Assembly (NCBI GenBank): GCA_023105745.1
Contig: JALGQZ010000014.1
Coordinates: 4,621,888 to 4,685,887, forward strand
Direction: 5' to 3'
Origin: Austropuccinia psidii
Lineage: Eukaryota; Basidiomycota; Pucciniomycetes; Pucciniales; Sphaerophragmiaceae
DNA: 64,000 nt
Shown here piece after piece: positions 1 to 64,000 of this stretch. Numbering within the stretch: position 1 is the first letter of the stretch; each line of letters starts with the position of its first letter. The notes beneath the pieces were generated by a model. It was not told the DNA's origin, searched no databases, and was given only the letters and a program-made list of their open reading frames with translations. A program made the position numbers and the translations under genes.

Positions 1-3000
1 TCCCATGTCTCTGAGTATATAATGATATCATCAATATACACTACCATCCAGCCTTCCATTATTTCTTCTTGAAATATTGTGTCCATCATGCTTTGGAAAT
101 GGGCTGGTGCATTTTTGATGCCAGATGGCATCCTGGTATACTCATATATGCCCATATGGCATATTATTCTGTGTAATTTCATGGAGTTTGGTTTAACTCC
201 ATTTTGGTGGAAGCCTTTCATACAATCCATTTTGGTTATATATTTGGCTTTTTCCAGTTTATCCAAGGCATGAGGTATCCTGGGTATAGGGTACCTGTCT
301 GCTTTTGTGTAGTTATTCAGAGCTCTGAAATCTCCACACAGTCTAGACTTGCCAACATGCCAGGTGATTAGGACAGGGGTGGTGATTTCCACTATCTCAT
401 TTTATGCAATATTCCTGATGACATCCATATCCAGGAGTTCATTGATATGTTTCTCAATTTCTTTCCTGGTTTCCAGGCTTGCTAGATAAGGAGGTCTCCT
501 AAGCATGGGTGGATAAGGCCTTTCCACATCCAGATACAGTTCTATATCATGGCCTTTGATCTTGCCTAATGGTTCTTCACCAATGGCAAATGCTGGTCTG
601 TTCTTCCTCAGAATCTTCAGTAAACTTAGTTTTTGTTTACTGGTGAGGGTAGTGCTAAACTGTCCCTCTCTGAATTCCTTCAGAAGTTCTTCTAGTGGGT
701 CTTGAGAAGATATCTGGTATATATCAAGTGAAAATTTCTTTTCCTTGTTAGTACCAATGGTGATGTGCCTATTTTTACTGTTGTAAATGTCTATGCCATA
801 CATCCTCTGGTAATCTGTTCCCAGTAAAAACCCTTGGATGTGGGCATCATTAAGCACTACAAACTCTGGGTTGAGTCTGATATTACCCTTCCTGTGGGGT
901 ATAATTATCTCTTTGATAATTGTTCCAATGGAAGTCATCTTTCCTGATGCAATATTAAAGTTCTTTGCCTTAGTGGGCAAGAGCTGTTTTTCCCAGTTTG
1001 GGAAGTGGGTATCTAGATAGTTTCTGGCACTATGGAGCAGTGTGCTCCACTATCATGGATCAGTGGATGCTGAGCATTGTAAATACAAACAGTCATTTTT
1101 GTGGCTGTCCCATGTATATATGCCATTCCTTTGGTTGGTGTAACCAGGAATGTTTGTGCATCTTGTGTGTGTTTGCACAAGTTCTTGTTGGCAGTGTCCT
1201 GTGGAATTCCTGCTTCCAACTGTATGTCCTGGATTTCTAATGGGGTTTCCTCTTGGTATTCCATTACAAATTCCTCTCTTGGGTCTTGATCATCATCAGA
1301 TGGTTCTCTGATGGCATCACCCATGGAGTCTGATTCAGAATCCTCTGTTGGAGATTCTTCCTCTGGGACGTTCTCAATGGCATAGACTTTTTTCTTTTCC
1401 TTTGGACAGTTGTTGGCATAGTGGTCTGTTGAACCACAATTGTGACAAGAATTGTTTTTCCTTGCCACTTCTGCCACTCTTTCTCTGGGTTTGTCTTTAA
1501 ACTCCACACTGAAAGGTTGTTTCTCTTTGAAACTACTGCTCTTATATGGGGTGAATTTCCCTATATTAGTCCTTTTCCTTATGTCTTGTAAGGTGTTGGG
1601 AATGTCATCTAGAGTGCAATTTTGGTTGCATCTGCATTTTACTGCATGCTCTAGTTCTCCTGGCAGTTGTGTCAGAAGCTTGTGATTCCTCATTTGGATG
1701 TTCATCTGAGGAGCAATGGCTTTAAGTCTTTTAGACTGTCTAAGACACCACCCATATGGATCTTTGTCCACTGAGTATTTGTCATTTTCAAATGACATTG
1801 TCTTCTGCCATATCCAAGATCCATTACTGTGCTTTTGGATTATTTGACTCTTCCACCATTGCCAGTTTCTTCTGCCATGGATTTCATTCATTTCTGTGTA
1901 CCATATACTAGCATGGCCTTTAAATGCAGTATTCAATCTAGCAGCAATCCAGTAGTCTGGTATGCTTGGTACATCAATGAAGAGTCCATCAATATAATCT
2001 ATGAGTTCCAAATGATCATATTCTCCTTATCCACAGATTTTGGGCCAGCTTGAGGCCTTGGGAAGCTGTTTCAGGGCTTCCTTGTCTGAATAAGACATTC
2101 CATCTCCATCCTGGGATTTTAATGGAGATCTTGCCTTATTCATCACCATGGAATCTGGTTTGATGTAATCTCGTTGGTATGGATTCTCCATAACTTGACC
2201 TTGTGGTTGGGGCTTCAAGTTATGGTAGACATTAAGCAATTTGTTTATGTCTTGGTTCAGACAATCCCTGTCCCTTTTGCTGTGGTGTTGTTCTTCAAAG
2301 ACTGTATTCAGTATTTTGTTGGTTTCTTCAGAGGCTTTGCTCAGTTGAGCATATCCTTCTTGAAGATTCTTAACTATCTGTTCCAAGGAGGCTTGAGTTT
2401 TTCTCATCCTCTCTTGGCCAGCTTTAATTTCTGCAAACTGCTTTGCATATTGCTCAGCATATTGGGACATTTGTAACCAAAGTGTATCACTGTTGATGTT
2501 ACTCTCATATGTGACAATGTTATTTTCAGTCTGAGTGGGGGTAATGTTTCTATTACTAGGACTACTGATTCTAAAGTGGTTTACAACTACTTCTGGTTCT
2601 TGTGTACTTCTTTCACCAAATCTAGCAGCTTCTGGATCATGGGGTCTGACTCTTCCCTCCTCTGGTTGAAGGAGGCTTTGTTCTTGCCCTTGTTTCCTCG
2701 TCTTCTCCTGGAAACTTCCTAGAATTGTGAAGAATGGTGACTCTTGGCCACTGATCTGTTGGTTTCTGAGTGGTATGAAGCCACTGGAGAGCTTATTTGG
2801 CCTGCTCCTTGTGAGCCTGACGGAATCTGAGTAGGCCCTGTCTGGATTAACTGTTCTTCTATAGCTTGGATAGTGGCTTGATTCTCCCTTATCCTCTGTG
2901 CCCTTGCCTCCAGGAGTCTGAACTGCCTCGTAGGATTCCAACCTTTCGTCATTACCATAACGTCCTTGAAGTCTATCTCTTTGACACAGATCTTCTGGCA

Positions 3001-3306
3001 ACTTGCTCCAAGTTCTGCCAGTGACTTGCCGGGTTGAACCTCTTGTTGTCCATGCTCCATTGAAATAAATCTTTGAGGAGTTGGTAGAGCTGAAGAACTT
3101 GATCCATATCCTTCCAATCCTCTGGTTTCAGGTTCCTGTTGAATTGGAGTGTGAATGGCAGGGTTGATATTATCTCCCTCATTGTTTTGCCATCCACCAC
3201 TGTGTCCAAGGTGTCCTCTTCCAGATCTTCTGGTTCTGGACAAGCCTTCTCTGTCCTCTGGCTGGTTCTTTTGGAGGCCAAGGTCTCTGAGGTATACAGG
3301 GGACAT
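1..3306 (-). pseudogene. Element A gag-pol polyprotein, broken and partial
   Basis: Degenerate Gag-Pol. The start ATG is at 3306. Recognisable in order are the gag capsid-like region (about 2011-1550), a CCHC zinc knuckle (C-x2-C-x4-H-x4-C, near 1440), a protease with Asp-Ser-Gly (near 1060), and an RT palm that reaches the YIDD motif at the window edge. Visible lesions: a one-base deletion near 3020 (one G fewer than in element D), a TAA at 2027-2029 where D has a serine codon, a frameshift around 1013-1030, and a stop at 402. D is the intact reference. The remains sit in at least four separate open segments, so no functional polyprotein can be made. Confidence 0.9.
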
Positions 3307-4191
3307 ATCAGTGTTTGCAAGCAGTCAAAAACTTTATGTTCTTAGGGTATTTACCTTTTACTGTGCCTTGTACAAATTTGCTATCTGCTGATTTGGGTAG
3401 TTTGCCTTTGGAGGTTACAACTGGGTTAATAATTGTAATTTTTCCTGTACAAGTGGTTAAGGTTGGTTTACCTTGTATTGATGCAGAGTTTTGTGGTTTT
3501 CTACTCCTCTGAGTGGCTATTGGAGTCCACTTCTTGGCTGTGATGAGACCTTCACTGTGCCTCTTTCCTTTGCTCTTGCTGCCCTCTGGTTCTGAGGGTG
3601 TCACTGGTGTGTTGGCCTGTGACTGGGTCTCAAGTGGGATGTAATTCTCTTCCACTGAATCAAGGCAGTAAAAAGAGGGCTTATGTCAGTCAAGACTTCT
3701 CAAAAGATGCTGGTTTTGCATGTCTAAGATTGGCCTCTGTGCTTGTATGTTACTACAATATGCCCTTTATAATGAAAGTGTAATTGAATCAACAATTCCA
3801 CGTCAGAATTACAGCTTTTGGTACCCTGTCACACTATTTGTGTGCCAGTATCCCACAGATACACTTGTGGTTTTCAAGTGTAATCTGAATAAGTGGCTCT
3901 GTATAAGTGTAATTGAGTCAACATTACACTTAACCACGCCTGAACTGATGTTTTTTCAGTCAGAGGTGTCCTTATTCAATCAAGAATACAGGACTTATTG
4001 ATGGCTTATGTGTTTTTATATGTAAACATGCCAAAAATAAAGGTTCCAGTGAGTATTAACCTTGTGGTAAGTACTCTTATAATATGAATAAAAAAGTAAA
4101 ATATATACAAGATATATATTTTAGAAGAAAATACGCCTAAAAAAATATAAAACAATTGTCAGAAGATAGAAAATAAGAGAAAAAACTTACT
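2719..4191 (-). pseudogene. Element A spliced accessory gene, broken
   Basis: Three-exon accessory gene seen in all family 1 copies. Exon 0 ends at 4191 with A, followed by GTAAGT. Exon 1 is 3654-3355 and begins TG, so splicing would form the start codon. Intron 2 is 3354-3287 (68 nt) and contains the gag-pol ATG. Exon 2 begins at 3286 in the frame overlapping gag. The same one-base deletion near 3020 breaks this frame too, and a TAG at 2719-2721 replaces a CAG codon of element D. Function unknown. It is included because it shows that the split-start layout predates the decay of this copy. Confidence 0.6.
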
Positions 4192-4218
4192 TATAAGGTC
4201 CAAAAAAGATTAAAACAT

Positions 4219-4231
4219 GGCCAGGCCCCCA
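4219..4231 (-). other. Element A primer binding site
   Basis: On the minus strand the tract TGGGGGCCTGGCC begins three bases after the LTR end. The same position in C and D is identical, and element E has TGGGGGCCCAGCC. It begins with TGG, as expected for pairing with a tRNA CCA end. I could not assign the tRNA. Confidence 0.7.
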
Positions 4232-4234
4232 AAA

Positions 4235-5656
4235 TGTCAGGATGAAACTATGATAAAGGTGTATATAGGCTCAATACAACCTTAACTATGTTTGTGACAT
4301 GGTAAAAATAGTTGAAAAAGATTTATAAGGGTTTAAAGATAATGAAATTTAATATTAAAAGGGCTTTACTATATAAGATATAGTGGTGGTGAGCGCTGTT
4401 GAAAGCCCTGGGTGCAGCTTTATCTGTTGGGTTACAATAATAAAAGACTACAATAATTAACTTTATAATTATACCTGATTATTAAACAAGAGTAAAACTG
4501 TTTTTGACAGTTTACTACGTAGGCTATTCAAGAGCAGGATGAGGAGACGATTCTGGCTGTGAAAAGCCTCCTTTTTATCCTGAAATGTGGTGGAAAGGGT
4601 GCTAGACCTTTCCACGTAAAGGAAGTGAAGATTCTTTCACTCTCTAGTACTGGCTTGTGGTTTGCAAACAGCCTGTATAGCCTGTTTTGGGCTCAGATGT
4701 GGTTTTGAAACCACATCTGGGCATTTTTCACCAATACAGGGTGAAAATTTTCATCTGGGGACCTCACAGCCTGATACTTACGTGTATGATGCCTAGAATG
4801 CTGTACAGAAACTGTATGGGACCCCAGTATTGACTGACATATGAGGTATTGAAGTGAAAACAAGCTTCTTTGTCTATTTGACACCTCATATTCATGGTTA
4901 TGGGATATTATCCCATGGTAAAGCTGTATATGACAGCAGGTGGGAATCTGACCTTAAAACAGCCATAGCTTTGTCAATTCTTCAAATATGAACCTCAAAA
5001 TTTGCTCGGTGTGTAGCCCCGGATGTGCCCTACACAATGGTACCTCATTTCATATGGGTATCGTTAATTATGGCAAAGTTATCCCATGTAAAAGAATTTT
5101 GTACATTTTCATGGTATAGGCAAAAAGCTGTATTGAGCTTATTTTCCCCATACCTTTTGTTCTAGTTGAGCTATGGGGAAATGGATGACACCATCAGATA
5201 GCCCTGATTGTGCTCTTTCCAAAAAGACCCCACTTCAAGTATCTCACACTAAAACTTTAGAAGTTAGATGAGAGGTGAATGTTTTGTTCACCCTTATTTG
5301 GCCTGAAATTGACCATAACTCCAGTAATATTGGTGCTAGCTCAGTTTGGCTGGTACCATTGGATAGCCCTGGCTTCGAGCTTAATTTTTAGTACCCATTT
5401 GATGGGTTAAGCGTCTCCTTCTAGATTTTATTTGAGAGGTGAAAATTAAGGTTTATGCTCAGCAATAACTTTGTTATTTCTTGTCCTATGGTGATGGGAC
5501 TTATATTTTCAGAAATAGGTGAGTTTCCTCTTTAATTTGATACCTTTTGAGCTGATTTGGCTCAGCTCCATGTTTTGGTGGTATCTTGGATATACCATTG
5601 GTTTATGGTATTTTGGCTGTCATGCTTGTGCTCTGGGTTTGAGTCACAGGCTGACA
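4235..5656 (-). repeat. Element A 5' LTR (1422 bp)
   Basis: Bounded by TGTCAG and CTGACA (perfect 6-bp terminal inverted repeat). It aligns end to end with the LTRs of C (29520-30952, 37773-39202) and D (57528-58947). The 3655-4190 stretch inside the element is the long leader intron before exon 1 and holds no other gene. Confidence 0.93.
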
Positions 5657-8600
5657 CCTGAAGACTCACCAATATCACCTACACCTGGTCCTAGATCAAC
5701 CTCCACTCCAGTCACAGAACCAAGAACTCAAAATATTCCCAGGATAGTGTTTGTCACTACACCTAATAACCCAAGTCCATTACAGGAGAAAGCTCCAAGA
5801 CAAGAAAGACCTGTGGTTAAGATTAAAGCAAAAGATTACAATATAAATCTTGATGGAGAAGAAGTAGAAAAATTTATCAAGAAAGTGGAAAGAATAGCTC
5901 AAATTGAAGGAGCAACAGATGAAGACCTAGTAATGTAAATGGCATTTTGGTCAACAAACCAAAAGGTGAGTGATGCAATTGAAGCTATGCCAGGTTATGA
6001 AGAAGCAAATTGGACACAGCTCAAGAAAGATCTTATAACAAAATGGGGAAGAGTTGAACCTGAAAGAAGATACAGAAAAGACTCACTAATGAAGCTTTTT
6101 TCTGAAACTCAAGAAGATGGAGGAATTGGTAGTCTATCACAATATAAGAAATTTATGGGAGAATATGAACCTATTGTTACTTATTTGTTAAGATACAGGT
6201 ATATTCCTCAAGATAACATGTTCCATGAAGATTTATTTGACTGTCTTTCAGCTGATATTAAAGGAGCCATAAGTAAGGAATTGATCAAAGATAATGTCAT
6301 GGTTAGAGCAGAAGATCAAGGATACCTTATACCACCTATGAAGATTCTCAAGAAGTACATTGAACAAGAATTGGAAGCCAGAATATTAGTAAACAAAATA
6401 TTCTCATCATCAAGAGATACAGGAAGGAATTTTACTGAAAATAAAAGGAAAGATCATTTCAAGGGAGAGGCTTTCCCAGGAATGAATGAAGCCTTTAATA
6501 AAATAAAGGAAATTACTGAATCCCTCAAAGAACAAAAACTGGAAACTAGAAAGGAGTCACAAGTGGAAAATGAAGATCTTAAGAAATTTATGACTCAGCT
6601 GGAAGAATTGAAAAATCTATCAAAACCTCAAATGGGAGGGGCTACCAATAACCAACTCAATAATCAACAGTTCAAACCAAGAAATGATTTACCTCCATTC
6701 TCACAAAGGCATGTTCCTTATGCACCAGAACCAAACATACCAAAGCCTTATGTCAAATGTTATTACTGTCTTGAGGAGGGACATTCAGTGAATAGATGCA
6801 GCTACCTCTTTGAAGATAAAAATAAGAAATGGGCCAGCAGACAAGGAGGTGGATTTTTATTTCCCAATTGGCAAAGAGTACCAACTGATGGTAAAATAGC
6901 ACCAAAAAAGTTAGTGGAAGAATTTGCAAAAGAGAAAAAAGAACTTATAAAGAAAATAAGATAAGATGAAGCTAAAGAAGAACTACCCAAACCTAATCCA
7001 ATGAACATAATACAATTGAAGAAAGATGATAGTGCAACTGCTATAGCAAAAGTTGAAAACTGGGGAAGCTGGCAGCCACCAACTATTTCATCAGCCAATT
7101 AGCCACCTTTAAATAATTATGGATTAAGAAATACTAAAGAAAGAAACTCAAGAGCAGAAAATACCAATCAAGATGCTCTAAGATCACATTCAAAAGTGAA
7201 AACACCAATAAAAAAGACCAAATATACCTGGAGCTTATATTGAAGATGAGCAAAAGGAAGAAGAGAAAACAATTGTTCCAACTAAATATAAGAAGCCTCA
7301 AATGGTGCAAAATGAAAATAATATACCTTCACAGGAACCTAAAATTGATCAACCTTAAAATACTCAAGAACCAATCAAGAAATTCAATGAAAGGAAAATA
7401 ATAAAAGAGGAGAAATTAGATATCCAAGAAATTATGGCACAAATTATCAAAAAGCTATTGGATCAGAAAATAAATCTTACCTTGGAACAAATTTTAGTCA
7501 TGTCACCAAATTTTTCAATCAATTAAAGAACCTTTCATAGGAAGAGAAAAAATCTATTAACTCAATTGATACAAAAGAAATTCAAACCAAACTCATAAAT
7601 CATCATTTGGGTAATTATGAACAGCCAAAATTACATTATACCTGTCCATTGGGGTTTATGCAAGTATATTTGGGGGAAGAAGGACATGTAATAATGGCAT
7701 TAGTTGATACAGGATCAGAATTGAATATAATACCAGAAGATTCAGCAATCAAAGCAGGACTTACCACAAGATGCCTCAACATGAATTCAAGGGGAATTGA
7801 TGGGCATTGTACCTCAAGAGTTGGATTAGCAGAATTTACCCCAATCACTTTAGTCACTGGGGAAGAAAGAAATATACATCTTTTTGTAGCAAGAGGAGCA
7901 GTTCACACAGTATTGGGAAGGCCTTTCCTTGCAGATAATAACATAAGATTAGACTTTTCTCAACAGAAAGGCGGAATATTCAGTTCTATAGAGCCAGATG
8001 GAAGAAGACTTTGCTTACCAATTTGTTCACCACATAAAGTAGGATGGATAGAAGACCCACCAGCAGGAATGGAAACATGTGCAGTTTCTAAATTGGAATA
8101 TTGGCAAGAATTACCAAAAGAGAATGAATTAAGCCCCAAAAAACAAGAAAATTTTGAGGAAATTTCCCAAAAAGTACATGATAGTGAAGAAGTGAAGGAT
8201 TTCAAAGGCAAAGTGAAAATTCATGAGGAATTAGCTCAAATTAATACAGAAGATTTCAATTTAAAGCTTAAAGAAGAAAACTCTCCAGGAATTTTAGCCT
8301 CAAGAAAAGAAGATGGAAATACTTGTAGCCAAATTGCTTAAGCCATTAAAAGCTATAATCTCAAGAATACTGAAGACATCAAAAGAAAAACATTAACAAA
8401 GCTTATCTCACCTATTGAAGCTTTGAAGTCCCTTTCAAAGGGAATATTCAAGAATAATTGGAAGTCAAGTATCAAGCCAGTTGTAACAATAGTTAGTGTC
8501 AGCTCATAATCTAAAGGTTTAAGTTCTCAAATTGATAAATCAGCACTCAACTTATTAAAAGAAGTTTCCCTCAAATATAACATTTCCACAAGAAGGACAT

Positions 8601-9997
8601 TACTACTCAAAACCACCTCAAAATTCAGGAGGAAAATATTGATATAATTCCAAAATCTGAAGAATCTGAAAGTTTAAATGAAATTTTGAATGATACTATG
8701 AAAAGTTAACACCGTAAAAAAATAATTATCCTCAAGAAATTTCAGCATCTAATAAAGGATGCAGTAAGATTGATAAGAAACCTAATTTTCATAAAAATGA
8801 ATCAGTTCTACCTCAAGAGTTAATTGACCCATTACTCAGATTCAATCAAGTATCTATGACAGGAGCTACCCACAAAAAGAAATTTAATAATTCTGGGAAG
8901 TCACCAATCTAAATTTTGGAAATATTGATCCTAGAATTCTGATGGAAGGAATTATTGGAGAAAATAAATCATTATCTAATATAGTAAATATTGATCCAAG
9001 ACTTGTCAAAGAACAATTAGACTTAACAAGAATAGTTGAAAACCCCATAGGGGAAAATGACCAAAATCAAGTAAAAGATATACCTTTTTGTATAGAAGAA
9101 GAACCTTTAAAAATGGAATTCCCTTGTTTTAAGTCAACAAGAAAAGATATAGAATGCAGTTTCAGTACAGTTCAGAATATAAATGAAGCTAAAGTTGATG
9201 ATTCAATAAATGAAAATTTGATCAATTCACTGTCTCAATTGACAATTAAGAAGGAATTAAATCAACAAAAAGCCTTACCTCCTGAATACAAATCCTCTGG
9301 GGAAGCTCATAATAACTTTTATATTAGGAAAATAATTAATTCAACATTCAAAAAACTTCAGTCTGTCAGGAACCATGCCAGAAATGAATACATAAAAAAT
9401 ACAATACACTCACCAAATATTTTAAAAAAACATCTTTCTGGATCAGAATATGAGAATGAAGCAGGATTATTTTGTCAAATGGAAATACAAGAAGAAATTG
9501 AAGATGAACATAAATTTATACTTACTGAAGAAGAATACCCTTGGGAAGGTTATACAAATTGGCAACCTCTTAGGAATGCCAACCTTGAGGATCACAATAA
9601 AAATAATTCTAGGGACAACTTTGAATGTGAAAACCAAAATGTCAAGTGGCTGGAAGATATTAGTGCCCCAAAGAAGAGTGAATCAAATAAAATCAAAGAT
9701 AAAAGTAGCAAAAAGAAGAAGAAGACTAAGGAAGAAAAGGAATATTTTTGGATTACTCAGAATAAAAAGATATGCCCAAGCTTGCAGGCCCATTTGGAAA
9801 GGCAATATAAGACCTCAACAAAAAAAGAGGATTGGACAGAAAATAATGATAGAAGTGGAAAACTTATACAGGATTACCTTGATAAGAATGAAGATTTTCA
9901 AGATCAATATCTCAATGAAGAAAGAAGAAATGAGCTTACAGCTAAGAAGGCCAAATTCAAGAAATGTCTTGACAATAAATTTTCATACTATCAATGA
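5657..9997 (+). pseudogene. Element B Gag-protease polyprotein with long charged C-terminus, broken
   Basis: Most of this region reads in one frame as a single ancestral ORF of about 1450 codons. The TAA at 5936-5938 lies directly before an in-frame ATG and fits a mutated CAA. Further stops are at 6962, 7097, 8339 and about 8507, and frame disturbances lie around 7225-7600. Order of parts: gag capsid-like region (5939-6500), coiled-coil-like lysine/glutamate-rich stretch (6500-6640), CCHC zinc knuckle (6758-6799), linker, retropepsin with Asp-Thr-Gly at 7706-7714 and a GRPFLADNNIRL-type C-terminal segment (7915-7955). A highly charged region (8342-9997) ends in a lysine-rich tract (about 9670-9760). 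This last region matches no domain I know and occupies the place where RT would begin. Retroviral-type Gag-Pro role is established for the family; the role of the C-terminal part is unknown. Confidence 0.82.
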
Positions 9998-10645
9998 CTT
10001 TTTTATTATAATTAAACATTTTTCTTTATTATTTCATGAATTTTAGTCTTATACAAGTCTCAAATATCTATAAAGAAATTTAACATAAAAAAAGAAAAAA
10101 TAATAATAAATATATATAAAAAAATACATAAAAAAATATATCAATAAAAAAAGTGTCAAGTGTATCAGTATCATTATCTTATGTATTAGTATATAAAAAA
10201 AATAGCTTAACTGAAAAATTAGGGTGTGTGTCTATTTCTTAAATCCATCCTTTATGATTTGAGTTTTGGGATGAAATTCTGGGGAATTTCAAATTTATTC
10301 TATAATTTTATCCTCATCGATATTCAATATCAACCCATTCAAGAATTAAAGTTAAGGTGAAGAAGCAAATAAACAAATACAGATAATAAAGCAAGAATCA
10401 ATAACAACAATAATAATAATAACTTATAAAAAAAGGAATTTGGAAGATCAAAGTTATAAAGAAATAATTCAACAAAATATCAAGAAATCTTATGGTTTTT
10501 AATACCCTCTTATAATTATCAGGTTTTCATAATAATAAGAGAAATAATATAAAATCCAAGAGGTAACTGGCCAGGTTAACCCAAATGAAAATATTTCTTT
10601 ATACAATTAATTCTTTTTCTTATCAAATTACTTGGGATATTCAAA
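9998..10645. other. AT-rich stretch after B polyprotein, no gene seen
   Basis: Very AT-rich sequence with A-tracts and short ATA/AAT runs. I see no domain, repeat unit or RNA gene. It may hold the 3' untranslated part of the polyprotein transcript. Confidence 0.5.
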
Positions 10646-10828
10646 ATGTCTTATTATAAAAGACACAAAGATTATTTTTTTCCTGGGGATAAGGGAGAAA
10701 AAGACCTCCTTTATATTAGAGATGGAGCCGGTTTCTTCCACCCACAATTCAGCCCTCAGATCTTTTATAAATTAGAGGCTATGCAAAACTCAAAATATAT
10801 ATCTTATGAACCCTTTAGCCCCACTTAA
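10646..10828 (+). CDS. Small ORF of unknown function in element B
   Basis: Sixty-codon ATG ORF rich in aromatic and charged residues (starts MSYYKRHKDYFF), quite unlike the AT-rich DNA around it, whose chance ORFs encode Lys/Asn/Ile runs. The stop is followed within about 15 bases by an AATAAA-like sequence. It lies between the B polyprotein and the antisense gene. No family recognised. It could be the last exon of a spliced gene or a decayed coding fragment. From 10829 to 11189 only AT-rich sequence is seen. Confidence 0.3.
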   Translation: MSYYKRHKDYFFPGDKGEKDLLYIRDGAGFFHPQFSPQIFYKLEAMQNSKYISYEPFSPT

Positions 10829-11189
10829 AATTTAATTAATAAAGAATGAATTGCATAAATTAAATCAACTTCATATTGATTAATTTTCAAAATTAAACTA
10901 AACTTTAATTTAATTTTAAAGCAAAAATAAATATTAATTTAATCTTATATTATTTGGTTAAATTAATTCTTAATTCACTCAACTAAAAAAAAAAATTCTC
11001 TCTTCTTACTCATAAATAAATCTCCTTATATGTATTGCATGTTATCATTTGGACATGTTTTGTGTCATTGCATAAAAGTCTTCTGAAGACTTAACTTTAT
11101 CGCAGTGTTTCATATATCATTATAACAGTATCATGTTTTACTCATTCAATCTTTTTTTTTAAAAAATAAAATAAAATAATAATAATAAT

Positions 11190-12504
11190 CCGAGTACTGG
11201 GCATTCAACCCAGCTAGAGAAACACATTAGGCCAAGGGAGACTTTTTCATTGAAACAGAAAACCTAAATAATAAGTATTTAGACATAGGATAGTAATACA
11301 GATTCCGAGTTAGGCTCAAAAGCATAGGCAGCGACTAGCATAACGTAGGTTGGACAAATAGGTGGTTTTTTTTTCCAAGTTCTAATAATAAAACAAATAA
11401 ATAAAAAAGAAAAGAAAATAATAGTAGCTTACACTAATAGGGTAAGATGACTCATTGGATGAAGAGGCATCATTTACCGCATCTAGAATACTAAGAAATA
11501 AAAAAAAAAATAAGTGCAAAAAAAAAAAAAAAAAAAACTGACTTGCTCATTTGATGATATAAGTCCATGAGGATACTCAATGACGATTGAAGACACAGAA
11601 GATGTGGGGTGTGCACCGCAGTGGTTTGAGCTTCCCAAAAGTATTGATGAAAATCTTGAACATATTGACAGAACCCGGTATCAAAGCATTCAAATAATTT
11701 GTTGAATAGTTCTTGATTTACTAAAGAAGTACTAGTATTGGTGGATACTGCCGAATCTGAATAATAAGGAGGAGAAGTATTTTTCGAAGAAGAGTGGACT
11801 GCAGAAGCTAAGGCGGGCTGAGAATTAAAAGGGATTGACAAGATAGCAGGAAGCAAAGAAGTGGAAGAACTAGTAGCACCCGGTAGCAACGAAGAAATGG
11901 CCAACTGAACAAGGTTTGCTTGAAGGAGTTCAGTCACACTATCAACAGCGGTAGGTGGATTAATAGGGGGAGTAGTAGAACTAGGGTCGTCTGGAAGAAT
12001 GCAATGAATAGTATAGTGATACCCCTTAAAGAAGATAGTAATGATGTTGCGGCCGTCACTATTTGCCTCAATGGAAATAAAAAAAAATGTTATACATAAT
12101 AAAAAAAAAAGGGGGAAGATATGGAAATAATTTCTTTTGTTGGAAAATGGATAAAGCAATTTTCCTATTTCCTATTTAAGAAAAAAAAGGGGGAGGTAAA
12201 AAACCCATAACTTACTTCAATAAAACGAATAACAAAATGGTAAAAGAAATGCCACACGATTCCACATATGGTCCAAATGGTGCATAAACAAGGGTATACA
12301 GAAAAAGAAAAGGCCTGATAAGAAGAAGAATGGTAAATAAGGCCCAACACAATAAGCGGCATGCGATGTCAATAGAGATAGAGATTTCAAAAAAAAAAAC
12401 AAAAAAAACAGACATTAGTAGAATAGAAAGTAAGAAGAAGAAAACATAACATACCCACAGGAAAGCTATGGCCAATGCTGAGGATTAGCATTACCAGAAA
12501 CCGA
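11190..12504 (-). pseudogene. Minus-strand, intron-bearing gene of unknown function in element B
   Basis: The minus strand shows alternating coding-like segments and short introns with good fungal signals. There is an exon at 12504-12455 ending at GTATGT, then an intron with a TACTAAT-type branch site, and a second donor GTAAGT at about 12213 with an acceptor after a T-rich tract ending TTAAATAG. The largest exon runs about 12040-11550 (acidic and Ser/Pro/Thr-rich, then a Phe/His/Tyr-rich segment near 11720-11570). Acceptors lie after the poly-T tracts at about 11497 and 11388. The start and exact exons are unresolved, so it may be live or dead. It is antisense to the gag-protease gene and lies just upstream of the putative 3' LTR, as does the antisense gene of element G. 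No known domain; a hydrophobic run appears only if introns are translated, so I do not call a signal peptide. Confidence 0.4.
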
Positions 12505-12814
12505 CTACAAAGCAGCAACAGTTAGGTGGTGTCAAATAGAAGAAATCAGATGCAGGGGGGCAAGGAGTTATAAGAAATAAAACCGTAATTAATAGAATCA
12601 TAAGTCACTAAAGCATAACTAATCAATAGGAATAAATAACGAAAAGACGTTGTGAATAGGAATACATAAATAATGAAACATTGCAAACAGGAATAAATAA
12701 GTAAATAAATAAAAAATTAGATTAAGCAGGCAGAAGAAGAAACACCCATGGCTAGAAAACAAAGTTAAACACTTCAAATTTGGAGTATTCACACCCAGCT
12801 ACTTCAAAAAAAAA

Positions 12815-13215
12815 GGTCCTAGATAAGACCTTAAACAGTCTGAATCATTTATTTATCTTTCATCAAGACACTTCAACAAAATTCAACTCAAGAAAAGGTC
12901 CTTGATAAGGCCTTAAACTGTTTAAATCATTTTTTATCAAAGAAACTTCAAGAACTCAAGCAAAGGTCCTTGATATGACCTTAAACTGTCCAAATATTCT
13001 ATATTTTATTTATCATCAACAGTTTAACTCTATAAATGGTCCTTGATAAGACTCTTAAACTGTCTCAATAATTCTCTTATAGTACTTATTCAAAATCAAT
13101 AGTCAATAAAGGTCCTGAGTATGACCTTAAACTGCCTCATGAACATTATTTTATGCTAATTACAGTCTCAGGACTAAAGCAGAGGTCCTGGATAAGACCT
13201 TAAACTATACCAATT
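12815..13215. repeat. Degenerate ~73-bp tandem repeat, six units
   Basis: Six copies of a core close to GGTCCTTGATAAGACCTTAA start at 12815, 12897, 12965, 13038, 13111 and 13183, i.e. spaced 82, 68, 73, 73 and 72 bp. The core contains GGTC...GACC, which can pair as a small hairpin; the spacers are poorly conserved. 12505-12814 and 13216-13365 hold no other feature I can name. Confidence 0.8.
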
Positions 13216-13368
13216 TATTATTATTATTATTCATTCATATTATTTTAGGGCAACACTGGTGGAAACAATTGACTAAAAGGAGTTATTAATAGCTGGAAGG
13301 ATTTTTTTTCAAATGGAGAGGGAAATCATCCTAAGTCAGTATTAATGATATAGGACAACATTAATATG

Positions 13369-13425
13369 AATAAAAAAACAAAAAAAAAAACAAAAAAAAA
13401 CAAAAAAAAACAAAAAAAAACAAGA
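13369..13425. repeat. A-rich microsatellite, (A8-9 C)n
   Basis: Runs of eight to nine A separated by single C, at least four units. Low-complexity sequence; the overlapping lysine-rich ORF is an artefact. Confidence 0.85.
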
Positions 13426-13601
13426 AGAAACAACAGGGTACAAATCAAATATGAAGAAATGGAGATTCAAAATCAATATAACAAGCCATCAAGAAAACTA
13501 TCAGCTGAATTTATTAAAATAAGAAGATTGAAGAAGAGAAATTCTCATTTATGAACCCAGGATACTGTACTTGAAACTGGAATTCTGGGGACAGCATTAA
13601 A

Positions 13602-13613
13602 TGGAGAGGGGGA
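13602..13613 (+). other. Polypurine tract of element B
   Basis: The purine run TGGAGAGGGGGA immediately precedes TGTGG at 13614. This is the standard arrangement for plus-strand priming at the 3' LTR. Confidence 0.6.
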
Positions 13614-15397
13614 TGTGGTATTCCATACCTTTTTACCAGTTTCAAGAAATTTTTTGAAAATTAAAAGTTGGAAAAAAATCAATATCACAATGACCAATTC
13701 AGGAGTTCACCACTGAGAAGACATTATTAAATGACAAAAACACAGTAATAGCAGCAATAGAATGGAGGAAAGGAAGAATTTAGCATTCAAAATAGTAATA
13801 ACCAACATATTTCTACAATTAAATAGATAAAAGGGGAATCCAATCTTATGGAATTATACAAGAGAACCTACATATAAGCCTTACAGAATCAACAATAGGC
13901 TTAATAAATACAGAAACTCAAGATTACATGGGAAAAGTAACATTGTAACATTATATCCACTCTAAATACATCAGGAAGCTTCTATTACTAAGAATCCAAT
14001 ACATCAAAAAAATACAGTTCATGTGACACAGGGATCATCTGACAGTATCAAATCCAACTCAATACATCAAAATCCACTAAAAACTTGAAAGTTACACAAC
14101 AATACAGGAGCCCAAATAAGACTTATGCAGTCCACATGCATAAGATCTCGACATTACACAGCCACAGTATTATTAAATTTCAACTCAATTAAAATTCAAC
14201 TAGCTACACGCAAGGAAAATAAACTAAACTGTAAAGTACACAGCAATTACAGGAATCAAGAATTTAAAACTCAAGAGATCCCCACATTACACAGCATGAT
14301 CACCTGGAGCTAAATAAATCCTACAAACAAGTTATACATGAGCTTATTCACATGACACCATCTTCATCCTTTACTCACCAGAATTAATTCCTCAAGGCTG
14401 TGAAATCTGACTAAAGCAGGGTAAAGGCGGAGTCATCTGTTACTTTTATCAAAATCCCCACCAAGCAAAAACATCTCAATCATAATTTTGACCAAACAAA
14501 TGGTGAAAATATCTGAGTCATATGATACCATTCTTAATTTTACACAATATCATTAATCTCTCAAGGCTGTGCAAGATTACTAATACAGTGTAACAGATAG
14601 ATCATCTGACTTTTGTTACAAAAAATCTACACCAGCAAAATTGTCTCAAGGGCAAGAATAAAACTTTACATGGAGAGCCCATGGGTACTTCTCACAACAT
14701 AAAAGGAGGCCTCTCTCTCTCTCATTTTCTCCTCTTCTCCCCATGAACTCAAATAATTATATACCAAGAAGGAGAATAATTATTCATCCCTTACTAGTAG
14801 GTTAATCTAGAAATTATTATTATTAAATGACAACTAAATAGTGGTTTATAAATAGATGTAGTTAACAGTAGGTCTGCCTTTATTATAAATTCATCTATTA
14901 GTGAAATACTCATATTCAACAAAATATTTATATTATACTCTTCTCACTAGAAGAAAATCTATATCACTATGATTATTATCACAAAATATATTTTACATAT
15001 TATCAAAATTATTTACCAACAACAACTATTTAAACTATCAAGCAATATTATTATATATTATCACTATTACTAAATTTTCTCACATTGAACTATTATCCAT
15101 CAAAACAAAACACCTTCAACAAAAAAAACAACTTAAAATCACCACTCAGTACTATTATATCTATTATTTATCTGTTCAATTATTATATTATCATCTTGAA
15201 ATCACCTACAAATTTATTATTTAAAATTATTATTATTTTATCATAGTCTGATTATTGAATAGGTCTGATAGAGACTGCTGAAAACTCTTCTCTAGTTGTA
15301 AAGCCACAATCTTAAATAATGATTTGTGAGCTCTGTAGGGAGATTGTTTAGTATATTCAGAGGGGCAGCTAAAACACCATTAGCACCCTTGGTTACA
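13614..15397 (+). repeat. Putative 3' LTR of element B (1784 bp)
   Basis: Starts TGTGGTATTCC directly after a polypurine tract and ends GGTTACA. It contains a TATA-like CATAAAAGG followed by a CT-rich run (about 14690-14740), as in a fungal LTR promoter. It then becomes AT-rich, like the downstream parts of the other LTRs here. It includes a degenerate internal duplication: 14351-14479 and 14520-14651, offset 169 bp, sharing CTCAAGGCTGTG. No second copy is in the window, so the right end is tentative. Confidence 0.45.
14690..14740 (+). promoter_or_regulatory. Likely core promoter in element B LTR
   Basis: ACATAAAAGGAGG is followed at once by a CT dinucleotide run and a pyrimidine-rich stretch, a common fungal TATA plus initiator layout. 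Position only; activity not shown. Confidence 0.35.
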
Positions 15398-15479
15398 GGA
15401 TTATTTCAGCAATTCAAAACTATTTACCTGTGATTTCCCCCTCAAGGACTGTCTTATCCAATCCCACACTAAAAGGAGC

Positions 15480-15832
15480 TCCACAACATGTAATCCCTCA
15501 TGGAAATACAATGGTGCAGTTTATTCCACATTTTGTTTCATTGGTTTCTGAGATAAATAATACTTTGTGTCTTTTTATGCCATTTTTACTTATTACTCAT
15601 TGAGTATTGACTTTACAGATATTCCATAAAAATTATATATTTGTGTTTTATGATGAATAATCTAATAGTGTAATTTATTTCACATGTTTACTCATAAGTT
15701 CCTAAGTTAATTCATATTTTATGCCTTTTTATGGTATTTCTACTTATTTGATGATGATTATTTGAAATAATAATTATTGTAAAGTTTTTTAGTGACCTTT
15801 TTGGATATGTGGTCATATCTCAAAGGCTCACA
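15480..15832 (-). repeat. LTR fragment of the ~1.93-kb old LTR family
   Basis: Similar on the same strand to the last 350 bp of the solo LTR at 41406-43340, and in reverse to the start of the LTR at 28461. It ends AAGGCTCACA, matching the reversed TGTGAGCC start of this LTR group. The rest of the LTR is missing or too diverged. 15833-16110 shows nothing recognisable. Confidence 0.65.
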
Positions 15833-16110
15833 AAATCAAACTTGTTGAAAAAAATTTCAAAAGGAATCTTGATAAATGAAGATCTTTCTCAGAAATAAAT
15901 TTTGAGACCAATTTAAAAATCAAGATATACCTGGGACCTGAATTGAAATTGGGTAGAATAAAAATGACTAAAAAGGAATGGTCAGCCACACAATTTTCAA
16001 AGAAAAGAGATTTTTTCATAATTATTTAGAGAAAATTCATGAAGATAAAATCAATTTTCAAGAGTGAAAGAGTGATTGAAAATTGAAAATTTTGGAAATG
16101 GATCATCAAA

Positions 16111-16115
16111 GTCAT
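16111..16115. other. Target-site duplication, left side of element E
   Basis: GTCAT directly before the 5' LTR; the identical GTCAT follows the 3' LTR at 26233-26237. Five bases is the usual size for Ty3/gypsy integration. Confidence 0.95.
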
Positions 16116-17955
16116 TGTGAGCCTTAGAGGTAATTTCATATACCCAAAAGACCACAAATATAAAAAATAACATATTAATATAAATAAAATAAATTTATTT
16201 ATATTATTAAAATAAAAATAAAAAAAATATAAATATAAAATCATATTAAAAATAAAAAATTAATTATAATTTAAAAATAAAATTACTTTAAATTTTGTAA
16301 ATATAAAATTACATTTATACTTGAAAAATTTAAGTAAAAATGAAATTTTAACAAAATTGTGAAAAAATAAACAAATTTGGAAAAAAGTTAAATAAAATTT
16401 ATTATAACTTTTTATCCAATAAATAAACATATAAATTTTATTTCACCATTGGATTCCTCATAAAAAATCAGGTGGGGTCACCTCTGGGTGAAATTTTTGT
16501 AACTCAACTCTAAATAAGCTTAAATTAAGTTTTTAGTATTTTCAATACAAAAGTTGAAAATCCTCAAAACCTTAATTTAATTCACACCACATGTGGTGTT
16601 AACCATCAATTTTTGTGTTAAAATTGAGGTGTTGTGTTTAGTTTAGAAGTTATGAGGAATTAAAGTATTTTCAATTGAATTCAATTGAAATGTCAAAATG
16701 TGCGCGTGTATTACATAAGTGAACTTTGATTTACATATGAGGTGTCAATTATTACTGTATTGTACTGTACAATTGAATTGAATTACATATGTAAATTATA
16801 AGTATAATACATGATGAGGAATTAAAGGAAAAATAAATTGGAAAGATTAAATTTGGGGGGGAAAAGGAACTCCAGCTCTAAGGGGGAGCTAGACCCCCAA
16901 AATCCTTGCTGACAGGCGTGGGATGTCAAAATTCACGCAAAAGTTCATCACTTTTGGCCTGGAATTGAGTTACAGGGTCTGTGGACTCAATTGATGATGA
17001 GGTTTTGATACCAACTGGGGTAGTTTTAGCTGTTGCCAAGAAGGTAAAACTACCCTTAAGATAAAACAATCATAATAAAAACAGTTTTAACTGGTTTCTA
17101 CGCCTCTGACACACATTCTGACGTGTTTTGAAGGCTCTAGGCCTGGTATTGCTATAGTAATGGCTGATTTAAGGGTCTAAAATGGCTAAAAATGGCTAAA
17201 AATGGCTTAAACCAGCCCTTTTTGGTCTAAACCAGGGTTCAATGATGCCATAATTGGCTTTTCTGTTGTCAGACTGTTTTTCACGACTGACAAGAGTCAA
17301 TTTTACTTTTGGAGTAAGAGAATTGATGGCTATAAAAGAATGTCTTCTTTGCCCCACTTTTCTCTTCATGTTAGAATCTTTTCCTTTTATTAATTAGTTT
17401 AAAACTGTTAAACCAATCAATCAAAGATTCCAACCACCACTTTTAAATCATTTTAATCCTTTTAACCACGTGAAAAAATCATTATAATCATTGTTTGTAA
17501 CTCTTATAATCATTTTTACCCCTGAACCACCCCAAAAGTGAATTAAAGCATCTTTCATCACTGTTAACTTTGTCACTTTGTTTCCAAATTCACTCTGGTC
17601 ACTTTTGGGCGTGTTTTCTCTTTAATATTCTTTTTAAAGACTTTGTTCTTTAATTAATTGCTTGCAGTTCTTTGCTCAATTAATTCCAATTGAAATTGCT
17701 CTTGAAGAAATTTCTTTTGTAGCCTTAAAATATCTCTTGTAGAGTATTTTTTGGATAAATCTTTATTGTTGGTAAAACAATAAATTTTTATAATATTATT
17801 GTTTTATACTAATAAAGTTATAAACAATAAAATTGGCGTGTTTTCTCTTAAAAATAATATTTCATACTATTTTTAATTGATTTTTACCTTATACAAATTT
17901 TGAGGACAGGAAAAGTACTTGATTTTTAATCAAAGTTTCATATCCACACCTTACA
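16116..17955 (+). repeat. Element E 5' LTR (1840 bp)
   Basis: TGTGAGCC start, CCTTACA end. Notable contents: an ATGGCTAAAA tandem triplet (about 17180-17210), a TATA box (17331), two GGCGTGTTTT motifs (17608, 17835) and an inverted repeat pairing AAAACAATAA with TTATTGTTTT (about 17770-17808). The region from 16130 to 16480 is almost pure AT. Confidence 0.96.
17331..17338 (+). promoter_or_regulatory. TATA box in element E LTR
   Basis: TATAAAAG in the only moderately GC-rich part of the LTR, followed by a pyrimidine-rich run (TCTTCTTTGCCCCAC) suited to transcription start. The same copy is at 25608-25615 in the 3' LTR. Confidence 0.6.
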
Positions 17956-17957
17956 TT

Positions 17958-17970
17958 TGGGGGCCCAGCC
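17958..17970 (+). other. Element E primer binding site
   Basis: TGGGGGCCCAGCC two bases after the LTR end. It differs from the family 1 site only near its 3' part. tRNA partner not identified. Confidence 0.7.
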
Positions 17971-18119
17971 GTGATATTTTACCTGTGACATATTTTTTAC
18001 TCTTTTTAAATCTTTTTTTCTTATATTGAAAAATTTAAAAACATATAAAAAATACTTATAATCCAAAAAAAAAAAAAAAAAAAAAAAAATCCTTAAAAAA
18101 TAATTTTTTTCATATTATA

Positions 18120-19108
18120 AGTGAGGCTTATATTTTTATTTCTTCTTTGAAATAACCTTTTTTTACTTAATTAATTGACTTTTTCATTAATTTTAGTGTC
18201 TGACAACGTGGTAAGACAAGAAAACATTGAAACAGCCTCAACAGTAACCAGCATTATCCCTGCCAGTACTGTTCATTCTGATCATAATAGTACTGTTATT
18301 GTGACTCAAAATAATCAACCTGAACCAATATCTTCTGAATTAATTAACTTGGATATAAGTAATACACTTCAGAAAGCCAAAAATTTGGCCAATAGTAAGT
18401 TTTTGACGTAAAAATACTATTTTAAGCCTTTTTTAACCATAATTATGCCTTCAACCAGGTCAGGAGCCAGCTACAACCCCTCAAGCAGCTCCCAAAAAGG
18501 TAATAGACGTGATTATGGCAGAGGCCAACCAGGTACAGAAGGAAAAGGGTCAGTTGATGACTTCCAAACAACTAAAATGGGTCATTCTGAAGCTGATAAT
18601 ACCATTTTACCTTCAAAAAGAGCTGACACCGCCACAACAAGCCTCTGTGGACATATACAAAGCCAGCCACAGTGCATACAACAATGCACTCCAATTCAAG
18701 GAGTACCAGATCCTTGCAGACCTGTGGAAGAATTGCATGAATTCTTACCTGACAGTAAGAAAATTCTTGGGCCATCCCAACACTTGCAAATTGCTCAATG
18801 GATGGCATCCATTGATGGAGAAGAAAAACATGATGCTTTTGACACTAGAATGGAGGAAAAACAACCCTCCACCAGCCAAACCAGTGCCAAAAACAGCCCC
18901 AGTGGCCAGCAGCAGCAATTCCAACGTGAAAAAGCAGCCACAAACTCCAAACAAGGGCAAAGGGAAGGCACCAGCCCCAAAACCTTACAGCCAGGGCTAC
19001 AGAATCCCAAAGATTCAGCAGGATGCCATGGAAAATGTATTTCAGATTGCCAGAACCATGATGGAATTACAGAAGAAGGAGGAAGCCAGATTAAGGTTCC
19101 AGAAATGA
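18120..19108 (+). CDS. Element E spliced accessory protein (predicted 282 aa)
   Basis: Three-exon model. Exon 0 ends with A at 18120, before GTGAGG. Intron 1 is 18121-18196 (ends ATTTTAG). Exon 1 is 18197-18394 and begins TG, so splicing forms the ATG (M-S-D-N). Intron 2 is 18395-18458 (GTAAGT...ACCAG). Exon 2 is 18459-19108, in the +1 frame relative to gag-pol. The reading frame is open across both junctions. Exon 1 is Thr/Ser/Asn-rich; exon 2 has a Trp/Cys/Leu-rich segment ([18 protein letters not shown]), a Pro/Lys-rich linker ([11 protein letters not shown]) and a C-terminal Lys/Glu helix. The order and spacing match the accessory protein of family 1 (58992-60609). Intron 2 contains the gag-pol start codon. 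There is no ATG for this frame in unspliced RNA near exon 1. Function unknown; no known domain. Splicing is inferred, not shown. Confidence 0.65.
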
Positions 19109-22100
19109 TTTCTGACATATTTGATTCCATCCCAGAGTTGTATAATGCTATAAATGACGTGAAAAAACATCTTTCTGATAAAAATGACACCATTTGTAAC
19201 AACATTAAAACAAACAACCTGAGTCTGTGCCAAATTAATGAAACACTTATGTGTTTTGAAAAAGTTTTGAGAACAATTAAAAATTCCAATAATGATAATT
19301 CTTCTAACAATAAAATAAATGAACAATCTGCCATTATTAAAGAATTAACAGATAAATATTCTAAATTCAATATTGATGACATAATTGAAACAAGAATTAA
19401 ACAAGCCATAAATATTATCAAGACAGATAACAAGAAAGTCCTTGATGACATTTCAAATTCATTTACTGAAGTAAAGACATATACCATTGCCTTGAAAAAG
19501 TGTTTTGATGCTTCACAAGAAGAAGTATCAAAATTATCAATGAAATTGAATCAAGTCACTGCTGATAATACAAGACAGACAGAGTTATGGCAAGAACTTA
19601 CACATAAAGAAGACATGTATAAAATTGAAGTAATAAATTTAATACAAAGCTTCCAACATGAATACAGAAATTCCCAAAGGTGTAGCAACAGTAAAATGAA
19701 TGACATTGAACAATTACTGAACACCTTACCAAGAATGTCTACACCTCTAAATCAAAATGAGGGCACAAGAATTTCAAATCCACAAGTATTGGATCCTGAT
19801 AATTCACAATTAAAAAATGAATTATCCACTTCTTTTCATAACTTGGAACCATCAATGGGCCAAGCACTCTTGAAAGAAGTTCCAAAACTTAAAGAATGGC
19901 CTCACTTCAGTGGTGAAGGAGAGTATGACCATATGGAATTCATTAGAGGTATTGACATGATCAAAGAGGATTTTGAATTACCAGACAGATTGGTAACAGC
20001 CAGGTTTAACACCTTGTTTACCAGATCAGCTCACAGATGGTACATCAAAATAAGACAAGCACATGGACACCAGAGTTGGACTTGGTGGAAAACCCAAATC
20101 ATCAACAAATGGGCAAATGATGCTTGGAGGTTTAAAGTTGAAACAGCCTTTGAATCTGCCAAATTTAATGCTGATAAAGACAAAGCTTTACCATGGTTTT
20201 GCCAACAAAAGGACAGATTAACAGCATTATATCCTGACATGTCAGAATTTATGATCCATAGAAAAATTCTGAGACAATGTGGAGGTGACTTAGAGCATGC
20301 TGTCAAAAGCAGGACTACTGAACAATCTTCAGCAGAGGATATTATCAATATACTAGAAGAAGTAACCACCAGAACCAAAATTGGTTCTAGTAGGGTGAAT
20401 CTTAAAACAAGGTTTAATACACCTTGGAAAGATTCTGTGGACAAAAACCCCAAAGAAAATTCTAGTAATATTAAATATAAATCTGCAGATACAGTCAGAA
20501 AATGCCATATTTGCCAAAGCACCACCCATTTAGCCAATACATGTCCAAAAAGGGGGAAAATCAATGAAATTGACATTGAAAAAGAACCAGATGTTGAAAA
20601 AGAAGACATAATTGAAGACAATTCAGATGATAAGTCATCCATATTCTCTGAATCTTCAAAAGATATAGAAAATATCAATGCCACTTTTGACATCATGGAA
20701 TCTTATTCCCACTTACCACAATTGAGCAATGGTCAAGTTGATTTATCAAAAGTTCAAGATGCACAACTTATGAAGACAAAACCAAACAGAGGAAAAGGTT
20801 ATACAGCTGGTAACTCCTGTATAACAGAAGTGGTGATTGATAACAAACCCACCAAACTTTTGCTTGACCCAGGAGCCTTCTGCTCTTGTGTTGGAAAATC
20901 TTTTCTTAAGACTTGTGTACCAAATTTTGAAGACCAATTGTTACCAATTGATGGTATAAAATTCAACAGTGCAAGTAACCCAATGAAAGCATTAGGAATC
21001 TTTGAGACCAATGTCATATTCCCACACATAAATGGGAATTTAAGGATCACAGTTGAATTTGTTGTTATGGAAAATTGCTCTAGTACCCATTTTATATTGG
21101 GAAATGACTATTTAATCATGTATGGAATAGATTTACATAATAACAAAGACAGATACTTTACAATTGGAGACAATAAGCGCCAGAAATTTGCCTTTTTACC
21201 CTTTAAAAGACAAATTACAGTAAACAAAGTATCACCAGTCAACTTAGAGTTAGAGAAATTCAAGTCTGAACAGTTAAGTGAGGCTGAAATAAGCCTTCAT
21301 CTGACTGATAAGCAAGAAAATGAACTTTCTTCCCTTTTGTATGACCACAGAGGAGCATTTGCTACAGACAAAGAACCCCTGGGAGCAATTATTGGTCATG
21401 AAGTTGACATCATTCTTAACATTGAGAGACCTTATCCACCACTCTTAAGAAGACCTGCTTATCCAGCAAGTCCAAAATCAAGAGAAGCTCTAGAAATTCA
21501 TATCAAAGAACTTCTAGACCTTGGTGTAATAAGAAAAGTAGGCCACAATGAGGAAGTAGAAATAACTACACCAGTCATAGTGGCGTGGCATAATGGAAAA
21601 TCCAGAATGGTTGGGGACTTTAGAGCTCTGAACACTTACACTGTTCCAGACAGATACCCAATACCAAAAATCCAAATTGCCCTTACTCAAATATCTCAAG
21701 CAGTGTATATAACCACTATGGATGCCCTTAAAGGATTCCATCAAAATGTAGTAACACCAAGAGCAAGAAAATATTTGAGAATTATTGTTCATTGTGGAGT
21801 GTATGAATACTTAAGGATGCCCTTTGGTATCAAAAATGCACCTTCACACTTCCAAAGAATGATGAATGAAATCTTCCCTGAAGAACTCTCAGAGGGATGG
21901 TTAATCATTTACATTGATGACATTATTATCTGTTCAAAGACTTGGGAGGAGCACATGTACAGATTATCAAGAGTTTTGACAAAAATCCAATCAGTAAACA
22001 TGAAAATCTCCTTGAAGAAATGTCATTTTGGATTTAAAGAACTTAAGGCACTAGGACATGTTGTATCTGGTTTGTCCCTTGGAATTGATAAAAACAAAGT

Positions 22101-24369
22101 TGCAGCAGTATTGTTAAAACCCATGCCTCAGAATAAGAAGGAAATTCAGTCATTCTTAGGTTTTGCAGGATATTACAGGCAGCACATTAAAGACTTTGCA
22201 TCCATAGCAAGACCACTTTATAAGTTGTGTGACAAAGACACAGTATTTGAGATGACTGTTGACAGAGTCAAAGCTTTTGAGTCTCTAAGAGAAGCATTGA
22301 CCACTGCTCCACTCTTACTGATGCCAGACTTTAAATTGCCTTTCAAACTGTATATTGATGCATCAGGGGATGGACTAGGTGCTGCACTTCACCAAGTTCA
22401 GATCATAAATGACAAACCTGTAGAAGGACCAATATGTTTCATATCCAGGCAAATCAAACCAACTGAAGCCAGATATGGAGCAAGTCAAATGGAATGTCTA
22501 TGCCTTGTCTGGGCCTTAGAGAAATTGAACTATTTCTTAGAGGGATGTGTTTTTGAAGTAATAACAGATTGTACAGCTGTGAAATCACTTTTGAACATGA
22601 AAACACCTAACAGACACATGCTCAGATGGCAAATAGCCATACAAGAATACAGAGGCAATATGACTATTGTTCATAAGGATGGGAATATTCATAAGAATGC
22701 AGATGGACTAAGCAGATGGCCATTACCAAATAACATTGATAATCCTGCTTATGTTCCAGAAGAAGCTTCACCACAAATTCCAATAGAAGGAATAAGTGTT
22801 ACAGACTTGAACACCACCTTCTTTGAAGAAGTCAGAAATACTTACACTCAAGATAAGAATTGTAGCATCTTATGCCAATTACTTAACAAAGACTGTAAAG
22901 ACAACTCTCTAATACATGCCTTGGATGAAGTATGGAGAAAATCTTATAATGAAGGAAGATTTCACCTACTGGATGGTATAATTTACCACAGAACCAAGCA
23001 CACATGTGTCATGACAGTTGTAGACAGGTCATTAATCAATCTTGTACTTAAAGAATGCCATGATAGTCCCTTTTCAGGACATCTTTCTGAAGACAGAACA
23101 AGAGAGAAAGTGAAGACCTGCATATGGTGGCCAATGTGGCAAAAAGATGTTGCAGAATATTGCAAAACCTGTGACAGATGCCAAAAGGCAAATAAATCCA
23201 CTGGCAAAAGACTTGGAAATATGATGAAAATCCAAGAACCAAACAGACCTTGGGAAATTGTCCATATGGATTGGGTAACTGGCCTACCACCAGGAGGTGA
23301 CAGGAGCTATAATGCTTGCCTAGTAATTGTGGACAGATTCAGTAAAACTCCAATCTTTTTACCATGTCACAAAGATGATACAGCCATGGATACAGCTCTT
23401 CTGATATGGAATAGAGTAGTGTCATGGACTGGGATATTTACAAATATCATCAGTGATAGAGATCCCAAATTCACTTCAGCTCTATGGACAAATCTTCACC
23501 AATTATTTGGCACAAAACTGTCTTTCTCTACAGCCTACCACCCACAAACTGATGGTCTGGCTGAAAGAATGATCCAAACCTTAGAGGACATGGTGAGAAG
23601 ATTTTGTGCATATGGCCTTGAATTCAAAGATTGTGATGGATTTACCCATTATTGGTGTACTCTGTTACCAGCACTGGAATTAGCATATAAAACATCAATC
23701 CATTCCAGTACCAATCAGACTCCTGCTATTCTAGAAAAAGGATGGAACCCCAAGTTACCCCAAGATTCCTTGAGGAAAGACTTAATTGAAATACATCCCA
23801 CAGCTGCTAGCTTCAAAGGAATGCTAGACAAAGCTAGAAAGCATGCAGTGAGATGCATGGAGGACTCTTTTGCATATGCTAAAGACAAATGGGATAAATC
23901 TCATGCAACTCCAGATTTCAAAGTGGGGGACCTAGTTCTTGTATCCACCACTAACTTCAATAACATCAAAGGATGTAAAAAGTTAAAAGACTCCTTTGCA
24001 GGACCTTTTGTGATTAAGGCCCTCCATGGAGAAAATGCTGTTGAAGTAGAGTTATCTGAAGAACTTAGCAATAAGCACCCTACATTTCCAGTAAGCTTGA
24101 TAAAGCCATACAAATCTAGTGATGCTGAGAAATTTCCCTTGAGGAATAAGATTCCCCAAGTTATACCTCCTATTGAGACATCTGGTACTAAGAAAATAAC
24201 CAAAGTTCTTAAAGAAAGGAAATTAAGAACCAAGAAAGTAAGGGAATACCTTGTTAGGTACAGTGACCCAACTTGTGAAGATGAATGGTTAGAACAGAAA
24301 GATATACCAGAAGCCACCAAACTCCTGAGGAGATTCAGACACACTAGAAACACCAATATTACAAAGTAA
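18445..24369 (+). CDS. Element E Gag-Pol polyprotein (1974 aa)
   Basis: Complete Ty3/gypsy Gag-PR-RT-RH-IN polyprotein. Approximate residues: low-complexity N-terminus overlapping the accessory frame (1-220); coiled-coil-like helices (260-410); capsid-type gag region with [10 protein letters not shown] (488-620); CCHC zinc knuckle C687/C690/H695/C700; protease 800-900; RT from about 1000 with YIDD at 1156-1159; RNase H with YIDA at 1303; integrase H2C2 zinc finger (H1539 to C1573 onward); DDE core D1609, D1671, E1707 (35 residues between the last two); GPF motif at 1853; and a chromo-like C-terminus about 1895-1945 without the usual aromatic cage. The protease motif is D808-P-G instead of Asp-Ser/Thr-Gly, which is odd for an otherwise intact element. 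The true start may be downstream of the 18445 ATG, since the first 220 residues are low complexity. It ends 23 bases before the 3' LTR. Confidence 0.95.
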
Positions 24370-24380
24370 TATTCTTTTTT

Positions 24381-24392
24381 AGGGGGAGGGAA
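24381..24392 (+). other. Element E polypurine tract
   Basis: AGGGGGAGGGAA abutting the 3' LTR. The family 1 counterpart is on the minus strand at 30953-30964. Confidence 0.9.
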
Positions 24393-26232
24393 TGTGAGCC
24401 TTAGAGGTAATTTCATATACCCAAAAGACCACAAATATAAAAAATAACATATTAATATAAATAAAATAAATTTATTTATATTATTAAAATAAAAATAAAA
24501 AAAATATAAATATAAAATCATATTAAAAATAAAAAATTAATTATAATTTAAAAATAAAATTACTTTAAATTTTGTAAATATAAAATTACATTTATACTTG
24601 AAAAATTTAAGTAAAAATGAAATTTTAACAAAATTGTGAAAAAATAAACAAATTTGGAAAAAAGTTAAATAAAATTTATTATAACTTTTTATCCAATAAA
24701 TAAACATATAAATTTTATTTCACCATTGGATTCCTCATAAAAAATCAGGTGGGGTCACCTCTGGGTGAAATTTTTGTAACTCAACTCTAAATAAGCTTAA
24801 ATTAAGTTTTTAGTATTTTCAATACAAAAGTTGAAAATCCTCAAAACCTTAATTTAATTCACACCACATGTGGTGTTAACCATCAATTTTTGTGTTAAAA
24901 TTGAGGTGTTGTGTTTAGTTTAGAAGTTATGAGGAATTAAAGTATTTTCAATTGAATTCAATTGAAATGTCAAAATGTGCGCGTGTATTACATAAGTGAA
25001 CTTTGATTTACATATGAGGTGTCAATTATTACTGTATTGTACTGTACAATTGAATTGAATTACATATGTAAATTATAAGTATAATACATGATGAGGAATT
25101 AAAGGAAAAATAAATTGGAAAGATTAAATTTGGGGGGGAAAAGGAACTCCAGCTCTAAGGGGGAGCTAGACCCCCAAAATCCTTGCTGACAGGCGTGGGA
25201 TGTCAAAATTCACGCAAAAGTTCATCACTTTTGGCCTGGAATTGAGTTACAGGGTCTGTGGACTCAATTGATGATGAGGTTTTGATACCAACTGGGGTAG
25301 TTTTAGCTGTTGCCAAGAAGGTAAAACTACCCTTAAGATAAAACAATCATAATAAAAACAGTTTTAACTGGTTTCTACGCCTCTGACACACATTCTGACG
25401 TGTTTTGAAGGCTCTAGGCCTGGTATTGCTATAGTAATGGCTGATTTAAGGGTCTAAAATGGCTAAAAATGGCTAAAAATGGCTTAAACCAGCCCTTTTT
25501 GGTCTAAACCAGGGTTCAATGATGCCATAATTGGCTTTTCTGTTGTCAGACTGTTTTTCACGACTGACAAGAGTCAATTTTACTTTTGGAGTAAGAGAAT
25601 TGATGGCTATAAAAGAATGTCTTCTTTGCCCCACTTTTCTCTTCATGTTAGAATCTTTTCCTTTTATTAATTAGTTTAAAACTGTTAAACCAATCAATCA
25701 AAGATTCCAACCACCACTTTTATATCATTTTAATCCTTTTAACCACGTGAAAAAATCATTATAATCATTGTTTGTAACTCTTATAATCATTTTTACCCCT
25801 GAACCACCCCAAAAGTGAATTAAAGCATCTTTCATCACTGTTAACTTTGTCACTTTGTTTCCAAATTCACTCTGGTCACTTTTGGGCGTGTTTTCTCTTT
25901 AATATTCTTTTTAAAGACTTTGTTCTTTAATTAATTGCTTGCAGTTCTTTGCTCAATTAATTCCAATTGAAATTGCTCTTGAAGAAATTTCTTTTGTAGC
26001 CTTAAAATATCTCTTGTAGAGTATTTTTTGGATAAATCTTTATTGTTGGTAAAACAATAAATTTTTATAATATTATTGTTTTATACTAATAAAGTTATAA
26101 ACAATAAAATTGGCGTGTTTTCTCTTAAAAATAATATTTCATACTATTTTTAATTGATTTTTACCTTATACAAATTTTGAGGACAGGAAAAGTACTTGAT
26201 TTTTAATCAAAGTTTCATATCCACACCTTACA
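24393..26232 (+). repeat. Element E 3' LTR (1840 bp)
   Basis: Same length as the 5' LTR; the only difference I found is T at 25723 against A at 17446. It is followed by the GTCAT duplication (26233-26237). Confidence 0.96.
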
Positions 26233-26322
26233 GTCATAAAACCATCATAATTGATGAATTATTTGAAATTGGAAAATGAATAATAGAAAATGAAAAAATC
26301 AACTAAGAACAAATTAATATAA

Positions 26323-26960
26323 TGTCACAGGGGCTCTTGGGGAAAACAAGAGTGGCCTGGAGCTTAGGAATAAAGGACTCACTTTGAGGGCTCCAAAGGA
26401 TAAAGAAAGAAAGAGAAGATTATAATTGTTTAATGTGAAGAAGAGCAACTACAAATATTACAAAGATAAGAGAAAGGAAAACGCCAGAGGCAAAAGATAA
26501 TCAGAGAAGCCAAAAGCCAAATAGCCATACAAATGAATCCTCAATTCACTGTTTTAACTTTCCAGAAAGAGCAATAGAATTAGTAAAGGGTATGACCACC
26601 AATATCCACTGAGGGGAAAAGAAAAGATGAAAATGACTGACTTATAAATATCAGTATTCACTTTAAACACTGAAAAAAAGAAAATAAAAACAAAAATAAA
26701 TCAAATATATTAATTAACTCGGGAAAAGGTCCACAGGGATGAAAAGGTGGCCATTATATGTCAAAGGTTTGAAAATTGATCCTGGAGGGTTTATCACCCA
26801 GCTGTCTTGAATGGTTTGGTTCAATACAGAGCTGGCCATCCTGATAACTCAACTGTGTTCCTGGAATTCCCACAGTGGAATATGAATTGGGCCAAAAGGT
26901 CCAATTCCATAAAGTCTGCCTCAATAGAGCCTGTATGGACCAATTGAGTTGTCCAAGGAG
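26323..26960 (-). repeat. Chromovirus LTR relic (related to the element G LTR)
   Basis: Begins TGTCACAGGGGCTCTT exactly like 52525, and shares the pattern of the next 400 bp (TTAATTAACT, GGGAAAAG and nearby blocks). Homology fades after about 26760. By analogy with G, where the LTR lies on the minus strand, this copy is in the same orientation. No polypurine tract or coding region is recognisable beside it. Confidence 0.55.
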
Positions 26961-28460
26961 TTCTGGAGTGCTTTATTCCTTGAGAGCCGATTTGATAATT
27001 AACAGCCTCTTGAAATTTCCCTTGAAGAATTATGGGCCAGTATTCTCTTGGGGAGAATACTATTGAAAATAAAAGGCCAACACCTGAAGGGTCAGGTGAT
27101 TGGTGTTCTCAAATGGTCTTGTGGATACTAACACGGATTTCCAGCTTTAGTAAGCTTAGTGTTCCTTTTAAATGAGCTAATGGGCTAGTTATGTGATTTG
27201 AAATGAACAAATCAAGTCCTGAAAATTTCACTTTTGCATTTCTGAGAAAAAATGGTGCATAATTTCATATAATACCATATATGCTCGATTTCTTGTTCCT
27301 GCAGCACAGGGTCCATGATTGAGGCAAGGGTTTTCCTGGAAGTGAGGTGTTGTCCTCTGTTAATTTCTGGAGGCCATGGCCAATTTGATTTCTGGCTCCT
27401 TTGAGGATTTGGCCAAATTTGGGGTCAGGTGGTCCCACTGCTTTGGCCCCTTTGCCCCTTTTGGTCTCATCATATTTGGGTCAAAAGGGGCCTAAAAGGT
27501 CCCACAGCCCACAGACGTGTGCCATAGACACCATAGGGTGTCTAATGGGCCCAAAAAGGCCATTTATCCCCTAAACCCTTTAATAAAAGGGGGTGGTCCA
27601 GAGGCCCTGGAGATGACTATAAGGTAAAAAAGACCCTCCAAGGCCCAAAATAAATTGGACTGGCTTGGGGCTTTTGAGGTGGGGAATCAGCCAAAAGGGC
27701 CAATACAGCAGGTCATGTCCAGAAGATGTGGGTGTGGTGCAAAGGCCATTTAACACCACTAGAGGCCAATAAGCCATAAATTATATCAGGCCATAATTTC
27801 TGTAAACACCAATCGTTGGGTGTTTTCCCATGATTGTAACAAGTATATGGGTTTTCAACATTTTTAAGTCTTGCATATATATAGTATTAATCCATTGTTG
27901 TTGAAAACATTTCAAATCAAAATGTAGTAAAAACTTACAACTTGGAAATATACATAAATATGTATAAAAATGAAGTTTTCAAATTCTGAATCAAAGTCCT
28001 GGCTTAAAGTAAGAATTGAAAAGATTCAAAAGGACTATAGCATTGCAATATTCTACTCCAGTTTCCTCTTGAGGGTATTCAGAGATTCAGTACTATCTTT
28101 TCTAGAGACCAAAAATTCTATAGTAATATGTGACTATTTGAATTGATAATATTTTACATATTTTTTAAATTTCAAATGAAACAGCAAAAAATATTTAAAG
28201 CTGTCTGCATATAAGCTACACTCTAAGGGATTCAATCCTCTAAAGTATCTGGGACGTGGTTTTGTGGAAGAATTATATGTTGGATATTTCAGGTTTCAGA
28301 AATAAATTTCATGTTACAGCTCTTTGAAATTTAGGAGTTTAATGGGCTTATTGGAAGATATCATTAGAATCACAAATTTAATTTTATTGTATTCATCTGA
28401 ATATAGTCCCTGAAGATTTTGGAAAATGACAATCATGAATGAATCTTCTATGAATCCCTA
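26961..28460. other. No gene recognised; GC-richer block then AT-rich DNA
   Basis: From about 27270 to 27780 the sequence is clearly richer in G and C, with many GGCC and TTTTGGCC-like words and a small hairpin (AGACACC ATA GGGTGTCT, near 27525). It resembles in style the 53750-54180 tail of element G and may be a decayed chromovirus 3' region. From 27781 to 28460 I see nothing. Confidence 0.4.
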
Positions 28461-29519
28461 TGATTTGAGCATTTCAGATATGACCACATGTCCAAACGGT
28501 TCACAAGAAAACCTTAAAATAATCATTCTTTTAAATAATTATCTTAAAATAAGTAAAAATACCATAAAAAGGCATAAATGCTGAATTGACTTAGAATATG
28601 ATGAAAAGACATGTGAAATGAATTATAACATTAGATTATTCATGTTGAAACACACATATATTATCTTTATGGCACATCTATAACATCAATACTCAATGAG
28701 TAATAAGAAAAATGTCATAAAAAGACACAAAGTCATATTTATCACACAAACCAATGGAACAAAATTTGAAATAAATTGCACCATTGGTTTCCCAATGGAA
28801 TATTCCACATAAATAAACTTTAAATCACTTCTCTAAAGTTAATAATCAAGGAATTAAGCTGAATATATGCACTTTTATGATTAGTGCATACATTCATGGT
28901 TTTTAGCTAATATCTCCTGAAATAAACATGATAGAGAGTTAAACCAAAGGTAAATTTAACACCTAATTAATGTTTAAATACAGAGATGAACTTTATTTGA
29001 CATGTTACAAAACAGGTTATAACTTGTAGGGGTTTATTGAACAAAATTGCTAGAGCTGTTGACCACTTTGTTGTGAAAGTGGTCCAAACTTAGAATAAAG
29101 TGGATATCTAGGCTCTACTAGCTCATAAGTGAATAATTCTGTATTTTGTATCATAATATTCAACGTACAACCCCCTGAAATCATGGCTTGAAGTTCAAAA
29201 TAATACGTTTTGACAGAAAAGATGGGTTACAAGAAAAAATCATCAATAATAGATCTTTGGTGATGTAATGAAATGCTCTTGGAAGCTTAATAAGGTCATA
29301 GCACACTATTAGAACTAACTCTCTAAATGGCTGTAGCATGTATAAACTAAAAGTCATTAATCATCAAAGCTTAAGCTTAAAATAAATCATTTATGATTAC
29401 TCACTGTAATCTTATTTTAAGCTTAATAGTCATATGAGTGATATAACTGGTTAATACTATTATATTATTATTAATACTAATGAAATACCCAAATTTAAGT
29501 ATTTTTCCAAGCCTATGAT
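28461..29519 (+). repeat. Left part of an old ~1.92-kb LTR, split by element C
   Basis: Reverse-complement match of the solo LTR at 41406-43340 over its whole length up to the ATGAT target site. The start is eroded (TGATTTGAG instead of TGTGAACC), so the left end is approximate. The LTR continues at 39208. Confidence 0.8.
29515..29519. other. Target-site duplication, left side of element C
   Basis: ATGAT, repeated at 39203-39207 just after the other LTR of element C. Confidence 0.95.
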
Positions 29520-30952
29520 TGTCAGGATGATACTATGATAAAGGTATAACTAGGCTAATTACAACTTTAACTGTGTATGTGACACAGCAGAAAATGATTA
29601 AAAAAGATTTATAAAGGTTTTATAATAAGATAAAAGGGTTCTACTATTGAGAAATAGTGGTGGTGAGCGCTATTGAGAACCCTGGGTGCAGGCTTTATCT
29701 GTTGGATTACAATAATAAAGTCTACAATAATTAAAGATTATAATTATACCTGATTATTTAACCAAGAGTAAAACTGTTTTTGACAGTTTACTACGTAGGT
29801 TATTCAAGAGCAGGATGAGGAAAGGTTTTTGGCTGTGAAAAGCCCTCCTTTTATCCTGAAATTGAGGTGGAAAGGCTGCTAGACCTTTCCACGTAGAGGA
29901 AGTGAAGATTTTTCACTCTCTATGACAGGCTTGTGGTTTGCAAACAGCCTGTATACCCTGTATTGGGCTCAGATGTGGTTTTGAAACCACATCTGGGCAG
30001 TTTTCACCAATACAGGGTGAAAATTTTCATCTGGGGACCTCACAGCCTGATTCTGACGTGTATGACGCATAGAATGCTGTACAGAAACTGTATGGGACCC
30101 CAGTATTGACTGACATATGGGGTATTGAAGTAAAAACATTCTTCTTCGTCTATTTGACACCTCATATTCATGGTTATGGGATATTATCCCATGGTAAGGC
30201 TGTATCTGACAGCAGGTGGGATTTTGACCTTAAAATGGTCATAACTCTGTCGGTTTTTGAGATATCAAGCTCAAAGTTGGTTCATTGAATAGCTCTGTAT
30301 GGGCTCTACACAATGGTACCCAACTTGACATGGCTATAATTAAATATGACAAAGTTATCCCATGTACAAGTATTTTTGTACATTGGCGTGGTCTGGTCAA
30401 AAGCTGTATTAAGCTTGTTTGGCCAATAACTTCTGTTGTAGTTGAGTTATGAGGAAATGGATGGCACCATCAGATAGCCCTGATTGTGCTCTTTCCAAAA
30501 ATACCCCACTTCAGGTATCTCACACTAAAGCTGTAAAAGCTAGATGAGAGGTGAATGTTTTGTTCACCCTTATTTGGTCTGAATTTGACCATAACTCAAG
30601 TAATACTTGTGCTAGCTCAGTTTGGCTGGTACCATTGGATAGCCCTGGCTTAGAGCTTCATTCTGAATACCCATTTGATGGGGTTAAGCCTCTCCTTCTA
30701 GATTTTAGATGAGAGGTGAAAATTATTAAGGTTTATGCTCAGCAATAACTTTGAGCAGGAATAACTTTGTTATTTCTTGTCCTATGGTGATGGGACTTAT
30801 ATTTTCAGGAAGAGGTGAGTTTCCTCTTTATTTTCATACCTTTTGAGCTAATTTGGCTCAGCTCCATGTTTTGGTGGTATTTTGGCTATACCATTGGTTT
30901 ATGGTATTTTGGCTGTCATGCTTGTGCTCTGGTTTTGAGTCACAGGCTGACA
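29520..30952 (-). repeat. Element C 3' LTR (1433 bp)
   Basis: TGTCAG...CTGACA. It is preceded on the minus strand by a polypurine tract (30953-30968, TTTTAGAGGGAGGGTA read on the minus strand). Confidence 0.95.
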
Positions 30953-30976
30953 TACCCTCCCTCTAAAAAAGGCTCA

Positions 30977-33900
30977 TCATTGATGAGACTGTTCAGTCCT
31001 CCTAGATGCTCTGAATCTCCTTAAATGGAGGTTCCCATCTGGTATGGCATCCTCTGCCAACCATTTGTCTTTGTCAGCTGTCTGGTTCTTGAATCTGACT
31101 AGATATTGTCTCTGATCCTTCCCATTAAGTCTGATTTTTCTGGCCCTGATGATTTTACTCACAGGTCCAGGAGAGTCTTCTACTTCCACTATTTCTTGTG
31201 GAGTGGTGTTCTTCTTCCTGCAGGGGAATTTATCCTCCTCTGTTTGGAAGTAGGGTTTGACCAGGCTCACTGGAAAGACTGGGTGTTTCCTAGAAAACTC
31301 CTCAGTGAGCTTGACCTCTACTGCATTCTTCCCTATCAACTTAATGATAGTGAAGGGCCCTACAAATGAGTCTCTCATTTTCTTGGGTCCTTTGAGATTG
31401 TTAAAGTTTAGTGTAGACACTAACACCTGGTCCCCTTCCTTGAAGTCAGGTTCCATATGTGATTTGTCCCACCTCTTCTTATTATACTCTTTGGCCTCAG
31501 CTATGCATTTGGCAGCAGTATCACAGGCTTTCTTCCACATATCATGGAAGTCTTTGGCTGTGGGGTGGATGGTAAGAAGATTTTTCTTCAAGTGATCCAC
31601 AGGTAAAAGGGGATTCCACCCTTTCTCTACCAGTGCAGGTGTTTTTCCTGTGGTAGAGTGCTGGCTTGTATTATAAGCCAGTTGGACTGCTGGTAAGAGG
31701 GTGACCCAATCATGGGTTTATCCCTCATGGTCCTTGTATTCCATGCCATAGGCACAGAACCTCCTGAGGATGTCCTCCATTGTTTGGATCATCCTCTCAG
31801 CTAGGCCATCTGTTTGTGGATGGTAAGCTGTGGAAAAAGCAAGCTTGGTGCCTAGCATGTCATATAAATTGGTCCAAAATTCAGATGTGAATTTTGGGTC
31901 CCTGTCACTAATTATCATCTTAGGGACTCCACAGGTGGATATGGTGTTATTCCAAAATAACAGAGCAGTGTCCATGGCTGTGTCCTCTTTATGGCATGGT
32001 AGACATCTCATGCTTTTGCTGAACCTATCAACTATGATTAGGCAGGAATTGTAGTTTTCTTTGCCTCCTGGGACAAGTCCTGTGACCCAGTCCATGTTGA
32101 TGGTTTCCCATGGGTGCTTGGGTTCTTCTATGTGTTGAAGCAACCCATATTTCTTCCCATGCTTTCTATTTGCCTTTTGGCATCTTTCACAAGTGTTGAT
32201 GTATTCACTCAACTCTTGCTCCTACTTGGGCCACCAAGCTGTGCTTGCTACCCTCTCTTTAGTCCTGTCCTCACTCATGTGTCCCATGTAGGGGCAGTCA
32301 TGGCATTCCTGCAGGATTAAAGAGATGTGGTCTCTGTCTATTACTGTGAGTGCACTGGTGTGCTTTTCTCTGTGATAAATCAGGCCATCTATAAGGAAGA
32401 ATTTATTGTCCTTATAGGCCCTCAACCAGGGTTCCTCCAGCTGGGTTTCCAGTTCTGGGCTCCTGTATTTTTGTTGAAGGAGTTGGAGTAGTATGCTACA
32501 CTGTTTGTGTTTAGCATAAGATTTCAGTACTGCATTGAAAAATTCAGTGTGCAATTCTGAGGAACTTATTCCCAGTATGGGGGTTTCTGTCCCTTCTGAA
32601 TCAGTGTTTCCACTGTCAAGGGTACCACTACCTGGTTCCCATTCAGAGAATCTGAAGTTTTTCTTCCTATTTATTTCCATAAAATGGATAGGAATTTTTG
32701 AAGCAACTTCGGGGTCATAAGCTGGATTGCTTTTGACATTTTCCAGTGGCCATCTGCTAAGGCCATCTGCATTGGTATGGCTTTTACCTTCCTTGTATAT
32801 GATGTTCATGTTCCCTCTATACTCCTGGATGGCTATTTGCCATCTCAGCATGTGTCTATTAGTAGTCTTCATGCTTAGTAAAGACTTCAAGGCTGTGCAG
32901 TCTGTGTAGACTTCAAAGACTGCACCCTCCAAATAATAATGGAGTTTTTCCAGAGCCCAGACTAGACATAGACATTCTGTCTGGGTGGCCCCATACCTGG
33001 CTTCTGAATCTTTCACCTGCCTGGAGATGTAACATATTACACCTTCTCTTGGTTCACCATCCACAATTTGTCTTTGGTGAAGGGCTGCTCCCAAGCCTTG
33101 GCTGCATGCTGCATCTATATATAACTTGAATGGTAGTTCAAAGTCAGGCAAGATCAGCACAGGTGCATTTGTGAGTTCATATTTGATCCTCTCATATGCA
33201 TCCCTCCTTTCCTTGGTTATTTCAAAAACTACATCCTTTGAGCATAACTTGTATAAACTACTGGTTATGTGAGCAAAGTGTTTGATGTGGTTTCTATAGT
33301 AGCTAGCAAATCCAAGGAAAGATTGCATTTCTTTGATGTTCTTTGGTACTGGCTTTTGCAGTACTGCTGCTACTTTGTTCTGGTCAATTGCCAGACTAAG
33401 GCCTGAGACTTTGTGTCCTAGAGCTAGTAGCTCTTGTTGGCCAAAATTACACTTTTTAAGTGAAATTTTCAGATTGATGGGTGTACATTTACTTAGCACT
33501 CTGTCTATGTATTGTACATGGTCTTCCCATGTCTCTGAGTATATAATGATATCATCAATATACACTACCATCCAGCCTTCCATTATTTCTTCTTGAAATA
33601 TGGTGTCCATCATCCTTTGGAAGTGGGCTGGTGCATTCTTGATGCCAAATGGCATCCTGGTGTACTCATATATGCCCATATGGCATATTATTCTGAGTAA
33701 TTTCATGGAGTTTGGTTTAACTCCATTTTGGTGGAAGCCCTTCATACAATCCATCTTGGTTATGTATTTGGCTTTGGCCAATTTATCCAAGGCATGAGGT
33801 ATCCTTGGTATAGGATACCTGTCTGCTTTTGTGTAGTTGTTCAGGGCTCTGAAGTCTCCACACAATCTAGACTTGCCATCATGCCAGGTGATTAGGACAG

Positions 33901-36831
33901 GAGTGGTGATTTCCACTATTTCATTATGTCCAATCTTCCTAATGACATCCATGTCCAGGAGTTCATTGATATGTTTCTCAATCTCTTTCCTGGTCTCCAG
34001 ACTTGCTGGGTAAGGAGGTCTCCTTAACATGGGTGGATAAGGCCTTTCTACATCTAGATATAGTTCTATATCATGGCCTTTGATCTTGCCTAATGGTTCT
34101 TCACCAATGGCAAATGCTGGTCTATTCTTCCTCAGCGTCTTCAGTAAACTTAGCTTTTGTTTACTGGTGAGGGTATTGCTAAACTGTCCCTCTCTGAATT
34201 CTTTCAGAAGTTCTTCCAGTGGGTACTGAGAAGATATCTGGTATATATCAAGAGAAAATTTCTTTTCCTTGTTAGTACCAATGGTAATATGCCTATTTTT
34301 ACTGTTGTAAATATCTATGCCATACATTCTCTGGTAATCTGTTCCCAGTAGAAACCCTTGGATGTGGGCATCTTCAAGCACTACAAACTCTGGGTTGAGT
34401 CTGATATTACCTTTTCTGTGGGGTATAATTATCTCTTTGATAATTGTCCCAATAGAGGTCATCTTTCCAGATGCACTCTTAAAGTTCTTTGCCCTGGTGG
34501 GCAAGAGTTCTTTTTCCCAGTTTGGGAAGTGGTTATCCAGATAATTTCTGGCCACTATGGAGCAGTGTGCTCCACTGTCAATGATCAGTGGGTGCTGAGC
34601 ATTGTCAATACATAAAGTCATTTTTGTGGCTGTTCCATGTATATATGCCATTCCTTTGGTTGGTGTAACCAGGAATGTTTGTGCATCTTGTGTATGTTTG
34701 CACAAGTTCTTGTTGGCAGTGTCTTGTGGCATGCCTGCTTCCAACTGTATATCCTGGATTTCTAGTGGGGTTTCCTCTTGGTATTCCACTAGAAATTCCT
34801 CTCTTGGGTCTTGATCCTCATCAGATGGTTCTCTAATGGCATCACCCATAGAGTCTGATTCAGAATCCTCTGTTGGAGGTTCTTCTTCAGGGACTTTTTC
34901 TATAGCATAGACTTTCTTCTTTGCTTTTGGACAGTTGTTGGCATAGTGGTCTGTTGAACCACAATTGTGACAAGAATTCTTCTTCTTTCCCACTTCTGCC
35001 ACTCTTTCTCTGGGTTTGTCTTTAAACTCTACCCTGGAAGGTTGTTTCTCTTTCAAACTATTGCTTCTATATGGGGTGAATTTCCCTATATTAGTCCTTT
35101 TCCTTATGTCTTGTAAGGTATTGGCTATATCATCTAGAGTGCAATTTTGGTTGCATCTGCACTTTACTGCATGCTCTAGTTCTCCTGGCAGTTGTGTCAG
35201 AAGTTTATGATTCCTCATTTGAATGTTCATTTGAGGATCAATGGCTTTAAGTCTTTTAGACTGTCTAAGACACCACTCATATGGATCTTTGTCCACAGAG
35301 TATTTGTCATTTTCAAATGACATGGTCTTTTGCCATATCCAAGTTCCATTACTGTACTTTTGGATTATTTGACTCTTCCACCATGGCCAATTTCTTCTGC
35401 CATGGATTTCTTTCATTTCAGTGTACCATATACTTGCATGACCTTTAAATGCAGTATTCAGTCTAGCAGTAATCCAGTAATCTGGTATGCTTGGTACATC
35501 AATGAAGAGTCCATCAATATAATTTATGAGTTCCATATGATCATATTCTCCTGATCCAGAGAATTTGGGCCAGTTTGAGGCCTCAGGAAGCTGTTTCCAG
35601 GCTTCCTTCTCTGAATAAGACATGCCATCTCCATCCTGGTATTGTGATGGAGATCTTGCCTTATTCAACAACATGGAATCTGGTTTGATGTCATCTGGTT
35701 GATATGGATTCCCCATAGCTTGGCCTTGTGGTTGGGGCTTTAAGCTATGGTAGGCATCAAACAATGTGTTGATGTCTTGGTTCAGACACTCCCTGTCCCT
35801 GCTGCTATGGTGTTGTTCTTCAGAGACTTGATTCAGTATCTTGTTGGTTTCTTCAGAGGCTTTGCTCAGTTGAGCATATCCTTCCTGAAGGTTTTTAACT
35901 ATCTGCTCCAATGAGGCTTGAGTTTTTCTCATCCTCTCTTGGGCAGCTGCAAATTCTGCAGCCTGCTTTGCAGATTGCTCAGCATATTGGGACATTTGCA
36001 ACCACAGTTCGTCACTTTTGATGTTGCTCTCAGATGTGATAATGTTATTTTCAGTCTGAGTGGGGGTAATGTTTCTATTACTAGGACTACTGATTCTAGA
36101 GTGGTTTACAACTACTTCTGGTTCTTGTGTACTTCTTTTACCAAATCTAACAGCTTCTGGATCATGGGGTCTGACTCTTTCCTCCTCTGGTTGAAGGAGG
36201 CTTTGTTCTTGCCCTTGTTGCCTTGTCTTCTCTCAAACCTTCCTGGAATTGTGAAGAATGGTGACTCTTGGCCACTGATCTGCTGGTTTCTGAATGGTGT
36301 GAAGCCACTGGAGAGCTTATTTGGCTTTCTCCTTGTGAACCTGAAGGAATCTGAGTAGGCCCTGTCTGGGTTAACTGTTCTTCTATAGCTTGGATAGTGG
36401 CTTGATTCTCCCTTATCCTCTGTGCCCTTGCCTCCAGGAGTCTGTGCTGCCTGGTAGGGTTCCAACCCTTGGTGATTACCATAAGGTCCTTGAAGTCTAT
36501 CTCTTTGAGACAAATCTTCTGGCAACTTGATCCCAGTTCTGCCCAGTGAGTTGCTAGGTTGAACCTCTTGTTGTCCATGCTCCATTAAAACAAATCTTTG
36601 AGGAGTTGGTGGATTTGAAGAACTTGATCCATATCCTTCCAGTCCTCTGGTTTGAGGTTTCTGTTGAATTGGAGTGTAAATGGCAAGGTTGATATTATCT
36701 CCCTCATTGTTTTGCCATCCACCACTGTGTCCAATGTGTCTTCTTTCAGGTCTTCTGGTTCTAGACATTCCTGCTCTATCCTCTGGCTGGTTCCTTTGGA
36801 AGCCAAGGTCTCTGAGGTATGCAGGGGACAT
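30977..36831 (-). pseudogene. Element C gag-pol polyprotein, three disabling lesions
   Basis: Nearly complete Gag-Pol starting at ATG 36831 and ending 24 bases before the 3' LTR. Parts present: N-terminal overlap region, capsid-type gag, CCHC knuckle (near 34965), protease with Asp-Ser-Gly (near 34580), RT with YIDD (near 33560), RNase H (near 33120), H2C2 finger, integrase DDE core with an intact AERMIQ-type glutamate motif (near 31800), GPF motif (near 31350) and a chromo-like tail (31150-30990). Lesions: a net one-base loss near 36240, a TAG at 32222-32224 replacing the Trp of the WWPKW-type sequence, and a TAA at 31718-31720. Element D gives the intact reference for the 5' part. Confidence 0.92.
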
Positions 36832-37728
36832 ATCAGTGTTTGCAAGCAGTGAAAAACTCTATGTTCTTAGGGTATTTACCTTTGACTGTGCCTTGTACAA
36901 ATTTGTTATCTGCTGATTTGGGCAGTTTGCCTTTGGAGGTTACAACTGGGTTAATAATTGTAATCTTCCCTGTACAAGTGGTTAAGGTTGGTTTACCTTG
37001 TATTGAAGCAGAGTTTTGTGGTTTCCTACTCCTCTGAGTGGCTATTGGTGTCCACTTCTTGGCTGTAATGAGGCCTTCACTAAGCCTTTTTCCTTTACCC
37101 TCGCTGCCCTCTGGTTCTGAGGGTGTCACTGGTGTGTTGGCCTGTGACTGGGTTTCAAGTGGGATGTAGTTTTCTTCCACTGAATCAAAACAGGAAAAAG
37201 AGGGCTTATGTCAGTTAAGACTTCTTAAAAGGCTGGTTTTGCACGTCTAAGAATGGCCTCTGGGCTTGTATATCATTACAGTATGCCCTTGTATAATGAC
37301 AGTGTAATTGAATTAACAATTTCACGTCAGAATTACAGCTTTTGGTACCCTGTCACACTGTTTGTGTGCCAGTATCCCACAGATACACTTGTGGTTTTCA
37401 AGTGTATTCTGTACAAGTGGTTCTGTATAAGTGTTATTGAGTTAACAATACACTTAATCCACGCCTCAACTGATGGTTTTTCAGTCAGAGGTGTCCTTAT
37501 TCAGTCAAGAATACAGGACTTATTGATGGCTTATGTGTTTTTATATACAAAACACGCCAAAAATAATCAAATTCAGTGGGTATTAGCCACGTGAATAATA
37601 CTCTTATAATATGAGTATGTATATAAAAAGGATAAATATATATAATATATATATTTAAATAAAGAAATTACGCCTAAAAAAAGATAAAACACTGGTTAAT
37701 AAGTCATAAAAAGAGAAAAAGACTTACT
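36112..37728 (-). pseudogene. Element C spliced accessory gene, broken
   Basis: Same layout as D. Exon 0 ends with A at 37728 before GTAAGT; intron 1 is 37727-37180; exon 1 is 37179-36880 and starts TG; intron 2 is 36879-36812 (68 nt, contains the gag-pol ATG at 36831); exon 2 starts at 36811. A TAA at 36585 replaces the CAA codon of D, and the indel near 36240 shifts the last part. Splice signals are fully conserved although the coding part is dead. Confidence 0.65.
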
Positions 37729-37756
37729 TATAAGGTCCAAAAAGGTTTTAAAACAT

Positions 37757-37769
37757 GGCCAGGCCCCCA
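37757..37769 (-). other. Element C primer binding site
   Basis: TGGGGGCCTGGCC on the minus strand, three bases inside the 5' LTR. Confidence 0.7.
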
Positions 37770-37772
37770 AAA

Positions 37773-39202
37773 TGTCAGGATGATACTATGATAAAGGTAT
37801 AACTAGGCTAATTACAACTTTAACTGTGTATGTGACACGGCAGAAAATGATTAAAAAAGATTTATAAAGGTTTTATAATAAGATAAAAGGGTTCTACTAT
37901 TGAGAAATAGTGGTGGTGAGCGCTATTGAGAACCCTGGGTGCAGGCTTTATCTGTTGGATTACAATAATAAAGTCTACAATAATTAAAGATTATAATTAT
38001 ACCTGATTATTTAACCAAGAGTAAAACTGTTTTTGACAGTTTACTACGTAGGTTATTCAAGAGCAGGATGAGGAAAGGTTTTTGGCTGTGAAAAGCCCTC
38101 CTTTTATCCTGAAATTGAGGTGGAAAGGCTGCTAGACCTTTCCACGTAGAGGAAGTGAAGATTTTTCACTCTCTAGGACAGGCTTGTGGTTTGCAAACAG
38201 CCTGTATACCCTGTATTGGGCTCAGATGTGGTTTTGAAACCACATCTGGGCAGTTTTCACCAATACAGGGTGAAAATTTTCATCTGGGGACCTCACAGCC
38301 TGATTCTGACGTGTATGACGCGTAGAATGCTGTACAGAAACTGTATGGGACCCCAGTATTGACTGACATATGAGGTATTGAAGTAAAAACATGCTTCTTC
38401 GTCTATTTGACACCTCATATTCATGGTTATGGGATAGTATCCCATGGTAAGGCTGTATCTGACAGCAGGTGGGATTTTGACCTTAAAATGGTCATAACTC
38501 TGTCAGTTTTTGAGATATCAAGCTCAAAGTTGGTTCATTGAATAGCTCTGTATGGGCTCTACACAATGGTACCCAACTTGACATGGTTATCATCAAATAT
38601 GACAAAGTTATCCCATGTACAAGTATTTTTGTACATTGGCGTGGTCTGGTCAAAAGCTGTATTAAGCTTGTTTGGCCAATAACTTCTGTTGTAGTTGAGT
38701 TATGAGGAAATGGATGGCACCATCAGATAGCCCTGATTGTTCTCTTTCCAAAAAGACCCCACTTCAGGTATCTCACACTAAAACAGTAAAAGTTAGATGA
38801 GAGGTGAATGTTTTGTTCACCCTTATTTGGTCTGAATTTGACCATAACTCAAGTAATACTGGTGCTAGCTCAGTTTGGCTAGTACCATTGGATAGCCCTG
38901 ACTTAGAGCTTCATTTTGAATACCAATTTGATGGGGTTAAGCCTCTCCTTCTAGATTTTAGATGAGAGGTGAAAATTAAGGTTTATGCTCAGCAATAACT
39001 TTGAGCAGGAATAACTTTGTTATTTCTTGTCCTATGGTGATGGGACTTATATTTTCAGGAAGAGGTGAGTTTCCTCTTTCTTTTGATACCTTTTGAGCTA
39101 ATTTGGCTCAGCTCCATGTTTTGGTGGTATTTTGGCTATACCATTGGTTTATGGTATTTTGGCTGTCATGCTTGTGCTCTGGTTTTGAGTCACAGGCTGA
39201 CA
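37773..39202 (-). repeat. Element C 5' LTR (1430 bp)
   Basis: TGTCAG...CTGACA, followed by the ATGAT duplication at 39203-39207. Confidence 0.95.
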
Positions 39203-39207
39203 ATGAT

Positions 39208-40068
39208 GTCATCAAACTTAGAGTTATAGTGATAACTCTAAATAATGGTGTAATAATGAGATAAGATGGTTTTTTTATGATGTAATCATCACCAACCTTA
39301 AAACACTGATCAATTCCAGTGGATACCATCAGTAAAAGTCTACTAGAAGCCTGTTTGACTCTAAAAGGGAGGAATTTACTATAAATAGACCTCTTTTTAC
39401 TATATTTCCCCAGCAGACACATCAAAAACAATAAAACACAAAACAAAAAGGTAAATTCTTTATTCTTTATATGTAAATCTTTTACATAATGAAAGACCAA
39501 AGGTAATATTGATGTGATTACTCCAATCGTTGCATTTTTTTGTTGTATTTCTCTACAAATTCCACTTTCCTAGTAAAATTAAGAATATTTTTAATTTCTC
39601 TTATTTTATCTTTTTAAATACAATTTAAATAGGTTTTATTTACATTTTTTGGCATAAAATCATTCAAAATTATTATGTTAAGTTTCAATAGTATGTTATC
39701 TTTTCTTTTAGAATAATTTCTCTCTATTCTTAATTTTAATAATTCATTTATTAATATATAACATTAATATTGGTGATATTATTGTTATTAATGGTTTTTT
39801 ATTATTAAAAAACAATTTTTTACACCTTTATTATTTGTTGGTAACAATAATAAAGAGCTCTGAATATATTAATCATTATATATTAATATATTTATTTTTA
39901 TTATAATATTATATTTATTTCATAATATAAGAATTTTAGGCCATAATTATAATAATTATTTATTATTATAGTTATTCTCTATTTTTTATTAAATTAATAA
40001 GCACATTTATAATACAATAAGTGGAATTTTTGTAATGTTTACCTATTGTTTCATAGTCAAACCTTACA
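39208..40068 (+). repeat. Right part of the old LTR split by element C
   Basis: Continues the LTR begun at 28461; the combined length is about 1.92 kb. It ends CAAACCTTACA. It contains a TATA box (TATAAATAG, 39380-39388) in a conserved block also present in reverse at about 42118. It matches the 41406-42290 part of the opposite-facing solo LTR. Confidence 0.85.
39380..39388 (+). promoter_or_regulatory. TATA box in old LTR
   Basis: TATAAATAG, conserved in both copies of this LTR family and followed by a T/C-rich run. Confidence 0.45.
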
Positions 40069-41400
40069 TATAAATTTGAAGGGGATTTTGAAAAGTAATC
40101 CTATTCTTCACATACCTAAAATAAAATTTTCATTTGATTATTATTATTAAGCTCTTGATCTGGTGCTTTAAAGATATAAAACTCATTACATTTGCATAAT
40201 TTTGAATTAAGTTTATCAGGAGCATTAATTTTTATTGTACCCACTCAGACAAGAGTATTCATATACAAGTAAATATATGCTTCCAAAAAAGTTTGGAGCT
40301 TGATGAATTTTTTTTACAGATTGAAGATTATTCTTGTGGATCATGAATCATCACCATGGTAATAAACTCATTATGACCACAGGAATCAAAATCTAAAATA
40401 AATTGCAAGCTCAGCTGCAAGGATTATTTTGAAACAAATAATTTGCTCATAGAAAATGAGCATGTGAATAGTTAAGACTTGTATCATGAGGAATAATTTT
40501 TATTGAAAAATTTACTTCCCCCATTTGAAACTTAAGGCTTTACAAAACCTTGCACATTGGTCCCTAATTATCATACTGTGAGAGCTTATGGAATACCTTA
40601 AATCCAATGAAAATCATTTTTAATATTCAGAATTGAAATATGTACATGTAAAATTAATTTTTTTGAATTGGTATTTTGATGGAGAGTCAGTAGTCATTTG
40701 AAGCCTTTCTTATTTGAAAAAGTATTTATAGGATGGCTAACTTTTCTTTGGGAGATAAGAAGATATTGAGGGCCTGAGTTAAATTTTATTGACCAACAAC
40801 AGTGGGATATGATGAGTTCCTCTTTGAAAAATATCCTTTGTATGAATTACATAGTTTTTAATAATATATTTCTATTCAGTTGTTTTTTGCAAATTTTTTG
40901 ATACATTGAATGTTATGTAATATGGCAAGAAATACATTTTAAATCATAATAGGTCTTGGGTCAGTTCTATCATGGGAAAAAGGTGTGAGAGTTTTTTAAT
41001 GTTTAATTTTGGCAAAAGTTGAATTATGTTTGGTTCCAGGTTTGAAAAAAAAAATATTCAATTTCCAGGATAAGAGAAAGAAAAATACTGGGTAAATGTT
41101 TTTTGGGGGACATTTCTTTTGAATATGACATTCACATGAAACTTTCCAGAGTCATTCCCAAATTAAAAAGAAGGACATGATATATTTTAATTTTTTTTTG
41201 ATCTCCAGAAATCAAACTCAATTCAGATCTTAGGAGAACATAATGATGAAACATATAAAGTTTTCTGTTTTTGTTATTTAGTTAGAATAAATGATGATAG
41301 TTGACTTTTTAAAGAGATATATTTTGATGTGAAGCTTTTGAGCATTAGAAATATTTAGTTCTGACAAATGAAGCTTCAGAGAAATAAAATACATTAAAGG
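40069..41400. other. Interval between two opposed LTRs, no gene recognised
   Basis: AT-rich sequence with many stops in all frames. I find no transposon domain, tandem repeat or RNA gene. It may be old retroelement DNA too decayed to read. Confidence 0.5.
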
Positions 41401-41405
41401 AAGGA

Positions 41406-43340
41406 TGTAAGGTTTGACTATGGAATAATAAGTAAAAATTACTAATATTTCACTTATTGTATTATGAATGTCCTTATAAATGAAATAATTAAGATAAAAA
41501 TAATTATAATAACAAAGAATTATTATAATTATGGCGTAAAATAATTATATTATTAAATAGAAATAAGAATATAATTTATATTATAAAAATTAATATATTT
41601 AAAAGCACTTTATTATTCTTACCAACAAATAATAAAGGCGTAAAAAAATTCTTTTTTATTAATAAAAAACAATTAATAACAATAATATTACCAATATTAA
41701 AGTTATGAATTAATATAAATACTATTTATATTAATTATAGAATTATTAAAAGTAATAATAGAGAAAGATTATTATAATAAGAGAAATAACCTACTTTTAA
41801 TACTTAATTTATAAATTTTGAATAAATTTACCCCTAGAAATGTAAATAAAACTTATTTAAATTTTAGTTACAATAAAATTTAAGAGAAATTACAAATTTT
41901 CTAGATTTTACGTGGAATTGAGGTTTTTAAGAGAAATTCAAACAAAACAATTAAGTAATTGTAATAATCACGTCAAAGATGAAGATTATTATAATATTAC
42001 CTTTGGTCTTTAATAATATAAAAGTTTTATATATAAAGAATCAAGAAATTACCTTTTTTATTGAATGATTTAATGTCTTGTAAGCATCTGAGGGGAAAAC
42101 AAAGTAAAAAGAGCTCTATTTATAGTAAATACCTCCCTCCTAGCGTTCATCGGCTTCTAGTAGACGTGCACTGATCATATCCACTGGAATTGATCAATAT
42201 CTTAAGGTTTGGTGATGATTACATCATGATCAAGCCATCTTATCTCATTATTACGCCATTATTTAGAGTTATCACTATAGCTCTAAGTTTGATGACGTCA
42301 AGGCTTGGCAGAACCCCAAAATTCGTGTATTTTATTAGTCTTAATCATAAACTAACAGTATTCACCAATTTTATCACTCATATGACTGTTAAACTCAATT
42401 TAAGGTTACAGTGAGTGATCTTAAATGATCAAATTAAGCTCAAACTTTGATCCTTGATAACTTTTAAGGTTTACACGCTACAGCAATTCAGACAGTGAAT
42501 CTTAATAGCTTGGCATAACCTCATTATGATTCCAAGAGCATTTCATTACCTCATCAAAACTCGATTTTTGATGATTTTTCTTGTAACTCATCTTTTCTGT
42601 CAAAATTTGATATTTTGAACTTCAAACCATGGTTTCAAGGGGTTATACCTTGAATATTATAATACAAAATAAATCATTCTTCACGAATGAACTAGTAGAA
42701 TCTAACTGTCTACTTTTTTTAAGTTTGGACCACTTTCACAACAAAGTAGTCAACAGCTCTGTTGATTTTAATCAATAATCCCTTAGAGGTTTTATAGCTT
42801 ATGAAATAAACTTCATTTCTGTATTCCTACAGTAATTACATGATGACTTTTTTTTTGGCTCTTCACTCTATCATGCATATTTCAAAAGATATTAGCTAAA
42901 ATCCTTGAATATATGCATTGACCAAAAAAGTGCATATATTCAGCTTAACTCCTTAGGTATTGACTTTGAAGATTAGCTTCTTAATTGCTTTATGTGTGCA
43001 ATTTTATGGAGAATTCAATGATACCATTTATCTCACATGTTGTTTCATTGGTATTTGAAATAATTAAGGATTTGTGTTTTTTATAAGGTATTATTACTTA
43101 TAACTCATTAAATATTGACTTTACAGATATGCCATAAAAATGGTATATGTGTATTTTACCATGGAGAATCCAATGGTATAATTTATTTCACATATTTATT
43201 CATTGGTTTTCAAGTTAAGCCAAGTTTTATGCCAATTTATGGCATTTTTGTAGCTTTAAGGTAATTATTTCTAATGTATAACTATTTTAAATATTTCTTG
43301 TGACCTTTTTGGGTATGTGGTCATATCTCAAAGGTTCACA
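41406..43340 (-). repeat. Solo LTR (1935 bp) of the old LTR family
   Basis: On the minus strand it runs TGTGAACCTTTGAG...CAAACCTTACA. It is flanked by AAGGA on both sides (41401-41405 and 43341-43345), a perfect 5-bp duplication. With no internal element this is a solo LTR left by recombination. A TGACGTCA palindrome lies at about 42293. 43346-43654 holds nothing recognisable apart from three short GGTTGG-containing words near 43590-43625. Confidence 0.93.
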
Positions 43341-43654
43341 AAGGATATCATAGCAGATAAGGAAATTCGGTATTTTGATATTGATAACTGTAACAAATAA
43401 CTCATGACTAATGACTTCATCTTCATTTCAAAGTTGTTGATTTCTCTTTCAAAGAGTTTTGTGGAGTAAATGCTTTTTCTGGTTTGCCCGAGTCTAAATA
43501 ATGGAATTAACTTTTTCAATTATTGCTGAATTGAGAAAATCCGGCTTGGAAGAAGACCAAATATTAATAGAAATTTAGAGCCCAGTATGAAGCAGGTTGG
43601 AAGCTGGGTTGGCCCTAGGTTGGACCTACTACCCCCGCAAGTGCGGATAGCTTT

Positions 43655-44606
43655 TTTTCATGGTGACTGTGTGAAATTTCAAGAAATCACTTTAAGAAGT
43701 TAATTTTGGATGGATTTTTGAAGTTATTGCTATTTTTCCATGTAAAATAGCAATAAATACCAAACCTTTACTCTTTATAAGGTTTGAATCATTTTAGCCT
43801 AAATTTTAAGCTTATTTTAGCATTTTCAAGCTTAATTAAGATTTTCAAATTATTAAAACCTTAATTACAAGCCTGAATGTAGGTATTTACTCGCTGGAAG
43901 CTTGTAATTCCTGTCCAAAAAGGGAATAAAGAAGTTTCATATTGAATATTCAATTTAATTCTAATCTCAAAGCTTTAATAAGGTTAAAAGTCCTTCAATA
44001 CAGGAGGAAAACCTCATTCAACCTTCTGTAGATGTTAAAATGTTGGGTACCCTGGCTCTATTGGCCTTTTTTCCTTTGTCCAACCTTTTGGAATGCCTTT
44101 TCCCCTTTTTTATTTAAAGCCATAGAATAGCTTTAGACCAATTTGAATTGGGCTTTCACAGTACTTCCAGACTGTATAAAAAATTCTTAGCCAATTCAGG
44201 AAATATACACCACACCTTAATCTTAACTCAACTTTCGAAAGTTTGCATAAACCTTATGCAATTTTAAGCTTAAGTTTAAAATTTATAATTTTGAAAAATT
44301 TGGATATAAAGTGTAAAATATCATATTTGTACTGTCAGATTCTTAAACCTTCCAATAAAAAAGAAATATCTATTTTGGGGTATAACACCTTATTGGTCTA
44401 CCCTAGGTTATATTTGGTGTGAAATACAAAAATGACATCATATTTATAAATCTGTTTATCAAAAATAAAGCTAGAATAATATTTTTGGTTATTTTTGTTA
44501 TTTTTCCTTTTAAATTAACTTGATAATTCCATTGAAGGCTAAGTCAACCATGTAAAAACCTCTTTGTGGCCTTTTGGGTATTTAATAAATATCGCACAGG
44601 ATCACC
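43655..44606 (-). repeat. Truncated LTR related to the solo LTR at 48911
   Basis: Reverse-complement match to the first 950 bp of the LTR at 48911-51094. It includes the paired blocks around GGGTACCC and the ATTGCCATTTT region. Its outer end, GGATCACC, corresponds to the reversed TGTGAGCC start. The other half of the LTR is missing. Confidence 0.75.
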
Positions 44607-45655
44607 AATTTTAAGAATCCTACCACGTGGAAGGAAGAATTTTCTCATCCTGATAAACCAATTTGGGTTGAAGCTCTAAATACTGAACTAAATCATTTAG
44701 CATCTAGAGGCTTCATTACAGAGAAATCCTTGCCAAAGAGATGAAAACAGAATTTAGTTCAATTCAAACAAAAGTTTGGCAACAATGTAAAGATCATCAA
44801 AATCAAGGTACACATCTGTGCACAAGGATTCTTCCAGCAACATGGTTTTAACTACAACAATAATTTTTCTCCAATGGTAAATTCAGTTCATTAAGATGCA
44901 TAACAACTATTCCAACACCCAAACCTCTTCAAGTAAACCACATTGATTCAGTGGCAGCATTTCTAAACACAAATTTAAGGCAACAAATCTACATGAAAGT
45001 AACTAAATTTTTTCCATTGAAATCCTCTGGGAAGGTATGGCACCTGCGGTAACCATTATAATTCCTGAAAAAATCATCATAACACTTGTTCTTAGAATTC
45101 ACAAGCTTCTTTAACTAAATTAATGTTTCTTGCAGAAATGCAGACCATTGCATGTTTGCTTCTGATGATCCTAGGTGGGAGTCTTTTGTGCATATTAATT
45201 TTGATGATATGACTATAGCCTCCAATTATGTATTCAAATTCAAGAGACTAATTATGTAATTCTTTGAAATGGTGGACCTTGTTCCTGCCACTTTTGTCCT
45301 GGTAATCAAGTTGACACACAATGCAGCCACCAGAAAGTTTTTCCTACCACAAACCTCATACATCAAGTATTTACTTGATGAATACAGAATGAAAAATTGT
45401 AAAGTAGCTACACCAATTGTACCCAATTCAAAAATGAAATCAGATTTTTCCAATTATAATCAAAGGTTTCTGTTTCCAAGACAAAATTACCAACAATCTA
45501 TTGGTAAGATTAGTTCCCTTCAAGTAGCAACAAGAGCAGATATGACATTTCCCACTCCTCAGCTCTCTCAGGTTTTAGATCAACCAGCCTTTTTTCACTG
45601 GATTAGATTCAAAAATTTGATGCAATACCTTTCTGGAACCAGTTTAAGCTAACAA
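44607..45655 (+). pseudogene. Ty1/copia reverse transcriptase fragment
   Basis: Decayed copia pol. The first part (44620-45050) reads, with frameshifts and stops, as the start of the copia RT (WVEALNTELNHLASRGFITE, then an AQGFFQQHGFNYNNNFSP-type segment, then the QxxVxxAFLN region). The last part (45269-45652) is an open 127-codon stretch matching the RT to RNase H connection (VLxIKLTH, SYIKYLLDEY, LQVATRADM, LMQYLSGTSL). The YVDD catalytic region is lost or unrecognisable between them. Gag and integrase are not upstream because an LTR fragment adjoins. This is a different copy from the copia relic at 46447-52524. Confidence 0.8.
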
Positions 45656-46446
45656 GTCTTCAAATTTCTCCAATATATAATTAGAGCCAGTAAATAATAA
45701 CACTTGAAATAGTAAAGACAATTAGTAACAGAAATTAATGTACTTACATGAATAATCATAAGTACCTGATTAATTTAGATAAATATTTCAAACACAAATA
45801 TGAAGATTTTTCAATCAAAACACACATCAGCACTCTACAGTACTACATTCTATGATTAGTGAAACTGAATTCTTGATACTTATGAATGAAATTAAAGTAT
45901 ATACCTTCATAATCCTTAAGCCTCATTAGTAGAGTGTTGTTAATGTGTTATTTTTACAGTATAAGTATTCTTAGATAAAGGTTCAAAAAATAGTGAATAA
46001 TTGAATCAAAACAAATGAAAGCTTGAGAGATGATTCTAATGATCTATATCCCTAATATCATGCTTATATATCCTCATCAATATACAGTGGATGGTGGAAG
46101 AGATCTCTTCTCCTAAAACGTAATATTTTAGGTTCTATTCTGAAGGATCCAAGCTCAACCTCCCAAAGTGGTTACACTAACAACTTGCAAATGGTAGCTT
46201 GATTCCATACTCGGCTGTTTCCTATATCTTTGTCTCTTCATTATCCTTCAAAGGAGACTCCTTTTTGGAACCAAAAAACTTGCGCTTTGTCTGGGGGGAG
46301 AAAGTGTCTTTCTCTGAATTTACAGTGCGGCTTACTATGCCAACTGTATTGATACTCATTAATCAGTAACATGCTAATGTTAAGATTATCGTTGAAAGGA
46401 AGGTTAAAATAGTATTTTAGCAATTTTTAGATTGAAAGTAAAACCA
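45656..46446. other. No gene recognised after copia fragment
   Basis: AT-rich DNA, possibly the decayed 3' end of the copia copy. A slightly more complex block (46080-46340) contains no domain I can name. Confidence 0.45.
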
Positions 46447-46766
46447 TGTTGTTGAGATCACCCTATACTTTGAGGGATTGCAACACCATGACAATTTTTG
46501 CTATCTAAGATCTGTCCCATGTGCACCTGGGAGGGTTAAACCGAGTTTTTATGATCCCGACTACATATGCCTGAGGACTATTTAAAAAGACCATACTTTT
46601 ATTACTTTGTTTCCTCATCTTTGTTGTTATTAATCCTTTTCTCAAATACAAATCTCTTATCCTCAAAGGTTGGAAAGTTCTTATGTTGTTTCTGTTCTTC
46701 ATGTGCAATTATGATCTTTGTCAGGAGTAGTCCTTTACTCAAATACAAAACTCTTTTCCTCACAGT
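46447..46766 (+). repeat. Probable 5' LTR of the copia relic
   Basis: Short unit starting TGTTGTTGAGATCACC, with a TATTTAAAAAG box near 46580 and a pyrimidine-rich end. It is directly upstream of copia gag remains. Two similar blocks inside (TCAAATACAAA at about 46645 and 46740) suggest internal duplication. No second LTR copy is present to fix the ends. Confidence 0.4.
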
Positions 46767-46799
46767 TTGTGGGCGCAGTTGATTCCTGAAGAACTAAAA

Positions 46800-48910
46800 G
46801 TAATTTATTCTTTTGTACAACATGGAAAGATCACTTTTAAAACTCATCTATACTCATCAAAGAATAAAAATGGAAAATAAACAATTAATTCATCTCAAAC
46901 CAAGTTTGGTTTGAAACTTAAATCATCAAAGCTTTTCTAAAAGGTTAGAAAAGATCTCTAACATTGAGAAATTAAATACGTTGAGATTCTCAAAATGTAA
47001 AAATAGGATAATTCTAGCCTTTCAGATAAGAAGTCTGGATTTCTTCCTAGATCAAAAAAGGGTAATCTCTTTCCCAATAGAGGACTGTGAAAAAGAAGCT
47101 AACATCTTCAGAGAAGGATGTAATCAGGTGTATTACTGGATCAGCTCTCAGATTAATCAAGAAGAAAAAGTTAAATTCTACAACTGAAAACAAAAAAAGT
47201 GTGATCTAGTAGAACTGTAGAAGAAAGTACAGGAATACTATGCCTCTTCCTCTTTCAAAATCTTTCCTGATCTTATATTCAACATCTTTAACTGAAAAAT
47301 GGCTAAAGGAACTTTCATGGAACCTGTTGGAGAATTTTGACATCTGCACAGCTTACTTTGTAAGATAGGTCCTGAACTGTTTAAAGAAGATATTCTTCTG
47401 AATATCATGGCTTTCTACTCACTTAAGCTTTTTACATCTTCTTTGCAATCTGTGGAAAAAAAACTTTAGCAGGCCACAAAGCTGTCTGGAAAAATGCCCA
47501 CTCTTGACAAAGTGTTCTCAGAAGTGGAGCTGACTCTTTCAAGAAGGGTTGGAGTTTCAGATAATTCTCAAGCATTAAACTCTCATCGTCAAAGGACAAG
47601 GTTCTTTGGAGGGAATTATGACCCATTTGCTCCTCATTTAGAATCACAATTCTTTCATCTGCATCCAGATGAAAGAGATTCTTATCAAATTGAATGAATA
47701 GAAAAGAAGATAAGAAGGATTGAAGAAGTGACTTTCACAAATATTTTTCAGAATTCTTTAAAAGGTTTGAAGGAATATAATGCTATTTTGGATAATGGGG
47801 ATTCTTTTTCTTTGTTTAAAACATCAAGAAGATTTTTTATGTATCACCCTACAAGTATTCCTCTTTATCTGGCCAATGGTTCCTGTGTTCATACTGTTTG
47901 TATGGGTACAGCAGTTAGCTTATTGGAAGGAGGAATCGTTCTTCATCTAAAAAACTCTTTTGGTTATCCCCTCAATCTCTTTCACCATTTTCAAAGAAAC
48001 AATGTAGACTTATTGGTAGGGAAACTGGTGCTGATCTTGTAGACTCAGAAGGAAAGCTCATTTTCAAGGGAATATTCATTAAAAACGCCATAGCTGTCAC
48101 TCTTGAAAGACAAGTAGCTGGAAAGGTCCTGCTGCAGGATCCGCTCGCTGTTCATATTTCACTGGGGCATCCATGCAACAAGTATTCTTCCAAAACTTTT
48201 CCTTTGGTCAGCTTAAGCAAACTTCAGTGAAACACATGTGTAAAAGCAAACATCCATCAGCTTCCATTCAAAGGGACTTTTCCTGAACCTGCTTTGGTAA
48301 TGTAAGTAGTACACATGGATCTGTATGGTTCGATTACACCAAATTCTATATGTGGGAATAAATATATGTTTTGGATAATAGATGAGTATAGTCATTTGCT
48401 CTTTGTATACCTTTTGTAAAACAAAGCTCAATGCTTTGAAGTGTTTCAGAGATTTCAAATATTTTCTGAAAAAAAAGTGGTTTTCTGGTCAAAAATGTTG
48501 TGTCTGAGAATGGAGGGGAGTTTGTGATCAAGATTTTTCAAGGGTATCTTTTGTCAAATGTTATTCAGAAATTTTTGACTTCTCCTTATACTCTGCAAGA
48601 GAATCCTTTTTCTGAAAGGGAAAAAAGGAAATTTCTTGAAAGATTTAGATGTCTTCTCTCTGACTTTTGGCTGGACCATAGTTGGTGGGGAGAGGCAGAA
48701 GCGACTTCAGTATACTTGTTGAATCAAATACCAGTCTAATAACAAAATTTCAAGACCCCATATGAGACTTTTGACAACAGAAACTCAGAGATTAAGGACT
48801 TACACCCATTTGGAAGTAAAATTTTTATTAATAAACAAAAGGAGAAGCTCACCTCCAAATTGGATCCTTGTGCCAAAAATGGGATCTTTGTGAGTTACAC
48901 AGAAGGGCAT
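46800..48910 (+). pseudogene. Ty1/copia gag, protease and integrase (5' half), broken
   Basis: Copia-type relic with many frameshifts. Gag remains run 46825-47697, including a 71-codon open piece ending in a His/Asp/Glu-rich tail. A protease-like part (47728-48040) has the copia pattern ILD-x-G...FKT...LANGS...GMGTA; its active site reads Asp-Asn-Gly rather than Asp-Ser-Gly, consistent with decay. From about 48305 the integrase core begins (HMDLYGSITP, then FWIIDEYSHLLFVYLL, then the ENGGEFV segment at 48505) and continues to KNGIFVSYTEGH at 48910. There the solo LTR interrupts it; the same protein resumes at 51095. Confidence 0.8.
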
Positions 48911-51094
48911 TGTGAGCCTGTGAGGTATGTATAACATACCCATAAGGCCACAAATGACTTTATACAGAGTTAAATTTGTCTTTAACAGACTTTTTAATTG
49001 AATTTAAAATAAAAAATAACAAAAAGTAAGTATAACTTTTTTTTGGATAAACAAAGTTATAAATATTATGTCATTTTTGGATTCTACACCAAAAATAACC
49101 TAGGGTACACCCATAGGGTGTTACACCCAAATATACTTATTTCTTATGTTATTGGAATATTTAAGAAACTCACAGTACTAATGTAACTTTTTTTAACATT
49201 TTTTTAAATTGTTAAATTTAAGCTTAAATAAGCTTAAATTTAAAGTTGCATGAGGTTTATGCAAACTTACCAAAATTTTAGTTAAAATTGAGGTGTTGTG
49301 TATATTTACTAAATTGGCTAAGGACTTGCCATACAGGATGTAAATCTTGTGTGGGCTCAATTTAAAAGGGTTTAAGGCCATAGTATGGCTTTAAATAAAT
49401 AAAAGGGCAAAATCCACACAAAAAGGTGGGACAAAGGAAAAAGACCAAATAGAGCTGGGGTACCCAGCTTTTTGGATCTGCAAGGATTCAATTAAGGTTG
49501 TCCACCTTTATGGGAGTATTTTCAACCTTATTTAAACTTTAAGATTAGAATTTGATTCAACCTTAAAGTCTAAACTGGCTTTATCCCAAATTGGAAAGGA
49601 ATTTCAAGCTTCAACTGGGTAAATCCCTATATGCAGGCTTGAAATTAAGGTTTTAAGAACTTTCAAAACTTAATTAAGCTCAAAAAGCTTAAATAAGCTT
49701 AAAGCTTTAAGGTTACAAGCATTAAACCCTTCTCAAAAGTTAAGGTTTAGTGTGTATTGCCATTTTGTGTGGAAAAATAGCAATAACTTCAAAAATTCAT
49801 TAAAAATACATTTCTTAATGTATTTTCTTGGAAATTTCACACAGCTTACAATTTAAGATTATCATATAAATTAAATTTTAAGTATCTTTTATATTTAAAT
49901 TTCCTGGGTAATTAGACTTGAAATTTACTCTTTTAATTAAGCTCAAAGAAAATTGTAATTTCTTTAAAAATGAATTAAAAATTGCGTTTAACATATTTCT
50001 GCTTGAAACTCTATTTTTAAGTTGTTCATGTGATGAACTTTAATATAAATAAACTTATTTCATATTAAAACTTAAAATAATTATTTTAAACGGGGATCAA
50101 AGTTACTTGGAGTTAAGAATAACACTGCTAGCTTTAAATTGGAATTAAAAATAAGTTGCCTTAATAAAGAACTTTATTTTTAAGCATGGTTTTTCAGTTT
50201 TGGCCTGAGCACTCCCTCTACATTCATTATGAATCATGAGAGTTGCTCTGTAGACATAAAAAAGAGTCTTTTCATCACTTTTTTTGTCCATCATCATTAT
50301 CAATCCAATTATATTAGACATTTAAACAGGTAAAGTTTTATTATATATAAGATCTTATTATTAAAATATTTTTTAAGCATTTCATTCTTTATAACTCTTA
50401 AATTAAAGAATTGAAATAATATAAATTAGATTATTTTTGTAATCATCTATAATATATTTTATTTTATAAAATTATTTTCTTTAAAATATCTCTCAAAATC
50501 CACCAATTCCTCCCAAAACTCTTTAATCATATTTTTTATTATAAAAAATTGTTTTATCTTTTAAAATATTGATTTTTGGCGTGTTTTGGACTTATAATTA
50601 TTATTTAATAGAATAACTGTTGTTGTTTGACTTTTTGTATTAAATAAATATTATAAATAAGTTTTCTCTAGAATTCTATATTTTTTTTATCTATTATTAG
50701 TTTTTTTATATAGAATTTTTCTATAAGAATTATTTCTGCACAGTGTGATTATTAATTCTTTTATAAATAATATTTATATTATTTATAAGTGGTTAAGTAT
50801 TTATATTTTCCACCTGTCATTGTCTCATTAAGAGCTTTACACTTCTTATTGTTATGACTGTCAGTGACTATAACAATAGTAGAATAATTATAATTCATTA
50901 TTATTATTATATTCTCTTTATTATTATATTTTATAATAATAATTAAACTTATTATTTTTATATAATTATTTTTTGATAATTATATTTAAATTTGTGGTTA
51001 TAATATTTTATTATATTATATTTTTCTACTGAGGATAGTCATAGTACTCTTGATATTTTTCCTATTATCAAGAGTTTCATAGACAAACCTTACA
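48911..51094 (+). repeat. Solo LTR (2184 bp) inserted in copia integrase
   Basis: TGTGAGCC...CAAACCTTACA. Flanks are GGCAT (48906-48910) and GGAAT (51095-51099), a 5-bp duplication with one mismatch, as expected for an older insertion. The copia reading continues on both sides. A GGCGTGTTTT motif is at 50578. The 5' terminal 45 bp resemble those of element E and of the solo LTR at 41406, but most of the interior differs. Confidence 0.9.
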
Positions 51095-52524
51095 GGAATA
51101 AAAACTCAAAAGTATATAATCTTGAAATGGGTAAGCTTCAGATTACTCACAAATTGTGTTTTTTTGGATAACCTAGCTGGTCCCTTGAGATGGCTCAATA
51201 ACATTTCCTTCTCCTCTTTTCCTCTGTATGATACTCTCTTAATACTCTTCCTCAGCTTAATATACCCCCTTCTTTATCTCCTTCCCCATAGCTTCTTTGT
51301 GTTGATGTGGTTGTGCATGAGAATCCTGGTGATTTGGGACAGGCTGGGGCATCACAAGTAGGTTACAGCAAATCTGAAGGGGAGGTCTGCAGAGGCAATA
51401 GTGTTTCTTATTACTTATCTCTCTTGGCTGATCCTGAATCAGAACAATATGTTAATGAATTTTGGCAAGAGATGTCCCCCATGGGGGAACCTGTTGCATC
51501 TGACTGTATATAAGTGAATTCTGTTGATGATTTTTGGACTCCATCTCCTCCTATTTATGAGGTGGAAGAACTGATATTCTCACTTAAAAAGGTGCTACCC
51601 AAACAATGGACAATGGAGCCGGTTCTAGATTTAGCTCCAAGGAAAATCTCAAGCAGTATTGATACAGCTAACATTATAAGTCACAAGAGACAAAAGCCCA
51701 GAAATGTCATTAACCTGGTTGCTGTTGGCTCAGATGTTCCAAGAATGTATCAGAGGGCTATCTGTCATTAAAAAATTAATGCTTAAAAGTAAGAAATATC
51801 CAACAAGATTAAGAGCATTGAAAAGCATGGGGTGTGGAAGGTAGTAAAAAAATCAGAGGCTCAAAATCTGTTGGGAACTACCTGGTATTTTGAGAAAAAG
51901 GGGACTAAAATGGAAATATTACCAGGTATAATCATGTTTGTGCATGCAGGTGTTTTCTCAGATTGAATTTCTGGATTATAATGAGAACTTGTCACCCACT
52001 GGGAGAATAATTACTACATGCTTTCTGCTGGGGTTTTTTTCCTCACACAATCTTAAAATCCATCAAATGGATGTCAAGACAGATTTTCTTTATGGGACTC
52101 CTGAAGAGAAAATCTCTATGAGATATCCTTATGTATATCCTCATATTGTGAAGCAAGGAATGTGCCTACAGTTGGTAAAATTACTTTATGGCTTAAGAAA
52201 AGTCCTCAATCCTGGTACAAGCATATTTCCAATATTTTCAAAGAATTAAATTTTATTCTTATTAAAGGTGATGCGTGCCTCTTTGTCAAAAATGAAGGGC
52301 CACAATGCTATGTCTTTCTTCATGTGGATGACATGATTATTGGAGGGTAATCTGCTCAAGTGTAAAAATGCAAAAAAGAAATAATATCATTCTTTGAGAT
52401 GTCTTAATTGGGGGAAGTAGCTTTTGTTATAGTCATACGGCTCCCAGAATCATCACCTTGTCACAAGAGTTGTATATACAAAAGATCCTTGGGGAGTATG
52501 GAATGCAGGATTGCAAGTATTTTT
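51095..52524 (+). pseudogene. Ty1/copia integrase end, linker and RT (3' half), broken
   Basis: Continuation of the relic split at 48910. The integrase C-terminal part lies at 51095-51180, the variable linker at 51300-51775 with the typical PRKISSSIDTANI-type segment, and RT at about 51810-52350. The RT keeps the DVKTDFLYG start, KLLYGLRK and HVDDMIIGG; the catalytic pair Asp-Asp is present but the normal Tyr is His. After 52351 frames are scrambled, and the last readable piece (YIQKILGEYGMQDCKY-like, 52466-52520) stops where the element G LTR begins. RNase H is missing. Confidence 0.82.
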
Positions 52525-53287
52525 TGTCACAGGGGCTCTTCTAAGTGAAGAGGGCCTGGCACTCAGTAAACAGGGACTCACTTATGGACGGCTCAAGGAT
52601 ATTATAAAGAGGAATACACTTAAGAGTGTTAAGAGATGAATTACTAATAGAAGAAATAAAAGAAAAGCAGCAAAAAAAGAATAATAGTAGGAAATAGAAG
52701 AGCCAACCACAAACAAGTCCAAGTCCACTGTTTCAACCTGTCAGAATGAAAAGAGAAGGGTTAATAAGGATATGGCCACCCAACTCATACTGTACAGGCA
52801 AAGAAAGAAAACGCAAAGACTAACTTAATATTCAATGAATATAATACCCAAAATAAGGATAAGAATATTCATAAAATAATAAATAAACTAAATTAATTAA
52901 CTGGGGAAAAGTCCCCAGGGGGAGAAAGAGGGGCTGCTATATGTGAGAATCACCAGCCTTGATCCAGAGAGAGAATTTTCATGAGAGGATTGGATGTTTG
53001 AATTGAGTCTGGCCAATACAGGTCCTGTACAGCTGTACTGGGCCTGTACAAGAAGAGTGGTAGTATTGAGTGATCATACAATTGGAAAATGGTGTATCCA
53101 AACTGTATTGGGTAATTCCAACCTGTACAAGTATTGACAGGCTGTATTGATGAACCAGAATGTATGCATGTTTCAGCAAGGAAGATTGCTGAAACTGAAT
53201 GCTGATGCAAATAGTGGATCTGCTGATTTGAGGTGTTTGAGTGGGTGTATTAATGAATAACCTTACCCCTGGTGAGTGGTTGTTACA
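52525..53287 (-). repeat. Element G 3' LTR (763 bp) with polypurine tract
   Basis: On the minus strand it begins TGTAACAACC at 53287 and ends CCCTGTGACA at 52525. Upstream on that strand (53302-53288) is TCAAGAGGGGGATAC, a typical polypurine tract. It is related to 26323. Confidence 0.8.
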
Positions 53288-53302
53288 GTATCCCCCTCTT
53301 GA

Positions 53303-54298
53303 AACTGGTGGGCTCCTGAACACCATAATACCCTGCCACTGTTGGGTGGCATCTCAATATCCCCACATTTTATCAAAAAAATTTCTTTTTAATTTTCATT
53401 TCCTCTTGATCATTATCCTGAAAATCCCCTTTCAATGCTTCCCTGCCAAATTAATTTGATTCCCCCTTTCCTATAACTAGAGTAAGTCTTCCACTTCAAA
53501 ATATGTTCTTTTTCTTCTTCTCATTCAATGAGTCTTTCTTCTTGGGGCATGGCCTTGGGTTGTATCCCAAAATTATGGCCACTGAGCTCTTCTGCTCAGA
53601 AAATGATTCAAAATGAGTATATGAAGGTGTACTCAATTGCCAAGGGCCAATCTGATGTTGGACCCCTCTCGCCCAGCTGAAAATGTCCTTGAAAAAGTCT
53701 TCAAGGGGTCTTGTCCCCATTTGTCTTGGAAAATACCTCCCCCTGGCCTTACCATAGTCTTTTGGGCCTTGGCCCTTGCTAAGGTAATTCTTGATGAATA
53801 TTGATCTTCTGGCCTTTTGGGCCTTGGCCCTTGCTAAGGTAATTCTTGATCAATATTGGTTTGATGGCCTTTTGGGCCTTTTTTGGGTCTTGGGTGAAAA
53901 TGGGTGTTTTTGCTTCTATGGCCTTTTTTGGCCTTTCTTTGTTTTTGTGGTCCTACGGTCCGCAGGCTGTATGCCACGGTCCAGGGTCCGTGGGGGCTAT
54001 TGGAGGCCCCTGGGCCCAAATTTTCTGGGGACCATAAATTGGCCCATGGACCCACATTTCACCTACATGGCCTGGAACCATTGAGAGGGTCCAGGACAAT
54101 CAATATCCTGGCCTGGCCAAAATTGCAGGGTAGGTCCTGGGTAATGAATTCAGCCCCAAAGGCATCTTGAATATTCACCTTGGAGGCTTTGAGGGGGGGC
54201 ATAATTGAGTTATGCCCCATTTCCTTGATGTCATTTGTTTTGACTTGGAGTTGGCTGATTCTGACATATTGAATCTTCTGCTTGTATATTCTTCAGTC
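53303..54298. other. 3' region of element G, with a 55-bp tandem duplication
   Basis: No gene. From 53750 the sequence is rich in GGCC/TTTTGGGCC words. Two adjacent copies of a 55-bp unit (53761-53815 and 53816-53866) share CTAAGGTAATTCTTGAT. The rest shows nothing recognisable. Confidence 0.7.
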
Positions 54299-55505
54299 AT
54301 GAGTTCTAAACTGACTGAACTCACTGAATCTTCTCCTTCTTCACTGCCACCATCTGTCCTTTGTGGTTCAGGTGTCTTCAGTTTATTGTCTTTACCCTCC
54401 ATGGCTTCTTCTGGACATTTTGATCCTTCCTAAACATATGAAGGCTACAAGGCAGTTGAGGTCCTTGATCCTGCTTGTACTGAGTGTTTGGCCAGGGGCA
54501 AGGATTTCTTTCAACACTACAATCCTCGATCTTCAAAGTGCCATTACTGTCTCATTTGAAAGAGGCCATGTCATTGTACCAGGGTGCCAACTTCTAATGA
54601 CAGGAGGTATTTATGGAGTAGGAAAGATGGGCCTTTTGGGAAAGAGTTCCCAGTTCCTGAGGCACCTACTCCTGATGGAACTTCAGGGTATTCCCATTGT
54701 GAGTAACTTGAATACCTTGATTAAAATCTGTACTGATATTCTTGATTTAGTGACTGGTTCTAGGAAGAGGGATGTGGCAAGGTGGACTACGTTGGAGGGC
54801 CAATTCCAGTTGGTGGTAGGCCAATATATTCCCGCTCAGAAGTCCCAATCTCCAGGATCAATACTGAAGGGGTAGTGAAAAGGATAAGAAGGATTTCTGA
54901 TTCCCCAACTGATCCAGATGCTGAAGTTAGTGATGAGTTGGATGGTGAAGAAGTTGTAGTGCTTTCTCATTCAGTTGACCACCAATCCAGCGCTTCCTCT
55001 TCTCAGCCTCTTGCCAACAGATTCCAAAGCCAAGTTATTCCCAGTACTCCCAGAACTTTCCAACCTGTTCTTGCTTCCATTCCTACTTCCCTTCCTCCTG
55101 TTTCACCAAGTCCTTCCCATGCCAGGCCTGCCTTGAATCAAGCAGTACGACCATCACCCAACCAGCAGCCAAGGAAATCACCCATAACCACCTCTCAACA
55201 ACTTCAACCTATAGCCAGTTCCAGTAGAAGAATGGATGGATTTTCTCCTTTGCCATTTCCTGCCACTCAAGTCTTTCAAAGAAGGGATTGTTGGCCTATC
55301 CAAATTACCAGAGAAGATCCAAACGTGGCGAGTGAAAACCAAGAAGCTGGGGCCAGGTTATTCAGGAGAGGAAATTATGTATGCAAATGATGGAACTATT
55401 CCGGGTACTGCTTCAGAAGAGATGGCTGCAAAATGTGCCTGGTATGAAGATGAGTTGATAAATGACTTTCAGAGAACCTTTGATGATTTAGGTAGAGATA
55501 ACTAG
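54299..55505 (+). pseudogene. Antisense, intron-bearing gene inside element G, broken
   Basis: Opposite strand to the chromovirus pol. The ATG at 54299 opens a Ser/Glu-rich start (MSSKLTELTESSPSS). After a TAA at about 54431 the same frame continues through a Cys/His-rich block with zinc-binding appearance (CTECLARGKDFFQHYNPRSS at 54477, with further Cys to 54570) and a KDGPFGKEFPV segment. A GTGAGT...TTTAG intron (54699-54750, TACTGAT branch) follows. After a frameshift near 54790 comes a long Pro/Ser/Arg-rich part (to 55370), and after another frameshift an acidic end (EEMAAKCAWYEDELINDFQR) stopping at 55503-55505. I recognise this protein type from memory as abundant in Austropuccinia psidii; its function is unknown to me. 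The first stop fits CAA to TAA. Confidence 0.6.
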
Positions 55506-56210
55506 TTTCCTTGTCTTTGTTTGTGTTTTGTTTGACTTCTATCCCCACTCTTATAACTACTAAAAATGAAAAAATAAATGGAACCTCCCAATACATGACT
55601 TGGGAGGGGATGCTGCTGCTTTAAAGAAATAAAAGAAAACAAAATCATACAAGTAAAGAAAAGAAAGAAAAAGAGAGAAAAAGAGAGTAGAGAAAAAGAA
55701 ATAAAGAAATTCATGATGGTTTGTCCTTCTTGTAGTGAGTTGCTTGATTTTGGCCAAGAATGTCTGAAGATGAAAACCAAGCATTTGATGCTCACAGAGT
55801 GGCCAAGGTAATGTTTTATAAGAATTAGAACCCTCAGGTATTCATACCAGGAGATGGAACTTACTTTTATAACTCCCACTCCCCACCAAGCACCATAACA
55901 TGAAACAAATTGCCATAAACGACTTGAAGTAATGATAGTCTTGAATAATGATGATTGGCATAAATTGAAATATTGATAAAGAGAAAAGAAAAGAAAAAAG
56001 AAGGAAGAGATTGGGCCAAATATTGATGAGGTCCAAATCAGAGGGTATTGATGTTGCATGCTTCCTGAATCTGTCCAAAAAGCTGACAAGTGCTCACAAA
56101 GTGGCCAAGGTGATGCTTACAACAACATATGGGTATAATACCCCCTTAAAGGTGCATTCCAGGAGAGGAACTTAGTTTCATAACTTCTTCTCCCCACCAA
56201 GAACCATGAA
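55506..56210. repeat. Element G 3' region with a dispersed direct repeat
   Basis: Two degenerate copies of about 115 bp, 55789-55905 and 56091-56212, offset 302 bp. They share TGCTCACARAGTGGCCAAGG at the start and CCCCACCAAG near the end. Between them is A/G-rich sequence (55640-55700, 55975-56010). No gene recognised. Confidence 0.75.
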
Positions 56211-57527
56211 TCAAACTCTTGAGGTATTTGGACCAGGATTACCAGGATACAATGAATGGAAATCCTTGACAAGGTCTGGTGAGTTGGTAAGGTTGGAAGC
56301 TGGTTCCCAGCTTGTTTCTTCTGGGTCTTCACTGAATCCTTTCCACTCTACAAGATGCCATAATTTAACTCTCTTGAGCTTGGAGTCCAGAACCTGAGCC
56401 ACTTCCCATTCTTCTTTCTCCTCCACTAGGACTGGTGGTGGTGGCAATTGATGCTGATTTGGGATAGCTTATTGCTTCACTGTTTCTAATAAGGACAGAT
56501 GGAATACAGGGTGAACTAATTTCCATTTTTGAGGCAACTTGAGGTGGTATGCATGACTTCAAATGGTCCCATTCATCTTTCTGAAAGTTTCTTGGTGGCT
56601 CTTGTAGTCTTGATGTTCTTGGAAGCTAGCCATACCTTATCCCCAGGTTGGAAATTAGGTGGAATTGATCTATTTCTATCTGCGTACTTCTTGAACCTCC
56701 TTATTTCTGGCTCTAATTATTCTTTGAAAACTTGGTGTACTGATTGGAGTTTTGTTGATACCTTTCCAGCAGGTGAGTCTTGAGAAGCATGGATTGAGTC
56801 AAAGCTGGTATTTCTTCCATAAATGATGAAAAAAGGTGATTGCTTTGTTGATGAATGTTCTGCATTATTATAGGCAAATTCAGCCAGAGGGAGCCAGGTG
56901 TGCCAGTCATCTTGATGGTAACTGACATACATCCAAAGATACTGTTCTAGAATCTGATTTACCCTCTCTGTCTGTCCATCTGTTTTAGGATGAAATTCAG
57001 TTGAAAGATCTCTTGATATCTTGAGCTGCTGACATAATTGAGTCCAGAATGATGAAACAAATAAAGAACCTCTATCACTAACAATACTGACTGGAAGGCC
57101 ATGTTTGGAAAATACATGACTAATGAAGATTTGAGCTAAGTCCAGGGAAGTGATTGTTCCATAAGTTGGAATGAAGATTGCGATTTTTGAGAATCTGTCC
57201 ACAACTACTAAAACTGAATCAAAGCTATTTCACAGTGTAAATTGAGTGATAAAGTCCATTGATAATGAATTCCAAGGACCAGACGGAATTGAAAGAGGCT
57301 TGAGTAATCCCAACTTCTTATGATGAATGTTCTTGTTTCTTGAACATTGCTTGGATGAAGACACATAGCCCTTAATGAATTGATTCATGCCAGCCCAATA
57401 AAAATCCCTCTTGATGGGATTGAGGGTCTTCTCCTGGCCCAGATGGCCAGCCAATGGTGAGTCATGATGCTTTTGAAGAATATTGAGTTGTGTTTCTTCA
57501 TTTCTTGGGATTACCACTGTCAGCCTG
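56211..57527 (-). pseudogene. Chromovirus integrase with chromodomain, broken
   Basis: C-terminal Pol of element G. Reading on the minus strand: H2C2 zinc finger (57510-57330; HHDSPLAGHLGQEKT, with one of the later Cys positions changed), first catalytic Asp in SMDFIT (about 57250), a frameshift near 57225, then DRFSKIAIFIPTYG, second Asp in SDRGSLF (about 57090), and Glu in TERVNQILEQY (about 56970). After a stop at 56717 the GPF region is recognisable in another frame (about 56590). A clear canonical chromodomain lies at 56420-56230 (EWEVAQVLDSK, HLVEWKGF, SWEPASNL). Chromodomains tether chromovirus integrases to heterochromatin. RT and gag lie beyond the element D insertion. Confidence 0.88.
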
Positions 57528-58947
57528 TGACTCAAAACCAGAGCACAAGCATGACAGCCAATATACCATAAATCAATGGTATAGCCAAGATACCACCAAA
57601 ACATGGAAGTGAGCCAAATTAGCTCAAAAGGTATCAAAAGAAAGAGGAAACTCACCTCTTTCTGAAAATACAAGTCCCATCACCATAGGACAAGAAATAA
57701 CAAAGTTATTCCTGCTCAAAGTCATTGCTGAGCATAAACCTTAATTTTCACCTCTCATCTAAAATCTAGAAGGAGAGGCTTAACCCCATCAGATGGGTAT
57801 TCAAAATGAAGCTCTAAGCCAGGGCTATCCAATGGTACCAGCCAAACTGAGCTAGCACCAGTATTACTTGAGTTATGGTCAAATTCAGACCAAATAAAGG
57901 TGAACAAAACATTCACCTCTCATCTAACTTTTACAGTTTTAGTGTGAGATACTTAAAGTGGGGTCTTTTTGGAAAGAGCACAATCAGGGCTATCTGATGG
58001 TGTCATCCATTTCCCCATAACTCAACTACAACAGAAGTTATTGACCAAACAAGCTTAATACAGCTTTTTGCCCAAACCACGCCAATGTACAAAATACTTG
58101 TACATGGGATAACTTTGTCATATTTAATGATAACCATGTCAAGTTGGGTACCATTGTGTAGAGCTCATATAGAGCTATTCAATGAACCAACTTTGAGCTT
58201 GATATCTCAAAAACTGACAGAGTTATGACCATTTTAAGGTCAAAATCCCACCAGCTGTCATATACAGCCTTACCATGGGATAACACCCCATAATCATGAA
58301 TATGAGGTGTCAACAGACGAAGAAGCATGTTTTTACTTCAATACCTCATATGTCAGTCAATACTGGGGTCCCATACAGTTTCTGTACAGCATTCTACGCG
58401 TCATACACGTCAGAATCAGGCTGTGAGGTCCCCAGATGAAAATTTTCACCCTGTATTGGTGAAAACCGCCCAGATGTGGTTTCAAAACCACATCTGAGCC
58501 CAATACAGTGTATACAGGTTGTTTGCAAACCACAAGCCTGTCATGGGGAGTGAAAAATCTTCACTCCCTCTACGTGAAAAGGTTTAATCACCTTTTCACC
58601 TCAATTTCAGGATAAAAGGAGGGCTTTTCACAGCCAAAAACCTTTCCTCATCCTGCTCTTGAATACCCTACGTAGTAAACTGTCAAAAACAGTTTTACTC
58701 TTGGGTAATAATCAGGTATTATTATAATCTTAATAATTGTAGTCTTTATTATTGTAACCCAACAGGTAAAGCTGCACCCAGGGCTTTCAACAGCGCTCAC
58801 CACCACTATATCCACTATAGTAAAGCCCTTTAATTATTAAATTAGAACCATCTTCAACTCTTATAAAACCTTTTTTACACCGTGTCACAGTCATAGTTAA
58901 AAGTTGTAAATACACTTTATTACTCTTATCATAGACTCAACCTGACA
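57528..58947 (+). repeat. Element D 5' LTR (1420 bp)
   Basis: TGTCAG...CTGACA, collinear with the LTRs of A and C in reverse orientation. A GATAAAAGG box near 58611 is the likely TATA element, conserved in the other copies. Confidence 0.95.
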
Positions 58948-58950
58948 TTT

Positions 58951-58963
58951 TGGGGGCCTGGCC
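58951..58963 (+). other. Element D primer binding site
   Basis: TGGGGGCCTGGCC three bases after the LTR. The leader that follows (58964-59540) is mostly the first accessory intron and carries GGCGTGTTTT at 59162 and a variant at 59257. Confidence 0.7.
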
Positions 58964-58991
58964 GTGTTTTTTACTTATTTTGGACCTTACA

Positions 58992-60609
58992 AGTAAGTTT
59001 TTTCTCTTTTTTATCATTTATTGACACCTGTTTTTTATTTTTAGGCGTCATTTTCTTTTGAAAAATATATTTTATATATATTCTTCTTTTAAAATTTAAT
59101 AATACTCATATTTTTAAAGAGTATTTGTCTAGTGGCTAATAACCACAAGACCAGTATTTTTGGCGTGTTTTGCATATAAAAACACTTTTAAGCCATTTAT
59201 ACAGTCTCAATTCTTAATTGAATTAAGACAGCTCATACTGATAAACCAACAGTTGAGGCGTGTTTGGGCACATTGTTAACTCAATTGCCCTGTAATACAC
59301 CATTTTTGACAGATTATACTTGCTAATAACAAGTATTCTGTAAGATATTGGTATACAAACAGTATACCAATAATCAATAAGCTGTATTTCTGACGTGGAA
59401 TTGTTAATTCAATTACACTGTCACTATACAAGGGCATACTGTAGTGACATACAAGCCCAGAGGCCATTCTTAGACGTGCAAAACCAGCCTTGTAAGAAGT
59501 CTTAACTGACATAAGCCCTCTTTTTCCTGCTTTGATTCAGTGGAAGAAAACTTCATACCACTTGAGACCCAGTCACAGGCCAACATACCAGTGACACCCT
59601 CAGAACCAGAGGGCAGCAAGGGCAAAGGAAAAAGGCTTAGTGAAGGCCTCATCACAGCCAAAAAGTGGACACCAATAGCCACTCAGAGGAGTAGAAAACC
59701 ACGAAACTCTGCTTCAATACAAGGTAAACCAACCTTAACCACTTGTGCAGGGAAGATTACAATTATTAACCCAGTTGTAACCTCCAAAGGCAAACTGCCC
59801 AAATCAGCAGATAGCAAATTTGTACAAGGCACAGTCAAAGGTAAATACCCTAAGAACATAAAGTTTTTGACTGCTTGCAAACACTGATATGTCCCCTGCA
59901 TACCTCAGAGACCTTGGCTTCCAAAGGAACCAGCCAGAGGATAGAGCAGGAATGTCTAGAACCAGAAGACCTGAAAGAAGACACATTGGACACAGTGGTG
60001 GATGGCAAAACAATGAGGGAGATAATATCAACCTTGCCATTCACACTCCAATTCAACAGAAACCTCAAACCAGAGGACTGGAAAGATATGGATCAAGTTC
60101 TTCAAATCCACCAACTCCTCAAAGATTTGTTTCAATGGAGTATGGACAACAAGAGGTTCAACCTAGCAACTCACTGGGCAGAACTGGGATCAAGTTGCCA
60201 GAAGATCTGTCTCAAAGAGATAGACTTCAAAGACCTTATGGTAATCACCAAGGGTTGGAATCCTACCAGGCAGCACAGACTCCTGGAGGCAAGGGCACAG
60301 AGGATAAGGGAGAATCAAGCCACTATCCAAGCTATAGAAGAACAGTTAACCCAGACAGGGCCTACTCAGATTCCTTCAGGTTCACAAGGAGCATGCCAAA
60401 TCAGCTCTCCAGTGGCTTCACACCATTCAGAAACCAGCAGATCAGTGGCCAAGAGTCACCATTCTTCACAATTCCAGGAAGTTTCCAGGAGAAGACAAGG
60501 CAACAAGGGCAAAAACAAAGCCTCCTTCAACCAGAGGAGGAAGGAGTCAGACCTCATGATCCAGAAGCTGTTAGATTTGGTAAAAGAAGTACACAAGAAC
60601 CAGAAGTAG
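58992..60609 (+). CDS. Element D spliced accessory protein (predicted 333 aa), intact
   Basis: Exon 0 ends with A at 58992 before GTAAGT. Intron 1 is 58993-59540 (548 nt, ends TTTGATTCAG). Exon 1 is 59541-59840 and begins TG, so the start codon A|TG is made by splicing (M-E-E-N). Intron 2 is 59841-59908 (GTAAAT...CTCAG, 68 nt). Exon 2 is 59909-60609, in the +1 frame relative to gag-pol, ending TAG. The frame is continuous across both joins. Exon 1 is Lys/Thr/Ser-rich and basic. Exon 2 has a helical region ([20 protein letters not shown]), a conserved Cys/Trp segment ([17 protein letters not shown]), a Ser/His-rich linker, a KGKNKA basic patch and a C-terminal helix. It resembles the E accessory protein in order and in several residues. 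No known domain; an RNA-binding or accessory role would be a guess. Confidence 0.68.
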
Positions 60610-63600
60610 TTGTAAACCACTCTAGAATCAGTAGTCCTAGTAATAGAAACATTACCCCCACTCAGACTGAAAATAACATTATCACATCTGAGAGTAACAT
60701 CAACAGTGACACACTGTGGTTACAAATGTCCCAATATGCTGAGCAATCTGCAAAGCAGGCTACAGAATTTGCAGCTGCCCAAGAAAGGATGAGAAAAACT
60801 CAAGCCTCATTGGAGCAGATAGTTAAAAACCTTCAGGAAGGATATGCTCAACTGAGCAAAGCCTCTGAAGAAACCAACAAGAGACTGAATCAAGTCTCTG
60901 AAGAACAACACCATAGTAGCAGGGACAGGGAGTGTCTGAACCAAGACATCAACAAATTGTTTGATGCCTACCATAGCTTAAAGCCCCAACCACAAGGCCA
61001 AGCTATGGAGAATCCATATCAACCAGATGACATCAAACCAGATGCCATGTTGTTGAATAAGGCAAGATCTCCATCACAATACCAGGATGGAGATAGCATG
61101 TCTTATTCAGAGAAGGAAGCCTTGAAACAGCTTCCTGAGGCCTCAAACTGGCCCAAATTCTCTGGATCAGGAGAATATGATCATATGGAACTCATAGATT
61201 ATATTGATGGACTCTTCATTGATGTACCAAGCATACCAGATTACTGGATTACTGCTAGACTGAATACTGCATTTAAAGGTCATGCAAGTATATGGTACAC
61301 TGAAATGAAAGAAATCCATGGCAGAAGAAATTGGCCATGGTGGAAGAGTCAAATAATCCAAAAGTACAGTAATGGAACTTGGATATGGCAAAAGACCATG
61401 TCATTTGAGAATGACAAATACTCTGTGGACAAAGATCCATATGAGTGGTGTCTTAGACAGTCTAAAAGACTTAAAGCCATTGATCCTCAGATGAACATCC
61501 AAATGAGGAATCACAAACTCCTGACACAACTGCCAGGAGAACTAGAGCATGCAGTAAAGTGCAGATGCAACCAAAATTGCACTCTAGATGATATAGCCAA
61601 TACCTTGCAAGACATAAGGAAAAGGACTAATATAGGGAAATTCACCCCATATAGAAGCAGTAGTTTCAAAGAGAAACAACCTTTCAGGGTGGAGTTTAAA
61701 GACAAACCCAGAGAAAAAGTGGCAGAAGTGGCAAAGAAGAAGAATTCTTGTCACAATTGTGGTTCAACAGACCACTATGCTAACAACTGTCCAAAGGCAA
61801 AGAAAAAAGTCTATGCCATAGAGAAAGTCCCTGAGGAAGAACCTCCAACAGAGGAATCTGAATCAGACTCTATGGGTGATGCCATCAGAGAACCATCTGA
61901 TGAGGATCAAGACCCAAGAGAGGAATTTCTAGTGGAATACCAAGAGGAAACCCCACTAGAAATCCAGGATATACAGTTGGAAGCAGGCATGCCACAAGAC
62001 ACTGCCAACAAAAACTTGTGTAAACATACACAAGATGCACAAACATTCCTGGTTACACCAACCAAAGGAATGGCATATATACATGGAACAGCCACAAAAA
62101 TGACTGTATGTATTGACAATGCTCAGCACCCACTGATCATTGACAGTGGAGCACACTGCTCCATAGTGACCAGAAATTATCTGGATAAACACTTCCCAAA
62201 CTGGGAAAAAGAACTCTTGCCCACCAGGGCAAAGAACTTTAAGAGTGCATCTGGAAAGATGACCTCTATTGGGACAATTATCAAAGAGATAATTATACCC
62301 CACAGAAAAGGTAATATCAGACTCAACCCAGAGTTTGTAGTGCTTGAATATGCCCACATCCAAGGGTTTTTACTGGGGACAGATTACCAGAGGATGTATG
62401 GCATAGATATTTACAATAGTAAAAATAGGCATATTACCATTGGTACTAACAAGGAAAAGAAATTTTCTCTTGATATATACCAGATATCTTCTCAGGACCC
62501 ACTGGAAGAACTTCTGAAAGAATTCAGAGAGGGACAGTTTAGCACTACCCTCACCAGTAAACAAAAGCTAAGTTTACTGAAGATGCTGAGGAAGAATAGA
62601 CCAGCATTTGCCATTGGTGAAGAACCATTAGGCAAGATCAAAGGCCATGATATAGAACTATATCTGGATGTGGAAAGGCCTTATCCACCCATGTTAAGGA
62701 GACCTCCTTACCCAGCAAGTCTGGAGACCAGGAAAGAGATTGAGAAACATATCAATGAACTCCTGGACATGGATGTCATTAGGAAGATTGGACATAATGA
62801 GATAGTGGAAATTACCACCCCTGTCCTAATCACCTGGCATGATGGCAAGTCTAGATTGTGTGGAGACTTCAGAGCCCTGAATAACTACACAAAAGCAGAC
62901 AGGTACCCTATACCAAGGATACCTCATGCCTTGGATAAACTGGCTAAAGCCAAATACATAACCAAGATGGATTGTATGAAAGGCTTCCACCAAAATGGAG
63001 TTAAACCAAACTCCATGAAGTTGCTCAGAATAATATGCCATATGGGCATATATGAGTACACCAGGATGCCATTTGGCATCAAAAATGCACCAGCCCACTT
63101 CCAAAGGATGATGGACACCATATTTCAGGAAGAAATAATGGAAGGCTGGATGGTAGTATATATTGATGATATCATTATATACTCAGAGACATGGGCAGAC
63201 CATGTACATTACATAGACAAAGTGCTAAGTAAATGTACACCCATCAATCTAAAAATTTCACTTAAAAAGTGTAATTTTGGCCAACAAGAGCTACTAGCTC
63301 TAGGACACAAAGTCTCAGGCCTTAGTCTGGCAATTGACCAGAACAAAGTAGCAGCAGTACTGCAAAAGCCAGTACCAAAGAGAATTAAAGAAATGCAATC
63401 TTTCCTTGGGTTTGCTAGCTACTATAGAAACCACATCAAAAACTTTGCCCACATAACTAGTAGCTTATACAAGTTATGCTCAAAGGATGTAGTTTTTGAA
63501 ATAACCAAGGAAAGGAGGGATGCATATGAGAGGATCAAATATGAACTCACAAATGCACCTGTGCTCATCTTGCCTGACTTTGAACTACCATTGAAGTTAT

Positions 63601-64000
63601 ACATAGATGCAGCATGCAGCCAAGGCTTAGGAGCAGCCCTTCACCAAAGACAAATTGTAGATGGTGAACCAAGAGAAGGTGTAATATGTTACATCTCCAG
63701 GCAGCTGAAAGATTCAGAAGCCAGGTATGGGGCCACCCAGACAGAATGTCTATGTCTAGTCTGGGCTCTAGAAAAACTCCATTACTATTTGGAGGGTGCA
63801 GTCTTTGAAGTCTACACAGACTGCACAGCCTTGAAGTCTTTACTAAACATGAAGACTACTAATAGACATATGCTGAGATGGCAAATAGCCATCCAGGAGT
63901 ATAGAGGGAACATGACCATCATATACAAGGAAGGCAAAAGCCATACCAATGCAGATGGCCTTAGCAGATGGCCACTGGACAATGTCAAAAGCAATCCAGC
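59889..64000 (+). CDS. Element D Gag-Pol polyprotein, 5' part (1370 codons to window edge)
   Basis: Open from ATG 59889 to the window end without a stop. Residues: low-complexity N-terminus overlapping the accessory frame (1-240); coiled-coil-like Gln/Glu-rich helices (275-350); capsid-type gag with [10 protein letters not shown] (430-570); CCHC knuckle C621/C624/H629/C634; acidic linker; protease Asp-Ser-Gly at 752-754; RT about 940-1200 with YIDD at 1091-1094; RNase H from about 1237. Integrase lies beyond the edge. The ATG is one base after the TGA (59885-59887) that ends the unspliced exon 1 frame, an arrangement that would allow reinitiation. Family members A and C have the same start. 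Confidence 0.93.

Follow-up and report, generated by a model that had tools for sequence, protein, structure and literature searches.

A spliced accessory gene overlapping gag in a Ty3/gypsy element of Austropuccinia psidii: evidence from intron-less genomic copies and codon-position patterns

A Ty3/gypsy-type element of Austropuccinia psidii, element E (16116–26232), carries a second gene, here named acc, that overlies its leader and gag. Very probably, one LTR transcript of this element gives rise to at least two RNAs, i.e. an RNA that serves as both Gag-Pol message and genome, and a spliced RNA that encodes an accessory protein (Acc). RNAs without intron 1 and RNAs without introns 1–3 exist or existed, and patterns of substitution between copies indicate that the acc frame is under coding selection. 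Coordinates refer to the whole 64,000-nucleotide stretch of DNA that was analysed (hereafter the window).

Element E and the structure of acc

Element E is young and complete. Its plus-strand LTRs (5′ LTR 16116..17955, 1840 bp; 3′ LTR 24393..26232) differ by one mismatch in a blastn self-comparison, a GTCAT target-site duplication can be read in its flanks (left 16111..16115, right 26233–26237), and a purine-rich tract (AGGGGGAGGGAA, 24381–24392, plus strand) lies directly 5′ of the 3′ LTR. The gag-pol gene (18445..24369, plus strand) is a single open frame of 1974 codons with reverse transcriptase (RT), RNase H, and integrase zinc-binding and core domains, which Pfam places in the order RVT_1 (amino acids 1050–1206), RT_RNaseH (1295–1402), H2C2 (1526–1584) and rve (1600–1700). 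The near-identical LTR pair, the GTCAT duplication and the RT–RNase H–integrase order agree with the Ty3/gypsy identity given in a preliminary description of this DNA. The region of E from pol to the 3′ LTR shows no env. A GGGGCCYRGCC-type stretch, a candidate primer binding site, is present in E, in F3 (a copy of a second family, F, in the window) and in the sampled loci L019, L013b and L021, and is absent from L020 and L025.

The window has a GC content of 35.3% and belongs to a genome of 1,015,390,075 bases in 84 contigs; passages of a published account describe A. psidii as having a gigabase genome with a mean GC content of 33.8% and >90% transposable elements, mostly Gypsy (PMC8063080). 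Several other features were observed around E or elsewhere in the window. An inverted repeat of ∼330 bp, 82–86% complementary, flanks the element (15501–15830 and 28466–28794). Plus-strand frames of 341, 266 and 368 aa at 5939–9997 resemble by eye the gag and protease of another retroelement type, and stop-to-stop frames of 186 and 208 aa at 54315–55390 (plus strand) overlap in different registers and are perhaps another overlapping pair. When prokaryote contigs were scanned, the one match was to pol and is uninformative for acc: L001 (NZ_BMQF01000089.1), a 3.7-kb contig filed as Streptomyces fumigatiscleroticus, carries a gypsy pol that is 63% identical to that of E in the best segment and is probably fungal contamination of a bacterial assembly. 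Three scans of viral contigs for relatives confirmed none.

All parts of acc lie on the plus strand. Exon 0 ends with an A (18120..18120), which is followed by intron 1 (18121..18196, 76 nt, GTGAGG...TTTTAG), and exon 1 (18197..18394) begins with TG and has no in-frame Met codon. Intron 2 (18395..18458, 64 nt, GTAAGT...CAACCAG) holds the gag-pol ATG at 18445, exon 2 (18459..18548) is read in the +1 frame over gag, intron 3 (18549..18620, 72 nt, GTCAGT...TTCAAAAAG) is in frame, and exon 3 (18621..19108) ends at the stop codon TGA (19106–19108). These limits follow from the sequence together with the spliced copies described below. The split start codon, the coordinates of introns 1 and 2, and the fit of the reading phase at both predicted joins had been proposed in the preliminary description and stand as given; both introns have GT–AG borders. 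The product does not: exon 2 had been described as 216 codons open in the +1 frame, which is true of the DNA, but 18549–18620 is absent from both fully spliced copies, and recognition of this third in-frame intron, which the earlier model lacked, reduces the predicted protein from 282 to 258 aa.

Two details of the junctions between acc and gag were also recorded. At 19105–19108 (ATGA), the acc stop TGA shares bases with an ATG in the gag frame; a role for this overlap as a stop–restart signal was dropped, since family F has no counterpart. In E, L021 and L030 (ATGCCTTCAACCAG, ATGGTGCATACCAG and ATGAATCCTACTAG), intron 2 takes its 3′ splice site from the Gag start itself, ATG-NNN-NNN-ACY-AG, and the M-x-x-T-R start of Gag may be maintained partly by splicing.

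The leader of the unspliced E RNA, counted from the LTR edge to the gag ATG (17956..18444, plus strand, 489 nt), contains no ATG, compared with 6.4 ± 2.1 in 500 dinucleotide shuffles; all leader counts given here start at the LTR edge and leave out the part of the leader within the LTR. The F3 leader likewise has no ATG in 941 nt (12.3 in shuffles), and the decayed leaders of F1 and F2 have four and three (12.9 and 13.7 in shuffles). All eight E copies fetched, E included, combine an ATG-free leader with an intact 282-codon frame in the two-intron form. Against this, L019, a relative of F with a stop inside its acc frame, has at least three leader ATGs. Two further observations concern the leader. 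An A-run of 25 at 18065–18089 measures ∼5–8 A in the other copies looked at and appears from this comparison to be a recent expansion in the E copy. The motif RCGTG, several times as GRCGTGTTT, recurs in the LTR and leader of E (16116–18444) and F3 (57518–59889), where eight of 13 and seven of 17 CpGs, respectively, lie within CGTG and CpG is otherwise depleted (13 vs 43 expected in E; 17 vs 83 expected in F3); it could be a transcription-factor or RNA site.

Genomic copies without introns and the third intron

A search of the whole genome for the 26-nt exon 0/exon 1 junction, with up to two mismatches, gave three matches (L035, L036 and L037), and the reversed pattern used as a control gave none. 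All three carry the join of 18120 to 18197, although the split codon of L036 has mutated to ATT. Intron 1 is absent from all three copies. Introns 2 and 3 are retained in L035. In L036 and L037, intron 1 is missing together with the 64 nt of intron 2 and another 72 nt that correspond to intron 3; loss of introns 1 and 2 with intron 3 kept is seen in none of the three. Over the aligned pieces, L036 is 84–91% and L037 95–99% identical to E. The intron 2 join is exact to the letter in L037; in L036 it rests on the 64-nt length of the gap, the bases after the join having changed.

Five-bp target-site duplications, with LTR edges, accompany L037 (AGGAA) and L035 (GAATC), which identifies these two as true insertions; the far end of L036, unlike the LTR edges of L037 and L035, was not found. 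LTR-linked copies of spliced RNA thus sit in the genome, and the three splices must therefore occur in nature. The earlier claim that splicing removes the Gag-Pol start is borne out by the loss of intron 2 from L036 and L037. Microhomology deletion was considered as another source of the intron losses and was rejected, since recombination between the AGTG repeats at 18120/18195 would leave an extra G, which is absent. The three junction copies compare with 1438 first-look candidates for the region, which suggests that spliced RNA is rarely copied or rarely made.

Intron 3 has further marks of an intron. The segment 18549–18620 fits GT–AG and amounts to 24 codons in frame; all four decayed E-like relatives have an acc-frame stop within it and none has a gag stop there. 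Differences between copies fall at acc codon positions 1/2/3 as 10/25/13 inside the segment, which is an excess at gag position 3 (P = 0.006), and as 64/69/140 outside it, an excess at acc position 3 (P = 8e-10), with L015 cut at acc position 600 for these counts; the two distributions differ (chi-square P = 5e-4). This shift implies that gag is read inside intron 3 and that acc is constrained in the exons, i.e. that both frames are used. Outside intron 3, L013, L011, L011b and L015 contain 0, 1, 3 and 6 stops in the acc frame and 1, 2, 0 and 6 in the gag frame, as expected in such old copies after copy death. A form of Acc that retains intron 3 is possible in E, whose own segment has no acc stop.

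Family F, other families and coding constraint

Family F has three copies in the window: F1 (1–5656, minus strand), F2 (29520–39202, minus strand) and F3 (from 57518, plus strand), which runs beyond the window end. As predicted from its sequence, F3 has an exon 0 ending with an A before GTAAGT (58992..58992, plus strand), an exon 1 that begins with TG after GATTCAG (59541..59840, plus strand), an intron 2 of 68 nt (59841..59908, plus strand, GTAAAT...ACCTCAG) that holds the gag ATG at 59889, and an exon 2 that runs to the stop (59909..60609, plus strand), for a predicted Acc of 333 aa. Its spliced frame is open for these 333 codons and its gag is open through the stretch read. The corresponding exon 1 lies at 36880..37179 (minus strand) in F2 and at 3355..3654 (minus strand) in F1, two decayed copies in which the splice sites are intact. 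The layout predicted for F thus repeats that of E: the start codon is split A|TG, intron 2 contains the gag ATG, and the overlapping exon is read in the corresponding frame, with matching phase. The leader donor TTAYAA|GTAAGT stands behind the A, the acceptor GATTCAG|TG GAA GAA sits in an upstream Met-less frame, and all four splice sites are conserved in F1, F2 and F3. Divergence of F1 or F2 from F3 is 21–23% in the leader between the splice sites, 4–6% in exon 1, 1.5–3% in intron 2 and 2.4–7.4% in the overlap.

Sampling of the genome covered 20 stretches of 10 kb at even spacing on contigs C1 and C2, plus five on C3–C7. Copies of acc occur there in elements like E, in elements like F and also in further families, with acc pieces 29–70% identical to E or F in L013 (4486–4931), L021, L020, L019 and L030. 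The Acc of E matches L013 (4486–4931), L021, L020 and L030 with best tblastn E-values from 5e-9 to 1e-21 (sampled 200 kb or 50 kb), which points to homology of Acc between E and families other than F. Between E and F, the local alignment score of Acc is 42, compared with a shuffle mean of 32.7 and maximum of 55, the BLASTP E-value is 1.4 and the hhalign probability is 1.8%. Four further sampled families show parts of the layout. TG directly follows the acceptor in E, F, L019, L013b and L021, whereas L030 has AG|CG (the A before the leader donor was checked in E and F). Intron 2 carries the gag ATG close to its end in E, F, L019, L021 and L030; in L013b, no position could be assigned to the gag ATG.

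Substitutions between copies indicate coding selection on acc. In exon 1, 13 of 19 substitutions between F1 and F3 are synonymous in the acc frame (P = 3e-4), as are six of 12 between F2 and F3 (P = 0.12). Over the overlap, F1 and F3 differ by 52 substitutions, 27 of them synonymous in acc (expected fraction 0.26, P = 6e-5) and 10 in gag, which is no excess; for F2 and F3 the figures are 10 of 17 in acc (P = 0.009) and three of 17 in gag. An excess of differences at acc position 3 is found in all eight pairs compared (E with L013, L011, L011b and L015; F3 with F1, F2, L025 and L019), each with a one-sided P < 0.05, although these P values are not independent because the pairs share E or F3. 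With CpG contexts removed, seven of the eight remain below 0.05 and F3/L019 reaches 0.052. Differences summed over seven pairs at acc positions 1/2/3 are 163/175/265 (E/L015 stands outside the sum and inside the eight). A ninth comparison, of L031 with F3, points weakly in the same direction (7/8/13 by acc position; 10 of 28 substitutions synonymous in acc vs seven of 28 in gag); the gag ATG of L031 was not located, and a gag reading from that copy is disregarded. In three pairs, Acc is also better conserved than Gag as protein, with identities (acc/gag) of.90/.83 for E/L011,.77/.70 for E/L011b and.49/.38 for F3/L019, in a comparison that leaves out F1, F2 and L013 because of frameshifts or a start offset.

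Where its sequence coincides with the acc exons, gag shows little constraint on its residues. In the control region 3′ of acc, where gag is read alone, E/L011 has a clear excess at gag position 3 (32/27/69) and four of the five pairs are flat; synonymous counts there are 21 of 62 for F1/F3, borderline at P = 0.049, and four of 15 for F2/F3, no excess. Gag thus looks weakly constrained in several comparisons, perhaps through partly dead copies. Given the acc residues, however, 7.35 (E) and 8.85 (F3) stops would be expected in the gag frame and none is seen in either (P ≤ 5e-5), which indicates that the gag frame is kept open. Given the gag residues, 1.88 acc-frame stops would be expected and none is seen (P = 0.07, alone not significant); the +1 frame of the next 648 gag-pol codons contains 42 stops. 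Codon-usage scores over the overlap did not separate the acc and gag frames. The claimed overlap of acc with gag is thus supported by both the intron-less copies and the codon-position patterns. The preliminary description had named lack of constraint on the overlapping frame across copies as an outcome that would speak against it, and the opposite was found: in the shared exons, acc is the more constrained frame.

Expression of element E, rival readings and known systems

The following scheme would account for these observations in E. In unspliced RNA the gag AUG at 18445 is the first AUG after the LTR, and scanning ribosomes would make Gag-Pol from an RNA that would double as the genome. Removal of intron 1 joins the A at 18120 to the TG at 18197 and so builds an AUG, which then is the first after the LTR; removal of intron 2 deletes the Gag-Pol AUG and would shift translation to the +1 frame; and removal of intron 3 cuts out 24 codons, for a predicted Acc of 258 aa. 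RNA that lacks intron 1 alone would lead to a 71-codon dead end, and a balance would presumably exist between spliced and unspliced RNAs.

Other readings of the gene structure fare poorly. That the open acc frame arose by chance and the intron-less copies by random deletion is extremely improbable: the openness of the frame given the gag residues is, at P = 0.07, compatible with chance, but the losses fit GT–AG at three places and are identical in two separate copies of different divergence, the extra G that deletion between the AGTG repeats would leave is missing, and the constraint tests on the acc frame contradict it. Acc might instead come mainly from unspliced RNA, with splicing incidental, if leaky scanning let ribosomes skip the gag ATG and initiate at an acc-frame ATG further in, so that exon 1 was left out. 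The overlap of unspliced E does contain such an ATG (VIMAEANQ). We regard this as very unlikely, since exon 1 of F is Met-less and under acc-frame selection (F1/F3, P = 3e-4), translation of unspliced RNA would meet the acc-frame stops of intron 3 in four of four relatives, and spliced copies exist. Also unlikely, if somewhat less so, is an extra product in which exon 1 is spliced to an acceptor close by (at 18464 in E; GAGCAG|GA in F) and continues in the gag frame, as a Gag with an altered N-terminus; suitable acceptors and phases are present in E and F, but the two copies that have lost intron 2 agree with a join at 18459.

The function of Acc is a separate question. Pfam found nothing above its cut-off in the acc frame. 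An AlphaFold model of the E protein, built from two aligned sequences on the 282-aa version and thus including 24 residues coded by intron 3, is all-helical, has a basic, disordered linker and ends in a long helix (mean pLDDT 61), and a Foldseek search with this weak model gave 96 matches at E ≤ 10 and none at E ≤ 0.001. A lysine/arginine-rich stretch is present in the E-type and F-type sequences that were read. By analogy with CERV, the accessory protein of the Caenorhabditis elegans Ty3/gypsy element Cer1, Acc could be a nuclear RNA-binding regulator through which intron-bearing genomic RNA leaves the nucleus or stays unspliced. We put this forward tentatively, as our preferred reading, because of the retained introns, the lysine/arginine-rich stretch and the CERV precedent. 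An alternative that keeps the same gene structure, in which Acc works with Gag as a structural component or in assembly, or else targets the host, falls short of an even chance and is about as likely as the CERV-like regulator. The predicted helical domain, basic disordered linker and long C-terminal helix, modelled at low confidence, would suit a Gag partner, and Pfam names no matrix domain in the E gag; against this, the modelled Acc RNA cannot make Gag, which would uncouple the amount of Acc from that of Gag, and the predicted fold has no match at E ≤ 0.001. Under the regulator reading, the splices both create the Acc start and remove the Gag start, and the two proteins could not come from one RNA.

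The closest known counterpart is CERV itself, an accessory protein that is made by splicing and without which unspliced RNA is not exported from the nucleus (PMC10309623). Cer1 is, as is proposed for E, an LTR element whose unspliced RNA serves gag-pol and whose spliced RNA, of five exons, serves an accessory protein, with one CERV exon read in a non-gag frame and a genome RNA that retains working splice sites (PMC10309623). The same passages indicate a difference: CERV exons 1–3 and 5 share the polyprotein frame and exon 4 alone departs from it (PMC10309623), whereas no codon of E acc is in the gag frame. In E, furthermore, one intron splits the start codon and another contains the Gag start, and this arrangement recurs, whole or in part, in several families of one fungal genome; the likeness drawn here is one of layout. 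Judged from the intron-less copies and the reading frames, acc shares with CERV-type genes an origin from spliced RNA and a frame that is partly not that of gag.

Rev-type regulators of complex retroviruses have a basic stretch and overlap other frames. They are made from fully spliced RNA and serve the export of unspliced RNA, according to passages of PMC10309623. Acc resembles them, by layout alone, as the product of a fully spliced RNA with a basic stretch and frame overlap, but E has no env between pol and the 3′ LTR and the position of acc differs. In the plant LTR elements BARE and one from Arabidopsis, splicing reportedly serves Gag expression itself and creates neither a new frame nor a new start codon. 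BARE is described as giving separate RNA pools from one element (PMC3735527), as is proposed for E, and splicing in the Arabidopsis element is on record too (PMC8892269). The additional ORFs of plant LTR retrotransposons resemble acc as extra conserved genes; in the passages concerned they have no known function, lie more often between pol and the 3′ LTR, and none overlaps gag in another frame (PMC7264820). As regards rust fungi, the word 'gag' does not occur in the main text of either of two transposon papers, as far as that text was available (PMC12210899, PMC8063080). A literature search over titles and abstract starts of open-licence papers found no such gene described in a fungal element among the matches listed. 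To our knowledge, fungal LTR retrotransposons are usually described as gag-pol alone.

The acc gene is an accessory gene that is spliced, overlaps gag and is under selection; it belongs to a high-copy element and has counterparts in further families. It also clearly exemplifies a start codon that splicing builds while shutting out the other protein. The integrated copies of spliced RNA form a fossil record of splicing that can be used without RNA data. Our more far-reaching proposal, offered with the same reserve as the regulator reading on which it depends, is that fungal Ty3/gypsy elements evolved a complex-retrovirus style of expression independently of retroviruses, in which splicing sorts genome and Gag-Pol messages from those of a regulator and this regulator in turn acts on the genomic RNA to control its export or its splicing. 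If true, the elements of a 1-Gb genome would carry a regulatory layer so far known from retroviruses and Cer1, and it becomes testable how intron-bearing retrotransposon RNA in fungi escapes splicing and nuclear retention.
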